From the NCBI RefSeq assembly GCF_010550695.1, contig NZ_JAAGOB010000002.1, forward strand, positions 496,001 to 560,000: a stretch of 64,000 nucleotides of DNA, given 5' to 3'. Every line of letters begins with the position of its first letter. The first letter of the stretch is position 1. The DNA comes from Phytoactinopolyspora alkaliphila (GTDB lineage Bacteria > Actinomycetota > Actinomycetes > Jiangellales > Jiangellaceae). Below the pieces are notes generated by a model that was not told where the DNA came from, did not search any database, and was given only the letters and a program-made list of their open reading frames with translations. Of this stretch, positions 1 through 64,000 are shown in pieces. A program made the translations under genes and the position numbers.

Positions 1-950
1 CCGAGCGGGTCGACCGCGAGATCAGGGATCCGGAAATGGCCACTGACGAAGACGAAGACATGTCCGCGCCGCCAGCGCCGGCGCCCGTCGCGCAGGGCAT
101 GCCTGGCGAGTCCGAGCAACGCGAGGCCGCCGTTCTCCTCGACGAGGTTCGGGCCGTCGGTGTGTGTGTTCACCACGACAATCTCATCCGCCGTGGCAGG
201 GTCAGCGCCCGCGACCTCGACCCAGATGGAATGCGTCACCGCGTCCTCGGCGACATCGGCGTCGAGCACCACGGTGGCACGGCGGCCATTTCGCGCCGCG
301 TCCAGCAACTCGTCGCCGGTGGCGCCGTCAACCCACAGCGCGGGGCAATCGTGGTACGGCGTGGTGAACGGCAGCACCTGCCCGGAGGCGTTTTCGGCCG
401 ACACACCCCGCCACACGCACACCACAGCCCGCACACCCGCCTCACGGGCGGCAGCTAGATCAGGGGCCCGCAGGAACGACGCGGCCACGGGGTTGGTGAT
501 GGTCAACGGCAGGTGTCCCGAACGGCGACGCAGGAACGCCGTGGGAATCCGCGGTACGGGAACGTCCACCACGGCGATCCGGCCCGATGCGTCGGTGAAT
601 GTACCGGGCGCCTTGCCGCAGTACACCAGCTCACCGGTCACACCGTCGGCAGGAGTTTCACCGGAATACGGGAACGGCGAAGTGACAGCGAGGCGTTGCG
701 ACGCCTCACCCCCCATCCACAGCTCCCAGCGACGAGGCTCCCAGCGCCGGAACCGCAGCTCGTCGCGGTGAACGTGCAGACCCATGGCTTCGAGCCGGCC
801 GCTCACGCTGTCGACGAACTCCTGATGCGCGGCGGTGCCGGTCAGCCGGGAGCCGAGCCGAGCCAGCTCGTCGTTCCAGCGGGTGAACTCTTCTCGGTCC
901 GGCAAGCTCCCCATCGCACCAACGTGCCCTTCTGCGGCGATCTCATGCAC
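1..950 (-). CDS. M28-like metallopeptidase, 3' end cut by window edge
   Basis: The minus-strand frame is open from a GTG at 950 past base 1, so the C-terminus lies outside the window. The N-terminal half has a charged helix (EEFTRWNDELARLGSRLTG), then a PA-like insert. At about residues 261-270 comes NTHTDGPNLVEENGG, which resembles the HxD zinc-binding segment and following Glu of M28 aminopeptidases. No signal peptide is visible, so it is probably cytoplasmic. The start is uncertain: GTG 950 (VHEIAAEGHVGAMG) or ATG 914. Family is inferred from these motifs; the substrate is unknown. Confidence 0.6.
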   Translation of the reverse strand, partial: MHEIAAEGHVGAMGSLPDREEFTRWNDELARLGSRLTGTAAHQEFVDSVSGRLEAMGLHVHRDELRFRRWEPRRWELWMGGEASQRLAVTSPFPYSGETPADGVTGELVYCGKAPGTFTDASGRIAVVDVPVPRIPTAFLRRRSGHLPLTITNPVAASFLRAPDLAAAREAGVRAVVCVWRGVSAENASGQVLPFTTPYHDCPALWVDGATGDELLDAARNGRRATVVLDADVAEDAVTHSIWVEVAGADPATADEIVVVNTHTDGPNLVEENGGLALLGLARHALRDGRRRWRRGHVFVFVSGHFRIPDLAVDPL

Positions 951-1087
951 CTCACCGGGAACTCGCCAGCCCGGGCGCGGACGAGGACCGGCGGAGGCAG
1001 GTCAAGCCATACGTGGTGGAACAGAATATCGCGATCTTACGGGTACTTATGTACCCATGACTCGTGAATTCGATACTCAAAGACAGC

Positions 1088-1357
1088 TTAAGTATCGATA
1101 TCGACTCGGCTGCCTTCGACAGTCCGGATCACATCAGGCGCGATGTAGAAGCGTGGATTGAGATGTCCCTCAACCGGAGCGAGGATTCCCTCTTTCACCA
1201 GTCTCTCGATGTGTTGAGCTGCAGCGCGCCGCGTCACGCCGAGCACACGTTGAGCCACCGGTACCGTCAACGCAGGCACCCGGAAGAGTTCATCCACTAG
1301 ACGGCCGGGAAGGGCGGACGACCTGGCTGTCATCACCCGCGTTCGATACGCATCCCC
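1088..1357 (-). pseudogene. C-terminal remnant of a Fic-family protein (winged-helix part)
   Basis: About 89 codons in frame to the stop at 1088 read like the extreme C-terminus of actinobacterial Fic proteins: a segment AYRTRVMTARSSALPG, then a helix-turn-helix (VPVAQRVLGVTRRAAAQHIERLVKEGIL) and a final wing. The Fic catalytic domain with its HPFxxGNGR motif is absent. The open frame upstream runs into the end of the dehydrogenase gene, so no full-length gene fits. I read it as the leftover 3' end of a lost Fic gene. An intact Fic gene with the same kind of C-terminal HTH lies at 52687-53940. It could alternatively be a small free-standing DNA-binding protein starting at the internal ATG. 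Confidence 0.5.
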
Positions 1358-1365
1358 CTCGATGA

Positions 1366-2838
1366 TCAGGGCAACGCCACAGAGACGTACTTGGTCTCCA
1401 GGAACTCCTCGATGCCCTCGAAGCCGCCCTCTCGTCCGATACCACTGGCTTTGACGCCGCCGAACGGTGCCGCCACGTTGGACACGATGCCCGCGTTCAG
1501 CCCCACCATGCCGGTCTCCAAGCGTTCGCACACCCTCAACGCACGCTGCAGGTCTCGCGTATACACGTAGCTCACCAGGCCGAACTCGGTGTCGTTCGCC
1601 TGCGCCAGGGCGTCGTCCTCGCTCTTGAAGGTGGTGATCGGTGCCACCGGGCCGAACACCTCCTCAGCCAGGATCCGCGCACCAGCCGGCACACCAGTGA
1701 CCACGGTGGGCTCGAAGAAGTACCCGGCGTCGCCGACGCGCGAACCACCGGTCAGGACACGACCCCCCCGTTCCACGGCGTCGGCCAGAAGGGTCTCTAC
1801 CGTCCCCCGCTGCTCGGCGCTGATCAAGGGCCCGACGTCCACGCCGTCGTCGGTGCCGCGGCCTACCCGCAACGCGGACAGCCGCTCAGCCAGCCTGGTG
1901 GCGAACTCGTCCGCCACGGATTCGTGGACGTGGAACCGGTTGGCCGCGGTGCACGCCTCACCGACGTTGCGTAGCTTGGCCGTCACCGCGCCCTCGACAG
2001 CGGCGTCCAGGTCGGCGTCGTCGAAGATCAGGAACGGCGCGTTGCCGCCCAGCTCCATCGAGACCCGGAGTACCTGTTCAGCGGATTGTTCGATGAGCTT
2101 GCGACCCACTCCGGTGGATCCGGTGAAGGACAGCTTCCGTAGCCGCGGGTCTCGGATGAGCGGCTCCGCCAGCGCACCACTGGAAGAGGTCGGGACGACG
2201 TTGAGCACGCCCTCCGGGAGCCCGGCCTCTTCCATGATGGACGCGAGGGCGAGCATGGACAAGGGCGTCTCGGCGGCGGGCTTCACCACCATGGTGCAGC
2301 CGGCAGCGACGGCAGGGCCGATCTTGCGAGTTCCCATGGCCATCGGGAAGTTCCACGGTGTGATGAACAGGCTAGGGCCCACCGGCTGCTTCATCGTCAG
2401 GACGCGGCTGCCGCCTGTCGGCGCCATCGAGTACCGGCCGGAGACGCGGACCGCCTCCTCGGCGAACCAGCGGAAGAACTCAGCCGCGTAGGTCACCTCG
2501 GAGCGTGACTCCGCGACGGACTTGCCCATCTCCAGTGTCATCACCAGGGCGAGGTCGTCGATGCGTTGGGTGATGAGCTCGAAGGCACCACGAAGTATCT
2601 CGCCGCGTTCACGTGGAGGTGTGTCTCCCCAGGATTGCTGCGCTTCGGCAGCGGCGGTCAACGCATCCTTGCCGTCCTCCGGCGTAGCGTCGGCCACCGT
2701 GGTGAGCATCTTGCCGGTGGACGGGTCGGTGACGTCGAAACGCGTCCCCGACGACGAGTCACGCCATGATCCGCCGATGAACAAGCCCGTCGGGACATTG
2801 CTCAGCACTGCCTGCTCTCGATCGGACACCGATCTCAT
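1366..2838 (-). CDS. gabD: NAD(P)-dependent succinate-semialdehyde dehydrogenase
   Basis: Aldehyde dehydrogenase superfamily, 490 aa, the normal length for GabD. It oxidises succinic semialdehyde to succinate at the end of the GABA shunt, or closely related semialdehydes, in the cytoplasm. Landmarks are the NWP-type FITPWNFPMAMGTRK segment, the general base in SMELGGNAPF (about E262) and the nucleophile in GEACTAANRF (about C296). The C-terminal PFGGVKASGIGREGG is characteristic of the SSADH branch. ATG 2838 is preceded by a purine-rich AAGGGG. It stands alone, divergent from the OsmC gene 97 bp away. The exact semialdehyde is inferred from family resemblance. Confidence 0.85.
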   Translation of the reverse strand: MRSVSDREQAVLSNVPTGLFIGGSWRDSSSGTRFDVTDPSTGKMLTTVADATPEDGKDALTAAAEAQQSWGDTPPRERGEILRGAFELITQRIDDLALVMTLEMGKSVAESRSEVTYAAEFFRWFAEEAVRVSGRYSMAPTGGSRVLTMKQPVGPSLFITPWNFPMAMGTRKIGPAVAAGCTMVVKPAAETPLSMLALASIMEEAGLPEGVLNVVPTSSSGALAEPLIRDPRLRKLSFTGSTGVGRKLIEQSAEQVLRVSMELGGNAPFLIFDDADLDAAVEGAVTAKLRNVGEACTAANRFHVHESVADEFATRLAERLSALRVGRGTDDGVDVGPLISAEQRGTVETLLADAVERGGRVLTGGSRVGDAGYFFEPTVVTGVPAGARILAEEVFGPVAPITTFKSEDDALAQANDTEFGLVSYVYTRDLQRALRVCERLETGMVGLNAGIVSNVAAPFGGVKASGIGREGGFEGIEEFLETKYVSVALP

Positions 2839-2935
2839 CCCCTTCGGTCCACGTCACTGTCTTCTCAACGCTACGCATCAGCCAGGCTACGCCCACCATC
2901 GTGGCCATCCTGCACCCTCTGACAGGGTGGGAGCC

Positions 2936-3358
2936 ATGGCTGAAGACACTCATCGATCCGTGTCCATCGAGCGCGTGGCGTCCCGGCAGTACGTCGCCAC
3001 CAATCCCCGCGGCGGCAAGCTCATCTTCGGTGAAGGGAACGACAACGAGTTCACGCCCGTGGAACTCCTGCTCACCGCCCTGGCCGGCTGCTCTGCCATC
3101 GATGTCGATTTCATCACCACGCGGCGGGCCGACCCTGATTCCTTCGAGGTCGAGGCCACCGGCGACAAGATCCGCGACGAGTCCGGCAACCGGATGGAGA
3201 ACCTCGAGCTCGCCTTCCGGGTCCGGTTCCCCGACGGCGACGACGGTGACGCGGCGCGCAAGGTCCTGCCGGATGCGATCGCGAAATCCCGTGATCGCCT
3301 CTGTACAGTGAGCCGAACCGTCGAGGTCGCCACTCCGGTAGCCATCAGGAGCGAGTAA
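2936..3358 (+). CDS. OsmC family peroxiredoxin-like protein
   Basis: 140 aa, typical for OsmC/Ohr proteins, which reduce organic hydroperoxides with a pair of cysteines. Both are present: C52 in LLTALAGCSAID and C123 in DRLCTVSRTV. ATG 2936 is chosen because the family alignment begins at about residue 5; the frame is open further upstream but that part lies antisense to gabD. The 3' end overlaps the convergent Gfo/Idh gene by 14 bp. Cytoplasmic, with no targeting signal. Confidence 0.85.
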   Translation: MAEDTHRSVSIERVASRQYVATNPRGGKLIFGEGNDNEFTPVELLLTALAGCSAIDVDFITTRRADPDSFEVEATGDKIRDESGNRMENLELAFRVRFPDGDDGDAARKVLPDAIAKSRDRLCTVSRTVEVATPVAIRSE

Positions 3359-4364
3359 CTGCGGCGTCCGAGGCTTCGGCGGCCGCGAAGATCCGCTCGA
3401 TCACCTTCATGTTCGCCACCGCATCCCCCGGCGGCGTCGGCACCGGCCATCCGTTGCGGATGGCGGACGCGAACAGCTCACCCTGAATCCCGTACTGATC
3501 CGCAGCCGGGATTTCGATCACCTCGGTCTCCGGTGCCTCCGGCGGGTTGCCGCCGGCTGTGTGGATGATCCTGGTCGGCATCCGCGGCGGGATGTTGAAC
3601 GGGATCTCCACCAACAGACGGCCCTCAGTGCCCAGCAGGTGCACCCGCTGGTCCCGCTCCAGCTGGGTAGAGCAGATGAACGTCGCATGCCGGCCGTTGA
3701 AGTCCAGGAGCGCCGATGTCAGAACGTCGGTGCCGAACACCGGGTCGCGCCGGACCATGGCCTGCACAGCGGTCGGCTCGGCGTCGAACATCATCCGGGC
3801 GACGTTCACTGGGTAGCAGCCGATGTCCATCAACGCGCCGCCGCCCAGCTCGGGGATGTTGCGGATGTTGGCCGGATCTGTGTTGTGGTACGAGAAGATC
3901 GCCTCGACAGCCGTCAGTTCACCGATCCGGCCTTCCGCGACGAGTTCACGGGCGCGGACCCACAACGGATGGTGGCGGTACATGAACGCCTCCATCAGCA
4001 GGACTCCCGCCTCACGGCAGCCAGCCACCATCGTCTGGGCCTCGTGCGCGGTCATGGCCAGCGGCTTCTCACACAGCACATGCTTGCCTGCGGCAGCGGC
4101 CTTGAGCGTCCACTCGGCGTGCAGATTGTTCGGCAACGGGATATAGACGGCTTCGATCTCCGGATCGTCCAGCAGCGCCTGGTAGGAGCCGTACGTGCGC
4201 GCGATACCGAGCTGAGCCGCGACCTCGTCCGCACGCTCGAGGTTTCTCGACGCGATCCCGGCGATCTCGCAGTTGGCCGCTTGCCGCATTCCGGGGATCA
4301 CCTTGTTCACGGCGATCGACGCGCAGCCGAGTACGCCCCAACGGACCGGTTCAGCCATGGTCAT
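3345..4364 (-). CDS. Gfo/Idh/MocA family NAD(P)-dependent oxidoreductase
   Basis: 339 aa. The N-terminal Rossmann domain begins RWGVLGCASIAVNKVIPGM and contains the family signature CEKPLAMTAHEA at about residues 98-109. The second domain is the GFO/IDH C-terminal sheet with GGGALMDIGCYPVNVARM. Members oxidise or reduce sugars, polyols and dihydrodiols. No sugar-transport genes are adjacent, so the substrate cannot be inferred. It is transcribed away from the WYL gene, with a gap of about 50 bp. Confidence 0.85.
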   Translation of the reverse strand: MTMAEPVRWGVLGCASIAVNKVIPGMRQAANCEIAGIASRNLERADEVAAQLGIARTYGSYQALLDDPEIEAVYIPLPNNLHAEWTLKAAAAGKHVLCEKPLAMTAHEAQTMVAGCREAGVLLMEAFMYRHHPLWVRARELVAEGRIGELTAVEAIFSYHNTDPANIRNIPELGGGALMDIGCYPVNVARMMFDAEPTAVQAMVRRDPVFGTDVLTSALLDFNGRHATFICSTQLERDQRVHLLGTEGRLLVEIPFNIPPRMPTRIIHTAGGNPPEAPETEVIEIPAADQYGIQGELFASAIRNGWPVPTPPGDAVANMKVIERIFAAAEASDAAVTRS

Positions 4365-4410
4365 CGCTTCTTTCGTACGTTGTCAGCGTCGTCTCCGGCC
4401 AACGCTATCG

Positions 4411-5160
4411 GTGCTCGCTGACATCGTCCCTGCCGGTGGTCGCCGGGTGCGGACCACCGGCGGCAGCTGGTCAGCTCGGTCCCGGACCCTGGTCAGCACG
4501 GCCGGTATCGGTTACGGTGATCGCCAATCATTCGGCAGGTGGGGAGATCTGCTCGAGAGCGCGCTCGAAGCACTGCTCGCCACCACGCTGCAAGGAATCG
4601 GAGCCCGGCGAAGCGACTGGCTCGCCGGCCTGGTGGCGACGGTGGGCGATGCATTGCGCACCCGTCATCGCCTGGCCCTGATCTACGCCCGGGCCTGGGA
4701 ACCGGGAGTGCGGGAGCATGTGATCGAGCCGTACCGGCTGACCAAGACCCGCCGCGGCTGGGAGCTCGACGCCGGCCTTCCCGACGAGCGGGTAGGCACA
4801 TTCCTCTTGTCCGGAATTCGCTCGGCAACGCTGCTCGACGAGATGTTCGACCGGCCGCCGGACGTGGACGCGCGTATCGCCCGCAACCGCGACGTCACTG
4901 CCGTGGACGTTGTGGTGCCACAGGACGATCGTTGGGTGGTGGAACGCTTCGCCGAGTCTGTCGAGGTGATCCACGAAGACGAGGGCGAGGTCCGGCTCCG
5001 GGCGCATCTCCTGCCCCCGGTGGAACACCGGCTCGGGCTGCTGCTGGTGGTCGCTGGTCCGCGCGCATTCGTGGTGACACCCACCCACCTGCGAGATGTC
5101 GGCGTGGATCTGGCGCGCGAGCTGCTGAGCCATCACGCGGACGGCGCCGACGGCCGGTAA
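4411..5160 (+). CDS. WYL domain protein lacking its N-terminal HTH
   Basis: The C-terminal two thirds read as a WYL regulator: an ALEALLATTLQGI helix, the core LALIYARAWEPGVREHVIEP, YRLTKTRRGWELDAG in place of the usual WYL triplet (WEL here), then FLLSGIRSATLLDEMF and a final WCX-like domain. WYL proteins sense ligands or nucleic acid and normally carry an N-terminal winged helix. None is visible: the frame upstream is short and low in structure. The start is a guess (GTG 4411; GTG 4447 also fits). The gene is either 5'-truncated or a stand-alone ligand-binding module. It is divergent from the Gfo/Idh gene. Confidence 0.55.
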   Translation: MLADIVPAGGRRVRTTGGSWSARSRTLVSTAGIGYGDRQSFGRWGDLLESALEALLATTLQGIGARRSDWLAGLVATVGDALRTRHRLALIYARAWEPGVREHVIEPYRLTKTRRGWELDAGLPDERVGTFLLSGIRSATLLDEMFDRPPDVDARIARNRDVTAVDVVVPQDDRWVVERFAESVEVIHEDEGEVRLRAHLLPPVEHRLGLLLVVAGPRAFVVTPTHLRDVGVDLARELLSHHADGADGR

Positions 5161-5343
5161 CGGCACCTCATCGCTTCACCGCTCTGAGACAGGCCTACCC
5201 GAGCGCTGCGCACGACCGTGCTGAGCGGAAGCGCTGTGTGTCCCTACAGGCAACTGGCGACGTTGTCCGGGTTCCGGGTCCGACCGGACAGTGTCAGACC
5301 CAAATGGCAGAATCGAACACATGATCTAACCGGGATCTGGGGC

Positions 5344-5375
5344 GGGACTGCACGGACTAGCCTCCGCGCAGTCCC
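5344..5375 (+). promoter_or_regulatory. Leader hairpin upstream of the small HTH gene
   Basis: GGGACTGC at 5344-5351 pairs perfectly with GCAGTCCC at 5368-5375 around a 16-base loop, and GGGG/CCCC can extend it outward. It ends 33 bp before the ATG at 5409 and leaves the GGGAGG ribosome binding site free. It may be the terminator of the preceding WYL gene or a 5' leader structure. No poly-U tract follows. Confidence 0.4.
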
Positions 5376-5408
5376 TAGTTCCCCAACCTGAAAAGGGAGG
5401 CAGGGACC

Positions 5409-5828
5409 ATGCCGAACAACTTACCCCACCACTCTCTGACGAGCACGGCCGTCAGGGAGGACGAGCACTGGTTCGTGACGTGTGATCAGTACCCGTCGGT
5501 CCACTCCTCGGCGAGGCTTCTGACCCACGCCCGCGAAGACCAGAGACTACGCATCGCGGCGCACCTCGACGTGCCCGCGTCCACCGTGAGCGTCGAGGTC
5601 CGGGCACGCCTGCCTACCGAGACCGCCCAGCGCATCGATCGCGCGCAGAACCTGCGCGGTACGGCGTCGTGGGCCAACGGCACCGCCGCGAAGGAGCTGC
5701 GCGAAGCGGCCCGCACCCTAGTGGAGATGAACCTGTCGCTGCGAGACGTCGGAACCATCCTCGGCGTCTCTCATCAGCGCGCTCACCAGATCATTCACCC
5801 GAAGCCGCGGACTCGCCGGAGGGGGTGA
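5409..5828 (+). CDS. Small HTH DNA-binding protein, possible antitoxin-like regulator
   Basis: 139 aa. Residues 1-70 resemble a HicB-like small domain (EDEHWFVTCDQYPSVHSSARLLTHAREDQ). Residues 95-139 hold a helix-turn-helix, RTLVEMNLSLRDVGTILGVSHQRAHQII, followed by a basic tail KPRTRRRG. The ATG is backed by a strong GGGAGG 10 bp upstream. HicB-plus-HTH proteins usually neutralise a HicA toxin, but no HicA-sized gene is adjacent. It is therefore an orphan antitoxin or a plain regulator. The HicB resemblance is weak and inferred by eye. Confidence 0.6.
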   Translation: MPNNLPHHSLTSTAVREDEHWFVTCDQYPSVHSSARLLTHAREDQRLRIAAHLDVPASTVSVEVRARLPTETAQRIDRAQNLRGTASWANGTAAKELREAARTLVEMNLSLRDVGTILGVSHQRAHQIIHPKPRTRRRG

Positions 5829-5995
5829 ACCCATTGGAGAGGATCCCCGGCATCGCTACTACCGACCGGCGCTGCCGGGGATCTATGATCACCAGTGCCG
5901 CTTGACACGGACATCGGCGGGACTATGCTTCAACTCCAATAGCGAAACACGTATTTTAAGGAATGAAGGACTGATCTTGGCAAGGTTGGTGGGCC

Positions 5996-6331
5996 ATGAA
6001 GATCGATAGCTATCCTTGCTACGGCTGTGCCGGCGGTGCCCCCCGGTGGCGTAGCCCCCGGCTGGGATGGCTCTGCCTCACCTGCTTCTCCGAGAAGAGC
6101 GAGCCCGCGGTCCGCGTCGTCACCGACTCGGAGGACGACGCTGAGCCCACCTGCGACGGTCTACCCGTCGTTCGGGGCGAGAACGGCTCGGCATGGACGC
6201 TGGTCGTCTACGGACACAAGGCGGCAGCTCCCGTCGAAATCCTGCCCCTGGGCGACAAACTCGACGCCGAAGAAGCAGTAGACGAGGCCAAATGGATCCT
6301 GGACAAGAGGTCCCGGCAGCAGACGGCGTAG
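5996..6331 (+). CDS. Hypothetical protein with N-terminal CxxC pairs
   Basis: 111 aa, not recognised. CYGC at residues 8-11 and CLTC at about 27-30 form a plausible zinc ribbon. The rest is acidic, with a short beta-rich stretch (GSAWTLVVYGH) and an amphipathic C-terminal helix rich in Glu and Lys. It follows the small HTH gene on the same strand by 167 bp and converges on the secreted protein gene. No ribosome binding site stands out and coding support is moderate. Confidence 0.5.
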   Translation: MKIDSYPCYGCAGGAPRWRSPRLGWLCLTCFSEKSEPAVRVVTDSEDDAEPTCDGLPVVRGENGSAWTLVVYGHKAAAPVEILPLGDKLDAEEAVDEAKWILDKRSRQQTA

Positions 6332-6398
6332 CGGCCCCAGCACGCACAACCGCAACGCAGGCGCGGTGGCTTCCGGTCTACTCAGCCTGCTGCCGAGC

Positions 6399-7286
6399 TC
6401 AGTCGACCAGCACGGTCCCGGCACTGTGCACGGTGAATGTCTCCGCAGCCTCGTAGACCAGCGGTTCGATGTCGGTGATCGGTGGGATGCCTTCCACGGT
6501 CAGCGTCACTGCCCACGTGGCTTCCAGGCCGACCTCCTGCTCCCCCGCGCTGGAGTAGATCGCACGCACCGGATAGTGATCCGGCTGGGTTAGCGGATCG
6601 GTGCCGTCGTAACTCCGCCCAGGCCCGGAACCCCCGTCCCCGTTGCTCCAACTCCACGCGTACTCCGGGACCGCGTCGACCTGCCCCGGCAACGGGTTCT
6701 CGATCTCGAAACCCACCGGGCCCACGTCGTCGGTCGCGGCGAGTACCGGGAGGTTGACCACCGCGTTGTACGCAGGCGCCACCTCGATGCGCGGCTGCGT
6801 GACCGCCTCGTAGTGCTCTTCCAAAATCGCGAGGATCTCGGCTTCGACATCCTCCAGCGGAATGGGCTCGCCCGTGCTGAATGTGCGGCACGTGCGCTCC
6901 CGGCCGGGCCAAGGCTCCCACGGATCGGCGGCACTCTCGCGCCGGTAAACCTGCGTCAAGTAGCCGATCGCGCCATCAGACTCGCAAGTCGCTTCCACGC
7001 ACAGCACGTCATACGGCTGATTCGGATCGTTCGAGCCACACAAGACGACGTAGCGCACCATCCACACCACGCCATCGTGCGTTTCCGACCCTTCACGCCC
7101 CGGTGGCACCGGAAAAAACGTCCGGTTGTCGCTGTCATATATGTACTTAACGCCACCACCGTCAGTCTCAGGCGGAGGAGGACAATTTCCTCCCCAGATG
7201 CCGCAAGCAAACGCATTGTTTGTAGTAATGCTTGCCGTGAACAGTAGCAGGCTTCCGACGACGACTGCTACTATCCTCGCCTTCAA
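6399..7286 (-). CDS. Secreted hypothetical protein, TTG start coupled to upstream lipoprotein
   Basis: About 295 aa. A Sec signal peptide (KARIVAVVVGSLLLFTASITTNNAFA) is followed by CGIWGGNCPPPP and a beta-rich domain with several Cys residues (YVVLCGSND, VLCVEATCES, RTCRTFSTG). The C-terminal half looks like a PKD-type fold (VPEYAWSWSNGDGG). I place the start at TTG 7286: GGGAGAA stands six bases upstream and the TTG overlaps the TGA of the lipoprotein gene as TTGA, the sign of translational coupling. ATG 7313 would instead lie inside the preceding gene. Function unknown; probably exported together with the lipoprotein. Confidence 0.65.
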   Translation of the reverse strand: MKARIVAVVVGSLLLFTASITTNNAFACGIWGGNCPPPPETDGGGVKYIYDSDNRTFFPVPPGREGSETHDGVVWMVRYVVLCGSNDPNQPYDVLCVEATCESDGAIGYLTQVYRRESAADPWEPWPGRERTCRTFSTGEPIPLEDVEAEILAILEEHYEAVTQPRIEVAPAYNAVVNLPVLAATDDVGPVGFEIENPLPGQVDAVPEYAWSWSNGDGGSGPGRSYDGTDPLTQPDHYPVRAIYSSAGEQEVGLEATWAVTLTVEGIPPITDIEPLVYEAAETFTVHSAGTVLVD

Positions 7287-7897
7287 ATCACTTCTCCCTT
7301 TATGATAATCCAAACACCTGTTTCATTCTTCACCAGCTGATAGACGCTCTGAACCGCCTCGTACTCGTCAAACTCTTGAACTAACGCGCCGTCATTGTCA
7401 ATTAGTCGCCCAGGTGGTGAATCGATCACTGTGGTAATAACGACCACGCCATCTCCTGCCGAGACCAGAGAGACATCCAGAACTTCTACATCGTCACCTT
7501 CGAACCTCAGTTCCTGGTGATGCTTACGTTTAGCAAATTCGTAACCAATAAGGCACTCTTCACAGCTGTCGGCGAACATCTCTCGCCGACGCTGCAGCGC
7601 CTCCTCCGAAGTCCAGCTTTCATTTATCGCGTCGATGTACTCTTCGAAGAACTCGGTGATCTCGGCTTCGAGTTCTTCGGTCGGGTCGGGGTCGGGCGTG
7701 GGTTCTTGTGTCGGTTCACTCGGCGTCGGATCCGGGGATTCCGTCTGCGCCGGTGTTGTCGGGGGTGTGGTCTCGAGCGGACCAGCGTCGTCGTCGCTGG
7801 AGCACCCCACCACTGTGAGGGCGCTCGCGACGAGCACCGGCACGGCGCGGGTGACGGTCCGCCCAGCGATAGGCCTGCCGGCGCACCTGCTCTTCAC
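7283..7897 (-). CDS. Lipoprotein, DUF6318-like
   Basis: From GTG 7897 the protein begins with basic residues and a hydrophobic stretch ending in the lipobox TVVGC (Cys about residue 32). A Thr/Pro/Glu linker follows, then a globular domain with ELEAEITEFFEEYIDAINESWTS, CEECLIGYEFAK and VQSVYQLVKNETGVWIII. This pattern recalls the actinobacterial DUF6318 lipoproteins; I am not certain. ATG 7966 is also in frame but would put the lipobox about 55 residues in, too far for a lipoprotein signal. It is the first gene of a two-gene unit with the secreted protein. Confidence 0.65.
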   Translation of the reverse strand: MKSRCAGRPIAGRTVTRAVPVLVASALTVVGCSSDDDAGPLETTPPTTPAQTESPDPTPSEPTQEPTPDPDPTEELEAEITEFFEEYIDAINESWTSEEALQRRREMFADSCEECLIGYEFAKRKHHQELRFEGDDVEVLDVSLVSAGDGVVVITTVIDSPPGRLIDNDGALVQEFDEYEAVQSVYQLVKNETGVWIIIKGEVI

Positions 7898-8109
7898 AGC
7901 CCGCGTCCACCATCCGCGAGCGCCCGGCTCAGGCGAAGCCCCACCCCTGCTTCCAAGATCAAGCATGACGGAAGGGTAGACGCTAGTCGCGGAGTGCGCC
8001 AGGTCACTATCCACAGGCACCCAGACACGCGACGACAGTGGCACCCATGCCATCGGGAGCGGGTGTCGCCGTCATCGCGCGTCCGTCGGCACCCATCCGC
8101 CGCGACGCG

Positions 8110-8523
8110 TCAGGCCAGGAACTTGTCGGCGAACTCCTCGGCCGGTGGGATTTCGGTGATGACGTCGACGAGCGCGCCCGCGGGATCGGCGACGATGAAA
8201 TGGCGTTGCCCGAAGTCCTCGCTCCGGAGCTCCAGCACAGCCTCCAGATCGCCGTCGACCACGAGCCGCTTGTGCTCGGCGTCGACGTCGTCGACCTCGA
8301 AGTTGAGCAGGAGGCCGGCGACCGGGCGCCGATAGGCGGCCGGAATAGTCGGGTGCGTGGCGTCCAGGATGGCCAGCTCATACGGCCGCTCACCCGGGCG
8401 GTTCAGGCTCACGTACCAGTCGGCCTCGAAGACCACCTCGAAACCGAAGTGGTTGACGTAGAAGTCCCGCGTGGCGGCGACCTTGTCGGTGGCGATGACG
8501 GGGTAGAAGCTCGACAGTTTCAT
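8110..8523 (-). CDS. VOC family (glyoxalase/bleomycin resistance-like) protein
   Basis: 137 aa with two beta-alpha-beta-beta-beta halves: [32 protein letters not shown] at the start, and [21 protein letters not shown] at the end. VOC proteins bind a metal or small ligand and act as lyases, dioxygenases or drug-sequestering proteins. Start ATG 8523 is where VOC homology begins; an upstream extension would run through the operators into the TetR gene. It is divergent from tetR with two palindromic operators between, so it is the likely target of that regulator. Confidence 0.8.
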
Positions 8524-8546
8524 TGCTCCCTCGATCCTCCGAAGAT

Positions 8547-8563
8547 ACATACCGTCGGTATGT
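8547..8563. promoter_or_regulatory. TetR operator 1
   Basis: ACATACCGTCGGTATGT is a perfect 17-bp palindrome with 8-bp arms around a central T. It lies 23 bp upstream of the VOC start. It matches the second site 40 bp away except for one base in the centre region. Confidence 0.75.
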
Positions 8564-8586
8564 TCGTGTGAACAACACCGTAAGAT

Positions 8587-8603
8587 ACATACCTTCGGTA
8601 TGT
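8587..8603. promoter_or_regulatory. TetR operator 2
   Basis: ACATACCTTCGGTATGT has 7-bp perfect arms and lies 19 bp upstream of the TetR ATG. It is spaced exactly 40 bp from operator 1, about four helical turns, so both sites face the same side of the DNA. Confidence 0.75.
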
Positions 8604-8622
8604 CAACCGCTAGGATCTCCCT

Positions 8623-9225
8623 ATGGAGTCGAGGCAACGTTCCACTCGCACCAAGGCACAGCAGCGCGAGCAGACCATCCGTACGCTCGTCGGCGAAGCT
8701 CGCAGTCTCTTCGCCACTCGCGGATACGCCCACGTGAGCCTGGCTGACATCGTCCAAGCGGCAGGCGTCACGAAGGGCGCGCTCTACCACCACTTCACCG
8801 GCAAGGAGGACGTCTTCCGAGCCGTGCTGGAACAGGTGCACCAGGAGGTCGGCGAGCGAATAGCCGCCTCCGCCCCCACGAGCGACGCGTGGACTCAGCT
8901 GCTAAGCGGCTGCCGCACCTTCCTGACCGCCAGCACGGAGCCAAACATCCAGCAGATCATGCTGATCGACGCTCCCTCGGTCCTCGGCTGGGGGGTCTGG
9001 CGTGAGCTCGACGCCACCACGTCGATGCAACACCTGCAGGAAGCTCTGCAAGTGCTGATCGACGACGGGACGATCCCGGACCAGCCGGTCCTGCCAGTGG
9101 TTCACCTGCTCTCCGGCGCGATGAACGAGGCCGCATTGTGGCTGGCCCGCTCGGCGAATCGCGAACACGACCTGGCGCACACCATGACAGCCCTGGAACG
9201 GATGCTCGAGTCGCTGCGCCGATGA
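8623..9225 (+). CDS. TetR/AcrR family transcriptional regulator
   Basis: 200 aa. The N-terminal HTH spans residues 39-60 ([22 protein letters not shown]), a classic TetR DNA-binding domain. The C-terminal half is the ligand and dimer domain, with [13 protein letters not shown] and [11 protein letters not shown]. Its own promoter and that of the divergent VOC gene share two palindromic operators, so it most likely represses both until a small toxic ligand binds. The ligand cannot be read from the sequence. Confidence 0.9.
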
Positions 9226-9339
9226 CGACGCACCCGATCCACCCGGCGATTCCTCTGCGCCAGAACGCAATCTGTTTGCGGCCGCCACGCGTACAACACG
9301 AGGGGATCACCCCGGTACTACCGACCCTCGGGAGGCACC

Positions 9340-9759
9340 ATGCGTACCCTCGCCACACTCGGCACGGCAGCATTCGCGCTCGCCACGGTCATCGGGGCGG
9401 GAATGGCTTCGGCCGATCCCGCGATGCCGCTCAGCGGTTCTCAGGAAACCGGCCCCGGTGACAACAATGGACATGGGTTCTTCACCTACGACCTGGACGG
9501 CACCACTTTCTGCTACACGCTTGAGTGGGATCGGGTCGACACCGCGTTCGCCGCACACGTGCACCAGGGTGCCCGCCATGTGTCCGGCGGCATCGTGATC
9601 CCGCTGGAGATCGGCGACGGGTCAGGCGCGCGCGTGGAGGCGTGCACCGAGATCGACGACGCGCTGGCCGCCGCCATCACTGCCAATCCGAAGGCGTACT
9701 ACGTCAACGTTCACAACGAAGACTTCCCCGCCGGCGCGATCCGCGGCCAGCTGAAGTAG
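9340..9759 (+). CDS. Secreted CHRD domain protein
   Basis: 139 aa. A Sec signal peptide (TLATLGTAAFALATVIGAGMASA) precedes a single CHRD domain: PLSGSQETGPGDNNGHG, FCYTLEWD, AHVHQGARHVSGGIVIPL, and the C-terminal YYVNVHNEDFPAGAIRGQL that defines the family. CHRD domains occur in secreted bacterial proteins of poorly known function. A strong hairpin follows the stop, so it is probably monocistronic. Confidence 0.85.
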   Translation: MRTLATLGTAAFALATVIGAGMASADPAMPLSGSQETGPGDNNGHGFFTYDLDGTTFCYTLEWDRVDTAFAAHVHQGARHVSGGIVIPLEIGDGSGARVEACTEIDDALAAAITANPKAYYVNVHNEDFPAGAIRGQLK

Positions 9760-9769
9760 CACCTCATTG

Positions 9770-9802
9770 GCGCTAGCCCGGTGACGGTCACCGGGCTAGT
9801 GC
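9770..9802. terminator. Hairpin terminator after the CHRD gene
   Basis: CTAGCCCGGTGAC at 9773-9785 and GTCACCGGGCTAG at 9787-9799 form a perfect 13-bp stem with almost no loop, extended by a few outer pairs. No U-tract follows, as is common for GC-rich actinobacterial intrinsic terminators. It begins 11 bp after the CHRD stop codon. Confidence 0.7.
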
Positions 9803-9982
9803 TGTGTCTGCGGGCCTCATGTGCCGGCAGCGGTCCGCCAAGGCCGAGCCAGTCGATCACTTGGCATCTCGGCCACGTGTATGAGATTGCGGACCGTAGC
9901 TGTCCGTGATGGGTGGCATGGTGATCCAGGGATGTAGAGACACCCACGCACCATGAGATCCACTACGAACGGAGCAAATCCG

Positions 9983-10444
9983 ATGAGCCGACACATTCAG
10001 GTCACTTTCGACGCGCATGACCCGCGGGCGCTATCGATCTTCTGGCGCGACGTCCTGGGGTACGTCCATCCTGCGCCGCCCGGAGTGGAACTGGCAGAGG
10101 GCGCCGACACCGTGGCCGCGTGGGACGACTTCCTCGAGCGGACCGGCGTACCCGAGGAGCAGCGCAACTCGGCGTCGGCCCTTGAGGACCCGGACGGATC
10201 CGGCCCCCGCCTGTTCTTTCAGCAGGTTCCGGAGGACAAGGTCGCCAAGAATCGCGTCCATCTCGACGTCCGTGCGGCTCCCGGGCTTGAGGGAGAGGCG
10301 CGGATGGTTGCGCTGGAAGCCGAGTGCGACCGGCTCGTCGCATTGGGCGCCACGAGGGTACGTCGCCACGAGCCCGATCCCCCATTGAGCGGCGGGTTCA
10401 TCGTGATGACCGACCCCGAGGGCAACGAGTTCTGCCTGGACTGA
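9983..10444 (+). CDS. VOC family protein
   Basis: 153 aa from ATG 9983, chosen because GGAG stands 8 bp upstream and homology starts with RHIQVTFDAHDPRALSIFWRD. The second half ends MTDPEGNEFCLD, the usual C-terminal strand of this VOC branch. Function is probably binding or modification of a small molecule. It is not closely similar to the VOC protein at 8110. A hairpin follows the stop. Confidence 0.8.
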   Translation: MSRHIQVTFDAHDPRALSIFWRDVLGYVHPAPPGVELAEGADTVAAWDDFLERTGVPEEQRNSASALEDPDGSGPRLFFQQVPEDKVAKNRVHLDVRAAPGLEGEARMVALEAECDRLVALGATRVRRHEPDPPLSGGFIVMTDPEGNEFCLD

Positions 10445-10446
10445 CC

Positions 10447-10481
10447 CGGACCGCTCGAGCCAGCAGGCTCGTGAGGGTCCG
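10447..10481 (+). terminator. Hairpin after the VOC gene
   Basis: CGGACC at 10447-10452 pairs with GGTCCG at 10476-10481, and CGAGCC pairs with GGCTCG in the inner stem, with a small mismatched bulge between. It starts 2 bp after the VOC stop. No U-tract is seen. Confidence 0.5.
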
Positions 10482-10769
10482 ACAGCACTGGCGCATCAAG
10501 AAGACCGGCAACTCTGTCAACACCACAGGAGAAATCGGCCCGGCGGATGTATCGGTGAACCCGTCCGGCTGTGATCTCGGGCACGCACCCGGCTATGAGC
10601 TCGATCACGGTGGTGAGGAAAGGCCCAGGTGGCCGAGGACTATCACCGGGATTTCAGCCGGTTCTCGGTCTCCTCTCAGGAACCGTGTGAAGGATGAAAT
10701 CCAGCGAAGGGGACGTTGCCCAGGCAAATGCACCAGAGCAGATAGCCGTCCTCTCAAGGAGGAGAGATC
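10482..10769. other. Long gap and leader before the small acidic protein
   Basis: Nearly 300 bp with no convincing gene on either strand. The only clear element is the AAGGAGGAGAG ribosome binding site just before 10770. I could not identify a riboswitch or promoter in it. Confidence 0.4.
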
Positions 10770-11078
10770 ATGTATGCGATTCCAGCGGCAGCAGAGGTAC
10801 TCGGCGTCACACCCACAGCGCTCGAAGCCGCTCTTCGGCGGGGCGAGACCATTGCCAGCCTGACCGAGGGATGCGGGCTCGACGTCGACCGGATGACCGA
10901 GCAGGTACTCGATGCCGAGGTGCCGGACATCGAGGCGCTGGCGAGCATCGCCGGCTTCGACTCCGACGAGATCGACCAGTTCGCCGCCGAGCTCCGGAAC
11001 TACCTGATCTCGTTCATCCACGAGGGCGAGCAGGCGGCCAATGCCTTGTTCGACGGGCCGGTGCTCGCGGCGGCGTGA
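10770..11078 (+). CDS. Small hypothetical acidic protein
   Basis: 102 aa, not recognised. It is mostly helical and acidic: an HTH-like N-terminus (AAAEVLGVTPTALEAALRRGETIASL), then LDVDRMTEQVLDAEVPDIEALASIAGFDSDEID and a C-terminal helix. AAGGAGGAGAG seven bases upstream is a near-perfect Shine-Dalgarno, which supports the start and high expression. It has no operon partner. Confidence 0.6.
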   Translation: MYAIPAAAEVLGVTPTALEAALRRGETIASLTEGCGLDVDRMTEQVLDAEVPDIEALASIAGFDSDEIDQFAAELRNYLISFIHEGEQAANALFDGPVLAAA

Positions 11079-11211
11079 CCCGCAGCGTGCTTCGTGCGCT
11101 GAAGCTGATCGATTTGTCTCCTGGCTTCATCAGCACCTGGGCACGCATTTCCGTCCTCTGATCAATTCCGAGCCTGTGCACGGACGGCGTGATCCGGCTT
11201 ACCCTGAGCAC

Positions 11212-11487
11212 ATGTGCCGCAATATCAAGCCGCTCCACAACCTCGCCCCGCCTGCCACGCCGGACGAGGTCGCCGACGCCGCACTGCAGTATGTGCGCAA
11301 GCTCGCCGGGACCCGCAAGCCGTCCAAGGCGAACCAAGAGGCCTTCGACCAGGCCGTCGTCGAGATCACCGAGGCCACCAAGCGCCTGCTCGACTCGCTG
11401 GTGACCACCGCTCCTCCCAAAGACCGCGAAGAGATCGCCGCCAAGGCGCGGGAGCGTTACCAAGCGAGGATGGCCCGCGCCAGCTGA
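11212..11487 (+). CDS. DUF2277 family protein
   Basis: 91 aa starting MCRNIKPLHNLAPPATPDEV, the characteristic opening of DUF2277, with a helical middle (AALQYVRKLAGTRKPSKANQEAF) and a basic C-terminus. Function unknown; the family is common in actinobacteria. ATG 11212 is fixed by the conserved N-terminal MCRNIK. Confidence 0.85.
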   Translation: MCRNIKPLHNLAPPATPDEVADAALQYVRKLAGTRKPSKANQEAFDQAVVEITEATKRLLDSLVTTAPPKDREEIAAKARERYQARMARAS

Positions 11488-11607
11488 CACTCAGGCACGA
11501 CCCGGCGCAGAAGGCCTCCTCGTCGCGGACGGGCAGGCCGATCCGCGACATGGGGTGGAGTTCCATTCGTCAACCGCCTTGTCGGTGCCGGTGCCTACGC
11601 TGTGGTC

Positions 11608-12795
11608 ATGCTGACCATGAGCGCGGAACAGCGCCGCAGCCGGTTGGTGCGCCGGCACCGTCTCGCGCCCGGACATTACGCGTCGTCGGTCGCAGAAGCC
11701 ACCAGCAGCATGGTGGTGCTGCACGCCACCGACCCGGCCACGGTGTACATGTCCGCACTGGCGCGGTGCCCAGAGGCCACGCTCGACCACATGGCCGCGG
11801 CGATGTACCAGGACAGGTCGCTGATCAAGCTCATCGGCATGCGGCGCACCATGTTCGTCGCTCCGGCGCCGTTCGCACCCGTCGTTCACAGCGCGGCGGG
11901 CTTGGAGATCGCCGCTCGTCAGCGCCGGCGGCTGGTCAAGCTGCTGTCCGACGGCCCCACCGAGCCGGATCTCACTGGTGTCGACATCGAGGCCTGGCTC
12001 GCCGACGTGGAGAACGGTGTCGAGAAGGCACTGGTGAGCCGCGGGGAGTCGTTCGCCACCGAGCTCGCGGAGGCCGAGCCGCGGCTGCGCACGGCGCTGC
12101 TGCCTACCACGGACAAGAAGTGGGACGTCAAGCAGCACATCACCAGCATGGTTCTCACCTTGATGGGCGCCGACGGGCGAATCGTGCGCGGACGGCCCGG
12201 CGGCACCTGGCTCTCGCGGATGCACACCTGGATGGCCGCGCGCGAGGTATGGCCGGACGGGCTGCCGGAGATCCCGGAGGCCGAGTCCCGTGCCACGCTG
12301 GCCACCGCATGGCTGCGGGCGTTCGGGCCGGCCACGGTGGCAGACCTGAAGTGGTGGACCGGCTGGACGCTGGGCGCCACCCGCGAGGTTCTCGCCGGCA
12401 TCGACACCGTGGACGTCGACCTTGCGGGCGTGCCGGGCATCGTCCTCGCTGACGACGCCGAGCTCGACGAGCCGGTGGCGCCGGCCGCGGCTCTCCTTCC
12501 CGCGCTGGACCCGACCCCCATGGGCTGGCAGCAGCGGGACTTCTACCTCGGCGCGCACCGCGAGCCGCTCTTCGACCGCAACGGCAACATCGGCCCCACC
12601 GTGTGGTGGGACGGGCGAATCGTCGGGGGCTGGGCGATGAAGGGCCCGGAGATCGTCTGGCGGCTGCTCGAAGACGTGGGCTCCGAAGCCGAGTCCGCGA
12701 TCACCGACGTGGCCGCCGCGATGCAGGAGCGGCTCGGATCCGCATCGGTGATCCCCAGCTTCCGCACTCCACTGGAACGTGAGCTCAGCGCCTGA
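11608..12795 (+). CDS. Winged-helix DNA-binding protein, AlkZ/YcaQ-like
   Basis: About 395 aa. It matches the HTH_42 superfamily that includes the AlkZ/YcaQ DNA glycosylases: RRHRLAPGHYASSVAEATSSMVVLHATDPATVYMSA at the start, QDRSLIKLIGMRRTMFVAP, and QHITSMVLTLMGADGRIVRGRPGGTW in the middle. Members bind DNA and some excise bulky or crosslinked bases. The QxQ or QxD catalytic motif of AlkZ is not obvious here, so glycosylase activity is not assured. The start could be GTG 11602, ATG 11608 or ATG 11617. Confidence 0.75.
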   Translation: MLTMSAEQRRSRLVRRHRLAPGHYASSVAEATSSMVVLHATDPATVYMSALARCPEATLDHMAAAMYQDRSLIKLIGMRRTMFVAPAPFAPVVHSAAGLEIAARQRRRLVKLLSDGPTEPDLTGVDIEAWLADVENGVEKALVSRGESFATELAEAEPRLRTALLPTTDKKWDVKQHITSMVLTLMGADGRIVRGRPGGTWLSRMHTWMAAREVWPDGLPEIPEAESRATLATAWLRAFGPATVADLKWWTGWTLGATREVLAGIDTVDVDLAGVPGIVLADDAELDEPVAPAAALLPALDPTPMGWQQRDFYLGAHREPLFDRNGNIGPTVWWDGRIVGGWAMKGPEIVWRLLEDVGSEAESAITDVAAAMQERLGSASVIPSFRTPLERELSA

Positions 12796-12924
12796 CAGCG
12801 CTTGGACCCACCTCGACGCGGAGCTGGCAGGGATCTGAAGCTGCCCACCCGATCGACAGTCCTGGCCCAGTCTTGACCTAGGCTGAAGGGGTCGAATCGT
12901 CCACGATGAAGGACCGCTCGCACC

Positions 12925-13467
12925 ATGCTCGGTACTGTCACCTCAGTCAGCAAGAGTGCGACGCACGAGTTCAGTAAGGACACGCATACCAGCATCCGAC
13001 TGCTGACGGGCCTCGGCGTAGAAGGTGACGCCCATGCCGGAATCACCGTGAAGCACCGCTCTCGCGTAGCCCGTGATCCCAGTCAGCCCAACCTTCGTCA
13101 GGTCCACCTGATCCACGCCGAGCTGTTCGACGAGGTGGCCGCCGCCGGGCACACCGTGCGTCCCGGCGACCTCGGCGAGAACATCACCACCACCGGCATC
13201 GATCTGCTGGGATTGCCCACCGGCACCCTGCTGCACATCGGCGACGAGGCTGTGGTCGAGGTGACCGGGTTGCGGAACCCCTGCACTCAGATCGACGGCT
13301 TCCAGGCCGGCCTGCTCAAGGAAGTGGTCCACCGGGACGGGGACGGCAACGTGGTCCGCAAGGCCGGCATCATGAGCGTCGTCGTCGCCGGCGGTGAGGT
13401 GCGCCCCGGTGACCAGGTCCGCGCGGTACTCCCCGCGGAGCCGCACCGCCCACTCGAACGGGTGTGA
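12925..13467 (+). CDS. MOSC domain-containing protein
   Basis: 180 aa, a single MOSC domain: LLTGLGVEGDAHAG, LRQVHLIHAELFDEV, RPGDLGENITTTGIDL and VVEVTGLRNPCTQIDGFQ, which contains the conserved Cys that binds molybdenum cofactor or sulfur. MOSC proteins deliver sulfur or reduce N-hydroxylated compounds with Moco. GAAGGACC lies a little upstream of the ATG. No molybdenum genes are nearby. Confidence 0.85.
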   Translation: MLGTVTSVSKSATHEFSKDTHTSIRLLTGLGVEGDAHAGITVKHRSRVARDPSQPNLRQVHLIHAELFDEVAAAGHTVRPGDLGENITTTGIDLLGLPTGTLLHIGDEAVVEVTGLRNPCTQIDGFQAGLLKEVVHRDGDGNVVRKAGIMSVVVAGGEVRPGDQVRAVLPAEPHRPLERV

Positions 13468-13629
13468 CGAGCCACAGGCTCACTGGCCGTTGAGGTGGGT
13501 AGGCGCCCAGCCGGCGTGCGACGAGTCGCGGTGGGACCGAACGGAAACGCACGGCGAGCATCGCCGTTCTGCCATAGCCTGAGCAGGAAACCAAAGGCAC
13601 GGGCACCTGTACCGAAGAGGGGAGCAGGA

Positions 13630-14055
13630 ATGAGCGACGAGCACACGAGGGATGCGGGGCCGGAACCCTATGTCGTCGATATCGAGCAGGCGACGCTCTC
13701 CAACTCCACGTTCCGCACGGCATTGTGGACAGGAGAACACCTGCAGATGACCGTCATGAGCATCCCCGTGGGCGGCGAGGTAGGCCTGGAGATGCACGAC
13801 GACCGTGACCAGTTCCTCCGGCTGGAGGCCGGCAGAGCGCGCGTGCAGATGGGACCCGCCAAGGACGACCTGTCGTTCGACCGCGAGGTCGAGGCCGATT
13901 GGGTCATCCTGGTGCCCGCCAGCTCGTGGCACAACGTCACGAACATCGGCGACGAGCCGCTCAAGCTGTACTCCCTCTATGCGCCACCGGAGCACCCGAA
14001 GGACACGCTCCACCAGACCAAGGCCGAGTCCGACGCCGCCGAACACGAGCACTGA
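13630..14055 (+). CDS. Cupin domain-containing protein
   Basis: 141 aa. It is a single small cupin barrel: LQMTVMSIPVGGEVGLEMHDDRDQFLRLEAGRA, then VPASSWHNVTNIGDEPLKLYSLYAPPEHPKDT. One expected metal His of motif 1 is seen in EMHDDRDQF, and WHNV supplies the motif 2 His. Probably a small-molecule binding or isomerising enzyme. GAGGGGAGCAGGA just upstream supports ATG 13630. Confidence 0.8.
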   Translation: MSDEHTRDAGPEPYVVDIEQATLSNSTFRTALWTGEHLQMTVMSIPVGGEVGLEMHDDRDQFLRLEAGRARVQMGPAKDDLSFDREVEADWVILVPASSWHNVTNIGDEPLKLYSLYAPPEHPKDTLHQTKAESDAAEHEH

Positions 14056-14189
14056 CCACCTTCGAGGGGCGGCTGGACGGGCGTGGTGCGCTGAGCGCCC
14101 GCTGGAATGGGCATTTCCGGTCGAGTCAACCAGGCCTCACCGCACCACGCATCGCATATCGGGCGCTCGAGGCTGCTTCGCCCGTCCGG

Positions 14190-14621
14190 TCAGCGGATCT
14201 TCTCGCCGTAGACGTGGTGGACCGTCATCGTCATCAGCACCCGACGGTCGGACACCATCACTGACCGGTACTCTTCCCAGTCCGGGTGTTCACCAGCAGC
14301 GCGACGGTAGTACTCCACCAGCGCTTCGACCTCGGGACCGCGCGGGTCGGTGCCCGGCCCGGTAAGCGTGACCGTGCCTTCCGCAGTGGCCCAAGCCCAG
14401 CCCTCGGGACTGGTGACCTCCAGACTCGCCCGTGGATCCCGCCGCAGATTCACCGTCTTGGCTCGCCCCTCGACGATCGAGACGTAAATGACATCGGCCT
14501 CCCGATCGTAATAAGGGGTGACTGGAGAGAGCTGAGGACGGCCGTCCGACTTAATGGTGGCGAGGACACCGAGCCGGCTCTCCGCCAGCAACGTGCGTGG
14601 ATTGAATGGCGTGGTAGTCAT
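14190..14621 (-). CDS. PPOX class F420-dependent oxidoreductase
   Basis: 143 aa with the split-barrel flavin/F420 fold: LLAESRLGVLATIKSDGRPQLSPVTPYYD, RAKTVNLRRDPRASLEV, and PEVEALVEYYRRAAGEHPDWEEYRSVMV. The sequence belongs to the actinobacterial TIGR03618-like branch that reduces diverse substrates with deazaflavin F420. I prefer ATG 14621 to the TTG four codons upstream because the conserved region starts just after it. Convergent with the cupin gene. Confidence 0.85.
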   Translation of the reverse strand: MTTTPFNPRTLLAESRLGVLATIKSDGRPQLSPVTPYYDREADVIYVSIVEGRAKTVNLRRDPRASLEVTSPEGWAWATAEGTVTLTGPGTDPRGPEVEALVEYYRRAAGEHPDWEEYRSVMVSDRRVLMTMTVHHVYGEKIR

Positions 14622-14651
14622 GTCTTGGTCCAAGGCACGACCCCCGCGTGG

Positions 14652-16373
14652 CTATTCCTGGCGACGCGAACGGCCGGCCGGCGTGAGGGTGATCAGATCC
14701 GGGCTCATCCGCAGACCGGAGGAATCCACGTGCTTGTCCACCACCGTGAACCGCACCGCATGGCGGCCGCGCCGTAGGCGCAGGGTCCCGAGCGTCTCGG
14801 ACTTCAGCGACCGGACCGAGACCGTCGACGTGTCGACCGGGCCGCCAACGGGCTCGCCGTCGACGGTGACGGCGACCACGCCGGCGTTGGCCAGGTGGCG
14901 GAACCGGGCTCGTACCTCGTAGTCCGCGGTGCGCGGGACGGTAATCTCCACCTCGACGAAGGCGCCGTAGTCGGTGCTGGCGATCTCGAGCCGCCGTCCG
15001 CCGCTCGCGACCGGATCGTCCACGGTGGAGACGTCACCACCGAAGCTGTCCAGCACCGGCAGACCCTCGACCTCGTACGCGATCGGGAGCTGATCGCGGG
15101 CGGAGCCGGTGTCCGCCCCGGAGGTCAGCCAGGCCAGGTCGAACGTGGCGAGGACGATCTTCGCGGAGAAGCTGGTGGTGATGCCCGGCGCGTGCTCGCG
15201 TCCGTAGAGCACACCGATCCGGCCGTCGGACAAACCGATGGTGTCCGAGTACGACGCCGGTCCCTCGGTGAGGACGCGACTGTGCGGCCACGTCATGCCC
15301 TCGTCGTACGAGATGGACACGGTCATGTTGCGACGGGTGGGTGAATCGGGCCGGCTGAAGACGAGTCGGCTGGGCTCGTCGCTGCCGACGCCGCCGCTGA
15401 TCCGCGAGATGCCGGTGTCCACGGCGTTGACCGGACGTGCGGACGCGTCGAGGACGGGATCGGACCAGGTCTCGCCGCGATCGGTGCTGATCGACACGAT
15501 CCGCGGGTGTATGCCGCCGGAGGCATACCGGCCGAAGCTGGCCAGCGAGCCATCCGGCCGCTCGATCAGCCGGGATTCGTTCAGCGGATACGCGCCGTCG
15601 AGTGGCACACTGCCGCCTTCGGCCCAGGTGTCGCCGGCGTCGTCGCTGTAGATGACGGAGACGCCGTAGCGGCGCTCGGGAACCGGGAAGGCGATGGCGC
15701 GCCGATGCCAGACCTGGAAGACGAGGCGGCCGTCGGAGAGCTGGAGACCGTGCCCCGGGCCGGGCATATGCAGAGTCCAGCCGTGCGGGTTGCCGTCGAA
15801 CATTGACGTCAGTTCGGCGGGCTCGGACCAGGTGCGGCCGTCGTCGTCGCTGCTGATCAGGTAGACGTCGGAGCGGTCCGGAGAGCCGCCCGTGTTTCCG
15901 GGGTCTTTGAAGCAGTCCGCAAAGAGGAGGAAGATCCGCCCGGTATCGCGATCCACGAGCGGCGTGGGGTTGATCAGCGACTGCACACCGTCAGACTCGC
16001 GCACATACTGCATCTCACCCCAGGTACGCCCGCCGTCGGTGCTGCGTTTGACGACGATGTGGTGCGGATCGGCGTCGTGCGCGGTGATGCGGCCCTCAGC
16101 GAAGGCCAGGATGGTCCCCGCAGTGGTCTCGGCGAGGCCGAACACGTGGAAGACGGCCAGGCCGTGATCGCCTGCCTCGAAGATGGTGGACTCGTGGAAC
16201 TCACCCGCAGCCGGCCGGCTCCCGCCGACCGCCGACGACGCCGGAGCGTGCGTCGCGGCCGCGGCAGGGATGCCGAACACACCGGCCGCTCCGGCGGTCA
16301 CCGCGCCAAGAGCCAGGGCACGCCTACTGATGTGGTGGCTCTGAGAGTGTGCTGTTCCTTCGCTGGGAGTCAC
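14652..16373 (-). CDS. Tat-exported sialidase-like exo-hydrolase with BNR repeats
   Basis: 573 aa. A Tat signal (HISRRALALGAVTAGAAGVFG) leads a six-bladed propeller with five Asp-boxes: STDGGRTW, SSDDDGRTW, SDDAGDTW, STDRGETW and SYDEGMTW. About 150 C-terminal residues form a beta-sandwich like a carbohydrate-binding module (YEVRARFRHLANAGVVAVTVDGEPVGG). The family is exo-alpha-sialidase-like (GH33). The FRIP motif that gives the first arginine of the sialidase triad reads FHVF here, so activity on sialic acid is doubtful. A 22-bp palindrome lies about 75 bp upstream. Confidence 0.75.
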   Translation of the reverse strand: MTPSEGTAHSQSHHISRRALALGAVTAGAAGVFGIPAAAATHAPASSAVGGSRPAAGEFHESTIFEAGDHGLAVFHVFGLAETTAGTILAFAEGRITAHDADPHHIVVKRSTDGGRTWGEMQYVRESDGVQSLINPTPLVDRDTGRIFLLFADCFKDPGNTGGSPDRSDVYLISSDDDGRTWSEPAELTSMFDGNPHGWTLHMPGPGHGLQLSDGRLVFQVWHRRAIAFPVPERRYGVSVIYSDDAGDTWAEGGSVPLDGAYPLNESRLIERPDGSLASFGRYASGGIHPRIVSISTDRGETWSDPVLDASARPVNAVDTGISRISGGVGSDEPSRLVFSRPDSPTRRNMTVSISYDEGMTWPHSRVLTEGPASYSDTIGLSDGRIGVLYGREHAPGITTSFSAKIVLATFDLAWLTSGADTGSARDQLPIAYEVEGLPVLDSFGGDVSTVDDPVASGGRRLEIASTDYGAFVEVEITVPRTADYEVRARFRHLANAGVVAVTVDGEPVGGPVDTSTVSVRSLKSETLGTLRLRRGRHAVRFTVVDKHVDSSGLRMSPDLITLTPAGRSRRQE

Positions 16374-16448
16374 GGATTCCTCCTGGTCATCGGGCTATTT
16401 GCCACGGGCGTCGGTGCCGGAGCTCGGATGGTGCGGGAGTCCCTGATA

Positions 16449-16470
16449 CGACTTAATACGTATTAAGTCG
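16449..16470. promoter_or_regulatory. 22-bp palindromic operator upstream of the sialidase-like gene
   Basis: CGACTTAATAC followed directly by GTATTAAGTCG is a perfect 22-bp palindrome, strikingly AT-rich for this genome. It sits 75 bp upstream of the Tat-exported hydrolase start, a normal operator position. No regulator gene is adjacent, so the binding protein is unknown; GntR- or LacI-type factors use sites of this shape. Confidence 0.7.
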
Positions 16471-16548
16471 AGGTATCCAGAACATTACGGGCATCCGCCC
16501 GAGACCGTCAAGAGTCGATCACGTGGATGGCACTGGTGTGGCCCGCGG

Positions 16549-18123
16549 TCAGACCCAGCGCTGAAGCGCGGCGCGCGCGAACGCCACACAGCCGGGCGTG
16601 ATCTTGATTGGAGTGAACAGGGGATCGTCGTCGGTGACTCCCGTCAGGCGGCGCAGCACCACCACGGTCTCCCGGGTCGCGTGGGAGGCCATCGACGCGG
16701 TGACTGGCTCTCCGAGATCCGACGACCAGCCGAGTGCGGTCAACGTGTCCGCGACCAGCAGTTTCGCCACAGCCTCGTCGAGGTTAGGAAGCTCGTCGTC
16801 GCTGTTCTTGTACATCCCGGCGACGATGATGAAGATGACCAGGCTCGCCTGAATCTCGTAGGGCTTGCGGGACTTCAGCGGCATGCGCTCGGCCATGTGC
16901 CACCACAGCGCCACCGGGTCGTCCAGCAGCGCACGTCCGCGCGACGTCAGCCGGACACTTCCACGGTACTTGCGGATCAAGCCCATCGCCTGCGCCGACT
17001 CTCGCAGCATCAGCACCGGTATCGCGTGGTTCTCCCGGTTGTTCTTGCCGTACCACGCGCCTTCCAGATTGAGCTCGGTCATCGCGGCTTCGACATGCGC
17101 CGGCGGAAGGTAACCGGCACCCGTCAGCTTGATGCCGTCCTCGCCGACTCGGTGCAGCAGCCACATGTAGGGGTGAACCATCTGGGCGGCGGTCTCGGCG
17201 TCGATGTCAACCGGTTCATCGAGCGACGCGTTGCTGACCAGCCGCCGCAGCTGCCGCTTGAGCGACGACGCCCACACCGCGCTGAGCAGCCCGGCGACGG
17301 GCCCTGGCAGTCGAGCATCGGACTCGGCGTCACCGGCGTCGAAGTCCGCCAGCTCGTCGTTGATCTGATCGAGATCGAAGGGTGTGGGCCGGTGGGAAGA
17401 CCAGTCGCCAGAGAATCCGTAGAGGCGGGACAGCTCGGCGGCGGCATCGGCCGACCGGGGGTCTTCGGGGTTGTTCGCGTCCACGAACAGCTCGTATCCG
17501 TGCACCCCGCCGCAGTCTTCGGCCGGCCCCGGCCGCTCGCCGGCCACGCAGACAGCCCTGCGTGCGTCGGCGGGGCGCTCCCGTACGGCCTCCAGGGTGA
17601 CGACGTGATTCCAGTCGTCACCGAAGTCATAGAGGTAGAGAAGCTCGTCGCCGACGTCGACCAGCACCTCGTCGAGCCGGACCTCCTCCTCCGGGATGCC
17701 GACCTCGCCCTCCTCCACCTCGAACGGGCACAGGTAGTACTCCGTCTCGGCGCTGCTGTAATCGGGGCCGGAGGCGAACCGGTGCAGATGGCTGTCCGTC
17801 CAGCCGAACGCTACTTGGATGACGCCGTGAAGATCGTCGAGCCGCAGGTCAGAGGCGACGTCAAGGCTACGCCAGAGGGGCGGCTCAGTGCCGGCGAGGT
17901 GCACCTTGAGCCGGTATGTGACGACGTCGGGACGGCGAGCATGACGCCGCGATGGGGGTGCGGTGCGCCCGGCTGGGAAGGCCGCACCCCCCTCGGCAGC
18001 CAGCGCCCGGCGGAGCGCATCCTGCATCTCCTCGCCAGCCAAGCCTGAGACGACATTCTCGAACTGTCTGAGCAGCTCGTCCTGGTCGCCGTCGAAGTTG
18101 TCGTGAGATCCGTCCTGGGGCAC
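16549..18123 (-). CDS. Plasmid pRiA4b ORF-3 family protein
   Basis: 524 aa. The conserved domain at about residues 68-240 has YRLKVHLAGTEPPLWRSLDV, LDDLHGVIQVAFGWTDSHLHRF, and LYLYDFGDDWNHVVTLE followed by EDCGGVHGYELFV, all hallmarks of the pRiA4b ORF-3 (IS1096 TnpR-like) family. The long C-terminal helical region often accompanies the domain in actinobacteria. The name comes from plasmids, yet no transposase or inverted repeats are nearby, so this is a stably integrated gene of unknown function. Confidence 0.85.
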   Translation of the reverse strand: MPQDGSHDNFDGDQDELLRQFENVVSGLAGEEMQDALRRALAAEGGAAFPAGRTAPPSRRHARRPDVVTYRLKVHLAGTEPPLWRSLDVASDLRLDDLHGVIQVAFGWTDSHLHRFASGPDYSSAETEYYLCPFEVEEGEVGIPEEEVRLDEVLVDVGDELLYLYDFGDDWNHVVTLEAVRERPADARRAVCVAGERPGPAEDCGGVHGYELFVDANNPEDPRSADAAAELSRLYGFSGDWSSHRPTPFDLDQINDELADFDAGDAESDARLPGPVAGLLSAVWASSLKRQLRRLVSNASLDEPVDIDAETAAQMVHPYMWLLHRVGEDGIKLTGAGYLPPAHVEAAMTELNLEGAWYGKNNRENHAIPVLMLRESAQAMGLIRKYRGSVRLTSRGRALLDDPVALWWHMAERMPLKSRKPYEIQASLVIFIIVAGMYKNSDDELPNLDEAVAKLLVADTLTALGWSSDLGEPVTASMASHATRETVVVLRRLTGVTDDDPLFTPIKITPGCVAFARAALQRWV

Positions 18124-18211
18124 GTGTCCACGCTATCCGGCATCGCGCCCACGTCAAACGTCCATGGCCGTTCCGCGCTGGCGAATGCCGTGGCGAGCAC
18201 CGGACGAATGA

Positions 18212-19396
18212 TCAGTCCTCGCGCTCCCGCTCGTGCTGACGCTCTTCTCGTTCTTGCTCCTCCTCGCGTTCCCGCCGGTCCTGGCGCTTCCGCTGAGCGA
18301 GGTGTTCCTGCTGGCGCTTGCTGTAGGCGGCCTGCTTGACGGCGTCCTCGGATTCCAGGCTCGATCCGATGGCGCCCGCGACCGTACCCATGGAGCTGGC
18401 CAGCCAGGCGATGGTGACATAGTCCGTGAAACTGGCCGGATGACCCAGCGTGGATTCGAGAAAGCCAGGATCGATCACCACGAGGGCGGAAACCAGCATC
18501 AGGGTGAAGAGAATCCCGTACATGAAAGCCACGCCGATGACGAGCGTGACGATAGTGGAGACGTTGTAGAGCACCTCCTCCCGTTGCGGCGTCGCCTGAG
18601 ACGCGCGTGTCCACAGCGAGTTGCGCACGATCAGCCAGGTGACCATGGCGCTGACAGCCAGCACGGAGACGAGCACCAAGCGCAGCGGGCTCAAGGCCGC
18701 GCCCATCTCCCAGATCGTGGAATAGAAGACGCCGAATGCCGCGATACCCACGGCCGCGGCGATCGCCGTCGACATGCTGGGCACCAGCCGCCAGGGCCGG
18801 TTGGTGCGGATCATGCCGAGCAGTAGACGCGTCTTGCCGCGTAGGCCATTGAGCACCAGCTGGGTGTGCACCCCCTCCTCTTGGCCGTCGATCTCGCGGG
18901 CACCGGCCAGGAATTCCGTAGTGAGGTCCCGGGACCCGGCGATCCGCGGATCGTCGCCGTCCCACTCCAGCCCGTGCGCCGACATGCGTCCGATCAGATA
19001 ACCCACGGTCTTCCGCGCGCGCGTATGGGTGCGCATCCACCCCAAGGCCGGCAGCGACACGAGCGCCGCCGATTTCGAGAGGCTCAAGTCGAACACATGC
19101 GGGCGGAAGTCGAGGCGCCGTGGGAGTTCGGTCAGATAGACCATCATGTCCCAGTCCTCGTTTTTCATCCGCCGTTCAGCGTCGTCGACAACAGAGATGC
19201 GCCCGTCCTCAGTGAGCGGGAGAGTGGTGACACGAACCTCGACGCGCCAGGTGACCTCGCCTGTCAAGTTCTTGCGGAGATCGTCCGGAAGATGTTCGCC
19301 GAGGTAGGCGGCGATCTCGGCCGCTCGACCAGGATCGGCGATGAGGCCGACCACCAGCGTCCGGCTGCCCGATCCGGCTTCGTCGCGCTCCGACAT
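18212..19396 (-). CDS. Hypothetical integral membrane protein with charged C-terminal tail
   Basis: 394 aa from ATG 19396, which has GGCGAGG upstream. Residues 1-190 are cytoplasmic-looking (TLVVGLIADPGRAAEIAAYLGEHLP, DWDMMVYLTELPRRL). Four hydrophobic segments follow: AIAAAVGIAAFGVFYSTI, LVLVSVLAVSAMVTWLIV, VTLVIGVAFMYGILFTLMLVS and TIAWLASSMGTVAGAIG. The last 40 residues are almost all Arg, Glu and Gln, a likely coiled coil. I do not recognise the family. A longer upstream frame reaches 19630 but has no coding signature. Confidence 0.65.
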   Translation of the reverse strand: MSERDEAGSGSRTLVVGLIADPGRAAEIAAYLGEHLPDDLRKNLTGEVTWRVEVRVTTLPLTEDGRISVVDDAERRMKNEDWDMMVYLTELPRRLDFRPHVFDLSLSKSAALVSLPALGWMRTHTRARKTVGYLIGRMSAHGLEWDGDDPRIAGSRDLTTEFLAGAREIDGQEEGVHTQLVLNGLRGKTRLLLGMIRTNRPWRLVPSMSTAIAAAVGIAAFGVFYSTIWEMGAALSPLRLVLVSVLAVSAMVTWLIVRNSLWTRASQATPQREEVLYNVSTIVTLVIGVAFMYGILFTLMLVSALVVIDPGFLESTLGHPASFTDYVTIAWLASSMGTVAGAIGSSLESEDAVKQAAYSKRQQEHLAQRKRQDRREREEEQEREERQHERERED

Positions 19397-19601
19397 GACC
19401 TCGCCTTCCCCGGCGGTGGGAGTACGACGAGACGACGATGCGAGCCGCACGCCGACCACCGCATTCGCCGCCAGCCGCCTCCTTGGCATACCCGGCGCAC
19501 ACGGGACTACACGTAACGCGCCACGCGAGGGCCCCTCCTGCCGGTTGTGTCGACTGCCAGAACCCGGTTCGGCGCGCCTACAGCGGATCATTGCCGCCTT
19601 A

Positions 19602-19619
19602 CTACCCCTATAGGGGTAG
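19602..19619. promoter_or_regulatory. 18-bp palindrome resembling a CsoR copper operator
   Basis: CTACCCCTATAGGGGTAG is a perfect palindrome. TACCCC-TA-GGGGTA-like sites are typical for CsoR/RcnR family copper or sulfur sensors. It lies about 206 bp upstream of the membrane protein and 41 bp past the stop of the LLM gene. No csoR, copA or copZ gene is in this window. Confidence 0.5.
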
Positions 19620-19659
19620 GAGAACGACAACGATCAAGGGCCGCTCGTGGGTGCGCGCC

Positions 19660-20619
19660 TCAGCGGAGCCGGACGGCCGCGCGGACGGCGTCGAGTAGCG
19701 CCGGGAGGTCCGGCTCCATCTGGTCGTGGACCACCGCGACGTCGAGACCCGCGTTCACCAGCCGGTGCAGGCCGGTCGCGAGGTCGTCCCGATCGCCGGC
19801 GACGGTGAACGTGTCGAGAACGTCGTCGTTCACCAGGTCGACGCGCGGGGCGCCCGCGTGCCAGCCGTCCCGGAGAGCAGCCGCCTGCAAAGGGTCCAGC
19901 CCTGCCACCCGGGTGATGGAGTGATCGCCGTGGATGCCGAGGAAGGTGGCGGCGAACGGGCGGATCCGGTCCCGCGCCACAGCCCGGTCTGGGTCGTAGC
20001 TGACGGCGACGTAGCTGGCGACGCCGCGCGGCAGGGTCGTGCCGATGCGGTCGAGAGCCCAGCTCACGTAGGCAGGAGACGACAGGACCGAGAGCAGCAC
20101 TCCGTCGGCCACCTCCCCGGCTAATTCCAGCGCCCGAGGCCCCTTCACCCCGAGTACGACGGGCACCGATCCGGGTGGGCGGAACGACATATCGGCCCGG
20201 ACCCGTCCGTACTCACCGTCATGGTCGACGACGCCTTCGTCCAGTGCGCTGCGCACCATCCGCACCGAATCGCGCAGTCTGGTCAGCGGCCGCACGAAAG
20301 GGATGCCGAGCTGGTGCTCCATCCACCGGGCGTTCGATGCCCCGAGGCCGAGAACGACGCGTCCCGGTGCCAGCTCCTGCAGCGCCCCGGCCTCCATGGC
20401 GGTGAGCACAGGATGCCGGGTCCACGGGTTCACCACGCCGATGCCGACGGTGACAGTCCGGGTCGCCGCGAGGACCGCGCCGGCCACGGCGAACGCGCCG
20501 CGCTCCACATAGTCCTCGGTCAGCCACACTTCGTCCAGGCCGTGCTCCTCCGCGAGCTGGGCGACGTGGACGGCGTCACGTGCCGTCCGCTTTCCCGAGA
20601 CGGCCAGCGCCAGGCGCAT
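19660..20619 (-). CDS. LLM class F420-dependent oxidoreductase
   Basis: 319 aa, luciferase-like TIM barrel: MRLALAVSGKRTARDAVHVAQLAEEHGLDEVWLTEDYVE, AATRTVTVGIGVVNPWTRHP and APGRVVLGLGASNARWMEHQ, close to methylene-tetrahydromethanopterin reductase and its F420-dependent relatives. It is the last gene of the five-gene minus-strand operon, 6 bp after the PLP enzyme. Such enzymes carry out hydride transfers on small substrates, and here it would serve the pathway defined by its partners. Confidence 0.8.
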   Translation of the reverse strand: MRLALAVSGKRTARDAVHVAQLAEEHGLDEVWLTEDYVERGAFAVAGAVLAATRTVTVGIGVVNPWTRHPVLTAMEAGALQELAPGRVVLGLGASNARWMEHQLGIPFVRPLTRLRDSVRMVRSALDEGVVDHDGEYGRVRADMSFRPPGSVPVVLGVKGPRALELAGEVADGVLLSVLSSPAYVSWALDRIGTTLPRGVASYVAVSYDPDRAVARDRIRPFAATFLGIHGDHSITRVAGLDPLQAAALRDGWHAGAPRVDLVNDDVLDTFTVAGDRDDLATGLHRLVNAGLDVAVVHDQMEPDLPALLDAVRAAVRLR

Positions 20620-20625
20620 CGCGAC

Positions 20626-21879
20626 CTATCGTCCTTCCGCTCGATGATCCAGCGCGTGTTCCAGTGAGCCGAGTTCCGGGTCGATCACCGGCACGTCCGG
20701 CAGCCTGCGGGCCGCTGCGCCCACGTCCTTCAACCCGGTGGACGTCGCCACACACACCACGCGGCTGTCCTGACCCAGCGTGCCATCCTTCACCAGCCGC
20801 TCCACCGCGGGCAGGCAGATCGCTGACGACGCCTCCAGGAACATCCCACACGACGACGCGATCCGGCCCTGCGCGGTCAGCACCTCGTCGTCGTCGGGAA
20901 TGCCGACTCCGATCCCATCTGTAGCCTGTAGCGCCGCCAGACCTTGGTACGTGGCGATCGGGGTGGCGATGGAGAACGACGACGTCGCGGCGGTCCCGAC
21001 CCGCGCCGGTGCCACGGGATCAGCGGCCAGCGCGGCCTCGTAGGCGCCGAACGGGTCTACCGCTACCAGCCGTGGCTCGCGATCGATGACACCCGCGACC
21101 GCGAGGTCGGCGAAGCCGCGCTGGATTCCGGCCAGGCCGTCGGCGTAGGCGGCGGGCACCACGACGGCGTCCGGCGCCGCGCCCAGGTCTGCCGCGATCT
21201 CGTAGGCGAGGGTCTTGTAGCCGTCGACGCCGTACGGGTTGGAACCCAGCGGCGGGTCCATGAAGCCGGAGATCGGCACCCAGCCCCACCGGTCGACCGC
21301 CTGCCTAAGCAGCGCCCACCGCTCGGGGCCAGTGCGCAGCGCGAAGACCTCGGCTCCGTAGGACTGCATCAGCACCTTCATGGTCTGTGGCACCGATTCG
21401 AGCGTGAACACCACGCAGCGCAGCCCGGCCTTCGCCGCGTAAGCGGCGGCCGCGGCGCCGTGGTTGCCCGTGGTGGCCAGCGCGACGGTCTCGGCGCCCT
21501 GCGCACGCGCCACCGTGATGGCGACGGCCGCCAGCCGGTCCTTGTAGGACCAGGTGGGGTTGCGCGTCTGGTCCTTGAACCACAACTGCCCCACCCCTAC
21601 CTGGCCAGTCAGCCGTCCAGCATCGATGAGGGGTGTGCCGCCCTCGTGGAGGCTGACCGGGACGGCGTCGTCGGGAACGGGCAGGCGTCGTCGGTACCGG
21701 AAGATGCCGGGCTGTTTGGTGTCCGGAGCGAGTGACTCGGGAGTCGGCGCCGTGTAGACAGGCAGGATGTTCGCGTGGACGCCCTGCGCCGCGCATTCGC
21801 TGCAGCCGGTCCACGGCGTCGTCGTCTCGGCCTGGGCGCCACAGCGCACGCACGCGAACGTGCCGGTGAAGTCGCTCAT
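20626..21879 (-). CDS. Threonine synthase-like PLP-dependent enzyme with zinc ribbon
   Basis: 417 aa, fold type II PLP enzyme. Residues 1-30 carry CVRCG and CSEC, a zinc ribbon typical of some threonine synthase-like proteins. The PLP lysine is in PTWSYKDRLAAVA, the substrate loop is TTGNHGAAAAAYAAKAG, and the C-terminal STGLKDVGAA is normal. It is probably a lyase or deaminase acting on a hydroxy or amino acid made in this pathway; threonine biosynthesis genes are absent nearby. The ATG overlaps the stop of the M24 gene as ATGA. Confidence 0.8.
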   Translation of the reverse strand: MSDFTGTFACVRCGAQAETTTPWTGCSECAAQGVHANILPVYTAPTPESLAPDTKQPGIFRYRRRLPVPDDAVPVSLHEGGTPLIDAGRLTGQVGVGQLWFKDQTRNPTWSYKDRLAAVAITVARAQGAETVALATTGNHGAAAAAYAAKAGLRCVVFTLESVPQTMKVLMQSYGAEVFALRTGPERWALLRQAVDRWGWVPISGFMDPPLGSNPYGVDGYKTLAYEIAADLGAAPDAVVVPAAYADGLAGIQRGFADLAVAGVIDREPRLVAVDPFGAYEAALAADPVAPARVGTAATSSFSIATPIATYQGLAALQATDGIGVGIPDDDEVLTAQGRIASSCGMFLEASSAICLPAVERLVKDGTLGQDSRVVCVATSTGLKDVGAAARRLPDVPVIDPELGSLEHALDHRAEGR

Positions 21880-23048
21880 GCCGGCACCACCCGCAGCGAG
21901 CGGTCGGAGTGGGTGAGCAGCTCGTACCCGCTGTCGGTGATCACCACTGTGTCCTCCACCATCATGCCGCCCCAGCCGAGCTGGTAGTACGGGGTCTCGA
22001 AGCAGAACGTCATGCCCGATTCCAGCGGTGTGTCGAAAGACGGGCTGATGATCGGCGGCTCGTACACGTCGCTGCCGATGCCGTGTCCGCAGTGCTGGCG
22101 GCGGTACGGGGCGAGACCGGCTACCTCGACCGTCCTGACGGCGACGTCGAACATCTCCCGGGCGCTGACCCCCGGACGCACCCAGTCCAGCTGGGCTTGC
22201 TCGCCGGCCAGGATGGCGTCGTAGCGGCGGGTCTGCTCCGCCGACGGCTCGCCGATGACGGCGGTGCGGCCGACATCGGACCAGTACCCGTCCACGACGC
22301 AGCCGACGTCGAAGCGCAGGAGGTCTCCATGGCGCAGCTGGCGGGCCGACGGGGCGGCGTCGGCCAGTGCGCTGCGTTCACCGCTGGTGACGACGACGAA
22401 CCTGGGCGAGCCACCCCCGGCCACCATCGCGTGCGAAACCTCTGTGGCCAGTTCCTGTTCCGTCACGCCGGGCTTGGCCTGCGCAAGTGCACGCTCGATG
22501 CCGTCCTCGGCCAGAGCCGCCGCCTTGGCCAGGAGCTCGATCTCGCCCGAAGTCTTGACCGCACGGACGGTCGTGGCCCAGCTGGAGGCGTCGACGGTTT
22601 CGATGCCGTCCGGGAGTGCGGCCTGGACCGCGGGCCACAGGCCGTGCAGTCCGTCGACGTCGACGCCTATCCGCTGGCCGGGTCGCAATCGCCGCTGCAC
22701 GGCGGTGCGGATGGCCTGGACCACGTCGTCGTGCTGATCCACCAGCTTGGTCGGCGCCGCGGCCGGATCGACGGACTCGAAGTAGAACCGACCGAAGCAC
22801 ACCAGGTCATCGCCGTGTAAGCCGGCGTCGATGGCCGGTCCGGAATCGGCGACCGGACAGACGAGCGTCGTTCCCGAGTCCGTGACCAAGGCCGCCATCT
22901 GGTGCTGCCGGAACAGCTGGCCGGACACGCTGCGGTAGCCGGTGGCCTGGTCGACGTTGGCGGGCGACGCCGCCAGGAACGCGTCGAACGGCGCGTCGCC
23001 GAGGGCAGTGGTGAGACGTGTCTTGCGGGCCTCGGTCAGGGCGGTCAC
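21876..23048 (-). CDS. M24 family metallopeptidase / creatinase-like hydrolase
   Basis: 390 aa. An N-terminal creatinase-type domain (residues 1-155) is followed by the pita-bread domain. All five metal ligands can be seen: Asp pair in FDVGCVVDGYWSDVGRT, His in RRQHCGHGIG, Glu in FCFETPYY and Glu in MMVEDTVVIT. The fold includes Xaa-Pro aminopeptidase, creatinase and ectoine hydrolase. Given the NCS1 permease and LLM enzymes, hydrolysis of a cyclic or amide substrate is as likely as peptidase action. The GTG start has CGGAGA upstream. Confidence 0.85.
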   Translation of the reverse strand: MTALTEARKTRLTTALGDAPFDAFLAASPANVDQATGYRSVSGQLFRQHQMAALVTDSGTTLVCPVADSGPAIDAGLHGDDLVCFGRFYFESVDPAAAPTKLVDQHDDVVQAIRTAVQRRLRPGQRIGVDVDGLHGLWPAVQAALPDGIETVDASSWATTVRAVKTSGEIELLAKAAALAEDGIERALAQAKPGVTEQELATEVSHAMVAGGGSPRFVVVTSGERSALADAAPSARQLRHGDLLRFDVGCVVDGYWSDVGRTAVIGEPSAEQTRRYDAILAGEQAQLDWVRPGVSAREMFDVAVRTVEVAGLAPYRRQHCGHGIGSDVYEPPIISPSFDTPLESGMTFCFETPYYQLGWGGMMVEDTVVITDSGYELLTHSDRSLRVVPA

Positions 23049-23126
23049 GGATTCTCCGATCGATCTGTGGTGGTGCGGTGCGTCGGGCCGACTTCTGATG
23101 CTCGGCCGGCGCTGTGGCCTTGTGGT

Positions 23127-24143
23127 TTAGCCGAATCTGGGCATCACCTCGGCGCTGAACAGCTCCATCGCGCGGATCTTCTCCTCGACCGTGGAGCAGG
23201 CGAACAGCAGACCGGCGAAGGTGCTCACCCCGGCGTCCACGTAGGCGCGGATCTGATCGGCCACGTCGTCGGGCGTGCCCACCAGGTTGCGGCCGATGAG
23301 GTCGCCGTCGTGCTGGTCCTTCAGGGTTGAGCCGGACAGGGATTTCAGGTGGGCGTAGACCTGGGAGGCGCGGAACCGCTCCTCGGCTTCCTCGCGTGTC
23401 GGCGCGACGGACACGCCTACCTGCAGCGCCACCTCGAACGTGCCGGTCAGCTCCCGCCCGATGCTCTGGGCGGCGTCGTCGATCTGCTTACGTCCGGCGA
23501 CCACCTCCTCCGGTGTGAGGCACGCGGGCAGCCAGCCGTCGGCGAGCCGGCCGGCCCGGTCCTTGGAACCGGCGCTGTTGCCGCCGGACAGGATCGGCAG
23601 GTTCGGCTGCAGCGGCTTCGGGTAGCTCTCGACGTCGGAGAAGCGGATCAGCTCGCCGTCGAACCCGGCCCGGCGCTCGGTGAACAGCAAGCGGAGCGAA
23701 CGGATGGCCTCCTCGGCGTAGTTGCCTCGGTGCAGCTTGATGCCCGGGTGCAGCGCCTCCAGCTCCTCCCGGTAGGCGCCGATGCCCACCCCGGTCACCA
23801 CGCGTCCGCCGGAGAGCTGGTCCAGCGTGGCCAGCTGTTTGGCGGCCACCACCGGGTGCCGGAACGGCAGCACCAGCACGCAGGTGGCCAGCCGGATCCG
23901 CTCGGTGCGCGCGGCCACGTAAGCGAGGTAGCCGAGCGGGTCGAAGAACGACGGCGGCTGGTCGAACTCCTCGCGCACGTAGGCCTGGGTGGAGAGGTGG
24001 TCGTTGCCCCACACCGAGTCGTAGCCCAGTTCCTCGGCCACCACCGCCAGCTCCACGGCCTGCTGCGCGCTGGCGAACGGCACCGGGTACATCATGCCCT
24101 CGGTGGCGGTGGGAACGCCGATCCCGAAACGTGGGGTCGTCAC
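23127..24143 (-). CDS. LLM class flavin-dependent oxidoreductase
   Basis: 338 aa from GTG 24143, which has AAGGAGAC 5 bp upstream and overlaps the permease stop as GTGA. Start TTPRFGIGVPTATEGM, then ELGYDSVWGNDHL, RIRLATCVLVLPFRHP, GRVVTGVGIGAYREEL: the luciferase-like monooxygenase fold. Being coupled to an NCS1 permease it is likely to act on the imported compound. RutA, which opens the uracil ring, belongs to the same broad superfamily, but I see no evidence that this is RutA. Confidence 0.85.
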   Translation of the reverse strand: MTTPRFGIGVPTATEGMMYPVPFASAQQAVELAVVAEELGYDSVWGNDHLSTQAYVREEFDQPPSFFDPLGYLAYVAARTERIRLATCVLVLPFRHPVVAAKQLATLDQLSGGRVVTGVGIGAYREELEALHPGIKLHRGNYAEEAIRSLRLLFTERRAGFDGELIRFSDVESYPKPLQPNLPILSGGNSAGSKDRAGRLADGWLPACLTPEEVVAGRKQIDDAAQSIGRELTGTFEVALQVGVSVAPTREEAEERFRASQVYAHLKSLSGSTLKDQHDGDLIGRNLVGTPDDVADQIRAYVDAGVSTFAGLLFACSTVEEKIRAMELFSAEVMPRFG

Positions 24144-25450
24144 ACTGTCTCCTTCGTGCGTCGTCGGGTGACCATGACGAGCAGCCCGTACAGGGCGCCG
24201 GCGATCACGAGCGCTGTCAGCGGGGCCACCGGCAGGTCGGCGAAGTGGGCGAACAGCGACGTCGCCACCCAGGCGATCAGGGCTTCGATACGCAGGGTGG
24301 GCGCCTGCGCTTCGGATGCGCTGGTGGCGTTGCGGATGTGGCCGAGCACCCAGAAGTGGGTGATGACGACGCCGGCCAGCGGCGGTGTGACCACGGCGAT
24401 GATCTGCAGGAACGAGAGGAAGTCGGCCGCGAAGCCGAGGAAGGCAACTCCCACGGCGATCAGCGTCGCCACCACTACCCAGGCCGGCTTGGGCACCTTG
24501 ACACCCACCAGCTTGCTGGCGTTGGTGAAGGCGAGCGAGGACGAGTAGATGTTGTTGTCCGTCGTCGTCCACAGCGCGAGGACCAGGACGATCACGGCCG
24601 GGAGGAGCAGTCCGAGGTTGCTCATCGCGACGACGAAGTTCGGCGTGCCGGCCGCGTTGGAGCTGATCATCGCGACGAATTCGAAGAACCCGGCACCCAG
24701 GACGTAGCCACAGAAGGTGGCGATCACCACGTCGCGGCCACGGTGTGCGTAGCGGGCGATGTCGCTGGTGAGGGCGGCCCCGGTGATCCAGGTGGCGATG
24801 ACGGCGGTGAGGCCGACGTCGAACGAGATGGGCGCCGCGGGCTGGGAATCGATCGCGGCGGAGAACCCGTCGTCGCCCGTGCCGAGCCTGATCAGCCCGA
24901 TCAGGGCGAACAGAATGAGTGCGGGAGCGGCGATCCGGCTGATCCAGGCCAGGCCGGAGAAGCCGAAGAGCGCCGTGAGCAGCACCGCGATGGCGAAGAC
25001 GAAGATGACGGCCGGCTTCGGCACGCCGTCCACCAGCGCGACGAATGCGGTGCCGAACGAGTCAAGAAGGACGCCGATGAAGCCCATGGCCAGGACGCCG
25101 AGCACCAGGGAGACCAGGATCGAGCCCTGTCGCCCGAACACGGTACGGCTGATCAGGTACGTGGTCATGCCCGTCCGGTAGCCGATCAGCCCGATGAGGG
25201 TGGCGATCACGGCGAGGATCACGTTGCCGAGCAGGATCGCGGAGAGCCCCTGTCCGAACTCCAGGCCTCCACCGAGGGTGCCGCCCACCAGGAAGCCGGA
25301 GATGCTGATCACCCAGCCGAAGGCGACGGCCATGAGCTGGAAGGTGGAGCGGCGCTGGGCGAGCGGGACCGCGCTGAGCGCGTGGTCGTGCATGACGTGA
25401 TCGTGCGCACCTCTTTGTGCCTGCGTTACAAGCTCGTTTCGGTTGTCCAT
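24140..25450 (-). CDS. NCS1 family permease (cytosine/purine/hydantoin-type)
   Basis: 436 aa with about 12 hydrophobic segments. Landmarks are AVAFGWVISISGFLVGGTLGGGLEF near the start, LSAILLGNVILAVIATLIGLIGYRTGMTTYLISRTVFG, and the central NIYSSSLAFTNASKL. NCS1 symporters import nucleobases, hydantoins, allantoin or vitamins across the inner membrane. It is the first gene of the operon running to 19660 and is divergent from the PucR regulator. Confidence 0.85.
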   Translation of the reverse strand: MDNRNELVTQAQRGAHDHVMHDHALSAVPLAQRRSTFQLMAVAFGWVISISGFLVGGTLGGGLEFGQGLSAILLGNVILAVIATLIGLIGYRTGMTTYLISRTVFGRQGSILVSLVLGVLAMGFIGVLLDSFGTAFVALVDGVPKPAVIFVFAIAVLLTALFGFSGLAWISRIAAPALILFALIGLIRLGTGDDGFSAAIDSQPAAPISFDVGLTAVIATWITGAALTSDIARYAHRGRDVVIATFCGYVLGAGFFEFVAMISSNAAGTPNFVVAMSNLGLLLPAVIVLVLALWTTTDNNIYSSSLAFTNASKLVGVKVPKPAWVVVATLIAVGVAFLGFAADFLSFLQIIAVVTPPLAGVVITHFWVLGHIRNATSASEAQAPTLRIEALIAWVATSLFAHFADLPVAPLTALVIAGALYGLLVMVTRRRTKETV

Positions 25451-25558
25451 GAGACATCCTTCTGCGAATGGTCGAGAGGTGCATGGCGCTGTACGGGTTC
25501 AGACGATGGTCCCGCAGCTTCGGTGAGTGCAGCTACCGTCGCGGGAACTGAAGTTGAG

Positions 25559-26818
25559 ATGATGTGGTTTGTGAGCCGCACACAAGTAGCCCGCAAGCTC
25601 ATCGACCAGGTGGACGTTCTGGCCGACCGTGTCGTCGACCTCGTGTGGGAACGGGTGCCCGGCTACCAGATGCCGCGGATGCGACGCTCGGACCTGGCCG
25701 AGGCGGTGGCGCCGAACCTGCGCTCGGTTCTTTCGCTGCTGGTGGAGGTGGACGGTGGTGACTCGGTGTCTGGGACGGGCGGGTCGGCTGGGTCGGCCGA
25801 GAGCGGGACCGGCGACGAGCTGGTGGAGCGGGCTCGTGCCATCGGGGTCAGCCGCGCGCTGCAGGGCGTGCCGCTGGATGCCGTCGTCCTGTCCTATCGG
25901 TCCGCCGAGCGGGTGCTGGCCGACGCGTTCGTATCCGGCGTGGGTGAGATGACCAGCGACGAGCTTCGGGGCGGCCTGCGCATCCTGGCCGACGGCTTCG
26001 ACCGGCTGGCCACGGCGTCGATCGAGAGCTACCGGGAGACCCAGCGCGAGGTCACCGCCCATTATGACCGGGTGGCCGGTGACCTGGTGGCCGGCCTGGC
26101 CGGCGGCGAACTCGACGGGCAGCAGGTGCGGCGGCTGGCGCAGATGCTCGGAGGCAACCCGGACGACACCTGGCAGGCGGTGGCGATCTCCGTGCGCGCT
26201 GACCCTGACCTTGCCGTGAGTCTTCGGCTGCTGCGTGACGTGCTGGCCGCGCTGGGTCGTGGGCGAGCTGGCCGCATTCTGGCCGGATCCGCGCGAGGAT
26301 CCGACGTGCTGCTGGTGCCAGGCTCTATTCGGGCCGCAGACTTTGGCGCGCTCGAGCGGGCCGTGGCTGGGCATGCTGCGGCAGCGTCGATCTGGGTGAC
26401 CGTCGGTGAACAGGTGTCCGGTCTGCCGGAGGCGGAGGCGTCATGCCGGCAGGCACTGATGGCGATGGATGTGGCGGTGCGGGCGCGACCGGGCGGGAGC
26501 GTCACCCCGTACGGAGACGTGCTGCTCGACGTGATGGCCACGGCGGACGCGGACGCTGGGACTGTGCTGGTCCAGCGCTACGTCGACCCCATCCGCGAGT
26601 TCCCGCACCTGGTGGAGACGGTGCTGGCGCTGGCCGAGGCGGACCTGTCCATCCGCGGCGCGGCCGCCAGCCTTTACGTGCATCCGAACACCGTCATCTA
26701 CCGGCTGGGGCGAGTGCGGCAGCTGACCGGGCACGATCCGCGTTCGCTTCCCGAGTTGGTCTCGTTCTTGATGGGCCTGCGCGCCGACCAGCGCGACGTC
26801 CGCGCGGTGCCACGTTGA
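25559..26818 (+). CDS. PucR/CdaR-type transcriptional regulator
   Basis: About 419 aa. The N-terminal two thirds are helical and mixed ligand-binding sequence (DLVWERVPGYQMPRMRRSDLAEAVAPNL). The C-terminus has the PucR_HTH: LVETVLALAEADLSIRGAAASLYVHPNTVIYRLGRVRQLTGHDPRS. Such regulators often control purine or other nitrogen-compound catabolism. It faces the NCS1 operon across about 110 bp and probably governs it. Start is ATG 25559 or 25562; GTG 25571 is also possible. Confidence 0.85.
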   Translation: MMWFVSRTQVARKLIDQVDVLADRVVDLVWERVPGYQMPRMRRSDLAEAVAPNLRSVLSLLVEVDGGDSVSGTGGSAGSAESGTGDELVERARAIGVSRALQGVPLDAVVLSYRSAERVLADAFVSGVGEMTSDELRGGLRILADGFDRLATASIESYRETQREVTAHYDRVAGDLVAGLAGGELDGQQVRRLAQMLGGNPDDTWQAVAISVRADPDLAVSLRLLRDVLAALGRGRAGRILAGSARGSDVLLVPGSIRAADFGALERAVAGHAAAASIWVTVGEQVSGLPEAEASCRQALMAMDVAVRARPGGSVTPYGDVLLDVMATADADAGTVLVQRYVDPIREFPHLVETVLALAEADLSIRGAAASLYVHPNTVIYRLGRVRQLTGHDPRSLPELVSFLMGLRADQRDVRAVPR

Positions 26819-26875
26819 CAAGGCCGAACTTCGAGATTATGTTGCCCGAAGCGCCCCGTCTCACCTAACGGCAGC

Positions 26876-26893
26876 TTTGTCTCACTTGACAAA
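26876..26893. promoter_or_regulatory. Inverted repeat upstream of the first Opp operon
   Basis: TTTGTC at 26876-26881 and GACAAA at 26888-26893 are perfect inverted arms six bases apart, 75 bp upstream of the TTG start. It overlaps a TTGACA-like -35 box, so a bound regulator could block the promoter. The -10 box is not evident. Confidence 0.4.
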
Positions 26894-26967
26894 TCCCAGG
26901 CACATCGGCCCGGCGGCTGTCAGCTGAGCCGCGCGGTCAGGCTCTCAGACCGATCACGGAGGCTTCC

Positions 26968-28506
26968 TTGCGGTTCAAGACTCCCTACCGCCGTACCGCT
27001 CGTCCCGCACAAGTTGCTTGGTCCTTCGGCGTCTTCGCCGCCCTCACACTGCTCGCGGCATGCGGCGGCGAAGACTCCAAAGCCGACGGCGCGGCAGCTC
27101 CGGACACCGGGCAGGGTGACACCCTCTCGATAGCCGTGAGCGCGGAACCTCCCCACTACAGCTGGATACAGGGCGGCACCGGCCTCAAGGTTCAGGTCAT
27201 GCTCATGCACAACGTGGTGGAGCCGCTGCTGGAAAGGATGGAGGACGGCTCTCTGGAGCCCCTGTTGGCCGAGGCCTTCGACGTGAGCGCCGACGGGCTG
27301 GAGTACGTCTTTACTATCCGTGAGGCAGTCTTCCACGACGCAAGCGAGCTGACCGCGGCCGACGTCACCTACTCGCTCGAACTCTCGCGGCAATCCTCGG
27401 TGGACGCGATAGCGGGACCGCTGAAGCCGGTGGAAACCATCGAGATGGTGGACGAGCGCACCGTCAAAGTCACGCTCTCCGCACCCAGCCAGCGCTTCCT
27501 CGAGGCGCTTTCCCGAGACAGCGCCTTCATTGTTCCTGAGGGCAGCGAGGACCAGCTCAGGAACGCACCTGTGGGCACGGGTCCGTTCGTGTTCCAGGAG
27601 TGGCGGCACGGCATAGAACTCAAACTGGCCCGCTTCGAGGACTACTGGGGTGATCAGCCCCATTTCGCGAACGTGGACTTCCGATTCATCGAAGAGGCCA
27701 ATGCACAGGCCAACGCGGTACAAGCCGGGAACATCGACATCGTGGACCAGGTCTCTGGCGAGGTGCGGCAACAGCTGGATGGCACCCCCGGCTACACCAT
27801 GGTGTCCGAGGCTGGGCAGGAGATGATGTGGGCGTTCCTCAACGCCGATGACGATCTCTTCGACGACGAGCGGGTCAGGCAGGCGATCGCCCACTCAATC
27901 GACCGGGACGAGATCATCGCCGGTGCGCTCGCCGGGTATGGCGACCCGACCTGCACATATGTCAACCCGCCGGGTGTGACGTGGGAGACTGACCACTGTC
28001 CGTACCCGCACGACCCTGACCGGGCGCGGCAGCTGCTCGCCGAGGCCGGCGCCGAGGACCTCACACTGACCATGAAGACCGCCACGGTCATCCACTTCCC
28101 GCTCGTCACCGAGATCATCACCTCGCAACTCGCGGAGGCTGGGATTACAGTGGACAACGACCCCGTGGACCTGCCGACCTGGCTGGAACACATACCGAAC
28201 GCCGACTACCAATTCACCGTCATCTCCGGCTCCCAGCAGGTGGACGACTACGTCTGCCCGGGCTTCTGGAGCCATGACTGCATGCCCGAGTTCGATGACC
28301 TGCTCGCCGAGGCCGACCACTCGGTGGACCTGGACGAGTGGGCTGACCTGCGGCGCCAAGCCGTGGAGATGCACGCCGACCGGGCCCACGTCATTCCCCT
28401 CATCAACACGCTGATCCTGTCGATGGCCCGCGAGGACATCGATGGGTTCAAGCCGTACCGGTCCTACGTCGAACTAGATCTGCGAAACCTCAGGTGGCTT
28501 GACTGA
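26968..28506 (+). CDS. ABC transporter substrate-binding lipoprotein (peptide/nickel family)
   Basis: 512 aa. A lipobox LLAAC (Cys 32) ends the signal peptide, so the protein is anchored outside the membrane. The SBP_bac_5 fold shows VVEPLLERMEDGSLEPLLAEAF and VGTGPFVFQEWRHGIELKLARFEDYWG. It starts at TTG 26968 behind CGGAGG. It is a close paralogue of the binding protein at 45253 and shares cysteines around PTCTYVNPP, DHCPYPHD and CPGFWSHDC. It delivers solute to the adjacent permeases at 29097 and 30052. Confidence 0.85.
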   Translation: MRFKTPYRRTARPAQVAWSFGVFAALTLLAACGGEDSKADGAAAPDTGQGDTLSIAVSAEPPHYSWIQGGTGLKVQVMLMHNVVEPLLERMEDGSLEPLLAEAFDVSADGLEYVFTIREAVFHDASELTAADVTYSLELSRQSSVDAIAGPLKPVETIEMVDERTVKVTLSAPSQRFLEALSRDSAFIVPEGSEDQLRNAPVGTGPFVFQEWRHGIELKLARFEDYWGDQPHFANVDFRFIEEANAQANAVQAGNIDIVDQVSGEVRQQLDGTPGYTMVSEAGQEMMWAFLNADDDLFDDERVRQAIAHSIDRDEIIAGALAGYGDPTCTYVNPPGVTWETDHCPYPHDPDRARQLLAEAGAEDLTLTMKTATVIHFPLVTEIITSQLAEAGITVDNDPVDLPTWLEHIPNADYQFTVISGSQQVDDYVCPGFWSHDCMPEFDDLLAEADHSVDLDEWADLRRQAVEMHADRAHVIPLINTLILSMAREDIDGFKPYRSYVELDLRNLRWLD

Positions 28507-28507
28507 C

Positions 28508-29053
28508 ATGGAGGTCCTGGCACCAGTCCTGCGCAGCTTCACCGAACCGCCGGCGTTGGAGAGCATCACCGTGGGTGAGCCGCGCGCAGGCGAGGTCAGA
28601 GTCCGCATGGTCGCGGCCGGCGTCTGCCATAACTGCCTCGCCGTCGAGCAGGGGCTGTACCCGGACATGCCGTTGCCGATGATCCTCGGCGACGAAGGTG
28701 CGGACGTGGTCGACGCGGTGGGACCGGGCTGCGCCCTGCTCCCTGGAGACCATGTCACCCTGTCCTGGGCGCCGTCCTGCAAGAAGTGCTTGATGTGCGC
28801 CAAGCACCGCCCCGCGCTGCGCGAGGACGCCTCTCCTTTCTATATGAACGACGGGACCAGCCGGTACAGCGGAGGGGACGAGCCGGTCATGCATTTCGGC
28901 TCGTCCACTTATAGCCCCTACGTGGTGGTCGCCGAGAACATGGCTGTGCGGATCACGTCGCGCGTCCCACTCGACCAGATCAACGAGTCGAGTGAGGCAC
29001 TCGCCGGCAAGGAGCTTCGCGGTGTGATCCTCTTTTCCGAGGACGGCGCATGA
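28508..29053 (+). pseudogene. Zinc alcohol dehydrogenase with internal loss of the NAD-binding domain
   Basis: 181 aa. The N-terminal GroES-like domain is present with VAAGVCHNCLAVEQGLYPD and MILGDEGADVVDAVGPGC. A CKKCLMC structural-zinc cluster lacks its fourth cysteine. After YVVVAENMAVRI the sequence jumps directly to the far C-terminus of the family (VPLDQINESSEALAGKELRGVILF). About 180-200 residues with the Rossmann fold are gone, in frame. Starting 1 bp after the transporter lipoprotein and inside its operon, it is still translated-looking but cannot bind NAD as an ordinary dehydrogenase. Pseudogene, or a small zinc-binding protein. Confidence 0.75.
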
Positions 29054-29096
29054 GCCCGAACGGACATGCCGCCCCACCCGCACGAGAGGTCTTCGA

Positions 29097-30059
29097 ATGA
29101 TCCGTCTGATCGCGCATCGAGGCGCCGTACTGCTGGCCTCCGCGATGGCTGGCTCCATCGTCGTGTTCTTGCTGCTGAGACTGCTCGGCGGCGACGTGGC
29201 GACGGTCATCATGGGCCAGGGAGGCACCCCGGAGGCGCGTGAGGCGCTCCGCGCCGAGCTGGGGCTTGACCGATCTTGGCTCGAGCAGTATCTCAGCTGG
29301 ATCGGCGGGCTGTTCCGCGGTGACCTGGGCCAGTCCTACGCCGCTCAGTACGACATTTTCGACGAGATCATGTCCAGGCTGGGCCTGACGCTCAGCCTCG
29401 CGCTCATCTCGCTGGCCGTCTCGATGGTGCTCGGCATCATCGCCGGCACGTACTCCGCCCTCAACTCCCGTAACGCGCGGGGAGGGCTGGTGGACGTGAT
29501 CGCCCAGCTAGGCATCGCCATCCCCCCGTTCTGGGTGGGGCTGCTGCTGATCAGCTTCGTGTCGGTGCAGATGGGCTGGCTGCCCTCCGGTGGATACGTG
29601 CCATGGACGGAGAGCTTCACCGGGGCCGTTCGCAGCCTGTTCTTGCCGCTCACAGCCCTGTCGATCGCGCTGGCCGGTGTCTTCACCCGGTTTGCGCGGT
29701 CGAGCATGCTGGACGTGCTGAACGAGGACTACATCCGCACCGCCATGGCCAAGGGCCGGACCTGGCGCCGCGCCGCCGTCCGGCACGGCGTGCGCAACGC
29801 CGCGATTCCTCTGGTGACCGTCGGCACCCTGCAACTGGGCGGTCTCCTGGCCGGAACCGTGGTGATCGAGACCGTCTTCACCCTGCCTGGGCTCGGCCGC
29901 ATGCTGATGGCGGCCGTGACTGGCCGGGAAGCGCTGGTGGTGCAGTCACTGGCGTTCGTCATCATCCTGGTCATCCTGGTCCTGAACTTCTTGATGGACG
30001 TCGCGTACGGCCTGCTCGATCCGAGGATCCGCGACGCGGAGGGAGCCACCCGTGAGTAG
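29097..30059 (+). CDS. ABC transporter permease (DppB/OppB-like)
   Basis: 320 aa with six hydrophobic segments. It begins MIRLIAHRGAVLLASAMAGSIVVFLLLRLLGGD. The EAA-like loop FARSSMLDVLNEDYIRTAMAKGRTWRRAAVRHGVRNA contacts the ATPases. Inner-membrane channel half of an Opp/Dpp importer, paired with the next gene, which starts inside its last codons. Confidence 0.9.
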   Translation: MIRLIAHRGAVLLASAMAGSIVVFLLLRLLGGDVATVIMGQGGTPEAREALRAELGLDRSWLEQYLSWIGGLFRGDLGQSYAAQYDIFDEIMSRLGLTLSLALISLAVSMVLGIIAGTYSALNSRNARGGLVDVIAQLGIAIPPFWVGLLLISFVSVQMGWLPSGGYVPWTESFTGAVRSLFLPLTALSIALAGVFTRFARSSMLDVLNEDYIRTAMAKGRTWRRAAVRHGVRNAAIPLVTVGTLQLGGLLAGTVVIETVFTLPGLGRMLMAAVTGREALVVQSLAFVIILVILVLNFLMDVAYGLLDPRIRDAEGATRE

Positions 30060-30882
30060 CCGCTGGCCAACCCAGCTCGTCGTCGGCACCGTGCTGATCG
30101 GCCTTTTCGTCGGGATCGGGCTGATGTCCCTGGTGTGGACGCCTCATGACGCCGAGGCGCTCAACGTCGCCGCCCGTCTCGCTCCACCGGGTACCGAAGG
30201 GCACCTGCTCGGCACCGACCGGCTGGGCCGCGACGTCACCACCCAGATCATGGTCGGCGCCCGGAACTCGCTGGTGGTAGCCGTGGTTTCCACCGCCGCG
30301 GCCCTGGTGCCCGGTGTCTTCCTGGGGCTGGTGACCGCCGGCTCCAAGCGGGCCTCGCGTGAGGTGCTCAGCCGAGCCACCGACGTGGCCCTGGCCCTGC
30401 CCGGCATTCTCGTCGCCCTGGTCCTCGCCACCGCCATGGGCGCCAGCAACACCACCACCATGGTCGCAATCACGGCCTGGTTCATCCCGGTCATGGCGCG
30501 GGTGGTCATCGGCCCGGCACGCCAGATCATGGCGCGCGAGTTCGTCGAGGCGGCCCGCGCCAGCGGGCGCGGCAAATGGTACATCCTGATCCGCCATGTG
30601 CTGCCCAATATCGGCCCGGTGGTGATCGTGCAGACGTCGCTGCTGTTCGCGTCGGCCATCCTGATCGAGGCGGCGCTGTCCTATCTCGGCGTCGGCGCTC
30701 AGCGCCCCACAACGTCGTGGGGGATGCTGTTCAACGAGTCCCAAGCCGTGGTGGGCGAGGCGCCCACGCTAGTACTCATCCCGGGAGTGGTAATGGTCCT
30801 GGCCGTACTCGGATTCAACCTCCTCGGGGACGGGCTCCGGGCCGCGCTGGATCCCCGCCAGACAACCAAGGCGGTGGTGTGA
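30052..30882 (+). CDS. ABC transporter permease (DppC/OppC-like)
   Basis: 276 aa. The GTG start overlaps the upstream stop by 8 bp, so the two permeases are translationally coupled. GTEGHLLGTDRLGRDVTTQIMVGARNSL and the loop REFVEAARASGRGKWYILIRHVLPN are characteristic of DppC. It has fewer than the usual N-terminal residues before the first segment, but is otherwise complete. Confidence 0.9.
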   Translation: MSSRWPTQLVVGTVLIGLFVGIGLMSLVWTPHDAEALNVAARLAPPGTEGHLLGTDRLGRDVTTQIMVGARNSLVVAVVSTAAALVPGVFLGLVTAGSKRASREVLSRATDVALALPGILVALVLATAMGASNTTTMVAITAWFIPVMARVVIGPARQIMAREFVEAARASGRGKWYILIRHVLPNIGPVVIVQTSLLFASAILIEAALSYLGVGAQRPTTSWGMLFNESQAVVGEAPTLVLIPGVVMVLAVLGFNLLGDGLRAALDPRQTTKAVV

Positions 30883-31877
30883 TGCTGTCTATCCGCGACC
30901 TGACCGTCCGCATCGGCCCATACCAGATCGTCTCGATCGACGAGCTGCACCTCACCCGCGGCCGCAGGCTCGGCCTGGTGGGCGAGTCCGGCTCCGGCAA
31001 GACGATGACGGCGATGAGCATCGTTGGCCTGCAGCCGCGCGAGGCCCAGATCACCGGCTCGATCACATTCGACGGACGCGAGCTGGTCGGCCTCACCGAT
31101 TCACAACTGGCCGCTATCCGCGGCACCGACATCGGGGTGATCTTCCAGGACCCCCTGCGGGCGCTGAACCCCACCATGCGGATCGGCAAGCAGATCGGCG
31201 AGTCCGTACGGCTCCACAGTGACCTGCGCCGCTCCGCGGTCAACGCGCGCGTGATCGACCTGATGACGCAGGTCCAGCTGCCCGAACCGGAGCAGCTGGC
31301 ACGCCGGTACCCCCACCAGCTGTCCGGCGGTCAACGCCAGCGGGTGGTGATCGCCATGGCCATCGCCGCCCGACCGAAGCTGCTCATCGCCGACGAGCCG
31401 ACCACCGCGCTGGACGTGACCGTCCAGAAGGGAATCCTCGATCTCCTTGCCCAGCTGAGCGAGGAGTACGAGATGGCGATGCTCTTCGTCAGCCACAGCC
31501 TGGGTGTGGTCCGCAAGATCACTCACGACGTCGCCGTCCTGTACGGAGGACGCGTGGTGGAGACGGGGCCGAGCTCCGAGATCATCGATCAGCCTCGGCA
31601 CCGCTACACCGAGGCGCTGATCGGCGCCAACCCCGGGCAGGCCGATCCGGACGCAATCGAGGCCGCGCTGGGCACCCCCTTGACCACCATCCCCGGCTCG
31701 GTTCCCGCCCTGGATGCCTTCCCCAGCGGCTGCCGGTTCCGGGACCGCTGCGCTCACAGTCTCGACACCTGCGCCGAGAACCCGCCGGTCACCAGAATGT
31801 CCGGCGGGCACCGCTTCACCTGCTGGAACCCCACGCACACACCCGTCGGAGGTGAGCTCGATGGCGCCGCTCGTTGA
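30882..31877 (+). CDS. ABC transporter ATP-binding protein (DppD-like)
   Basis: 331 aa. Walker A GESGSGKT at about residues 36-43, signature LSGGQRQR, Walker B LLIADEPTTALD, and the oligo_HPY tail PSGCRFRDRCAHSLDTC that marks Opp/Dpp ATPases. The ATG starts on the last base of the upstream stop (TGATG). It powers the importer together with the following ATPase. Confidence 0.9.
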   Translation: MLSIRDLTVRIGPYQIVSIDELHLTRGRRLGLVGESGSGKTMTAMSIVGLQPREAQITGSITFDGRELVGLTDSQLAAIRGTDIGVIFQDPLRALNPTMRIGKQIGESVRLHSDLRRSAVNARVIDLMTQVQLPEPEQLARRYPHQLSGGQRQRVVIAMAIAARPKLLIADEPTTALDVTVQKGILDLLAQLSEEYEMAMLFVSHSLGVVRKITHDVAVLYGGRVVETGPSSEIIDQPRHRYTEALIGANPGQADPDAIEAALGTPLTTIPGSVPALDAFPSGCRFRDRCAHSLDTCAENPPVTRMSGGHRFTCWNPTHTPVGGELDGAAR

Positions 31878-32646
31878 CGTCCGGGATCTGTCGTTCCGGT
31901 ACGGCCACAAACAGAACTGGGTGCTGCGGTCGCTGAACCTGTCGATCGAGCGCGGCTCCGCCGTGGGGGTGGTGGGCGAGTCCGGGTCAGGCAAGTCCAC
32001 GCTTGTCCGGTTGCTCTGCGGACTGCTCCCGGTGGGGTCCGGATCGGTCACGTACGACGGCCGCGCGGTCACCGACTGGCTGTCGAAAGACCCCCGCCAG
32101 TTCCGGCTGCACAACCAGATGGTCTTCCAGAGCCCCGCCGCCTCTCTCGATCCCCGGATGCGGATCAGGCGGTCGGTGGCCGAGCCGGTCCGGGCGCTCG
32201 AGCGCCGCAAGATCGGCGACGACGAGCTGGAGAGCTGGCTCTCCATGGTCGGCCTCGGCCCGGAGGCGCTGAACCGGTATCCGCACCAATTCTCCGGCGG
32301 CCAGCTGCAGCGGGTGGCCATCGCCCGGGCGCTCTCGGTCAGTCCCACCGTCCTCTACGCCGACGAACCCACGAGCGCTCTCGACGTCTCCGTGCAGGCG
32401 CAGGTGCTCAACCTTCTGATGGATCTGCGGGCGAGGCTGGGGCTGACACTGGTCATCGTCTCTCATGACCTTGCCGTGGTCAGCCGGATGTGCGAGCACA
32501 TCCTGGTCATGCGCAACGGCGAGATCGTCGAGTCCGGGCCCACCGTCGACGTGCTGCACAGCCCCAGCTCCGCCTATACAAACGCCCTGACCAAGGCCGC
32601 GAGTGCAGTCAGCCTCAGGCCGGGCAACGTCACCAGCGCGGGGTGA
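31861..32646 (+). CDS. ABC transporter ATP-binding protein (DppF-like)
   Basis: 261 aa. Walker A GESGSGKS, signature FSGGQLQR, Walker B VLYADEPTSALD, and the C-terminal switch SHDLAVVSRMCEHI. The ATG lies 17 bp inside the preceding ATPase. It lacks a long oligo_HPY tail, as is usual for the shorter DppF members. It is the last gene of the importer unit and is followed by a perfect terminator stem. Confidence 0.85.
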   Translation: MAPLVDVRDLSFRYGHKQNWVLRSLNLSIERGSAVGVVGESGSGKSTLVRLLCGLLPVGSGSVTYDGRAVTDWLSKDPRQFRLHNQMVFQSPAASLDPRMRIRRSVAEPVRALERRKIGDDELESWLSMVGLGPEALNRYPHQFSGGQLQRVAIARALSVSPTVLYADEPTSALDVSVQAQVLNLLMDLRARLGLTLVIVSHDLAVVSRMCEHILVMRNGEIVESGPTVDVLHSPSSAYTNALTKAASAVSLRPGNVTSAG

Positions 32647-32661
32647 CAGGGGTCCGCACCT

Positions 32662-32694
32662 GCCCGGTCCGACCGCGCAGCGAACGGACCGGGC
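32662..32694. terminator. Terminator between convergent genes
   Basis: GCCCGGTCCG at 32662-32671 and CGGACCGGGC at 32685-32694 form a perfect 10-bp GC stem with a 13-base loop. It lies between the ATPase stop and the convergent aminotransferase stop, so it can serve both strands. Confidence 0.75.
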
Positions 32695-32713
32695 GGCTCA
32701 GGCCTGGTGCCTA

Positions 32714-33976
32714 TCAGGCCTCGGCGGTGAGCGCGGCGTCGAGTCGCTCCAGCACGGTGGTCAACTCGTCTTCGCCGTGGGCGGCGGAGACGTACCAGAT
32801 CCCGCGGGGAGCCACCCAGACTCCGTGCTCGAACAGCGTGCGCGTGAGGTCCGCGTACCGGCTCTGGTCGAATCCCGCCGTTCCGGCGTGGTCATGGACC
32901 AGCTCCGGCTCGCCGAAGGAGACATGGAACGCCATCGGCAGGCCCTGCGACCGCAGCGGCACCTGATGCGCCGCCCCGAGCTCGCGGATCCCCTCGATGA
33001 GCTTGGATCCGTGCGCCTCGATCCGGCCGTACGGCGGATCGTCCCTCAGCAACCCCAAGGTGGCGATGACCGCCGCGCAGGCGGGGATCGAGGAGTTGAA
33101 CGTCCCGGCGTGCACCACGCCCTCGGTCAGCTGGTCCATCAGCTCAGCTGTCCCGGCCAGTGCCGAGACCGGCCAGCCGCCAGCCATCGCCTTGCCGTAG
33201 ACGGCGAGGTCCGGGGTGACGCCGTAGCGTTCCACGGCACCGCCGAGGGCAACCCGGAAGCCGGTGATGACCTCGTCGAAGATCAGCACGATGCCGTGCT
33301 GATCGCACAGACGGCGAATCTCGGCCAGGAAGCCGTCCTTCGGCTGGATCGCGGCGCTGTTGCACATCACCGGCTCGACGATGATGGCCGCGATGTCATC
33401 GTGCGCGCTCAGTGTCTCCCTCAGCACCTCGGGGTTGTTGTAGGGGATGAAGTACGTGTCGTCGAGATGGTGCGCCAGCTGTCCGACACTGCCCGGAGCC
33501 GTCACGCCGTCGACGGTGGTCGCCAGGACGTTGTCCAGCCATCCGTGGTACGTGCCCTCGAACCTGACAAACCTGGTCCGCCCGGTGGCCGCCCGCGCAA
33601 GCCGCAGCGCCGCTTGGTCCGACTCCGTGCCGGTAAGCCCAAACCGCACGCGGTCAGCCCAGCCAATGGTGTCGAGGAACACCTCGCCGGCCGCGTTCTC
33701 CAGGACGTGCTGCGCGCCGAACACGGAACCCCGGCGGGCCTCCCGCGCCACCGCGTCGTTCACCACCGCCGACGCGTGGCCCAGCAGGTTCGGTCCCTGG
33801 CCGAGCAGGTAGTCGACATACTCGTTGCCGTCCACGTCATACAGCCGCGCACCCTCGCCGCGCTCGAAGCAGATCCGCGGACCGGCCAGCCGGACGTTGG
33901 AATGAACGCCGCCGGGGGTGAGCTGCTGTGCGCGCTGGTGGATCTCACCCGACCGTGTCCTGCTCCTGTGCGACAT
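32714..33976 (-). CDS. Class III aminotransferase (glutamate-1-semialdehyde aminomutase-like)
   Basis: 420 aa from ATG 33976; a TTG 33 bases upstream is also in frame. The PLP fold type I shows ERGEGARLYDVDGNEYVDYLLG near the start, TESDQAALRLARAATGR, IFDEVITGFR, and the Schiff-base lysine in AVYGKAMAGGWP. It resembles GSA aminotransferases, but hemL context is absent. The enzyme likely moves an amino group in the adjacent catabolic pathway. It is divergent from the AstE-like gene. Confidence 0.85.
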   Translation of the reverse strand: MSHRSRTRSGEIHQRAQQLTPGGVHSNVRLAGPRICFERGEGARLYDVDGNEYVDYLLGQGPNLLGHASAVVNDAVAREARRGSVFGAQHVLENAAGEVFLDTIGWADRVRFGLTGTESDQAALRLARAATGRTRFVRFEGTYHGWLDNVLATTVDGVTAPGSVGQLAHHLDDTYFIPYNNPEVLRETLSAHDDIAAIIVEPVMCNSAAIQPKDGFLAEIRRLCDQHGIVLIFDEVITGFRVALGGAVERYGVTPDLAVYGKAMAGGWPVSALAGTAELMDQLTEGVVHAGTFNSSIPACAAVIATLGLLRDDPPYGRIEAHGSKLIEGIRELGAAHQVPLRSQGLPMAFHVSFGEPELVHDHAGTAGFDQSRYADLTRTLFEHGVWVAPRGIWYVSAAHGEDELTTVLERLDAALTAEA

Positions 33977-34173
33977 GGTGCCTGCTTTCTGTGGTTGAAT
34001 GACCGCCAAAGTCTCACCAGATGGGTAATTCTTTCACTGGATGAATCGCCACACTACGTTACAGTCACGGCCAGGGAAAGCTCTGTTAACGCGGAGGTCC
34101 TGTACTATGAAAAACGAATCCCACCTGCTGGACCACCAGTCGGCGGTGGCCCGCTGGCCCGAAGGGAGCGGCA

Positions 34174-35109
34174 GTGGACAGCACTGAGACGCAGCACCGC
34201 CCGCTCCCCGGCGCGGTGGCGCTGGCCACCGTCACCGGGCGGCACCCCGGGCCCACACTGGCGGTGCTCGGTGGGGTTCATGGGGACGAGGACGAGGGCG
34301 TTCTGGCCGTCCTCCGGCTCCTGCGCGAGGTCCGGTCCATCCCTCTCACCGGCACCATCCGGGCGGTGGCACCGGCCAACGCCGCGGCCTGGGCGGCGCA
34401 GAGCCGCACCAGCCCGCTCGACAACGGCAACCTGGCCCGATCCTTTCCCGGCTCGGCCGACGACGGCCCCACTTCGGCGGCGGCCGCTGCCATCACCGAG
34501 CACGTCATCACCGGAAGCACCGCCCTGATCGACCTGCATTCGGCCGGTGTGCGGTATCGGATGCCGCTGATGAGCGGCTACTCGGAACAGACCGAGGCGC
34601 ACGACGAGTCACGTCGGCTGGCGATGGCGTTCGGCGCCCCGGTGATCTGGCGGCATCCGCGGCCCGCCCTCGGCCGGTCACTCTCGGTTGCGGCCGACCA
34701 GGGCATCCCCGCCATCTACGCCGAATGCTCCGGCGGCGGCAGCATCCGCGCGGGTGATCTGGATGCCTACGTCACTGGGGTCATGAACGTCATGGCCGAG
34801 CTGGGCATGGTGCCGCCGGAGTACCGGCGGCCGGCGGCAGAGCCGCGGTGGGTGCACGGGGACGGCGATCTCGACTATGGCGCCGCGGCCGCGCAGCCCG
34901 GCCTGTTCGTCTCGTCGGTACGCGCTGGCGACGTCGTCGACCAGGGATCGGAGATCGGCCGCCTCTACAGTTTCGACGGAGACCTGCTCCAGCGGGTCGA
35001 TGCGCCGGGGACCGGCATGGTCATGTTCCTGCGCCGCCAGGCCAGGACGGCTGAAATGGACGTGCTCTTCGTCCTGGCGCAGCTGGATGACTCGATGGCG
35101 GCCTCATGA
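34174..35109 (+). CDS. Succinylglutamate desuccinylase/aspartoacylase (AstE) family hydrolase
   Basis: 311 aa. Zinc ligands are visible in GGVHGDEDEG (H and E) and LIDLHSAGVR (H), with the catalytic Glu probably in YAECSGGGS. The fold is the M14-like zinc deacylase. AstE-like enzymes remove N-acyl groups from amino acids, including the DoeB deacetylase of ectoine breakdown. GTG 34174 has GAAGGGAG upstream. It starts the long plus-strand operon and overlaps the next gene by ATGA. Confidence 0.85.
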   Translation: MDSTETQHRPLPGAVALATVTGRHPGPTLAVLGGVHGDEDEGVLAVLRLLREVRSIPLTGTIRAVAPANAAAWAAQSRTSPLDNGNLARSFPGSADDGPTSAAAAAITEHVITGSTALIDLHSAGVRYRMPLMSGYSEQTEAHDESRRLAMAFGAPVIWRHPRPALGRSLSVAADQGIPAIYAECSGGGSIRAGDLDAYVTGVMNVMAELGMVPPEYRRPAAEPRWVHGDGDLDYGAAAAQPGLFVSSVRAGDVVDQGSEIGRLYSFDGDLLQRVDAPGTGMVMFLRRQARTAEMDVLFVLAQLDDSMAAS

Positions 35110-36194
35110 ACCTGGCGCCGCATGGCCTGAGTCGCTTCGCCGATGATCTTCCGGACGTGGGCGGGTTCGTCACGCTCGGCGAGGGCGGAACCCCGGTGGT
35201 CGAGCTTCACCACCTGGCAGCCGAGCTCGGTCTCGAGCGCCTGTCCGCCAAGATGGAGACCGCCAACCCGACCGGCTCGTACAAAGACCGGGTGGCGGCG
35301 ATATCCGTGTCGCTGGCGCGTGACCGTGGCTACCGAGGTTGGATCGCCACGTCCTCCGGCAACGCCGGTCTGGCCATGGCCGCCTACGGTGCACGCGCCC
35401 ATCTGCCCGGCTTCCTGTGCGTGGTCTCCAGCGCTCCGCAGGAGAAGCGGCTCCCCCTGATGCCCTTCGGCATCGGGCTGGTGGCGGTAGACGGCGTGGG
35501 CGACGGCGCATCCAGGGCAGGCGGTACGCAGCTGATGGACCAGGTGCGAGACGCCGCCGAGCAGCACAAGCTCTTCCTCGGGATCACCGCCAACGCCTTC
35601 AACCCCGAGGGCATGCGCGGCATCGACACCATCGGCTACGAGCTAGCCGAACAGATCCCGAGCATGACCCACGTCTACCTGCCGACCGGTGGCGGCGGGC
35701 TACTCGCGTCGACGGCGCGCGGTCTGACGGCCCGCTCGGTGCAGGCCGCCGTCGTCGCCTGCCAGCCCAGCGGCTGTGCCCCCATAGCTCGATATCTCTC
35801 CGGCGAGCTCAGCCGACCGGTAGTGGACCGCTGCGAGACGCTGATCTCGGCGCTGCAGCTTCCCCACCCGCCGGACGGGCAGCTGGCCGTCGATGCCGTC
35901 CGTGCCTCGCAAGGCTGGGGCACCCATACCGACGACGCCGCGATCCTGGCCGCACAGCAGCGCCTGGCCGAGACCGAAGGGATCTTCGTGGAACCGGCCG
36001 CGGCTGTCGGCCTGGCAGCGCTGCTCACCGATCTGGATCGCGGCCGCATCGACGCCGGTCACCATCCCGTCCTCCTGCTGACCGGAGCGGGCTGGAAGGA
36101 CCAGAACCGGTTCACCGCCCAGGCGGCGCGGATCCCTGCCGTCGATGTTGATGGCGTACCGGCGGCCATCGAGAACTGGATACGCAGCCGATAG
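35106..36194 (+). CDS. Threonine synthase-like PLP-dependent lyase
   Basis: 362 aa, fold type II. The PLP lysine is in PTGSYKDRVAAI, the substrate loop in SSGNAGLAMAAYGARA, and the phosphate cup in PTGGGGLLAS. Without the N-terminal zinc ribbon it is distinct from the paralogue at 20626. Probably a beta-lyase or deaminase. It is translationally coupled to the AstE-like gene by an ATGA overlap, which argues that the two act in sequence. Confidence 0.8.
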   Translation: MNLAPHGLSRFADDLPDVGGFVTLGEGGTPVVELHHLAAELGLERLSAKMETANPTGSYKDRVAAISVSLARDRGYRGWIATSSGNAGLAMAAYGARAHLPGFLCVVSSAPQEKRLPLMPFGIGLVAVDGVGDGASRAGGTQLMDQVRDAAEQHKLFLGITANAFNPEGMRGIDTIGYELAEQIPSMTHVYLPTGGGGLLASTARGLTARSVQAAVVACQPSGCAPIARYLSGELSRPVVDRCETLISALQLPHPPDGQLAVDAVRASQGWGTHTDDAAILAAQQRLAETEGIFVEPAAAVGLAALLTDLDRGRIDAGHHPVLLLTGAGWKDQNRFTAQAARIPAVDVDGVPAAIENWIRSR

Positions 36195-36233
36195 AGAACC
36201 GCGCCGGCTCGCCCGGAAAGGAGGGAGGATCAC

Positions 36234-37757
36234 GTGCTACGTTTCGCCGTTCTAGGCCTGTCTCATGAGGCCAACACGTTCTCCGCGCACCCGGTGAACG
36301 CCGCCGTCTTTGAGGCTGCCGGCGTCCTGCGTGGCGAGGAGATCGTGGCCAGGAACGCCGGTGGCAGCAGCACGCTCGCCGGGTACCTGGCGGCGGGCGA
36401 GAAACATGGCGTCGAGCTGGTGCCGCTGGTGGCCACGGACCTCACTCCATCCGGGCCGATCGAGGCGGACGCCATCGAGTACCGGACCGAAGAGCTCCTG
36501 ACCGCGATCACCGAGCACGGCCCGTTCGACGGGGTCCTCGCCGACCTGCACGGAGCGGCCGTGGCCGACGGCATCCCGGATCTGGACGGCTACCTGCTGC
36601 GCCGGATCCGCCAGGTGGTGGGCCCGGACGTGCTCATCGGTGTCTCCCTGGATCTGCATGCGAACATCAGCGCTGAGATGTGCGAGTTCTCCGACGTCCT
36701 GAACACCTACCGCACCAATCCGCACGTCGATGCCCGGGAGGCGGCCGAGGAGGTCGCCGGCCTGGTCATCCGCACCGTACGCGGTGAGATCCGGCCCACC
36801 CAGGCCTTCGTGCCCATCCCCGCACTCATCAACATTCTCTGCCAGAACACCGACGAGCCTCCGATGCGCGACGTGATGGACGATGTCCGGACACTGATGA
36901 CACGGCCAGGGGTGCTGTCTGCGACGGTGGCCGAGGGCTACCCGTACGCCGACGTACCGGAGATGGGCATGAGCGCCGTGGTGATCACCGACGACGATCC
37001 CGCGGCCGCCGCCAGGTACGCGGAGGAACTGGCGAGCACGGTGTGGGAGCGCCGGGAGCAGTTCGACACCCGGGCGCCGTCGGCGGACGAGGCCATCGCG
37101 TCGACCCGGCAGGCGGCGAAGACACCCGTGCTCCTGCTGGACGTCGGAGACAACATCGGCGGCGGCTCACCGGGTGACTCGGTGACGCTGCTCAACGCCG
37201 CCCGGGCCGCGGACTTCCCGGATCTCCTGGTCATCGTCGTCGATCCCGCTGCAGCGGCGGCCTGCACGGCCGCGGGGGTGGGGAGCACCGTCGAGTTGTC
37301 GATCGGCGCCAAGACCGACCCCAGCACAGGGCCCGCGGTGCGGGCACGAGCCACGGTGCTGGCGCTGCATCACGGCACCTACCAGGCCACCGAACCGGTC
37401 CACGGAGGACGGAGCCATTTCGAGGCAGGCCCCACCGCCGCTGCCCTGCTGGACAGCGGCCAGACCGTGATCCTCATCAGCAACGCCGTGCTGCCGCTCA
37501 CCACCGCCCAGCTGAGCACGGTGGGCCTGAAACCGTCCGACTTCACCGCCATTGTCGCCAAGGGGGTCCACTCGCCGCTCGCCGGATACGGTCCGCACGT
37601 CGCGCAGATCATCCGAGTGGATACGCCCGGGATCACCGCGGCGAACGTCCGCCAGTTCACCTACCGGAACCGCCGCCGTCCGCTCTACCCACTGGAAGCC
37701 ACCACCTTCACCGTTCCTCGTACTCAGCCGAACCACACCCTCGAGGGGTCACTATGA
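36234..37757 (+). CDS. M81 family metallopeptidase (MlrC-like)
   Basis: 507 aa. The N-terminal MlrC domain has FAVLGLSHEANTFSAHP, the metal-binding DLHGAAVADGIPDLDG and SLDLHANISAEM. The C-terminal MlrC_C domain has LLLDVGDNIGGGSPGDS. The founding member degrades linearised microcystin, but most members sit in amino-acid or sugar catabolic operons with unknown substrates. GTG 36234 follows AAAGGAGGGAGG. The stop overlaps the next ATG. Confidence 0.85.
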   Translation: MLRFAVLGLSHEANTFSAHPVNAAVFEAAGVLRGEEIVARNAGGSSTLAGYLAAGEKHGVELVPLVATDLTPSGPIEADAIEYRTEELLTAITEHGPFDGVLADLHGAAVADGIPDLDGYLLRRIRQVVGPDVLIGVSLDLHANISAEMCEFSDVLNTYRTNPHVDAREAAEEVAGLVIRTVRGEIRPTQAFVPIPALINILCQNTDEPPMRDVMDDVRTLMTRPGVLSATVAEGYPYADVPEMGMSAVVITDDDPAAAARYAEELASTVWERREQFDTRAPSADEAIASTRQAAKTPVLLLDVGDNIGGGSPGDSVTLLNAARAADFPDLLVIVVDPAAAAACTAAGVGSTVELSIGAKTDPSTGPAVRARATVLALHHGTYQATEPVHGGRSHFEAGPTAAALLDSGQTVILISNAVLPLTTAQLSTVGLKPSDFTAIVAKGVHSPLAGYGPHVAQIIRVDTPGITAANVRQFTYRNRRRPLYPLEATTFTVPRTQPNHTLEGSL

Positions 37758-38791
37758 GAGTGCTCGTCACCGGTGCCGCAGGACGCGTCGGCGCGAACAT
37801 GGTCAAGCGCCTGATCTCCTCCGGCGCCGAGGTCACCGCCATGGTCATGCCGGGTGACCCGCAGCGCATCAAGCTCGAGCCGCTGCCGGACGTGCGCATC
37901 GTCGAAGCGGATCTGACGGACCAGACCGCCATTGACGCCGCGTGCACGAACATCACCCACGTCGTGCACCTGGCCGCCCAGCTAGTGCGCGGCGACACAC
38001 CCGTCGACAGGTTCTTCGACATCAATGCATTCGGCACGCTGCGGCTGCTGGAGGGCGTGGTGAAGGGCGGCGGGGTCGAGCGATTCATGCTTGCCAGCAC
38101 CGACGGCACCTACCGGCCCGGTGACCCGCCGGCCGTGCCGCTGTCCGAGGACACCCCGCAGGAACCCGCGGACTACTACGGCACCGCCAAGCTGCTGGGT
38201 GAGGTCATCCTCCGCAACCACGCCGCGCAGTTCGACATCCCGTTTGTGATCACCAGGTTCGCCACCGTGCTGGATCCCGCGGAGGCGTACCGCCAGTTCC
38301 GTGTCGGGCACGTGCGCGCCCTGCTGGGCCGCGTCGAGGCCGGGCGGGACACCAATATCTGGCAGCTGTTCCGCGAGCACCCGCAGATGATCGAGTTGTT
38401 CGACTCGGCGGTGGGCGACGCGCCGGACCACACCCCGGTCAGTCTCAGCGGACCGGACGGCCGGCCGTGGAGCATGCACCTGCTCGACGTGCGGGACGCA
38501 GTCGAGGGCGTCTACCTGGCGCTCACGGAGCCGGACGCCCTCGGCCGGGCGTTCAACATCGCCGGGGCCGAGCCGACGTCGTTCGAGGACGGGGCGTCCG
38601 TCATCGCCGAGGCGGACGGCGTATCGAAGCTCAGCGTCGAGATGCCGCTCACCTGGCGACTGGAGATGACGGTAGACGCAGCCCGGGAGACGCTCGGCTA
38701 CCGCCCCCGGCATGACTTCCGCAGCATGGTCGAGTCCGCCGTGGCGGACAACACCGGCCAGCCCGGCTCCTACATCCCGGCGAGAGTGTGA
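37754..38791 (+). CDS. NAD-dependent epimerase/dehydratase-type oxidoreductase
   Basis: 345 aa, extended SDR. The nucleotide loop TGAAGRVGANMVKRL is at residues 6-20. The active site has LASTDGTY and YYGTAKLLGE. It is likely to epimerise, dehydrate or oxidise a sugar or sugar acid. The start is coupled to the M81 stop (ATGA), and the SDR gene follows after 1 bp. Confidence 0.85.
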   Translation: MRVLVTGAAGRVGANMVKRLISSGAEVTAMVMPGDPQRIKLEPLPDVRIVEADLTDQTAIDAACTNITHVVHLAAQLVRGDTPVDRFFDINAFGTLRLLEGVVKGGGVERFMLASTDGTYRPGDPPAVPLSEDTPQEPADYYGTAKLLGEVILRNHAAQFDIPFVITRFATVLDPAEAYRQFRVGHVRALLGRVEAGRDTNIWQLFREHPQMIELFDSAVGDAPDHTPVSLSGPDGRPWSMHLLDVRDAVEGVYLALTEPDALGRAFNIAGAEPTSFEDGASVIAEADGVSKLSVEMPLTWRLEMTVDAARETLGYRPRHDFRSMVESAVADNTGQPGSYIPARV

Positions 38792-38792
38792 C

Positions 38793-39587
38793 ATGGCTGC
38801 TCAGACCGCTGAACTGGCCGTCGTCACGGGCGGCGGCACCGGCATCGGCCGCGCGGTGGCGCGCCGGCTGTCCCGGGCCGGCTTCGTCTGTGTCATAGCT
38901 GGGCGCCGAAAGGAGAAGCTCGACGAAACCGCGGGCCTCATCGCCGACGAGGGCGGACGAGCCGTGCCCGTCGCGGCCGACGTCACCACGGAGGACGGCC
39001 GGGCCACCATCCTGCGCATCGCCGACCAGCAGCCGGAACGGCTCACCGCGCTGGTGAACAACGCCGGCGACACCTACATCGCGCCGTTGTTCGCCCAGGA
39101 TCCGGCCGAGTGGCGGCAGAACCTGGCGCTCAACGTCGAGTCCACAGCGTTCCTCTCCTTCGAGGCGATCAGGCGGATGGGCGACACCGGCGGCGGCGCC
39201 ATCGTCAACATCGGCTCGGTCTACGGCAAGGTGGCACTCAACGCCGATTTCTACCCCGGGCGCATCTCCCCCGACACACCGGACGGCCCGGAGCGCGGGG
39301 TCGCGTACGCCGCGTCCAAGGGCGCCATCCGGCAGATGTCGCGGGAGCTCGCCGTCGCCGCCGCGCCGAGTAGTGTCCGGGTGAACACCGTGTCCCCCGG
39401 GATGACCGCGATCGAGGGGCGCGAACTCAACGAGGAGACTGCCCGGAGGCTCAGCCAGGCCACGCCCATGGGCCGGCTCGGCCGGCCGGAGGAGATCGCG
39501 GGCGTCGTCAACTTCCTGCTCTCCGACGAGGCGTCCTTCGTCACCGGCGCCGAGCTAGTGGTGGACGGCGGCTGGACGCTGTGGTGA
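38793..39587 (+). CDS. SDR family NAD(P)-dependent oxidoreductase
   Basis: 264 aa, classical SDR. It has TGGGTGIGRAVARRL, LVNNAGDTY, the serine in NIGSVYGKV, and YAASKGAIR (Tyr and Lys). C-terminal SFVTGAELVVDGG is normal. The insertion between the serine and YAASK (ALNADFYPGRISPDTPDGPERG) is longer than usual and may shape the substrate pocket. It is encoded 1 bp after the preceding oxidoreductase. Confidence 0.85.
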   Translation: MAAQTAELAVVTGGGTGIGRAVARRLSRAGFVCVIAGRRKEKLDETAGLIADEGGRAVPVAADVTTEDGRATILRIADQQPERLTALVNNAGDTYIAPLFAQDPAEWRQNLALNVESTAFLSFEAIRRMGDTGGGAIVNIGSVYGKVALNADFYPGRISPDTPDGPERGVAYAASKGAIRQMSRELAVAAAPSSVRVNTVSPGMTAIEGRELNEETARRLSQATPMGRLGRPEEIAGVVNFLLSDEASFVTGAELVVDGGWTLW

Positions 39588-39669
39588 CGGACCACGCCGA
39601 TCCTCGGCCACCTTGGCCCGGTGGCGACGTCGCCACCTACGCGGAAACTCTCACCTGAGGAGCTTTGCT

Positions 39670-41313
39670 ATGACACCTGCACAGTCCCGACACGACGACG
39701 GCTTCGCGGCCGCCTGGTCCGATGCGCTCAGCCGTCGGCAGCTCCTCCGCGCCGCCGGCCTCGGCGCTGTCGCGCTCGGTGGTCTCGCCGCTGGCTGCAC
39801 CGCGGAGGCACCGGCCCCGGATGACGCGGGCGGCTCGGAGTCTCCAGCCGCTTCCACTGGCGAGCTCAGCGCCGCCATGGCGAACATCTTCAGCGATCTC
39901 GACCCCACCACCGCCTCTGCGGTGGGCACCATAGCGCTCAACCGATTCATCTACGAGGCGCTCTACCGCGTCGATCCCTTCCCGCCCCGCACCGAGCTCA
40001 CTCCGGAGCTGGCCACCGACCTGCCGCAGGAGATCGACCCCACCACGTACCGGATACCGCTGCGCGACGACGCGGTTTTCCACGATGGCAATCCGCTCAC
40101 CGCTGAGGACATCGTCTACACCATCCAACGGATTCAGGATCCGGACGTGGGGTCTCTGTTCGCTCGGTACTTCGAGATCATCGAGTCGGTCGAGGCTATC
40201 GGCGAGCATGAGATTGAGATCCGGCTCAACGCGCCCACCACGCTCCTGGCCCAGCGGCTGATCCTCGTCAGGGGCATGTCGAAAGCCGCCGTCGATGCCT
40301 CGTCAGATGCCCTGACCGTCAAGCCCGTCGGTACCGGCCCCTACCAGGTCGACGCGGTGGTCTCCGGCCAGGAGGTCACCCTGAATCTGTACGACGGCTA
40401 CACCGGCTCGGGAAAGTACAACTTCCAGACGGTCAACGTCGACGTCACCGCGGACGGCAATGCCCGTACCGCCGGGCTGCGCAGCGGGCAGACCAGGATC
40501 ATCGAAGACGTCCCCGGCAGCTCCTTCGCCGGCCTCTCCACCACGGACGGCCTCCAGGCGGAGGGCGCGCGCGGCGATCACCTGACCGGCCTGATGTTCC
40601 ACTGCGGTATAGAACCGTTCAACGACGTGCGGGTCCGGCAGGCGGTCATGTTCGCCATCGACCGAGACGCCATCACCCAGACCAGCTTCTTCGGCCATGC
40701 CGAGGCGACCTGGGAGGGCGAGATCTCCGCGGACGACCCGGACTACGCTAAACCGAGCCTTATCTACCGGTACGACCCGGACCACGCTCGTCAACTGCTG
40801 GCGGACGCCGGCTACGGCGACGGCGGTATCAAGGTGGACTTTCTGGCCGCCAACCTCGAGTATCTGGCCTCTCAAACGCCGATCATCGAGGAGAACCTCC
40901 GCGACGTTGGCTTCGAGCCCAACGTCGTCCCGGGCGAGCTCGAGTCGTTGTATTCGCGGGTGGCCGAGGGCTCTTACAACCTGTTCCTGATGAAGGGCGA
41001 CACCGCTGCCCTCGGCGCCACCGACGCGGAGTTCCTGCTCCGGTGGATCTACTACGGCGCCCTGCCCCGGCAGTTCATGTACTGGGACGTCCCCGCGCGT
41101 GATCGCGTCGAGGAACTCCTCGATGAAGCACTCACCTCGGCCGATACCGGGGAGCGCGCCGCCGCCCTGGCCGAGGTCCAGGACATCATCCAGACCGAGG
41201 TTCCGCTCGGCCGGTTGCACCGCGCCGACTACCTGACCGGCTGGTCCTCCACCCTGCAGAATTTCCGCGCACTACCGACCAGTGGCTTCGCTCTCGACGG
41301 AGTCACCGGATGA
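39670..41313 (+). CDS. ABC transporter substrate-binding protein with Tat lipoprotein signal
   Basis: 547 aa from ATG 39670, with GAGGAG upstream. A Tat motif SRRQLL at residue 21 and lipobox LAAGC (Cys 43) indicate folded export and membrane anchoring. The SBP_bac_5 domain includes YRIPLRDDAVFHDGNPLTAEDIVYTI and VKPVGTGPYQVDAVVSGQEV. It is only distantly related to the binding proteins at 26968 and 45253. First of two binding proteins around the second importer. Confidence 0.85.
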   Translation: MTPAQSRHDDGFAAAWSDALSRRQLLRAAGLGAVALGGLAAGCTAEAPAPDDAGGSESPAASTGELSAAMANIFSDLDPTTASAVGTIALNRFIYEALYRVDPFPPRTELTPELATDLPQEIDPTTYRIPLRDDAVFHDGNPLTAEDIVYTIQRIQDPDVGSLFARYFEIIESVEAIGEHEIEIRLNAPTTLLAQRLILVRGMSKAAVDASSDALTVKPVGTGPYQVDAVVSGQEVTLNLYDGYTGSGKYNFQTVNVDVTADGNARTAGLRSGQTRIIEDVPGSSFAGLSTTDGLQAEGARGDHLTGLMFHCGIEPFNDVRVRQAVMFAIDRDAITQTSFFGHAEATWEGEISADDPDYAKPSLIYRYDPDHARQLLADAGYGDGGIKVDFLAANLEYLASQTPIIEENLRDVGFEPNVVPGELESLYSRVAEGSYNLFLMKGDTAALGATDAEFLLRWIYYGALPRQFMYWDVPARDRVEELLDEALTSADTGERAAALAEVQDIIQTEVPLGRLHRADYLTGWSSTLQNFRALPTSGFALDGVTG

Positions 41314-41343
41314 GTAGCGGCACGCGCCCACGGCGGACCGATC

Positions 41344-42399
41344 ATGGCTGGTGACGCCAGGACCAGCGTAGATCCGAAGCTCGTCGGCGAGAGCCGACGG
41401 GCGGCTGGCGGCGCCGGGCGCGGACCGGGCAGCGGTCGCGGGCGCTACGCCCGGTTCGTCGGTCGCCGCCTGCTACTCGCCCCGATCATCCTGATCGGGG
41501 TCTCGTTCACCGTGTTCGTGGTGATCGACCGCTCACCGAACGATCCGGCGCGGGCAGTTCTGGGTGTTTTCGCCGACGCGGACCAGCGTGAACGGTTCGC
41601 CGAGGAGAACGGGCTCAACGATCCGCTGATCACCCGGTACTGGCGGTTCCTCACCGACATCATCCAGCTCCGGCTCGGCGAGTCCGTGGTCCGCCCGGAG
41701 ACGGTCAATGAGCTGATCGGCATGGCGCTGCCGGTCACGGTTCAGCTGATGCTGCTGGCGACGTTCATCGCGGTGATCATCTCGCTGGTGCTCGGTGTCG
41801 TCGCAGCCCAGAACGAGGGACGGCCGACGGACCGGGCGATCAGCGCCGTGGCCGCCGTCTTCCAGGCCTCACCGCAGTTCTGGGTCGGCTTGATGTTCAT
41901 CCAGCTGTTCGCGGTCGGTTTGGGCTTGCTGCCCTCCGGCGGCTACGCACCTCTGAACACCGGCTTCACGTTCTGGTTCTCCTCATTGATCGGTCCAGCC
42001 GTGGTGCTGGCGCTGCCGTTCGCCGCCGCCATGACCCGGGTGATCCGGGCCTCCGTCGCCGACGAGCTGGGCAAGGATTACGTGCGCACAGCGGTCGGTG
42101 CGGGCGTGCCCCGGCACGTCGTCCTGGTCGGCAACGTCCTGCGCAACGCGCTGATCACACCTATCACTGTGCTTGGCGTGTACATCGGCGGGCTGATGTC
42201 CGGCGCCATCCTGGTGGAGACGGTCTTCAACCTACCTGGCATGGGGACGCTCCTGGTCAGCGGAGTCAATCAGGGTGACCTGGGCGTGGTGCGCGGCGTG
42301 GCCATTGTCGGCGCCGTTGCATTCGTGCTGATCAACTTAGTGGTGGATCTGTTCTACCTGTTCTTGAACCCGCGCAGCGCGGAGGCGACCCGGGCATGA
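41344..42399 (+). CDS. ABC transporter permease (DppB/OppB-like)
   Basis: 351 aa. A 40-residue Gly/Arg-rich N-terminal extension precedes the first membrane segment (FVGRRLLLAPIILIGVSFTVFVVI). The conserved loop RASVADELGKDYVRTAVGAGVPRHVVL identifies it as DppB-type. Six segments expected. The stop overlaps the next ATG as ATGA. Confidence 0.9.
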   Translation: MAGDARTSVDPKLVGESRRAAGGAGRGPGSGRGRYARFVGRRLLLAPIILIGVSFTVFVVIDRSPNDPARAVLGVFADADQRERFAEENGLNDPLITRYWRFLTDIIQLRLGESVVRPETVNELIGMALPVTVQLMLLATFIAVIISLVLGVVAAQNEGRPTDRAISAVAAVFQASPQFWVGLMFIQLFAVGLGLLPSGGYAPLNTGFTFWFSSLIGPAVVLALPFAAAMTRVIRASVADELGKDYVRTAVGAGVPRHVVLVGNVLRNALITPITVLGVYIGGLMSGAILVETVFNLPGMGTLLVSGVNQGDLGVVRGVAIVGAVAFVLINLVVDLFYLFLNPRSAEATRA

Positions 42400-43301
42400 C
42401 GCCACCGCAGATCACCCGTGCCCCGGACCCCGCCGGCCGCTCCGAAAGGTCCGCGACACCCGGCCGGCCGTCGTTTCCGCGCCGGGCTGTTCGCGCCTTC
42501 CGACGCGATCCCATGGTGCGGTGGCTGACCGGACTCGTCGTGGTGCTCGGCACCGTACTGATTGTCCTTCCGCTGGTGATGTCCACCTCTCCCACCGCCA
42601 TCGATGCGGGGCAGGCGCTGCGTGCGCCCGGGTCCGGGAACCTGTTCGGCACCGACCAACTGGGTCGCGACGTCGCCGCCCGTGTGGTGCACGGTGCCCG
42701 GCTGAGCTTCCTGGTGGCGGTCTGCTCCGCCGGCGCCGCGCTACTTCTGGGTGGTGTACTCGGCGCCGTGGCCGCTAGTTCCCGCGGCTGGGTCAACGAG
42801 ATCATCATGCGGATCATGGACGTCGGGCTGGCGTTCCCCGGCATCCTGCTGGCCATCGTGCTGGCCGCCGCCATCGGCCCCAGCCTGTGGACCACGGTGA
42901 TCGTGCTCGGCGTGATCTTCACGCCACCGATGGCGCGGGTGGTGCGCGCGGCCGTCTTCGCTGAGCAAGGCGAGGACTACGTCACCGCCGCCACTCTTTT
43001 CGGCACCCGCAAGATCCGGCTGGTCGGCTACCACGTCGGGCTCAACGCGGCGCTGCCGGTGATGGTCTATACGACGTTGATCATGGCCGAGGCTGTGGTG
43101 GCGGAAGCCGCGCTGTCTTTCCTCGGCGCCGGAATTAGACCGCCGGCGCCATCCTGGGGGAACATCATCAGCGAAGGGCAGTCGGTGATCGACGCCGGCG
43201 CGTGGTGGGTCTCCCTCTTCCCCGGACTCGCCATCGTGGTCGCCGTTCTAGGACTGAACCGGTTCTCTGAGGCGCTCGGTTCACGATTGAGGTCCCGATG
43301 A
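42396..43301 (+). CDS. ABC transporter permease (DppC/OppC-like)
   Basis: 301 aa. It has a cytoplasmic, basic N-terminus, then WLTGLVVVLGTVLIVLPLV. LFGTDQLGRDVAARVVHGARLSFL and the loop AVFAEQGEDYVTAATLFGTRKIRLVGYHV are DppC hallmarks. It is coupled by ATGA overlaps on both sides, which gives tight stoichiometry with its partner genes. Confidence 0.9.
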   Translation: MTPPQITRAPDPAGRSERSATPGRPSFPRRAVRAFRRDPMVRWLTGLVVVLGTVLIVLPLVMSTSPTAIDAGQALRAPGSGNLFGTDQLGRDVAARVVHGARLSFLVAVCSAGAALLLGGVLGAVAASSRGWVNEIIMRIMDVGLAFPGILLAIVLAAAIGPSLWTTVIVLGVIFTPPMARVVRAAVFAEQGEDYVTAATLFGTRKIRLVGYHVGLNAALPVMVYTTLIMAEAVVAEAALSFLGAGIRPPAPSWGNIISEGQSVIDAGAWWVSLFPGLAIVVAVLGLNRFSEALGSRLRSR

Positions 43302-45235
43302 CACCGACGATACCGCCCGCTACGGCGGGCCACACCCCAGACGTTGCCGGGCCCGCGGCCCCAGCACCGCTGCTCGCCATCCGCGACCTGCGGGTGCGCT
43401 TCCCCAAACGGTACGGCGATGTGGCCGTCCTTGACGGCGTGGACCTGTCCATCGGCGCCGGTGAGGCGGTGGCCGTGGTGGGTGAGTCCGGCTGCGGCAA
43501 GTCGCTGCTCGGCTTGGCCGCCGCACATCTGCTGCCGCCCACGGCGCGGGTTTCGGGGAGCGTCGAGTTCCGCGGCCAGGACGTCCGCCGGATGTCACGG
43601 CGCGAGCTGCGCCGGATGCGCGGCGCCGGCATCGGATTCGTCTACCAGGACGCGATGACCAGCCTCAACCCCGGCATGAGCGTCGGGGCACAGCTCCGCC
43701 AGGTCTGCCGGCTGGGTTCGTCGTCAACTCCGGAAGACCTACTGAGTTCGGTGGGGCTGAACCAGACCGAGCGGATCATGCGGGCCAAGCCATACCAGCT
43801 CTCAGGCGGTCAGCGGCAACGGGTGCTGATCGCCATCGCGCTGGCCCGCGACCCGGAACTGGTGATCGCCGACGAGCCCACCACGGCACTCGACGTGACG
43901 GTCCAGCGCCAGGTGATGGAGCTCCTGCAGGATCTGCGATCCAGCCGTGGATTCGCCCTCATGTTCGTCAGCCATGATCTGGCGCTCGTCTCCGAGGTGG
44001 CCACACGGACAGTCGTCATGTACGCGGGGCAGGTGGCAGAGTCCGGCCCGACCGCGGACATCCTCGACCGGCCCCGTCACCCGTACAGCGCCGGCCTCCT
44101 GCATGCCAGTGTCAGCCTCGAGGAGCGCTGGCCTGTACTGGCACCCATTCCGGGACACGTTCGCCAGCCGGCCGACTTCCCGTCCGGCTGCCGCTTCCGG
44201 GACCGATGCGGGAACGCGGGCCAGCAGTGCGCCGAGCGGCCCGTGCTACGCCTCGATGGTGCGCGCGGGCTGGCCTGTTTTCACCCCGTGACCGGAGACG
44301 ACGATGTTACGGCGGCGACGGCATCCGTGGAGCCCGGGGCAGGCGCCACCGCACCGTCTGCGCCCGTGTCGGCCACACTCACCCCGGCCGTCCCCGCATG
44401 GGCGGCGACCTCCACCTCCGCCTCGACAACCGATGACAGTTCCGAAGCGGACACGGCGATCTTCGAGGTCAAGGATCTCGTCGTCGACTTTGGCTCCGGC
44501 GGCGGGTCGACCCGGGCACTCGACCACGTCTCGCTGACCATCCGACCGGGCCAAGCCGTCGGGTTGATCGGCGAGTCCGGGTCCGGCAAGACCACGCTTT
44601 CCCGGTCGCTGCTCGGCCTGATCCAGCCGGCCAGCGGCGAGGTCCTGTACCACGGCCGGGATGTCTACGCGATGCCGCGACTGGCCCGCTTTCGGACACT
44701 CAGTCTGAACACCGCCATGGTCTTCCAGGACCCGCGCAGCTCGCTCAATCCACGGCTGTCCGTGGGAGCGGTGATCCGAGACCCGCTCACCGTGCTCGGC
44801 ATCGGCAACCGCAGGGAGCGCGACACCAGGGTCGGCGATCTGCTGGCCGATGTCGGGCTGCCGGCGCAGGTCGCTGACCGGCCGGTGCGTACCCTCTCCG
44901 GGGGCCAGCTCCAGCGGGTGGCGCTGGCCCGTGCGCTGTCCGTGGAGCCGAGCGTGGTGGTGGCCGACGAGCCCACCTCCGCCCTGGACGTCTCCGTACA
45001 GGCGCAGATCCTCAATCTCTTCCAGGAGATCCGCGCTCGACGTCGTCTCGCCATGCTTGTGGTCTCTCACGACATGCGGGTCATCCGGTTCGCGACGGAT
45101 TACACGGCGGTCATGCTCAACGGCAAGATCGTCGAACAGGGGCCCACCGAGCAGGTCTATGAATCTCCCCAGCACGAATACACCAAGGCGCTGCTCTCCG
45201 CCGCGCCCGTCCTGCGATCTGTCCCACCACCCTAG
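43298..45235 (+). CDS. Fused dipeptide-type ABC ATPase (DppD-DppF in one chain)
   Basis: 645 aa. Two nucleotide-binding domains lie in tandem. Domain 1 has Walker A GESGCGKS at about 62, signature LSGGQRQR at 167, Walker B VIADEPTTALD, and the oligo_HPY tail PSGCRFRDRCGNAGQQC. A flexible Ala/Thr/Ser linker follows at about 340-385. Domain 2 has Walker A GESGSGKT at about 425, signature LSGGQLQR at 533, and VVADEPTSALD. Fusion of the two ATPases is known in actinobacteria and contrasts with the split pair at 30882 and 31861. Confidence 0.9.
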   Translation: MTPTIPPATAGHTPDVAGPAAPAPLLAIRDLRVRFPKRYGDVAVLDGVDLSIGAGEAVAVVGESGCGKSLLGLAAAHLLPPTARVSGSVEFRGQDVRRMSRRELRRMRGAGIGFVYQDAMTSLNPGMSVGAQLRQVCRLGSSSTPEDLLSSVGLNQTERIMRAKPYQLSGGQRQRVLIAIALARDPELVIADEPTTALDVTVQRQVMELLQDLRSSRGFALMFVSHDLALVSEVATRTVVMYAGQVAESGPTADILDRPRHPYSAGLLHASVSLEERWPVLAPIPGHVRQPADFPSGCRFRDRCGNAGQQCAERPVLRLDGARGLACFHPVTGDDDVTAATASVEPGAGATAPSAPVSATLTPAVPAWAATSTSASTTDDSSEADTAIFEVKDLVVDFGSGGGSTRALDHVSLTIRPGQAVGLIGESGSGKTTLSRSLLGLIQPASGEVLYHGRDVYAMPRLARFRTLSLNTAMVFQDPRSSLNPRLSVGAVIRDPLTVLGIGNRRERDTRVGDLLADVGLPAQVADRPVRTLSGGQLQRVALARALSVEPSVVVADEPTSALDVSVQAQILNLFQEIRARRRLAMLVVSHDMRVIRFATDYTAVMLNGKIVEQGPTEQVYESPQHEYTKALLSAAPVLRSVPPP

Positions 45236-45252
45236 GAAGGCACATACCGAAC

Positions 45253-46785
45253 ATGAACCGACGAAACATGGTCATACGCACCGCTGGGCTACTCGGCGCC
45301 TCGATCATTCTCACGGCATGCGGCTCCGACGGAGGCGGCATGGCCGGTAGCGGCTCCGGTGACGAGCCGAGCGGCGAGCAGTCCACCGCGTTGCGGGTCG
45401 CCTTCCCACAGGAGCCACCGGACTGGGACTTCACCCGCAACGGCGCCACCGCCATCAAGGCGCTCGTGGTCCACAACGTGGTGGAGCCGCTGCTGGAGAA
45501 GACCGAGGACGGCTCGTTCGAGCCGCTCCTCGCCGAGTCCTACGAGGTCAGCGACGACGGTCTCGAGTACACGTTCACCATCCGGGCAGCCACGTTCCAC
45601 GACGACAGCGAGCTGACGTCGGCCGACGTCGTCTACTCGCTCGAGACCAGCCGGACGTCGTCCCGGCCGGAGATCTCGGGGCCGCTCGCCGCGGTCGAGT
45701 CGATCGAAGCCATCGACGACACCACGGTGTCGGTGACCCTGGAACGGCCCAGCCAGAGCTTCCTCGACAGCTTGTCGGGTGTTCCTGGACTGGTGATACC
45801 GGAGGACTCGGTCGAGACGCTCGCACAGCAGCCCGTCGGCACCGGGCCGTTCGTCTTCGGGGAATGGCGCAACGGCGTGTCGGTGTCGCTGAACAGGTTC
45901 GAAGATTACTGGGCCGATCTGCCCTACTTCGAGGACATCACCTGGCAGTTCTTCGCCGACGAGACCGCGTCGCTGAACGCGCTGCTCTCCGGGGACGTGG
46001 ACATCGTCAGCAACCTGATCGGCGAAGGTCTCGAGCGCTTCCACAGCATCGACGAGACCGACGGCTTCCAAGGCGTGTCCACCGCGGGATCGGAGTTCAT
46101 CTACCTGGTGCTCAGCGCCGAGGCACCGGCCTTCGACGACGAGCGAGTGCGGCAGGCGATAGCCCACGCCATCGACCGTCAGCCGATCATCGACGGCGCC
46201 AGCGGCGGTCTCGGCCAGCCGTCGTGCGTCTTCGTCAACCCGCCGAACGTCGAATGGAACAGCGACTACTGCCCGTACCCGTACGACCCGGATGCCGCGC
46301 GTGCCCTGCTGGCGGAGGCGGGTGCTGAGGACCTCAGCATCGATTTCACGCACATCACGAGCGGATTCTTCCCTCCGACCATGGAGGTTGTCCGCTCGCA
46401 GCTCACCGACGTGGGCATCAACGTTGAACCTGTAGGCCTCGAGCTGACCACCTACCTGGACGAGATCCTCGGCGACGACCCCACCTTCGAGATGACCGTC
46501 CTCAGCGGACCGCAGCAGGCCGACTCCTGGCAGTGCCCCGGATGGTTTTCCGACGACTGCGTCGAGGAGTTCGACCAGCTGCTGACCGACGCCGATCAAG
46601 CGCTCGACCGAGAGGACTGGGCGGATCTGCGTCGCCAGGCCGTGGAGCTGCTGGCGGACCGGGCCTACGTCATTCCGGTGGCCAACCAGGACGAGGTGTC
46701 CGCCACCCGTGACGACCTGGTCGGCGTGAAGCCCTACCGCTCGGCGAGCGAGCTGGACCTGCGTCCTCTGCGCTGGGCCGAGTAG
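45253..46785 (+). CDS. ABC transporter substrate-binding lipoprotein (peptide/nickel family)
   Basis: 510 aa. Lipobox LTAC (Cys 23) follows a short signal. It is a clear paralogue of the 26968 protein over its full length, sharing HNVVEPLLE, DSELTSADVVYSLE, VGTGPFVFGEWRNG, CVFVNPP, YCPYPYD and CPGWFSDDC. It comes after the fused ATPase, so this operon has a binding protein at each end. The two probably let the importer take up different forms of substrate. Confidence 0.85.
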   Translation: MNRRNMVIRTAGLLGASIILTACGSDGGGMAGSGSGDEPSGEQSTALRVAFPQEPPDWDFTRNGATAIKALVVHNVVEPLLEKTEDGSFEPLLAESYEVSDDGLEYTFTIRAATFHDDSELTSADVVYSLETSRTSSRPEISGPLAAVESIEAIDDTTVSVTLERPSQSFLDSLSGVPGLVIPEDSVETLAQQPVGTGPFVFGEWRNGVSVSLNRFEDYWADLPYFEDITWQFFADETASLNALLSGDVDIVSNLIGEGLERFHSIDETDGFQGVSTAGSEFIYLVLSAEAPAFDDERVRQAIAHAIDRQPIIDGASGGLGQPSCVFVNPPNVEWNSDYCPYPYDPDAARALLAEAGAEDLSIDFTHITSGFFPPTMEVVRSQLTDVGINVEPVGLELTTYLDEILGDDPTFEMTVLSGPQQADSWQCPGWFSDDCVEEFDQLLTDADQALDREDWADLRRQAVELLADRAYVIPVANQDEVSATRDDLVGVKPYRSASELDLRPLRWAE

Positions 46786-46793
46786 GCAGACGA

Positions 46794-48836
46794 ATGTCCA
46801 CGTCTTCGGTGACGGACGCGCCGGGAGCCGCCTTCGGTGGCTCCCGGCCGCCTGCCCTCATACCGCAGCCGCGCGAGGCCCGATTCTCGGCGGACCGGTT
46901 GCCGGTCGGCCGGATCGCCCTGGATCCGCTACCGGCCTCCCTCGCCGCCTACCAGAGCCACATAGAACGGCTGATGGCCACCGTCGGCGACCACTCGGAG
47001 TCCGCCGTGCGGATGTCGGTCACCGCTATGAACGGCCCGCCGGAGGCCTACGAGCTCGAGATCGGCGCCGACGCGGTGCTGATCCGAGCGAGCGACGCAC
47101 ACGGCGCGCTCCACGCGGCCAGAACAGTCGTAGACCTCTGGGACGGTGGCAATGGCCGCCATCTTCCCCACGGGCGGGTCGACGACCACCCCACATACCG
47201 GACCCGTGGCGTGTTCACCGAATCTTTTGCCGGCACCGACCTGATGGAGCGGGCCGACTGGCAGGCGTTCATCGATCGGCTGGGCCAGCTCAAGCTCAAC
47301 ACCGCCGGGATCTCCATCTACGGGTGCTGGGACATCCGCCACGACGTGGATCGCAGCGAGTACCTGTTTGTGCCACTCGACGAGTTCCCCGAGGTGCGTA
47401 CCCCGCAGCGGGTGGTGACGTGGGATCCGGACAGCGGGGAGGAGGTGACGCTCGAGTATCTCCCGCGGATCTTCACCGAGAACTTCTTCGGTGAACTGGT
47501 CCGGTACGCGGCCGAGCAGGGCATCGAGCTGATCCCGCACCTGGGCGGTCCCGGGCATTCCACGCTGCTCCCGCGGCTCATCCCGGAGCTCTCGGCCTGG
47601 GACGACGACGGCAACCCGACCGGGTACGGGTATTGCGTCTCCAGGCCCGAAGCCCGCGCAGCCCTCAGCGCCGTCGTCTCGAACATCACACGTCAACACC
47701 TCCGGCCCCACGGCGTCCGGCGTCTGCACGTCGCCGCCGACGAGTACTACCCGATCCGGAACGTGGACCCCGAGGATCGTCTCCGGGTGGTCAGCCCGTA
47801 CTGCCGATGCGATGGTTGCAGGGACATGTCACCAGGCCAGCAGCTCATCGAGTACCTCGTCACCGTGGGCCGATCCCTCGCCGAGGACGGCATCACCATG
47901 GTGCACTGGCATGACACCCTCGAACGGGAGGGCGTGCTGAACCGCTATCGGGAACGCGTCGCGGAAGAGGACCTTCCGGCTCCGGTCGTCTCCTGGTGGA
48001 AGTACAACGACCCCGTTCCGGTTCCTGACGCCAGCGGCGGCGAGACCTGGGTCTCACCCACCACCGGGCTGTTCGCCACCCTGTTCAACCAGGACTTCAG
48101 CCCCAACATCGAGACCACGCTGCGCCGCGGGGGGCGGGCGGGCGCCACCGGTGCGTTCGCGTACACCATGCAGACGCCCTCCGACCATGCGAACTACGCC
48201 TGTTTCGCCGACCTGGCGTGGAACCTGGAGGGCTCGGGCGGCGCCACCGGTTTCCGTCGTCGCTGGGCTGAGCTGATCTGCCCGGACGACGCCGACGCGG
48301 CCACCCACGCGCTCTCCTTGGCCAGCACGGTGACCGGCAGCTATCCGCTGATGATGTACCTGGTGCAGCACATCCTGCCGTACTTCTCCACCGCGGCGGC
48401 CGGGGTCACCGCCTACCCCGACGACATCATCCGGGCTGCGAGCATCACCCAGCCTCCGTTGGAGGACGCGTACCGGCAGGTGAAGGCGACATTGCTGGAC
48501 GCGGCCGGCATCATGCCCGAAGGCCGGAATGTGCGTCACTGGGGGTCTCCCACCGAGACCTGGCGACGTCAGTCGATCCGCCTCGCCGGCTCGCTCGCGC
48601 TCTTCCTCGACGTGCTGGAAGCCGCCCGGGAGCCAGGCGAGGACCATGCTGGACGGCTAACGGACCGTGGCGTGCAGCTCATGCGGCAGACAGCGGACGC
48701 CACTCCGGCGTACCTGGTGCCGGCCACCATCCGTGAGCACTGGGGGTTCGTCCGGGAGATCGGCCCGGCGCTCGAACGGCTGCGCGCCACGGGTGGGCCG
48801 GTCGCCAAAGAGAGTTGGCATGCCTGGATCGTCTGA
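46794..48836 (+). CDS. Family 20 glycoside hydrolase (beta-N-acetylhexosaminidase-like)
   Basis: 680 aa. The N-terminal domain has the GH20b-like GALHAARTVVDLWD. The catalytic TIM barrel starts TRGVFTESFAGTDLMERADWQAFIDRLGQLKLNT, and the paired acidic residues are in RLHVAADEYYP (about 314-315). A His-rich IELIPHLGGPGHS segment follows the fold. No signal peptide is visible, so it is probably cytoplasmic and acts on imported oligosaccharide or glycoconjugate. It starts 8 bp after the binding protein. Confidence 0.8.
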   Translation: MSTSSVTDAPGAAFGGSRPPALIPQPREARFSADRLPVGRIALDPLPASLAAYQSHIERLMATVGDHSESAVRMSVTAMNGPPEAYELEIGADAVLIRASDAHGALHAARTVVDLWDGGNGRHLPHGRVDDHPTYRTRGVFTESFAGTDLMERADWQAFIDRLGQLKLNTAGISIYGCWDIRHDVDRSEYLFVPLDEFPEVRTPQRVVTWDPDSGEEVTLEYLPRIFTENFFGELVRYAAEQGIELIPHLGGPGHSTLLPRLIPELSAWDDDGNPTGYGYCVSRPEARAALSAVVSNITRQHLRPHGVRRLHVAADEYYPIRNVDPEDRLRVVSPYCRCDGCRDMSPGQQLIEYLVTVGRSLAEDGITMVHWHDTLEREGVLNRYRERVAEEDLPAPVVSWWKYNDPVPVPDASGGETWVSPTTGLFATLFNQDFSPNIETTLRRGGRAGATGAFAYTMQTPSDHANYACFADLAWNLEGSGGATGFRRRWAELICPDDADAATHALSLASTVTGSYPLMMYLVQHILPYFSTAAAGVTAYPDDIIRAASITQPPLEDAYRQVKATLLDAAGIMPEGRNVRHWGSPTETWRRQSIRLAGSLALFLDVLEAAREPGEDHAGRLTDRGVQLMRQTADATPAYLVPATIREHWGFVREIGPALERLRATGGPVAKESWHAWIV

Positions 48837-48908
48837 CGGCTCGCACCACGTCGGAGATGCACCCAGCTCGTCGGCGCCGGGGTTTGCGGGAGGCGATGGA
48901 AGCTGAGG

Positions 48909-49679
48909 TCAGGGCTTCTTCTGGTTCATCAACTCGGCGGCAACCTGGTTGAGCGCCTCCGCCACCCTTGGGACGTCCTCGACGGGCAGCCGTGTGGCCG
49001 GAGCGGAAAGGCTGATGGACGCGGGCAGCCCGAGGCCCGCCAGAGAGACCGCGATGCACCGGCCGTCGCGCTCGTTCTCGCCGTCGTCCAAGGCGTAGCC
49101 CTGGGTCCGCGTCTTCTCCAGCTCGTCGAGGTAGGCGTCGAGCGTAGTGATGGTGGCCGGGGTGCGCTCAGGCATGCCCTCCGCCGCCAGGATGGCCTTC
49201 ACCCGGTCCAGGTCCAGAGTGGCCGCGATAGCTTTGCCGAGCGCGGTGCAGTGCAGCTGGTCACGGTCACCCGGTCGAGCCGCCAGCCGCACGCTGTGGG
49301 GGCTCTCGATTATCTCGGCGTAGGATACCCGGGAACCGTCCAGCATTCCCAGGTTCGCCGTTTCGTCGAACTCATCACGCAACTTGACCAGATACGGCCG
49401 GACCCGATCACCCAGCAGGGCAAGCTGCTGAGACTGCAGCGGCAGGAACGCGGTACCGATCCGGAACAAGCCGCTGACCAGGTCCCGCATGACATACCCC
49501 TCCTCCTCCAGGGTGGTGAGGTATCGGTACGCCGAGCTCTTGGGCAGCTCGGTGACGTCGGCCACCTGATTCAGCGAGAAACCCTGCGGATGTTCCTGGA
49601 TCAGGCTCAAGATGCCACAGACACGCTTCACTGCACGGATGGAGTATCGCTTGTCGGCTGGACCTGGCTCGCGCTCCAT
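48909..49679 (-). CDS. IclR family transcriptional regulator
   Basis: 256 aa. The N-terminal winged helix is YSIRAVKRVCGILSLIQEHPQGFSLNQVADVTELPKSSAYRYLTTLEEEGYVMRD. The C-terminal IclR effector domain has QLHCTALGKAIAATL and GYALDDGENERDGRCIAVSL. IclR proteins control catabolic genes for organic acids and sugars. Convergent with the GH20 gene at the end of the locus, it is the best local candidate to regulate it. Confidence 0.9.
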   Translation of the reverse strand: MEREPGPADKRYSIRAVKRVCGILSLIQEHPQGFSLNQVADVTELPKSSAYRYLTTLEEEGYVMRDLVSGLFRIGTAFLPLQSQQLALLGDRVRPYLVKLRDEFDETANLGMLDGSRVSYAEIIESPHSVRLAARPGDRDQLHCTALGKAIAATLDLDRVKAILAAEGMPERTPATITTLDAYLDELEKTRTQGYALDDGENERDGRCIAVSLAGLGLPASISLSAPATRLPVEDVPRVAEALNQVAAELMNQKKP

Positions 49680-49768
49680 AAACGGAACTCCTACCTTTTA
49701 AGATGTCCACGATCACCGCCGCGGTGCGTCCGGCAACTATAGACGTTGCCAGCACGGATGTTACCAGG

Positions 49769-49862
49769 TGAACTAGCATTCGCTGTCATCGAGACCTGGC
49801 GTAGGAGCGCATGTCAGAAGCCCATCATCGAACTAGCAGTGGTTCTGTCATCGAACTAGCAG
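49769..49862. repeat. Left group of 23-bp-period repeats
   Basis: CATCGAACTAGCAG occurs at 49826-49839 and 49849-49862, exactly 23 bp apart. A degraded copy (GTGAACTAGCATTCGCTGTC) lies at about 49769-49788. The intervening bases TGGTTCTGT are shared with the right group at 55235, where 20 of 23 positions of the full unit match. No gene overlaps it; the AbiEii remnant ends 32 bp away. Confidence 0.65.
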
Positions 49863-49893
49863 GGTGCGGGACATGAGCCTCGCCGTCCCGAAG

Positions 49894-50235
49894 CTAGTTC
49901 ACGCCGAGGTTCCTACAGAACTTCTGCACCGCGGTCATCGCGTCTGCGGTGGCTACGTCCGCATCGAAATCGGGGTGATCCACGAGTAGCTGGTCGACGT
50001 ACGCACTCGGCCCCTGAGCGGCCGGAACTGCGAAGTTGGCCGCGAGATCACGAAGAGCCGTGGTCACCTCGCCTTTCAAATCAGCCGCGAAACGAGTGTT
50101 CACAAGTTCAGCTGCAGCAGGCCCGCCGTACTGGTCATGCAGCAGCATGAACGCGATGTCATACCAATCCTTCGGCTCACGCCGACCATGCACCGCCGCA
50201 CATTTCGCCAGAAAGAATCCAGCCAAGCCCGTCAC
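49894..50235 (-). pseudogene. C-terminal remnant of AbiEii/AbiGii nucleotidyltransferase toxin
   Basis: 113 aa. FFLAKCAAVHGRREPKDWYDIAFMLLHD matches the KDxYDL helix near the C-terminus of AbiEii toxins, and the remaining sequence is helical. The N-terminal nucleotidyltransferase core with its GSxxxxD motif is missing upstream, and no AbiEi antitoxin gene is seen. It is the tail of a degraded type IV toxin-antitoxin pair, and the repeats lie just past its stop. Confidence 0.6.
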
Positions 50236-50460
50236 GTAAACCCGGGCCCGGAGACTCGTCAGGGTTGATACCTGTCAGTCGCGGATGAGACGGTCCCGGA
50301 CAGCAAATCGAGTCCCGCGCAGGTTCGCCGCTCCCAATGCAATACAGCCGTCGAACTTGACGGTGGCACCAGCTGGCGTGTCATTGAGGTCACTGAGCAA
50401 TTCAAACTTGACCACGGTCCGAGCGCCATCTTCGCGGGATTCCCGACGCCAAATATGAGC

Positions 50461-50785
50461 GACTACGCCGATCCGCCCGGAGAACGGCCACTTCCTCATC
50501 GTCAGCATCTCGGTCTCTACAGGAAGCAACTGGTCCGACGACCTGCAGGGCATCGATGTCGACTTCACGTCCTACGACTTCAATGTGATCGGGCCGGACG
50601 GCGTCACCGAGAACGACGTCGTCGGCTCGTCGTACTCGTGCCTGTCCAGCCGAGACGAGATGCCCAGCGTCGGCCCTGGCGAGAACGCCACCGGCAAGGT
50701 TGCCCTCGACATCGCTGCCGAGTCCGGGATACCCGTCTTCCAGCCGTGGTTCATGTATGACGGCGGCTGGGAGTGGAAGTTCTAG
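50461..50785 (+). pseudogene. C-terminal remnant of a DUF4352-type secreted protein
   Basis: About 107 codons from after the TGA at about 50458 read as a beta-sandwich: ENGHFLIVSISVSTGSNW, VIGPDGVTENDV, a Cys in YSCLSSRDEMP, and GENATGKVALDI. This is the shape of the DUF4352 (telokin-like) domain of bacterial lipoproteins. Signal peptide and N-terminus are missing, and no start codon with a ribosome binding site precedes it. Probably a decayed gene; the domain assignment is by eye. Confidence 0.45.
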
Positions 50786-50854
50786 TCCGGCGTGAACGTA
50801 GGCGGCCGTGCTACGGCGCCATCGAGGTGAGCACATCGGAGGCGGGCGGTCTGA

Positions 50855-51523
50855 CTACTTGCGGACCACGGCGTAGTTCAGGTGAGTGACCTTCGACGAC
50901 GATTCCGTTCCCGTCTGGTGGATGGTGACTTTCTCGGCGTCGATGCCGTCGAAGAGGCTCACCCCTCTGCCGAAGAACACGGGCGCGAGTGCGATGGAGA
51001 ACTCGTCGACCAGGCCGGCGTTCAGGTATTGCAGGATCATGTCGGCGCCGCCGGCGATGCGCACGTCTCGCTCTCCCGCTGCCTTCCGGGCCTGCTTAAG
51101 TGCGCTTTCGATGCCGTCGTTGACGAAATTGAACGTCGTGCCGCCGAGGCGCTCCCACGGCTCCCTGACCTCATGGGTAACAACGTAGACGGGGGTGTGG
51201 AACGGTGCCTCCTCCGGCCACGCCACCTCGCCGGCATCGAACATCCGCTTGCCCATGACGCTGGCGCCGGTGCGGTGGAATGTCTGTTCGAGGATGGCGT
51301 TGTCGCGGCCTTCCTTGCCGCCCTCACCGAGCTTCAGGTTCTGGCGCGTGAAGCGCTGCCCGAACGCCCATCCCTGAAGCCGCGACCACTGGGCCATCCA
51401 GTGCTTGAGACTCGGGGTGGTCTCGCCACGTCGTAGCGCGTCGATGTCGTCCGGGCTGCTCTCGGGCGCGATGTACCCGTCGAGCGTCATCGTGACGCTG
51501 AAGAAGACCTTGCCGGTGATCAC
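50855..51523 (-). CDS. Dihydrofolate reductase family (RibD C-terminal-like) protein
   Basis: 222 aa. It has the RibD_C fold: GKVFFSVTMTLDGYIAP, MGKRMFDAGEVAWPEEAPF, PVYVVTHEVREPWERLGGTTFNFV and IAGGADMILQYLNAGLVDEFSIALAPV. Members reduce small substrates with NADPH, but the family is mostly uncharacterised and not true DHFR. It is the last gene of the ArsR operon, overlapping the SRPBCC gene by ATGA. Confidence 0.85.
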   Translation of the reverse strand: MITGKVFFSVTMTLDGYIAPESSPDDIDALRRGETTPSLKHWMAQWSRLQGWAFGQRFTRQNLKLGEGGKEGRDNAILEQTFHRTGASVMGKRMFDAGEVAWPEEAPFHTPVYVVTHEVREPWERLGGTTFNFVNDGIESALKQARKAAGERDVRIAGGADMILQYLNAGLVDEFSIALAPVFFGRGVSLFDGIDAEKVTIHQTGTESSSKVTHLNYAVVRK

Positions 51524-52020
51524 TGGCCTTCCTCGGCGTTGTTCTGGTTCATGGCGTACTCCGCCAGCCGGCCGAGGGTCTGCTGTCCGCCTTCGATGGC
51601 GTGGAACTTCAAAACCGCCTGGTCGCGAAGCTCGGCGGTCGGGAAGATGGTCCGCATGACGACGACGGTCGCCTCGCCCTCGTCGTCGAAGGTCAGAATC
51701 GACTCGAAGGCATTCGGGTCGTCCGCCGACTCGCCGTGCCGCAGGACGATCCGCTCCGGGCGCACGATCTCACGCCAGGTAATCCACTCCGGATAGTCCG
51801 TGCCGTCCGGCCCGTGCATGGTGAATTCCCAGACGCCGCCCTCGCGGAACTCGAACGCGCGTGTTGTGGTGGTGAACCCGTTGGGCCCCCACCATTGCGC
51901 CAGGTGGCGCACATCAGTGAAGGCTGTGAACACTAGATCGCGCGGTGCTTCGATGGTGCGAGTGATCACGATCTCGCGGTCGGCGGTCGCCTGGTGTGCT
52001 GAGTTAGTTGTCATCGGCAT
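51520..52020 (-). CDS. SRPBCC (AHSA1-like) domain protein
   Basis: 166 aa. EIVITRTIEAPRDLVFTAFTDVRHLAQWWGPNGFTTTTRAFEFREGGVWEFTM and TILTF-like strands are the START/Bet v1-like fold of the AHSA1 family. Such proteins bind a hydrophobic ligand. They are commonly encoded directly after an ArsR regulator, as here; the start lies inside the end of the ArsR gene. Confidence 0.85.
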   Translation of the reverse strand: MPMTTNSAHQATADREIVITRTIEAPRDLVFTAFTDVRHLAQWWGPNGFTTTTRAFEFREGGVWEFTMHGPDGTDYPEWITWREIVRPERIVLRHGESADDPNAFESILTFDDEGEATVVVMRTIFPTAELRDQAVLKFHAIEGGQQTLGRLAEYAMNQNNAEEGQ

Positions 52021-52360
52021 TCTCTTTCTGCGCCTCGCTCTTGAGTTCCTGCACGTAGTTGTTCAAACGGTCGAAGCTCTCGTTCCAGAACTCCGCAAAC
52101 CCGCCGACCCACTCATGGATCGGCCGCAGGCCGCGGGCGTCCAAGCCGTAGAGCCGCTGCTTACCGACCTCGCGCACCCGGACCAGCTGCACCTCCCGGA
52201 GCACACGGAGGTGCTTGGATGCACTGGGTTGCGGGATACCAAGCTCTTTCGCGAGATCCAGCACGGGGCGCTCGCCGTCCTTGAGCAACTCCAAGATCTC
52301 GCGGCGCTGAGGCTCGGCGATCGCGTTGAACGTGTCGGATGTTGTTGCTGCGCGAGGCAT
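52004..52360 (-). CDS. ArsR family HTH regulator
   Basis: 118 aa. The winged helix is FNAIAEPQRREILELLKDGERPVLDLAKELGIPQPSASKHLRVLREVQLVRVREVGKQRLYGLD. The metal-binding cysteines of ArsR/SmtB are absent, so it belongs to the SRPBCC-linked branch, not a metal sensor. I prefer ATG 52360 to ATG 52387 because a perfect palindrome (52375-52384) lies between them and suits an operator. First gene of a three-gene operon. Confidence 0.85.
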   Translation of the reverse strand: MPRAATTSDTFNAIAEPQRREILELLKDGERPVLDLAKELGIPQPSASKHLRVLREVQLVRVREVGKQRLYGLDARGLRPIHEWVGGFAEFWNESFDRLNNYVQELKSEAQKENADDN

Positions 52361-52374
52361 GCAGCCATCATATT

Positions 52375-52384
52375 CCCATATGGG
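52375..52384. promoter_or_regulatory. Candidate ArsR operator
   Basis: CCCATATGGG is a perfect 10-bp palindrome 15 bp upstream of the chosen ArsR start. A pair of GCATGCGTCA direct repeats (52384-52393 and 52413-52422) adjoins it. Position and symmetry fit autoregulation by the ArsR protein. Confidence 0.45.
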
Positions 52385-52535
52385 CATGCGTCAAGCGGGC
52401 AATGCTCGGACGGCATGCGTCATCGTCGGGGCTACTGCTCCCGAGACCCTCCGTGTGCGGATGCAAGCACCTCTGACGATCGCCGACGGCGACTAATCGC
52501 GATGGATGCATCACGGAGCTGACCAATGGTGATCC

Positions 52536-52664
52536 GTGGGTACAGGCAATAGAGCTGAGGTTGAAGCCACCTTGCGCGCATGGCGCGCCGTCGCCCATCT
52601 CATCAACAGTGGAGACTTCAGTAAGGTGGAACAAGCCGACGTCATATTCAAGGTTATGGGTTAA
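52536..52664 (+). CDS. Small hypothetical ORF upstream of fic
   Basis: 42 codons from GTG 52536: helical and charged (NRAEVEATLRAWRAVAHLIN, then SGDFSKVEQADVIFKVMG). Its stop lies in the inverted repeat before fic. It may be a leader peptide, a remnant, or chance. There is no good ribosome binding site, and I do not recognise it. Confidence 0.2.
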   Translation: MGTGNRAEVEATLRAWRAVAHLINSGDFSKVEQADVIFKVMG

Positions 52665-52674
52665 CCTTGAATAT
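52644..52674. promoter_or_regulatory. Inverted repeat abutting the fic ribosome binding site
   Basis: ATATTCAAGGTT at 52644-52655 and AACCTTGAATAT at 52663-52674 are perfect 12-bp arms with a 7-base centre. The SD GGAGG follows directly at 52676. As DNA it is an operator; as RNA its stem could expose or hide the SD. The downstream Fic protein has its own C-terminal HTH and is the natural candidate to bind. Confidence 0.7.
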
Positions 52675-52686
52675 CGGAGGTGGCTG

Positions 52687-53940
52687 ATGGGGCGTTACGA
52701 GGAGCGCGTATGGCCAGGCAACCCCACCGGATCTACGCGTACTGAACGTACGTCGTGCCGGTTTCAAGCTTACGTCCCAGAGCCTCTCGTAGGCATCAAG
52801 TTGGATCTGCCCGCTTCCGCTGCGGCCGACATCGTCGACGTCGAACAGCAAGTACGTCACCTCAATGACGCCCACCCAGGTTTAGCGAACCTCGAACCAC
52901 TAGCGAGATTCCTGCTGCGCGCGGAGGCGGTCGCCTCGTCGAACATCGAGGGCTTGGTCCTCAACGTCCGTCGCCTGGCCCGCAGTGAGGCAACTGAGCG
53001 AGAGGGACTTCCTGTCACCGATGAGACCGCCAGAGCAGTCCTCGGCAACGTCAAGGCGCTCGACGAAGCTCTCACCGTCGCCTCAGATCCGAACAGGACC
53101 CTCACAGTCGCCGACCTCACGACGATCCATAAGGCGTTGCTCATAGGTACGCGCGATGAGAGGTGGGCGGGCATCGTACGCAGCGAGCAAAACTGGATCG
53201 GTGGAGTGAACCCATGCTCCGCCGCCTTCGTGCCGCCGCCCGAGGACTATGTATCCGAGCTGCTGGACGACTTGGCCGCGTACGTATCTGGAGACGAGCA
53301 CCCAGCGCTGCTGCAGGCCGCCCTCGCTCATTCGCAGTTCGAGACCATCCATCCCTTCGCCGACGGGAACGGGCGCGCTGGACGAGCACTCATTCAACTG
53401 GTCCTGCGCCGCCGCGGTGTAGCTACACGGGTGGTGCCGCCGGTTTCCCTTGTCCTCGCCACCCAGGCCGACGCATATATCGATGCGCTCGATCAAACTC
53501 GAGCCGACGGTTCCACGTTGTCAGGTCAATTGTCGTGGGTGGAGCTGTTCCTATCTGCTACCGGCCGTGCGTGCCGGGACGCGTCGCGGTTCGCCACCGA
53601 CCTGGCCTCATTAGAAAGGTCCTGGAGGGAAAGCCTCGGACGCGTGCGCGCCAACTCGGCGACAGACCTCTTGGTGACAGCCCTGCCGTCCCTCCCCGTG
53701 TTCTCGGTAGCGACAGCCGCGGCCCATATTGGGAGGACGTTTCAAGCGACGAGTGAGGCCGTCAACCGGCTCGTAGAAGCAGGCACAGTGCGGCAGGTCA
53801 AGGTAGGACGCCGAAACCGAGCATTTGAAGCAGTCGGACTCTTCGAAGCCTTCACCGGGTTTGAAAGACTGCTGGCCAGTCCGGATGCCGAGACGCAGGT
53901 GTCACCACCAGAACGTCCGGTGCCACAGCGCCCGCAATGA
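52687..53940 (+). CDS. Fic family AMPylase with C-terminal HTH
   Basis: 417 aa from ATG 52687, with GGAGG 7 bp upstream. The Fic motif HPFADGNGRAGR is complete at residues 222-233 (catalytic H222). The inhibitory motif SSNIEG at 84-89 (E88) precedes it, as in class II Fic proteins. Residues 340-417 hold an HTH (VFSVATAAAHIGRTFQATSEAVNRLVEAGTVRQVKVGRRNRAF). Fic proteins transfer AMP or related groups to proteins and often act as toxins or regulators. The HTH and the inverted repeat upstream suggest autoregulation. Confidence 0.85.
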   Translation: MGRYEERVWPGNPTGSTRTERTSCRFQAYVPEPLVGIKLDLPASAAADIVDVEQQVRHLNDAHPGLANLEPLARFLLRAEAVASSNIEGLVLNVRRLARSEATEREGLPVTDETARAVLGNVKALDEALTVASDPNRTLTVADLTTIHKALLIGTRDERWAGIVRSEQNWIGGVNPCSAAFVPPPEDYVSELLDDLAAYVSGDEHPALLQAALAHSQFETIHPFADGNGRAGRALIQLVLRRRGVATRVVPPVSLVLATQADAYIDALDQTRADGSTLSGQLSWVELFLSATGRACRDASRFATDLASLERSWRESLGRVRANSATDLLVTALPSLPVFSVATAAAHIGRTFQATSEAVNRLVEAGTVRQVKVGRRNRAFEAVGLFEAFTGFERLLASPDAETQVSPPERPVPQRPQ

Positions 53941-54291
53941 CGGCTCCGTCGACCGTTCCAGCGAGAATCACGGCCTGCCCCGGACACGCGCGTCAGTCGA
54001 TGTCGTGCCTATTCAAGCGGCGCTTGCGGCCGATCTGACGGAGCACAGACCATGGTGCACGCTGCGCGTCACCATTGCCGCGATGCTTGTGAGGCTTGCA
54101 GAGCCGACAGCCTTTCCACCGGCGATGCGGAGAGTGAGCCATGAACTTCCTCCCGGATCATGCCCCGCCCGGGTGGGCGGAGCGGCTCGGGAAGTCCACC
54201 GGAACTCATGCGACCTATCCTGGCGTTCTCGGCTGACAATGTCGAGGGACAACCCTTGTATGACCGAACGTCGCGACTGGACGGCAGGACG
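53941..54291. other. Gene-free stretch after fic
   Basis: About 350 bp between fic and the convergent alpha/beta hydrolase. I see no credible ORF, RNA gene or clear terminator stem; the short open frames have no ribosome binding site or family resemblance. Confidence 0.4.
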
Positions 54292-55032
54292 TTAGAACCC
54301 GAGATCTTGCGCCTGTTCCAAGAGCCAGGCCTCAGTGTCCGGCCACGCGACCTCCAAGTGGCTGTTCAACCCTTCGTGGTCGTATCCCTCGAACTGTTTC
54401 CACGGCACACCCCGATTGTTTAGGCCTTCGGCGAGGACGCTGCTCGGCAGGACCATCTCGACGGCATCGTGGTCGCGGTCGCCCCAGAAGCAGTACAGCG
54501 GACACGGGGCGTCGTCCACGAGCGCATCCGGGGGAAGCATGCTCAGCTCACGGTAGAACCTGGCGCCCGCGCGCGGATCAAACCTGTGCTCGATCTCCGC
54601 CCACAAGCCGGGGTCTTTCTCCAAGTGCGCCATCTGCGCGTCGACATCGCGCGAGGTAACGCTGTAGTCCCCGAGCAAAGGGAATCCGCCGGACGCGACG
54701 GCCACGACAGCGCTGTGATCAGCCAGCCGCAGCGCCAACCACGGACCGAACGCGCCGGTGAACGAGTAGCCGAAGCAGAGAAACCGCGAATGACCAAGGT
54801 GTCGGGCTACCGCGAGCATGTCCGATGCCCACAGACCCGGCTCGTAAGGCCCGCCTGTACGCGTGCTAGCGCCGAAGTCCCGAGGCGATGCCACGATCAG
54901 TGTGAATCGGCGGGCCATCATCCGCTCATGCTCAGGAGCCCACGTGTAGTTGCACTCCGGCGCCAGGAGGGGTGGCCCGCTGCCCGTCACTCGGAAGGCG
55001 AGCTGGGCATCATTCACGCTGAGGAACTCCAC
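54292..55032 (-). CDS. Alpha/beta hydrolase
   Basis: 246 aa. The nucleophile elbow is FLCFGYSFTGAFGPW, where GYSFT departs from GxSxG at the last Gly. The catalytic His is probably in FEGYDHEGLNSHLEV and the acid in FWGDRDHD. Cytoplasmic, with no signal peptide. Substrate unknown. Two palindromes lie about 105-145 bp upstream of the start, but they may belong to another, truncated gene. Confidence 0.8.
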   Translation of the reverse strand: MEFLSVNDAQLAFRVTGSGPPLLAPECNYTWAPEHERMMARRFTLIVASPRDFGASTRTGGPYEPGLWASDMLAVARHLGHSRFLCFGYSFTGAFGPWLALRLADHSAVVAVASGGFPLLGDYSVTSRDVDAQMAHLEKDPGLWAEIEHRFDPRAGARFYRELSMLPPDALVDDAPCPLYCFWGDRDHDAVEMVLPSSVLAEGLNNRGVPWKQFEGYDHEGLNSHLEVAWPDTEAWLLEQAQDLGF

Positions 55033-55136
55033 GCGGTGCAGCCTACGGCTGCCAACGAAACGAAGCTGGGCACTGTGGTAGCAGGTGTCCCACTCCCGTC
55101 GCGAGCAGCGAGTGCAGCGAGCAGCGCGGTCTCGCC

Positions 55137-55178
55137 GTCCACGTACGTAGACAAATCGAAATGTCCACGTACGTGGAC
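55137..55178. promoter_or_regulatory. Two ACGTACGT-centred palindromes
   Basis: GTCCACGTACGTAGAC at 55137-55152 (one mismatch) and GTCCACGTACGTGGAC at 55163-55178 (perfect) are 26 bp apart. This paired form is typical of toxin-antitoxin autoregulation. A stunted 18-codon frame (GTG 55192 to TAG at 55243) follows on the plus strand. Confidence 0.6.
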
Positions 55179-55399
55179 GAAACGACCCGTGAGACGAAGA
55201 CAGGCCTACGTTTTCACTGTGAGCAAGGACCCACCATCGAAGTAGCAGAGATTCTGTTAACGAGCTAGCAGAAATCGATCACGAGCTGACGGGCTGCTGA
55301 TGCTTAGCACAAGGTCAGAGGGCTGACCTCTCGTCTTCACGGCTCCACGCACGTGGGTCATATGGAGTTTGGCCGCAACAGCTCGAAGGTGCGCGGTTG
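55179..55399. other. Non-coding stretch between the palindromes and mcrC
   Basis: No complete gene. It holds the stunted plus-strand frame at 55192-55245, which ends inside the first right-group repeat, and the right-group repeats. After 55271 I see nothing recognisable. Confidence 0.4.
55235..55271. repeat. Right group of 23-bp-period repeats
   Basis: CATCGAAGTAGCAGAGATTCTGT at 55235-55257 (20 of 23 bases equal to the left unit) is followed by TAACGAGCTAGCAG at 55258-55271, again in register. It runs in the same orientation as the left group, 5.4 kb away. Ends of IS21-family and Tn7-like elements carry repeated binding sites of this kind, but no transposase is present. Confidence 0.6.
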
Positions 55400-56644
55400 T
55401 CATTGCGTCTGCAACGCAGCAACTCCAATGGGTGCTGCTGCCGTCGCGAGCCCGCTCGGCTGTACCTCACCTTGCCTAGTCAGAGCATTCGTGACGAGGG
55501 AGTCCACCTGCCCGAGGAGTTCCGAGGCCGAGCACGTCAGGTCGAGCGGATACTGCACGACCTCGACACGTGGGCCTGTGTTAACGATCCGGTGCACCAG
55601 CGGCTCGCCCTCACCCTTCGCGTAGACGAGATACCCGCGGCGCAGCCGCAACGCTGTGCAGTACGCCAGCATCTGGTAGACATCAGGCCCCGGCACGCCG
55701 CGCGAGTCTCGCTCCATCTTGTATTTGGCGTCGAAGACCGCCCGCGGCTCTCCGTTCACCACGTGGACGATGTCCGGGCGCATAGGCACCGTGCCATCCA
55801 TGCCAAGAGCAACGCTGTGCTGGCCGACCATCCGCCCGGCACGATTCGCCGCCGCTTCTCGCATAGCAGTTGTCAAGAAGTCCTCGAAGACTCGCGCCAT
55901 ATCGATGACGAAGCTGGCGACGCGCACACCTCGTGGTCCTACCTCAGCCGATAAATGCCGCAGAATGATCTCCGACAGCCGTAATGCCGGCAGATACCCC
56001 TGGTTCATCCGCGACATCAGCCACCGTGGCAACGGTGCGCCAGGGGTTAGCGCCGTCACACCGTCGAGTCGTCCGTCGAGGTGGCCCAGGCGTCGTCGTA
56101 CCTCTGTATGCACACGCGGGACTGTCAGGAGCCGACGAATGGCGCCACGCACGATGCGGTTCTCTGGGATGTCCGCCGAGAACTCGTCGTACGTCACTTC
56201 CATTGGCAGGAGCATCCCAGAGTGACGAGCCAATTGGTCCGAAGCTCGTATGCGTCCACGGACGAGTGGCAACGTCTCCTCCACCGTGACGTAGCCCTGG
56301 AGGACACCTCGTTGTGTCGCCCGCTCGGTGTGCCGTGCCAGTGATTCGGCGATGACGGACAGCAGATCATCGTGCTGAACGCCCTCTACGTCATCGGGCC
56401 GAAAGCCCGGATCAGCCGCATATCCGAGGAGGAACAACAGATTCTTGGGCCCGATCTTCGGTTCGACGATCACCTCGACGTTGCCGATTCGAACGGCACC
56501 GACCTTGTCGACCGGTTGGAGCCGCCATCGGCCACTACTGATAGGCGTCACGTGGACGATGGCGCTGTGCGCCAACGCCGCAACGATGTCCCCATTGAGG
56601 CCAGCATCACAGGGCGGTCCATGCTCGCGCAGTCGGATAATCAC
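55400..56644 (-). CDS. mcrC: McrC-type restriction nuclease subunit
   Basis: 414 aa. The N-terminal part is the McrC adaptor (IGNVEVIVEPKIGPKNLLFLLGYA). The C-terminal PD-(D/E)xK nuclease has RPDIVHVV (D291) and AVFDAKYK (D305, K307), so the active site is intact. With McrB it cuts DNA bearing modified cytosines. It overlaps the upstream mcrB gene by ATGA, so the two are co-translated. Confidence 0.85.
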   Translation of the reverse strand: MIIRLREHGPPCDAGLNGDIVAALAHSAIVHVTPISSGRWRLQPVDKVGAVRIGNVEVIVEPKIGPKNLLFLLGYAADPGFRPDDVEGVQHDDLLSVIAESLARHTERATQRGVLQGYVTVEETLPLVRGRIRASDQLARHSGMLLPMEVTYDEFSADIPENRIVRGAIRRLLTVPRVHTEVRRRLGHLDGRLDGVTALTPGAPLPRWLMSRMNQGYLPALRLSEIILRHLSAEVGPRGVRVASFVIDMARVFEDFLTTAMREAAANRAGRMVGQHSVALGMDGTVPMRPDIVHVVNGEPRAVFDAKYKMERDSRGVPGPDVYQMLAYCTALRLRRGYLVYAKGEGEPLVHRIVNTGPRVEVVQYPLDLTCSASELLGQVDSLVTNALTRQGEVQPSGLATAAAPIGVAALQTQ

Positions 56645-58911
56645 GTTGCCCCACCACGGGCGCTGCCCTCGTCAGCTGCCGTGGTTCCGGTAGACACGTC
56701 GTACGCTGTGCCTGCGTGCTTGGTCGCACGGGCCCGAACGGTGTCCAAGCCAAATCGTTGATTGACCTCTTCACGGCTCATCCGGCCGTAGTAGTGCTCC
56801 TCAAGTAGCGGCAGGATTGAGTAGCGCCAGACGCGCGCCAGACCACCGTAGCGCTCGACATCCGGATTCATCAGGTACGACGGGCCGATCTTGAAGTCGC
56901 GGCCTTCATCACCGATAGCGGCGTTGAGCGCATCCAGCAGGTCCGCTCGGTCGAGATCCTTGTCGCCCTGCCGAAGCCAGGTACGCAACATGTTCTTCAC
57001 CGGTGCTTCGTCTGGATGGAGTTCCATGAAGGCGAAGCGCCGCCGGATGGCGGCATCCATCAGGGCGATCGATCGGTCCGCGGTGTTCATGGTGCCGATC
57101 AAGAACAGGTTAGGCGGCAAGCTGAAGGACACGCCGGGCGAGTACTGCAGCAACACCGGCTCGCGTCGATACTCGAGGAGGTAGTACAGCTCGCCGAACA
57201 CCTTGGCGAGATTTGCACGGTTGATCTCATCGATGATCAGGACGTAAGGCCGGGTGGGGTTCTCCCGTGCTGCGACGGCCAACCGCCGCAGCGGACCTGG
57301 CTGCAACTGAAAACCGACCACACCATCCGCCATTGGCGCGGGCCGATAGCCCTCGAAGAAGTCCTCGTAGGTGTACGACGGATGGAATTGAACCAACTGC
57401 ACGGCGTCCCGGTCGGTGACATGCCGTCCGAGTTCGCGGGCGATGTACGTCTTCCCAGTGCCGGGAGGTCCGTAGAAGATCATCTGCTGACGATCCTGGA
57501 GGACGTCAAGCGCGTCTTGCAACCATTCCCGTTCGATGTTCAGGTGATCGGACAGTTCCACGGTCGCCTGTTTCAACGTGGGTATGTCCGCTTCGACGCC
57601 TGGCGGAAGCGCCGGCCCTTCATCGACGACGCCCACGTCGAGCGCGATCAGAGTATCGAGTGCGTCGAGGTCACCCGTCAGGTCGACCAGTGAGCCTTGC
57701 TGATCGAGATCTGCGGCTAGGGACGTCGGCACGTCCTCGACTGGGAACAGCTGATCAGCCCAGTCCACCGATCGCGTCAGAACGGGACTCTCGTTCTCCA
57801 CATACGACGCCTCACCCGTGACCTCGCCGATCCACAGACTGCCATCGCGAACCGTGACGACCAGATCCCCGGACGCCATCCGGGTCAGGAAACTGTGGTA
57901 CTCGGTAGTGAGGCGGAGCCGCTGCGCGTAGTCGGAATGCTGATAGCCGTCCTCGACGGCTGCCGCTACTACACTGCGATCGCTGCCAGGCTCCACGTTG
58001 CGCAGGTGAGCCGCGGCGAGCGAGACAAGTCCCTCGTTCCGCCAGCGGTCAGCATCGTGATCGTCCCCGGTCTGTGGCGGCCGAGGGCGGACGAGCCACG
58101 CACGACGGGCGGCACGATCGGACGGCGAGCGCCACTGCTCAACGTAGGGAGTCTGGTAGTAGTCGACCGCTCCGCCGGCGCGCTCCTGAAGAGTAAGCGT
58201 AATGTCGAACAGATCGCGATCGTGGTCATTAGTTTGCTGGCCAACGTCCTTGAACGCCTCGCGGATTCGCCGCTTGTCCGACGTACTGACGCTCGGTAAG
58301 AAGTACTGAGGAAAGGCGAGGTAGAGCAGGCATTCTTGCAGCGAGGGCAGCATGTCGGCCGACCTGACAATGTCCCGCCACGTCCAGGGATCGCGCAGCG
58401 CTTGCGCTCGCTCTTCGCTTGGCATGGTCCACCACGCTTCGACAACCTCCACGAGATTGGCCAGCCATCGCCACACATTCTGGTTGGCGCCCTGACCGCC
58501 GTGCCAACTACCTTCAGCGAAGGCCTCGATCACATCAGGGGGCAAGCTGGCCGGCTCGCGCATCCATCCGAGGACTGTCTCGATCCGCCGCCGCTTATTC
58601 TCCCGTGTGAGATTTGAGAGTGGCAGCGCATGAAGCATGAGAAGCTCGGCCGCCAGAAGGATCGTCGAATCCGGCGCATCCGAGAGTTGGCGCTGAAGCT
58701 TAACGAGGAATTTGTCGCTGCTCTCGTCGGGTCGCTCGTTGTAGCGGTGTCGCAGGTCCTCGACGCTGGCGGGCGACCAAGCGCTCGTCTGTGGCTCCAG
58801 GTACGACGCGCCGGTCCCGAGGCCGTTCTCCAACATGCGGCGTCCCACGGCGCGTATGTGCACGTCTGGTTTCGGCGACTCAAGTACACGGAGTCCTGCG
58901 GGATCATTCAC
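56641..58911 (-). CDS. mcrB: McrB-type AAA+ GTPase of a modification-dependent restriction system
   Basis: 756 aa. The N-terminal 450 residues are a poorly conserved specificity region of no recognisable family. The AAA+ motor has Walker A YGPPGTGKT (about 480), VLIIDEINRANLAKVFGE (Walker B) and GTMNTADRS, the MNxxDR motif linked to GTP use by McrB. The enlarged N-terminal region suggests an unusual DNA reader. It is divergent from the nuclease gene, with start codons about 100 bp apart. Confidence 0.85.
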   Translation of the reverse strand: MNDPAGLRVLESPKPDVHIRAVGRRMLENGLGTGASYLEPQTSAWSPASVEDLRHRYNERPDESSDKFLVKLQRQLSDAPDSTILLAAELLMLHALPLSNLTRENKRRRIETVLGWMREPASLPPDVIEAFAEGSWHGGQGANQNVWRWLANLVEVVEAWWTMPSEERAQALRDPWTWRDIVRSADMLPSLQECLLYLAFPQYFLPSVSTSDKRRIREAFKDVGQQTNDHDRDLFDITLTLQERAGGAVDYYQTPYVEQWRSPSDRAARRAWLVRPRPPQTGDDHDADRWRNEGLVSLAAAHLRNVEPGSDRSVVAAAVEDGYQHSDYAQRLRLTTEYHSFLTRMASGDLVVTVRDGSLWIGEVTGEASYVENESPVLTRSVDWADQLFPVEDVPTSLAADLDQQGSLVDLTGDLDALDTLIALDVGVVDEGPALPPGVEADIPTLKQATVELSDHLNIEREWLQDALDVLQDRQQMIFYGPPGTGKTYIARELGRHVTDRDAVQLVQFHPSYTYEDFFEGYRPAPMADGVVGFQLQPGPLRRLAVAARENPTRPYVLIIDEINRANLAKVFGELYYLLEYRREPVLLQYSPGVSFSLPPNLFLIGTMNTADRSIALMDAAIRRRFAFMELHPDEAPVKNMLRTWLRQGDKDLDRADLLDALNAAIGDEGRDFKIGPSYLMNPDVERYGGLARVWRYSILPLLEEHYYGRMSREEVNQRFGLDTVRARATKHAGTAYDVSTGTTAADEGSARGGAT

Positions 58912-59008
58912 GACGCGTGCCTCCTCGTGCCCTCGTCCGATACGGTGCCACCGATGGTGGCACAGACGTCGGGCTCATCTAAGGACCTCAGCCGCTCGAT
59001 ACCGGACA

Positions 59009-60121
59009 ATGAGTCTCGAGCCGCTGGCTATCTTTGGAGGTCGTGCTGTGACTGGGATCTGGTCTGAGAGCGATGGGATATGGCGCGCTCTCGCTCCCGT
59101 CGGGTTCGCTCAGGAGCAGCAGCTTCATGACCTGATCGAACGGAATCCGGCCATGCTTCCGTTGGCGGGCACACCGAAGCTCGTCGTGCTGGGAAGCGAG
59201 GTTCGTTGCGGTACTGGCTACGCAGACCTGATCGCGGTCGCAGCCGACACCGGCACACCAGTGATCATTGAGATCAAACTCGCCTCCAACACAGACCGGC
59301 GCACCGTGCTGACGCAGGTCCTCGGCTACGCGGCGTATCTTCGGCGTCTCGATATATCGGGTTTTGAAGCATTGCTGGCGCCGCACGTGAACGGCCAGCA
59401 TGCCGCCTCAGTGCGTGAACTGGTGAACGCCGGAGCGGAGAGCCCCGCCTTTGATCAGGAGACGTTCTCAACCAGCTTGGCTGCGGCACTGGAGGAGGGC
59501 CGCCTGCGTTGCGTCGTCGTGATCGACTCTGCTCCGGACGACCTGATAGAGCTCGTCGGCTACTTGCAGGACATCAGCAATGACCGGCTCGATCTCGACT
59601 TGGTGACGGTGTCCGCGTACGACATCGACGGTCGGCGGGTGCTCGTACCGCAGCTCGTCGAACCGGAACGCGTAGCTGCTGACGCACCACCGATCGGCCC
59701 GACAGCACCGGAGCCAGTCGTCACGCCCGGTGCAGGAAAATTCGCAGAGTCGATTTCGGTATCCCCGCCGGACAAGCACGACCTTCTTCGGCGGCTTCAC
59801 CAATGGGCAGTCGAACTGGAGAGCGCAAGCTTGGCGACACTGCAGACTGCAACCGGCCAGGATCGCTGCCTGATCCGGGTCCACATTCCCGGACAGCAAC
59901 GGGGTCTCGTGACGGTCTGGAACGAGAATGGAGGATCAGTATCCCCGTACCGGACAGTCTTCGAACAGGAGGCACCGGCAACGTTGCGAACCATTGATGA
60001 ACGCCTCCCTGGTCAGATCCGGCAGGGCAACTATCTCCGTACGGAGAACTACGACGAACTCCTCAGCCTCCTCCGCGACGCGTATGTTGAGGCAGCGCGT
60101 GGAGGCGTCCAGGCGGACTAA
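59009..60121 (+). CDS. NucS-like PD-(D/E)xK endonuclease
   Basis: 370 aa. The nuclease core lies in residues 31-110: E36 in QEQQLHDLIERNP, D73 in GTGYADLIAV, and E88-x-K90 in IIEIKLAS. This is the order of NucS/EndoMS-like enzymes. The C-terminal domain (RVHIPGQQRGLVTVWNENGG) is not recognised. Start ATG 59009 precedes the first conserved block; no strong SD. It is divergent from mcrB and may add another cut activity to the island. Confidence 0.7.
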   Translation: MSLEPLAIFGGRAVTGIWSESDGIWRALAPVGFAQEQQLHDLIERNPAMLPLAGTPKLVVLGSEVRCGTGYADLIAVAADTGTPVIIEIKLASNTDRRTVLTQVLGYAAYLRRLDISGFEALLAPHVNGQHAASVRELVNAGAESPAFDQETFSTSLAAALEEGRLRCVVVIDSAPDDLIELVGYLQDISNDRLDLDLVTVSAYDIDGRRVLVPQLVEPERVAADAPPIGPTAPEPVVTPGAGKFAESISVSPPDKHDLLRRLHQWAVELESASLATLQTATGQDRCLIRVHIPGQQRGLVTVWNENGGSVSPYRTVFEQEAPATLRTIDERLPGQIRQGNYLRTENYDELLSLLRDAYVEAARGGVQAD

Positions 60122-60218
60122 CGCGGCCACGCTTCCTAAAGCAGGAGCATGAACACATGAGTGTCGTCACGCGCAGCGACAATCGCATCCAATGACTCGG
60201 AAGTGGGTGTAGCAGTAC

Positions 60219-60650
60219 ATGAGATGGGTCGAAAGCGCCGTGGTCGGTTGTTGCGTCGCTCTCTTCGCCTGGGCACTCAGCTCACCGGACACGGCCGCGG
60301 AGGCCGCCCGAACCGCAACAAGGCTCCTGCCCCTGTCGGCGTCAGTCGCAGAGCCCTGGGCATGGACTTTCTTCACCTTCGCGTTCATGTGTGCTCTAGG
60401 CCAAGTCGTCTACATGTTGCTTAGAGCCGGGCGAGGGCATACCGAGCCCAGTTCACTCGCGAGCTTATCGATCACGCATCTGCTGTCGGTTCTGGCAATG
60501 ACAACATTTTCCGCCGCAGCGGCAACGTCATCGGCAGCACGCGACAATTATCAGAATGCTCTAGTGCTGGCGGCTACCGCCGTCGCTCTAGCCATCTGGA
60601 GCGTCCGGATGTTAAAGCGCCTCATCGCTGTAGGCCCCAGGTATCCTTGA
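60219..60650 (+). CDS. Small membrane protein of unknown function
   Basis: 143 aa with four hydrophobic segments: VVGCCVALFAWALS, WTFFTFAFMCALGQVVYMLL, ITHLLSVLAMTTFSAAAA and ALVLAATAVALAIWSV. It lies about 100 bp after the nuclease on the same strand. Membrane effectors often pair with nucleases or sensors in defence islands, but I have no family match here. Confidence 0.6.
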   Translation: MRWVESAVVGCCVALFAWALSSPDTAAEAARTATRLLPLSASVAEPWAWTFFTFAFMCALGQVVYMLLRAGRGHTEPSSLASLSITHLLSVLAMTTFSAAAATSSAARDNYQNALVLAATAVALAIWSVRMLKRLIAVGPRYP

Positions 60651-60791
60651 CGCTCCTCCGAAGGCCAAGATGAAGATGTGAGGACAGTGTCTTTGGCTTT
60701 GTGCCGATACCGTTGACGATCTCTAGGAGGCCGCGCGCGTGACGTGGGCGTTTGCTGCCTGAACCCACGGCTGGCATGACGCTAGTCTTTG

Positions 60792-63700
60792 TCAGTTCGG
60801 CGTGGTCGCGTCTGAGACGTAACGTCGCGCCATGGTCTCCATCTGCTCGATCACGAGCTTGATGGCCTCGGGCTGCTTGTCCGGCGGATACTTGTACTTC
60901 ACCAGCAGCCGTTTGATTGAGGACCGCAGCTTAGCTCGCACATCGTCACGGACGGTCCAGTCGGTTTTTACGTCCCGGCGCATGACCGCCACCAGCTCAC
61001 GGGCGATTTGGGCCAACACGTCCTCGCCTTGGAGCTCGACGGCCGAGTCGTTGGTGCTCACCGCGTCGTAGAACGCCAGCTCGTCCAACGACAACGGCGG
61101 CGTGAAATGTTCGCCTCGGTTTCCCTCGGCGGCGACCTCCTTCGCCATCTCGATAAGCTCGGCGATCACCTCCGCCGAGGTGAGCTGCTGGTTGGTGTAC
61201 TTGCGCATTAGTTCAGCGATCCGCTCGGAGAATGCCCGCTGACGCACGAGGTTGTTACGCGTTGCCTTCCCGGCCTCCTCCATAAGCAAAGCACGTAAGG
61301 CTTCGATAGCCAGGTGGGGGTTGGAGGCGGCTTGGGCCTTCGCCTGGAATCCAGGTCCGAGATCGGACAGCGACGGCTTGGGCATCCCCGCCGCCTCGTA
61401 GATGTCGACGACCTCGCCTGATGTGGTGGATGTGGCCACGAGCGCGGAGAGCATACGCTGGATCTCCTCGGGGACCGGTCTGCCCTCGGCCTGGCGCTCC
61501 TGGGCGTCGAACTTGCCCATCCACACGCGGACCTCTTCGTAGAACCTGGCTGTGACGCGGAGTGCCTGCACGTCCGGACTGCCGGAGCACAATGCCCACG
61601 CGCGAGCGAGCTGGTTCGCGAGCTTTCGGAAGCGGGCGGCGAGCGTCTCCTCACCCTCAGGCACCTGGTTACCTGGGGTGGCCGGGGAGCGCAGGTAATT
61701 GGTCAACCCGTAAGCTGCCCTGACCCAGCTCTTCGACCCGCCATCGAGCTTCGACTTCCACGGGAAGCCGGTACATAGCTCGTCGAGGGAGCCGATGAGC
61801 TGGGTAGTAAGCGCGACGGCCTCGTCGATGTCCTTGCCAACCGGCTTCTTTGCCTGATCAGTGTCTGTGTACTCGGCGAGCGCCGTGTTGAGGTTCTCCG
61901 CCAGTGGCGCATACGCGACGAGCAGTCCCTCTGGTTTACCGCGGAAGGTGCGGTTCACCCTGGCAAGAGTCTGCATCAGCAGCGCTCCCTTGAGCGGCCG
62001 GTCAAGGTAGAGCGTGTGCAGGGGCGGCGCGTCGAAGCCGGTCAGCATCATGTCTTTGACGATGACGATCTGCAGTTCGTCGTCGGGATCACGTAGCCGT
62101 TTCTGGATGACCTTGTTCTGCCCGTCGCGGCGGACATGGTCAGATACAGGCGGCTTGTCCTGCGCTGAGCCGGAGTAAACAACCTTGATCACGCCTTTGT
62201 CGTCGGCCTTGTTGTGCCAGCTGGGACGCAGTTTGACGATCTCGTCGTACAGGTGAGCACATATCTCGCGCGTCGCACCGACGATAAATGCCTTGCCGGG
62301 CGAGGAGATGAACTTCCGCATCTCCTCCGACCGAGTTTCCCAATGCCGGACGATGTCGGCGGCCAACGCCTCGAGCCGTGCCGGGGCGCCGTACACCGCG
62401 TTGATCACGGCGACCGACCTCTCGATTCGTGCACGCTCGACGTCGTCGAGCCCGACGGTAGCCTCGTCGGCGGCGTGGTCGAGGTCTTCCTCGCTCACGT
62501 CCCGGACCCGAGCGACCTTGATCAGGCGCGGCTCGAAGTACACCCGCACTGTGGCCCCGTCGTCGACAGCACGGGTCAGGTCGTAGATGTCGATGTAGTC
62601 GCCGAACACTTCGCGGGTGTTGCGGTCCTCGAACGAGATGGGCGTGCCTGTGAAGGCGATCAGCGCCGCGTTCGGGAGCGCATCCCGCAAGTGGCGGGCA
62701 TAGCCGTCGAGATCATCGTAATGACTGCGGTGCGCCTCATCGGCAATGACGATGATGTTGCGACGCTCCGACAGCAGCGGGTGATCCAGACCTGCATCCT
62801 TCTCGGCCTTGCTGAGCCCGAACTTCTGCAGCGTGGTGAAGTAGATGCCTCCGGTGGCGCGGTTAACCAGCTCGTCGCGAAGCTGCGCACGAGTCGTTGC
62901 TTTGACAGGTGTCTCGGTCAGCAAGCGCGAGCGGTTGAACGTCTCGAAGAGTTGCCCGTCGAGTTCCTTGCGGTCAGTGACCACAATGATGGTGGGGTTT
63001 TTCAGCTTAGGCTGGGTGCCCACCAGGTGAGCGTAGAGTTCCATCTCCATCGACTTGCCCGACCCCTGTGTGTGCCAGACCACGCCGGCCTTGCCATTGC
63101 TTTCGACAGCCGTGACGGTCGAGCCGACCGCCTTGGTGACGGCGAAGTACTGATGCGGCTTGGCGATCCGCTTCACATAGCCCTCAGCGCCACCGTCGAA
63201 GGCGGTGAAGTTGCGCTGCAGTTGTAAGAACCGCTCGGGGTTGAAGACGCCCTCGATGAGGAACTCGAGCTCGGTGCCGAGATGCACATCGTCCATCACT
63301 TCGCCGAGCTTCACGGGCTTGCCGTCGTCGTCGACATTCCATGGCGAGTAGTGGTTCAGCTGTGTGAACGGCGTGCCATAACGGGCGATGATGCCGTCAC
63401 TGATCACAGTGACGACGGCGAACCGGAATGCCATCGGGAACTCGCGCAGGTATGTCCCAAGCTGCGCGTGCGCAGAAGCGATGTCGGCCTTGGCCACTCC
63501 TGCCTGCTTAAGCTCGAATATCGCGACCGGCATACCGTTGAGATAGACCACCACATCAAACCGCCGCTCGGCCTCGGGAGACCGAACGATGACCTGATTG
63601 ACGGCCAGCATCTCGTTGTCACTGACCCGGTGACTGACCAGCCGGATCGTAGGGTTCTGCTCGACACCATCTGAGTCGACGTAGCTGATCCCGCGGTAGC

Positions 63701-63992
63701 CCTTCACGCAGATCTCGTGTATACGGAAATTCTCCGCGATTGGATCCTGCGAGGTTGGCTGGATGATCTCGGCCAGCGCTTGCTCCAGGTACTCCGCAGG
63801 CACCTGTGGGTTTAGCTCGCGCATCTTGGTGAGCATCCGGCCCGGGAGGACGATGTCCGCCCACGATGTGCGGCCGTTGTCAGTGCCTGGTGCGATCGCG
63901 GTGCCCGGGAGGTGCTGCCATTCCTGTTCGGCGAGCGTATCGAGGGCGATGTGTTCCCAATCGTCTTCGCTGAACCCCGGCTTCGTGGCCAT
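60792..63992 (-). CDS. hsdR: Type I restriction endonuclease, HsdR subunit
   Basis: 1066 aa, complete; ATG 63992 lies 8 bp from the window edge. The N-terminal nuclease has RFDVVVYLNG (D146) and FELKQ (E160, K162). The helicase has Walker A HTQGSGKS at about 308-314, DEAH box IADEAHRSHYDD at about 418-421, and AFTGTPIS. HsdR translocates and cuts unmodified DNA, but needs HsdM and HsdS, which must lie upstream, beyond 64000, or elsewhere. Confidence 0.95.
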   Translation of the reverse strand: MATKPGFSEDDWEHIALDTLAEQEWQHLPGTAIAPGTDNGRTSWADIVLPGRMLTKMRELNPQVPAEYLEQALAEIIQPTSQDPIAENFRIHEICVKGYRGISYVDSDGVEQNPTIRLVSHRVSDNEMLAVNQVIVRSPEAERRFDVVVYLNGMPVAIFELKQAGVAKADIASAHAQLGTYLREFPMAFRFAVVTVISDGIIARYGTPFTQLNHYSPWNVDDDGKPVKLGEVMDDVHLGTELEFLIEGVFNPERFLQLQRNFTAFDGGAEGYVKRIAKPHQYFAVTKAVGSTVTAVESNGKAGVVWHTQGSGKSMEMELYAHLVGTQPKLKNPTIIVVTDRKELDGQLFETFNRSRLLTETPVKATTRAQLRDELVNRATGGIYFTTLQKFGLSKAEKDAGLDHPLLSERRNIIVIADEAHRSHYDDLDGYARHLRDALPNAALIAFTGTPISFEDRNTREVFGDYIDIYDLTRAVDDGATVRVYFEPRLIKVARVRDVSEEDLDHAADEATVGLDDVERARIERSVAVINAVYGAPARLEALAADIVRHWETRSEEMRKFISSPGKAFIVGATREICAHLYDEIVKLRPSWHNKADDKGVIKVVYSGSAQDKPPVSDHVRRDGQNKVIQKRLRDPDDELQIVIVKDMMLTGFDAPPLHTLYLDRPLKGALLMQTLARVNRTFRGKPEGLLVAYAPLAENLNTALAEYTDTDQAKKPVGKDIDEAVALTTQLIGSLDELCTGFPWKSKLDGGSKSWVRAAYGLTNYLRSPATPGNQVPEGEETLAARFRKLANQLARAWALCSGSPDVQALRVTARFYEEVRVWMGKFDAQERQAEGRPVPEEIQRMLSALVATSTTSGEVVDIYEAAGMPKPSLSDLGPGFQAKAQAASNPHLAIEALRALLMEEAGKATRNNLVRQRAFSERIAELMRKYTNQQLTSAEVIAELIEMAKEVAAEGNRGEHFTPPLSLDELAFYDAVSTNDSAVELQGEDVLAQIARELVAVMRRDVKTDWTVRDDVRAKLRSSIKRLLVKYKYPPDKQPEAIKLVIEQMETMARRYVSDATTPN

Positions 63993-64000
63993 TACACGAC

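Follow-up and report, generated by a model that had tools for sequence, protein, structure and literature searches.

A putative operon for the catabolism of a small nitrogen heterocycle or cyclic amide in Phytoactinopolyspora alkaliphila, containing a recurrent LLM, M24 and PLP gene cassette with varying importers

Pyrimidine breakdown by the Rut operon acts on a ring nitrogen compound and, like the operon described here, involves a luciferase-family enzyme; RutB, another protein of that system, belongs to the isochorismatase family. The ectoine hydrolase EutD/DoeA hydrolyzes a cyclic amidine ring. Among importers, NCS1 permeases and NMT1/THI5-type ABC transporters are typical for N-heterocycles, and ABC transporters with a family-5 SBP are typically of the peptide type. 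For the cytosine permease CodB, one study identifies Gln105 and Trp108 as the side chains on which transport of cytosine depends most (PMC9379551).

We analyzed a 64,000-nucleotide stretch of the P. alkaliphila genome (the window), in which five co-directional genes and a divergent regulator are laid out as follows:

19660-20619, minus strand: LLM2, a Mer-like luciferase-family oxidoreductase, 319 aa (PF00296, 177 bits)
20626-21879, minus strand: threonine-synthase-like PLP enzyme with an N-terminal CxxC..CxxC, 417 aa (PF00291, 198 bits)
21876-23048, minus strand: M24 metallo-hydrolase (creatinase N plus M24), 390 aa (PF00557, 170 bits; PF01321, 26.7 bits)
23127-24143, minus strand: LLM1, a luciferase-like/F420-type oxidoreductase, 338 aa (PF00296, 194 bits)
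24140-25450, minus strand: NCS1 permease, 436 aa (PF02133, 96.6 bits)
25451-25558, no strand: divergent intergenic region of 108 bp, the presumed promoter/operator
25559-26818, plus strand: divergent HTH_30/GGDEF_2 (CdaR/PucR-type) transcriptional regulator, 419 aa (PF13556, PF17853)

Read from the permease side (25450 to 19660), the order is NCS1, LLM1, M24, PLP and LLM2, with 4 bp overlaps at NCS1/LLM1 and M24/PLP, 78 bp between LLM1 and M24, and 6 bp between PLP and LLM2; the LLM1 start is a GTG picked inside a longer open reading frame, and it overlaps the NCS1 stop. An earlier note on this DNA had described five tightly ordered genes beside a divergent regulator, which the coordinates bear out (intergenic distances from -4 to 78 bp), and had named NCS1, LLM and creatinase-like M24 families, with which Pfam agrees (PF02133; PF00296 twice; PF00557 and PF01321). 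Its term "PucR regulator" fits the C-terminal PucR-type HTH (PF13556, 62.9 bits against a gathering score of 27) and the GGDEF-like domain (PF17853, 33.3 bits), but the PucR N-terminal domain (PF07905), matched five times elsewhere in the window genome, was absent from this protein in a Pfam search. Within the divergent spacer, a search for operator repeats returned none that was convincing, only repeats of chance size, and no sigma-70-like promoter was found by a scan that covers actinobacterial promoters poorly. Terminator-like sites in the region numbered four, all on the plus strand (shuffle mean 1.5, sd 1.3).

The gene cassette was followed through 46 loci from one M24-seeded scan with score filters; these loci are not independent (L028 is almost a duplicate of L031, and several genera recur), and gaps outside the window are approximate, start codons having been placed by alignment to the window proteins. 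Of the 46 loci with all three of LLM1, M24 and PLP, 43 had them in this order on the same strand, separated by -13 to 88 bp, and LLM2 lay directly downstream of the PLP gene in 36. Complete six-gene copies (approximately 50-77% identity) were present in two genomes of another family. Because the cassette recurs in other genomes, its arrangement goes beyond chance.

Importers were swapped between loci. An NCS1 permease occurred in 18 of the 46 (window included), with a related regulator divergent beside it every time, and a family-5 ABC transporter in 12 (37-82% identical to that of L018); at the thresholds used, the two never shared a locus. NMT1/THI5- or branched-chain-type ABC genes were found at a few loci, the NMT1/THI5 type adjoining the core or lying within it at L026 and L121. 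The family-5 ABC of some loci gives no pointer to planar heterocycles as substrate. With an SBP identity of 23-27%, the oligopeptide-type ABC next to the window regulator (26968-32646) probably does not correspond to the transporter of the ABC-type loci. Genes for a molybdenum hydroxylase (10/46), DUF917 (8/46) and HyuA (6/46, all non-NCS1-type) are missing from the window operon and from most of the loci, and may serve another pathway; some of the molybdenum hydroxylase loci carry DUF917 and HyuA as well. The M24 and PLP families also extend past the core onto plasmids: in Rhodococcus sp. JS3073 the pair neighbors an MFS transporter and an MmgE/PrpD gene, further plasmid loci are those of Bosea and Aminobacter, and the PLP gene occurs in Mycobacterium paragordonae. 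None of these plasmid loci pointed to a substrate.

Cassette hosts comprised cultured actinobacteria of several families, MAGs labeled Acidimicrobiia and a few Hyphomicrobiales, with differing importers. Across 396 genomes sampled from the phylum, at least 4, counting that of the window, had relatives of LLM1 at E 1e-90, a lower bound with a maximum of five candidates scored per genome. Horizontal transfer of the cassette is suggested because the window copy clusters with Nitriliruptoraceae-type copies, away from Jiangella of its own family. In the PLP tree, where several paralogues sit on long branches and only this placement was used, the window copy groups with L006, G377 and G439 (support 100/99). 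A locus labeled "Poseidoniales" (L028) was rejected as archaeal evidence, since its PLP protein almost matches the one from Acidimicrobiales L031 and the flanking genes are 97-99% identical, which makes a mis-binned contig probable. The assignment of a "Gammaproteobacteria" MAG (L056) is doubtful; both were retained in the 46-locus and cofD counts.

Evidence on the cofactor of the LLM enzymes was mixed. LLM1 exceeds the TIGR03619 cut-off (198.3 versus 166.9 bits), and the eight best matches to its predicted fold are all F420 enzymes, with Mer, FGD and Adf nearest (Z 33.6-35.5), followed by the FMN enzyme SfnG (Z 33.5). LLM2 has F420-dependent Mer enzymes as its best solved relatives (E 8.3e-34). 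LLM1, nearest to the Mer/FGD group by predicted fold, is 20-26% identical to its members. The fold lists also include RutA, DddP, creatinase and luciferase-type enzymes. Among core-bearing genomes, cofD scored above cut-off in 24 of the 31 examined, and within one order it was found in 3/3 LLM1 carriers versus 30/297 genomes. No cofD match was obtained in the core-bearing genomes of L021, L022 and L026 (two of the core-bearing genomes without a match are isolates), and cofG was not matched in 6 of 12 genomes, among them the window genome, where cofD is present and cofH was likewise not matched. Given these gaps, strict F420 dependence was dropped, and the LLM enzymes may use F420. The "flavin ring-oxidizing enzyme" of the earlier note is therefore unproven: the predicted fold of LLM1 is nearest to F420 enzymes, and the LLM pair may use that coenzyme.

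In the M24 hydrolase, the five metal-ligand positions D247, D258, H322, E351 and E365 are invariant in 46/46 sequences aligned to prolidase. For the PLP enzyme, NCBIfam "threonine synthase" models score best, yet their cut-offs are not reached (TIGR00260, 117.9 versus 167.1 bits). It shares with ThrC the PALP fold and the lysine of an (S)(F/Y)KDR motif, but ThrC motifs TGSFKDR, GNTxAS/GNTSAS and GNAGN align to TWSYKDR, GNHGAA and AYADG. Two further ThrC homologues in the window genome pass the cut-off (285.2 and 282.9 bits), so the PLP enzyme is not required as sole threonine synthase. The zinc-ribbon cysteines proposed for it (10, 13, 26 and 29) are present in the window protein, but each is missing in 10-12 of the 46 relatives. 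Related chemistry had also been proposed for the next locus, where we found only broad enzyme classes in common: its PLP enzyme is approximately 30% identical and occupies a different place in the PLP tree, and its hydrolases are AstE- and MlrC-family members. A possible tie to that locus is seen in G377, where a single aminotransferase gene lies close to LLM2.

Taken as a whole, we consider it somewhat probable, from comparative sequence data, that this is a horizontally mobile, inducible operon by which a small nitrogen heterocycle or cyclic amide/amidine is catabolized. Import and breakdown of such a compound, as the earlier note proposed, is supported by core synteny in many genomes, by NCS1 or NMT1/THI5-type importers, and by Mo hydroxylase, DUF917 and HyuA neighbors in some loci. 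We infer the substrate class, and with it the reaction order, cofactor and induction, as follows. The NCS1 symporter would bring the compound into the cell, where one LLM enzyme, F420- or FMN-dependent, may shift the redox state of the ring; the metal-dependent M24 hydrolase would then break a C-N bond of the ring. On the resulting open-chain amino acid, the PLP enzyme may take off or replace a beta/gamma substituent or ammonia, and the second LLM enzyme would carry out the remaining redox step, with the divergent HTH_30 regulator as putative sensor of the compound. A reductive variant, drawn by analogy and in our estimate improbable, would have an F420-using LLM pair saturate an imported pyrimidine-like ring (for example, a 2-methylpyrimidine of the thiamine type), F420 possibly being cycled between reducing and oxidizing LLM steps. 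M24 would next open the ring so reduced, much as EutD does with ectoine, a tetrahydropyrimidine, and elimination of ammonia would fall to the PLP enzyme. Importers of the NCS1 and NMT1/THI5 types agree with this variant, as does the EutD-like fold; the F420 signs are mixed.

Judged by the model cut-offs, the contact residues and the gene content that we tested, the operon is not of the cytosine, ectoine, Rut or threonine-synthesis type. Cytosine or pyrimidine salvage, or known Rut/hydantoin-type pyrimidine catabolism under a PucR-like regulator, could be argued from the permease, for which cytosine permease is both the best model and the nearest solved relative (CodB, E 1e-38 across residues 23-433), and from an isochorismatase-family gene near the core of one relative (L012). 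However, the permease falls under the PRK11017 cut-off (216.9 versus 326 bits), and the equivalents of CodB Gln105 and Trp108 are Ala121 and Phe124, with Phe204 replaced by Trp, in 18/18 NCS1-type loci. A cytosine-type permease whose neighbors are absent in relatives had been named as grounds against a pathway; the neighbors are kept in the 17 other NCS1-type loci. Pfam found no cytosine deaminase, RutB-F or hydantoinase/carbamoylase genes of the Hyu/Mhp1 type in the window operon, and RutA is a distant match to LLM1. We consider this reading very unlikely. Still less credible is ectoine/hydroxyectoine utilization (eut/doe), a substrate raised earlier. EutD/DoeA does tie with PepE as top match to the predicted M24 fold (Z 39.6 and 39.4), and the neighboring locus holds an AstE/DoeB-like protein and another EutB/ThrC-like PLP enzyme. 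Nevertheless, M24 is about 22% identical to EutD/DoeA, the operon content differs, and all scores lie far under cut-off: 65.9 versus 613 bits for M24 (TIGR02993), 38.5 versus 413.35 for the PLP enzyme (TIGR02991, EutB) and 91.3 versus 402.7 for the neighboring AstE. LLM enzymes are also not known to belong to eut/doe systems.

A peptide or amino-acid-derivative pathway, in which M24 would act as a dipeptidase on an imported dipeptide, modified or cyclic, and the residue set free would be processed by the PLP and LLM enzymes, is unlikely but deserves consideration, given the nearness of M24 to prolidase/PepE in sequence and fold and the family-5 transporters noted above. Against it, the second prolidase histidine is a tyrosine in 44 of the 46 M24 relatives, and the window, like 17 other loci, has an NCS1 importer, a type not known to import peptides. 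That unrelated genes have clustered by accident is highly unlikely: the families are large, and M24 relatives with no LLM genes in the surrounding stretch examined exist too, mostly in Proteobacteria, but order and packing held over many families and the whole six-gene sets elsewhere strongly disfavor it.

Our search of the open-license PubMed Central literature found no paper on this enzyme combination, and nothing useful on S-methyl thiohydantoin desulfurase, strain JS3073 or F420 distribution. For the operon proposed here, patchy spread and varied importers are what one would expect if the pathway acts on a widespread natural compound without an assigned breakdown route. Solving the cassette would assign roles to proteins that currently carry the annotations "threonine synthase", "Xaa-Pro peptidase" and "LLM oxidoreductase".

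All six genes that the earlier note had described were found at their positions and in the layout proposed:

25559-26818, divergent from the minus-strand genes across a 108 bp spacer: regulator
25450-24140, minus strand: NCS1 permease
24143-23127, minus strand: LLM1, luciferase-like oxidoreductase
23048-21876, minus strand: M24 hydrolase
21879-20626, minus strand: threonine-synthase-like PLP enzyme
20619-19660, minus strand: LLM2, luciferase-like oxidoreductase

Successive junctions from the permease to LLM2 measured -4, 78, -4 and 6 bp. The designation of the regulator as PucR held in part: HTH_30 and GGDEF_2 domains are present and the PucR N-terminal domain is absent, with the five PF07905 matches all lying elsewhere in the genome and none in the regulator.

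Scanned once with the M24 protein as query, a collection of genomes at species level yielded 72 loci (L-numbers; genomes carry G-numbers), or 73 with the window, of which 46 were counted as core-bearing based on score thresholds for LLM1, M24 and the PLP gene. The other 27 were left out as LLM1 or the PLP gene was not over threshold in the fetched stretch; some of these reach a contig end, and many are M24 relatives in Proteobacteria. LLM1, M24 and PLP genes were neighbours in this order on a single strand in 43 of the 46 loci, separated by -13 to 88 bp (approximate in loci other than the window, where starts were set by alignment), while M24 lay elsewhere within the locus in L048, L053 and L060. 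LLM2 immediately followed the PLP gene in 36 loci (spacing -4 to 25 bp); an LLM2-like gene was instead upstream of LLM1 in L017, L025, L045, L054 and L056 and elsewhere in L048, and no LLM2 exceeded the threshold within L019, L028, L029 or L031. In genome G609 an ABC importer separates the LLM pair from the M24 and PLP genes that come after it. The entire six-gene set also occurred in two genomes of another family in the same phylum (identity to the window ~50% for the regulator, 67-71% NCS1, 77% LLM1, 67% M24, 68% PLP and 61-66% LLM2). The LLM1-M24-PLP(-LLM2) set is thus a conserved cassette. L028 comes from a contig assigned to a Poseidoniales archaeon MAG; this contig is almost the same as Acidimicrobiales L031 and is probably mis-binned. 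On a Rhodococcus sp. JS3073 plasmid (L098, 13491-18969), an M24/PLP pair flanked by an MFS transporter and a gene of the MmgE/PrpD family represents a different pathway context.

All five M24 metal ligands were kept in 46/46 loci, and the second prolidase His was replaced by Tyr in 44/46. The M24 model (pLDDT 95.7) has a predicted fold equally close to EutD (Z 39.6, rmsd 3.0, 364 aligned) and PepE (Z 39.4, rmsd 2.9, 363 aligned). The PLP protein scored under the ThrC cut-off and has altered ThrC motifs, whereas two other ThrC homologues in the genome exceeded it; its residues W110, S111, H140 and G141 were conserved at ≥97%. LLM2 is Mer-like by sequence. LLM1 exceeded the TIGR03619 cut-off, and its model (pLDDT 89.2) had F420 enzymes as best predicted-fold matches (Mer, Z 35.5), compared with Z 33.5 for SfnG, an FMN enzyme. 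Judged by the score cut-offs, contact residues and gene contents compared, the operon does not belong to the ectoine, Rut, hydantoin, cytosine or ThrC systems.

Whether the LLM enzymes use F420 was assessed through cofD. It exceeded the cut-off in 24 of 31 core-bearing genomes (15/18 in one set and 9/13 in another, the latter leaving out L049 and L058, which have cofD and no LLM1 at the locus). Among these 31, no match was found in isolates L021 and L022, nor in L025, L026 (where cofG and cofH are present), L028 or L056, and L017 scored just under the cut-off. It exceeded the cut-off in 30 of 297 genomes in an order-level sample around Rhodoplanes tepidamans (G068; at most seven LLM candidates scored per genome). 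LLM1 relatives at E 1e-50 occurred in three of the sampled genomes, all with cofD, a result that is suggestive only, because G068 is the sample centre and the G077 match is weak (36% identity). There was no clear cofD enrichment among Microbacteriaceae-labelled core-bearing genomes (3/4; L013, L016 and L018 with, L021 without), given a base rate of 87/199 in the L016 family. The window genome, L016, L018 and L011 have cofD and gave no cofG match, and the first two, those of the four searched for cofH, gave no match for it either; these genomes might scavenge Fo, the precursor of F420, or employ a different chromophore, although assembly gaps might also account for this. Overall, F420 use is a possibility.

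The importer varied around this core. NCS1 relatives (≥150 bits) were present in 18/46 loci, each with a related divergent regulator beside it, while a related family-5 ABC system lay upstream of the core in 12/46 (excluding L024, a distant 25% match elsewhere in the locus), never together with NCS1 at that threshold. L013 encodes a more distant NCS1 protein, L026 and G609 have NMT1/THI5-type ABC systems, and L053 has a branched-chain-type ABC, with a gene from the same cluster in L060. The closest match of the window permease was a cytosine permease. CodB residues Gln105, Trp108 and Phe204 align with Ala121, Phe124 and Trp221 in 18/18 NCS1 relatives, and mutation of Gln105 or Trp108 strongly reduced cytosine transport (PMC9379551); cytosine is therefore an unlikely substrate, judging from the alignment. 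The cargo of other NCS1 members is diverse, metformin being one example (PMC13390362).

Additional enzymes near the core comprised a Mo-hydroxylase large subunit (10 of the 46 loci), DUF917 (Pfam S-Me-THD; 8), SnoaL-like (7) and HyuA-like (6) proteins, mostly in MAGs labelled Acidimicrobiia or Acidimicrobiales, with one locus each labelled Acidobacteria, Gammaproteobacteria, Poseidoniales and unclassified, and two in Hyphomicrobiales (L053, L060). They accompany family-5 ABC genes in L017 and L054 and are absent from the window operon and all NCS1-type loci. These neighbours lend support to ring-nitrogen chemistry. An isochorismatase-family gene is close to the core in L012, and a Rieske oxygenase and alpha/beta hydrolase lie upstream in L038, a Mycobacterium locus.

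The PLP tree puts the window copy in one group (support 100/99) with G377, G439 and the Nitriliruptoraceae copy L006, and the four copies from Jiangella in a cluster with Streptosporangiaceae and some Micromonosporaceae. We infer that Jiangella belongs to the same family as the window genome, from family members such as G013 and L037 whose match positions agree with those of Jiangella hits. Searches of four genomes from the same genus gave no close M24 copy, the best E values ranging from 1.7e-27 to 2.7e-34. The window cassette was likely acquired horizontally.

Elsewhere in the window, 32714-36194 encodes a class III aminotransferase resembling GSAM, a deacylase similar to AstE/DoeB and another PLP enzyme of ThrC/EutB-like type; relatives of all three co-occur on contig C6 of the same genome (L106), and of the aminotransferase and PLP enzyme on C31 (L114). 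The window aminotransferase gene (32714-34009) has a class III counterpart of 60% identity in G377 (L119, 14279-15703), where it lies ~0.9 kb downstream of LLM2; this hints that the two window loci may be linked. A 184-aa alcohol-dehydrogenase-like ORF (28499-29053) within an oligopeptide-type ABC gene cluster has only a GroES-like N-terminal domain (Pfam) and is perhaps a decayed gene. Other window genes encode a BNR-repeat sialidase-like protein (14652-16373), a protein of 524 aa containing a plasmid pRiA4b ORF-3-like domain (PF07929; 16549-18123) and, by a weak match, a GH20-like glycosidase (46794-48836).

The cassette is real and, as far as the literature was searched, uncharacterised, and it is built of familiar enzyme families. 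Most likely, a compound would be imported and its ring altered by a redox reaction, after which M24 would open the ring, a PLP-dependent elimination would follow and a second redox step would come last. Both the exact compound and the step order are inferred, and the substrate class is drawn from importer types and neighbouring genes. A constant enzyme core with varying importers fits a pathway that takes in and degrades a single small compound, or compounds of a narrow class.
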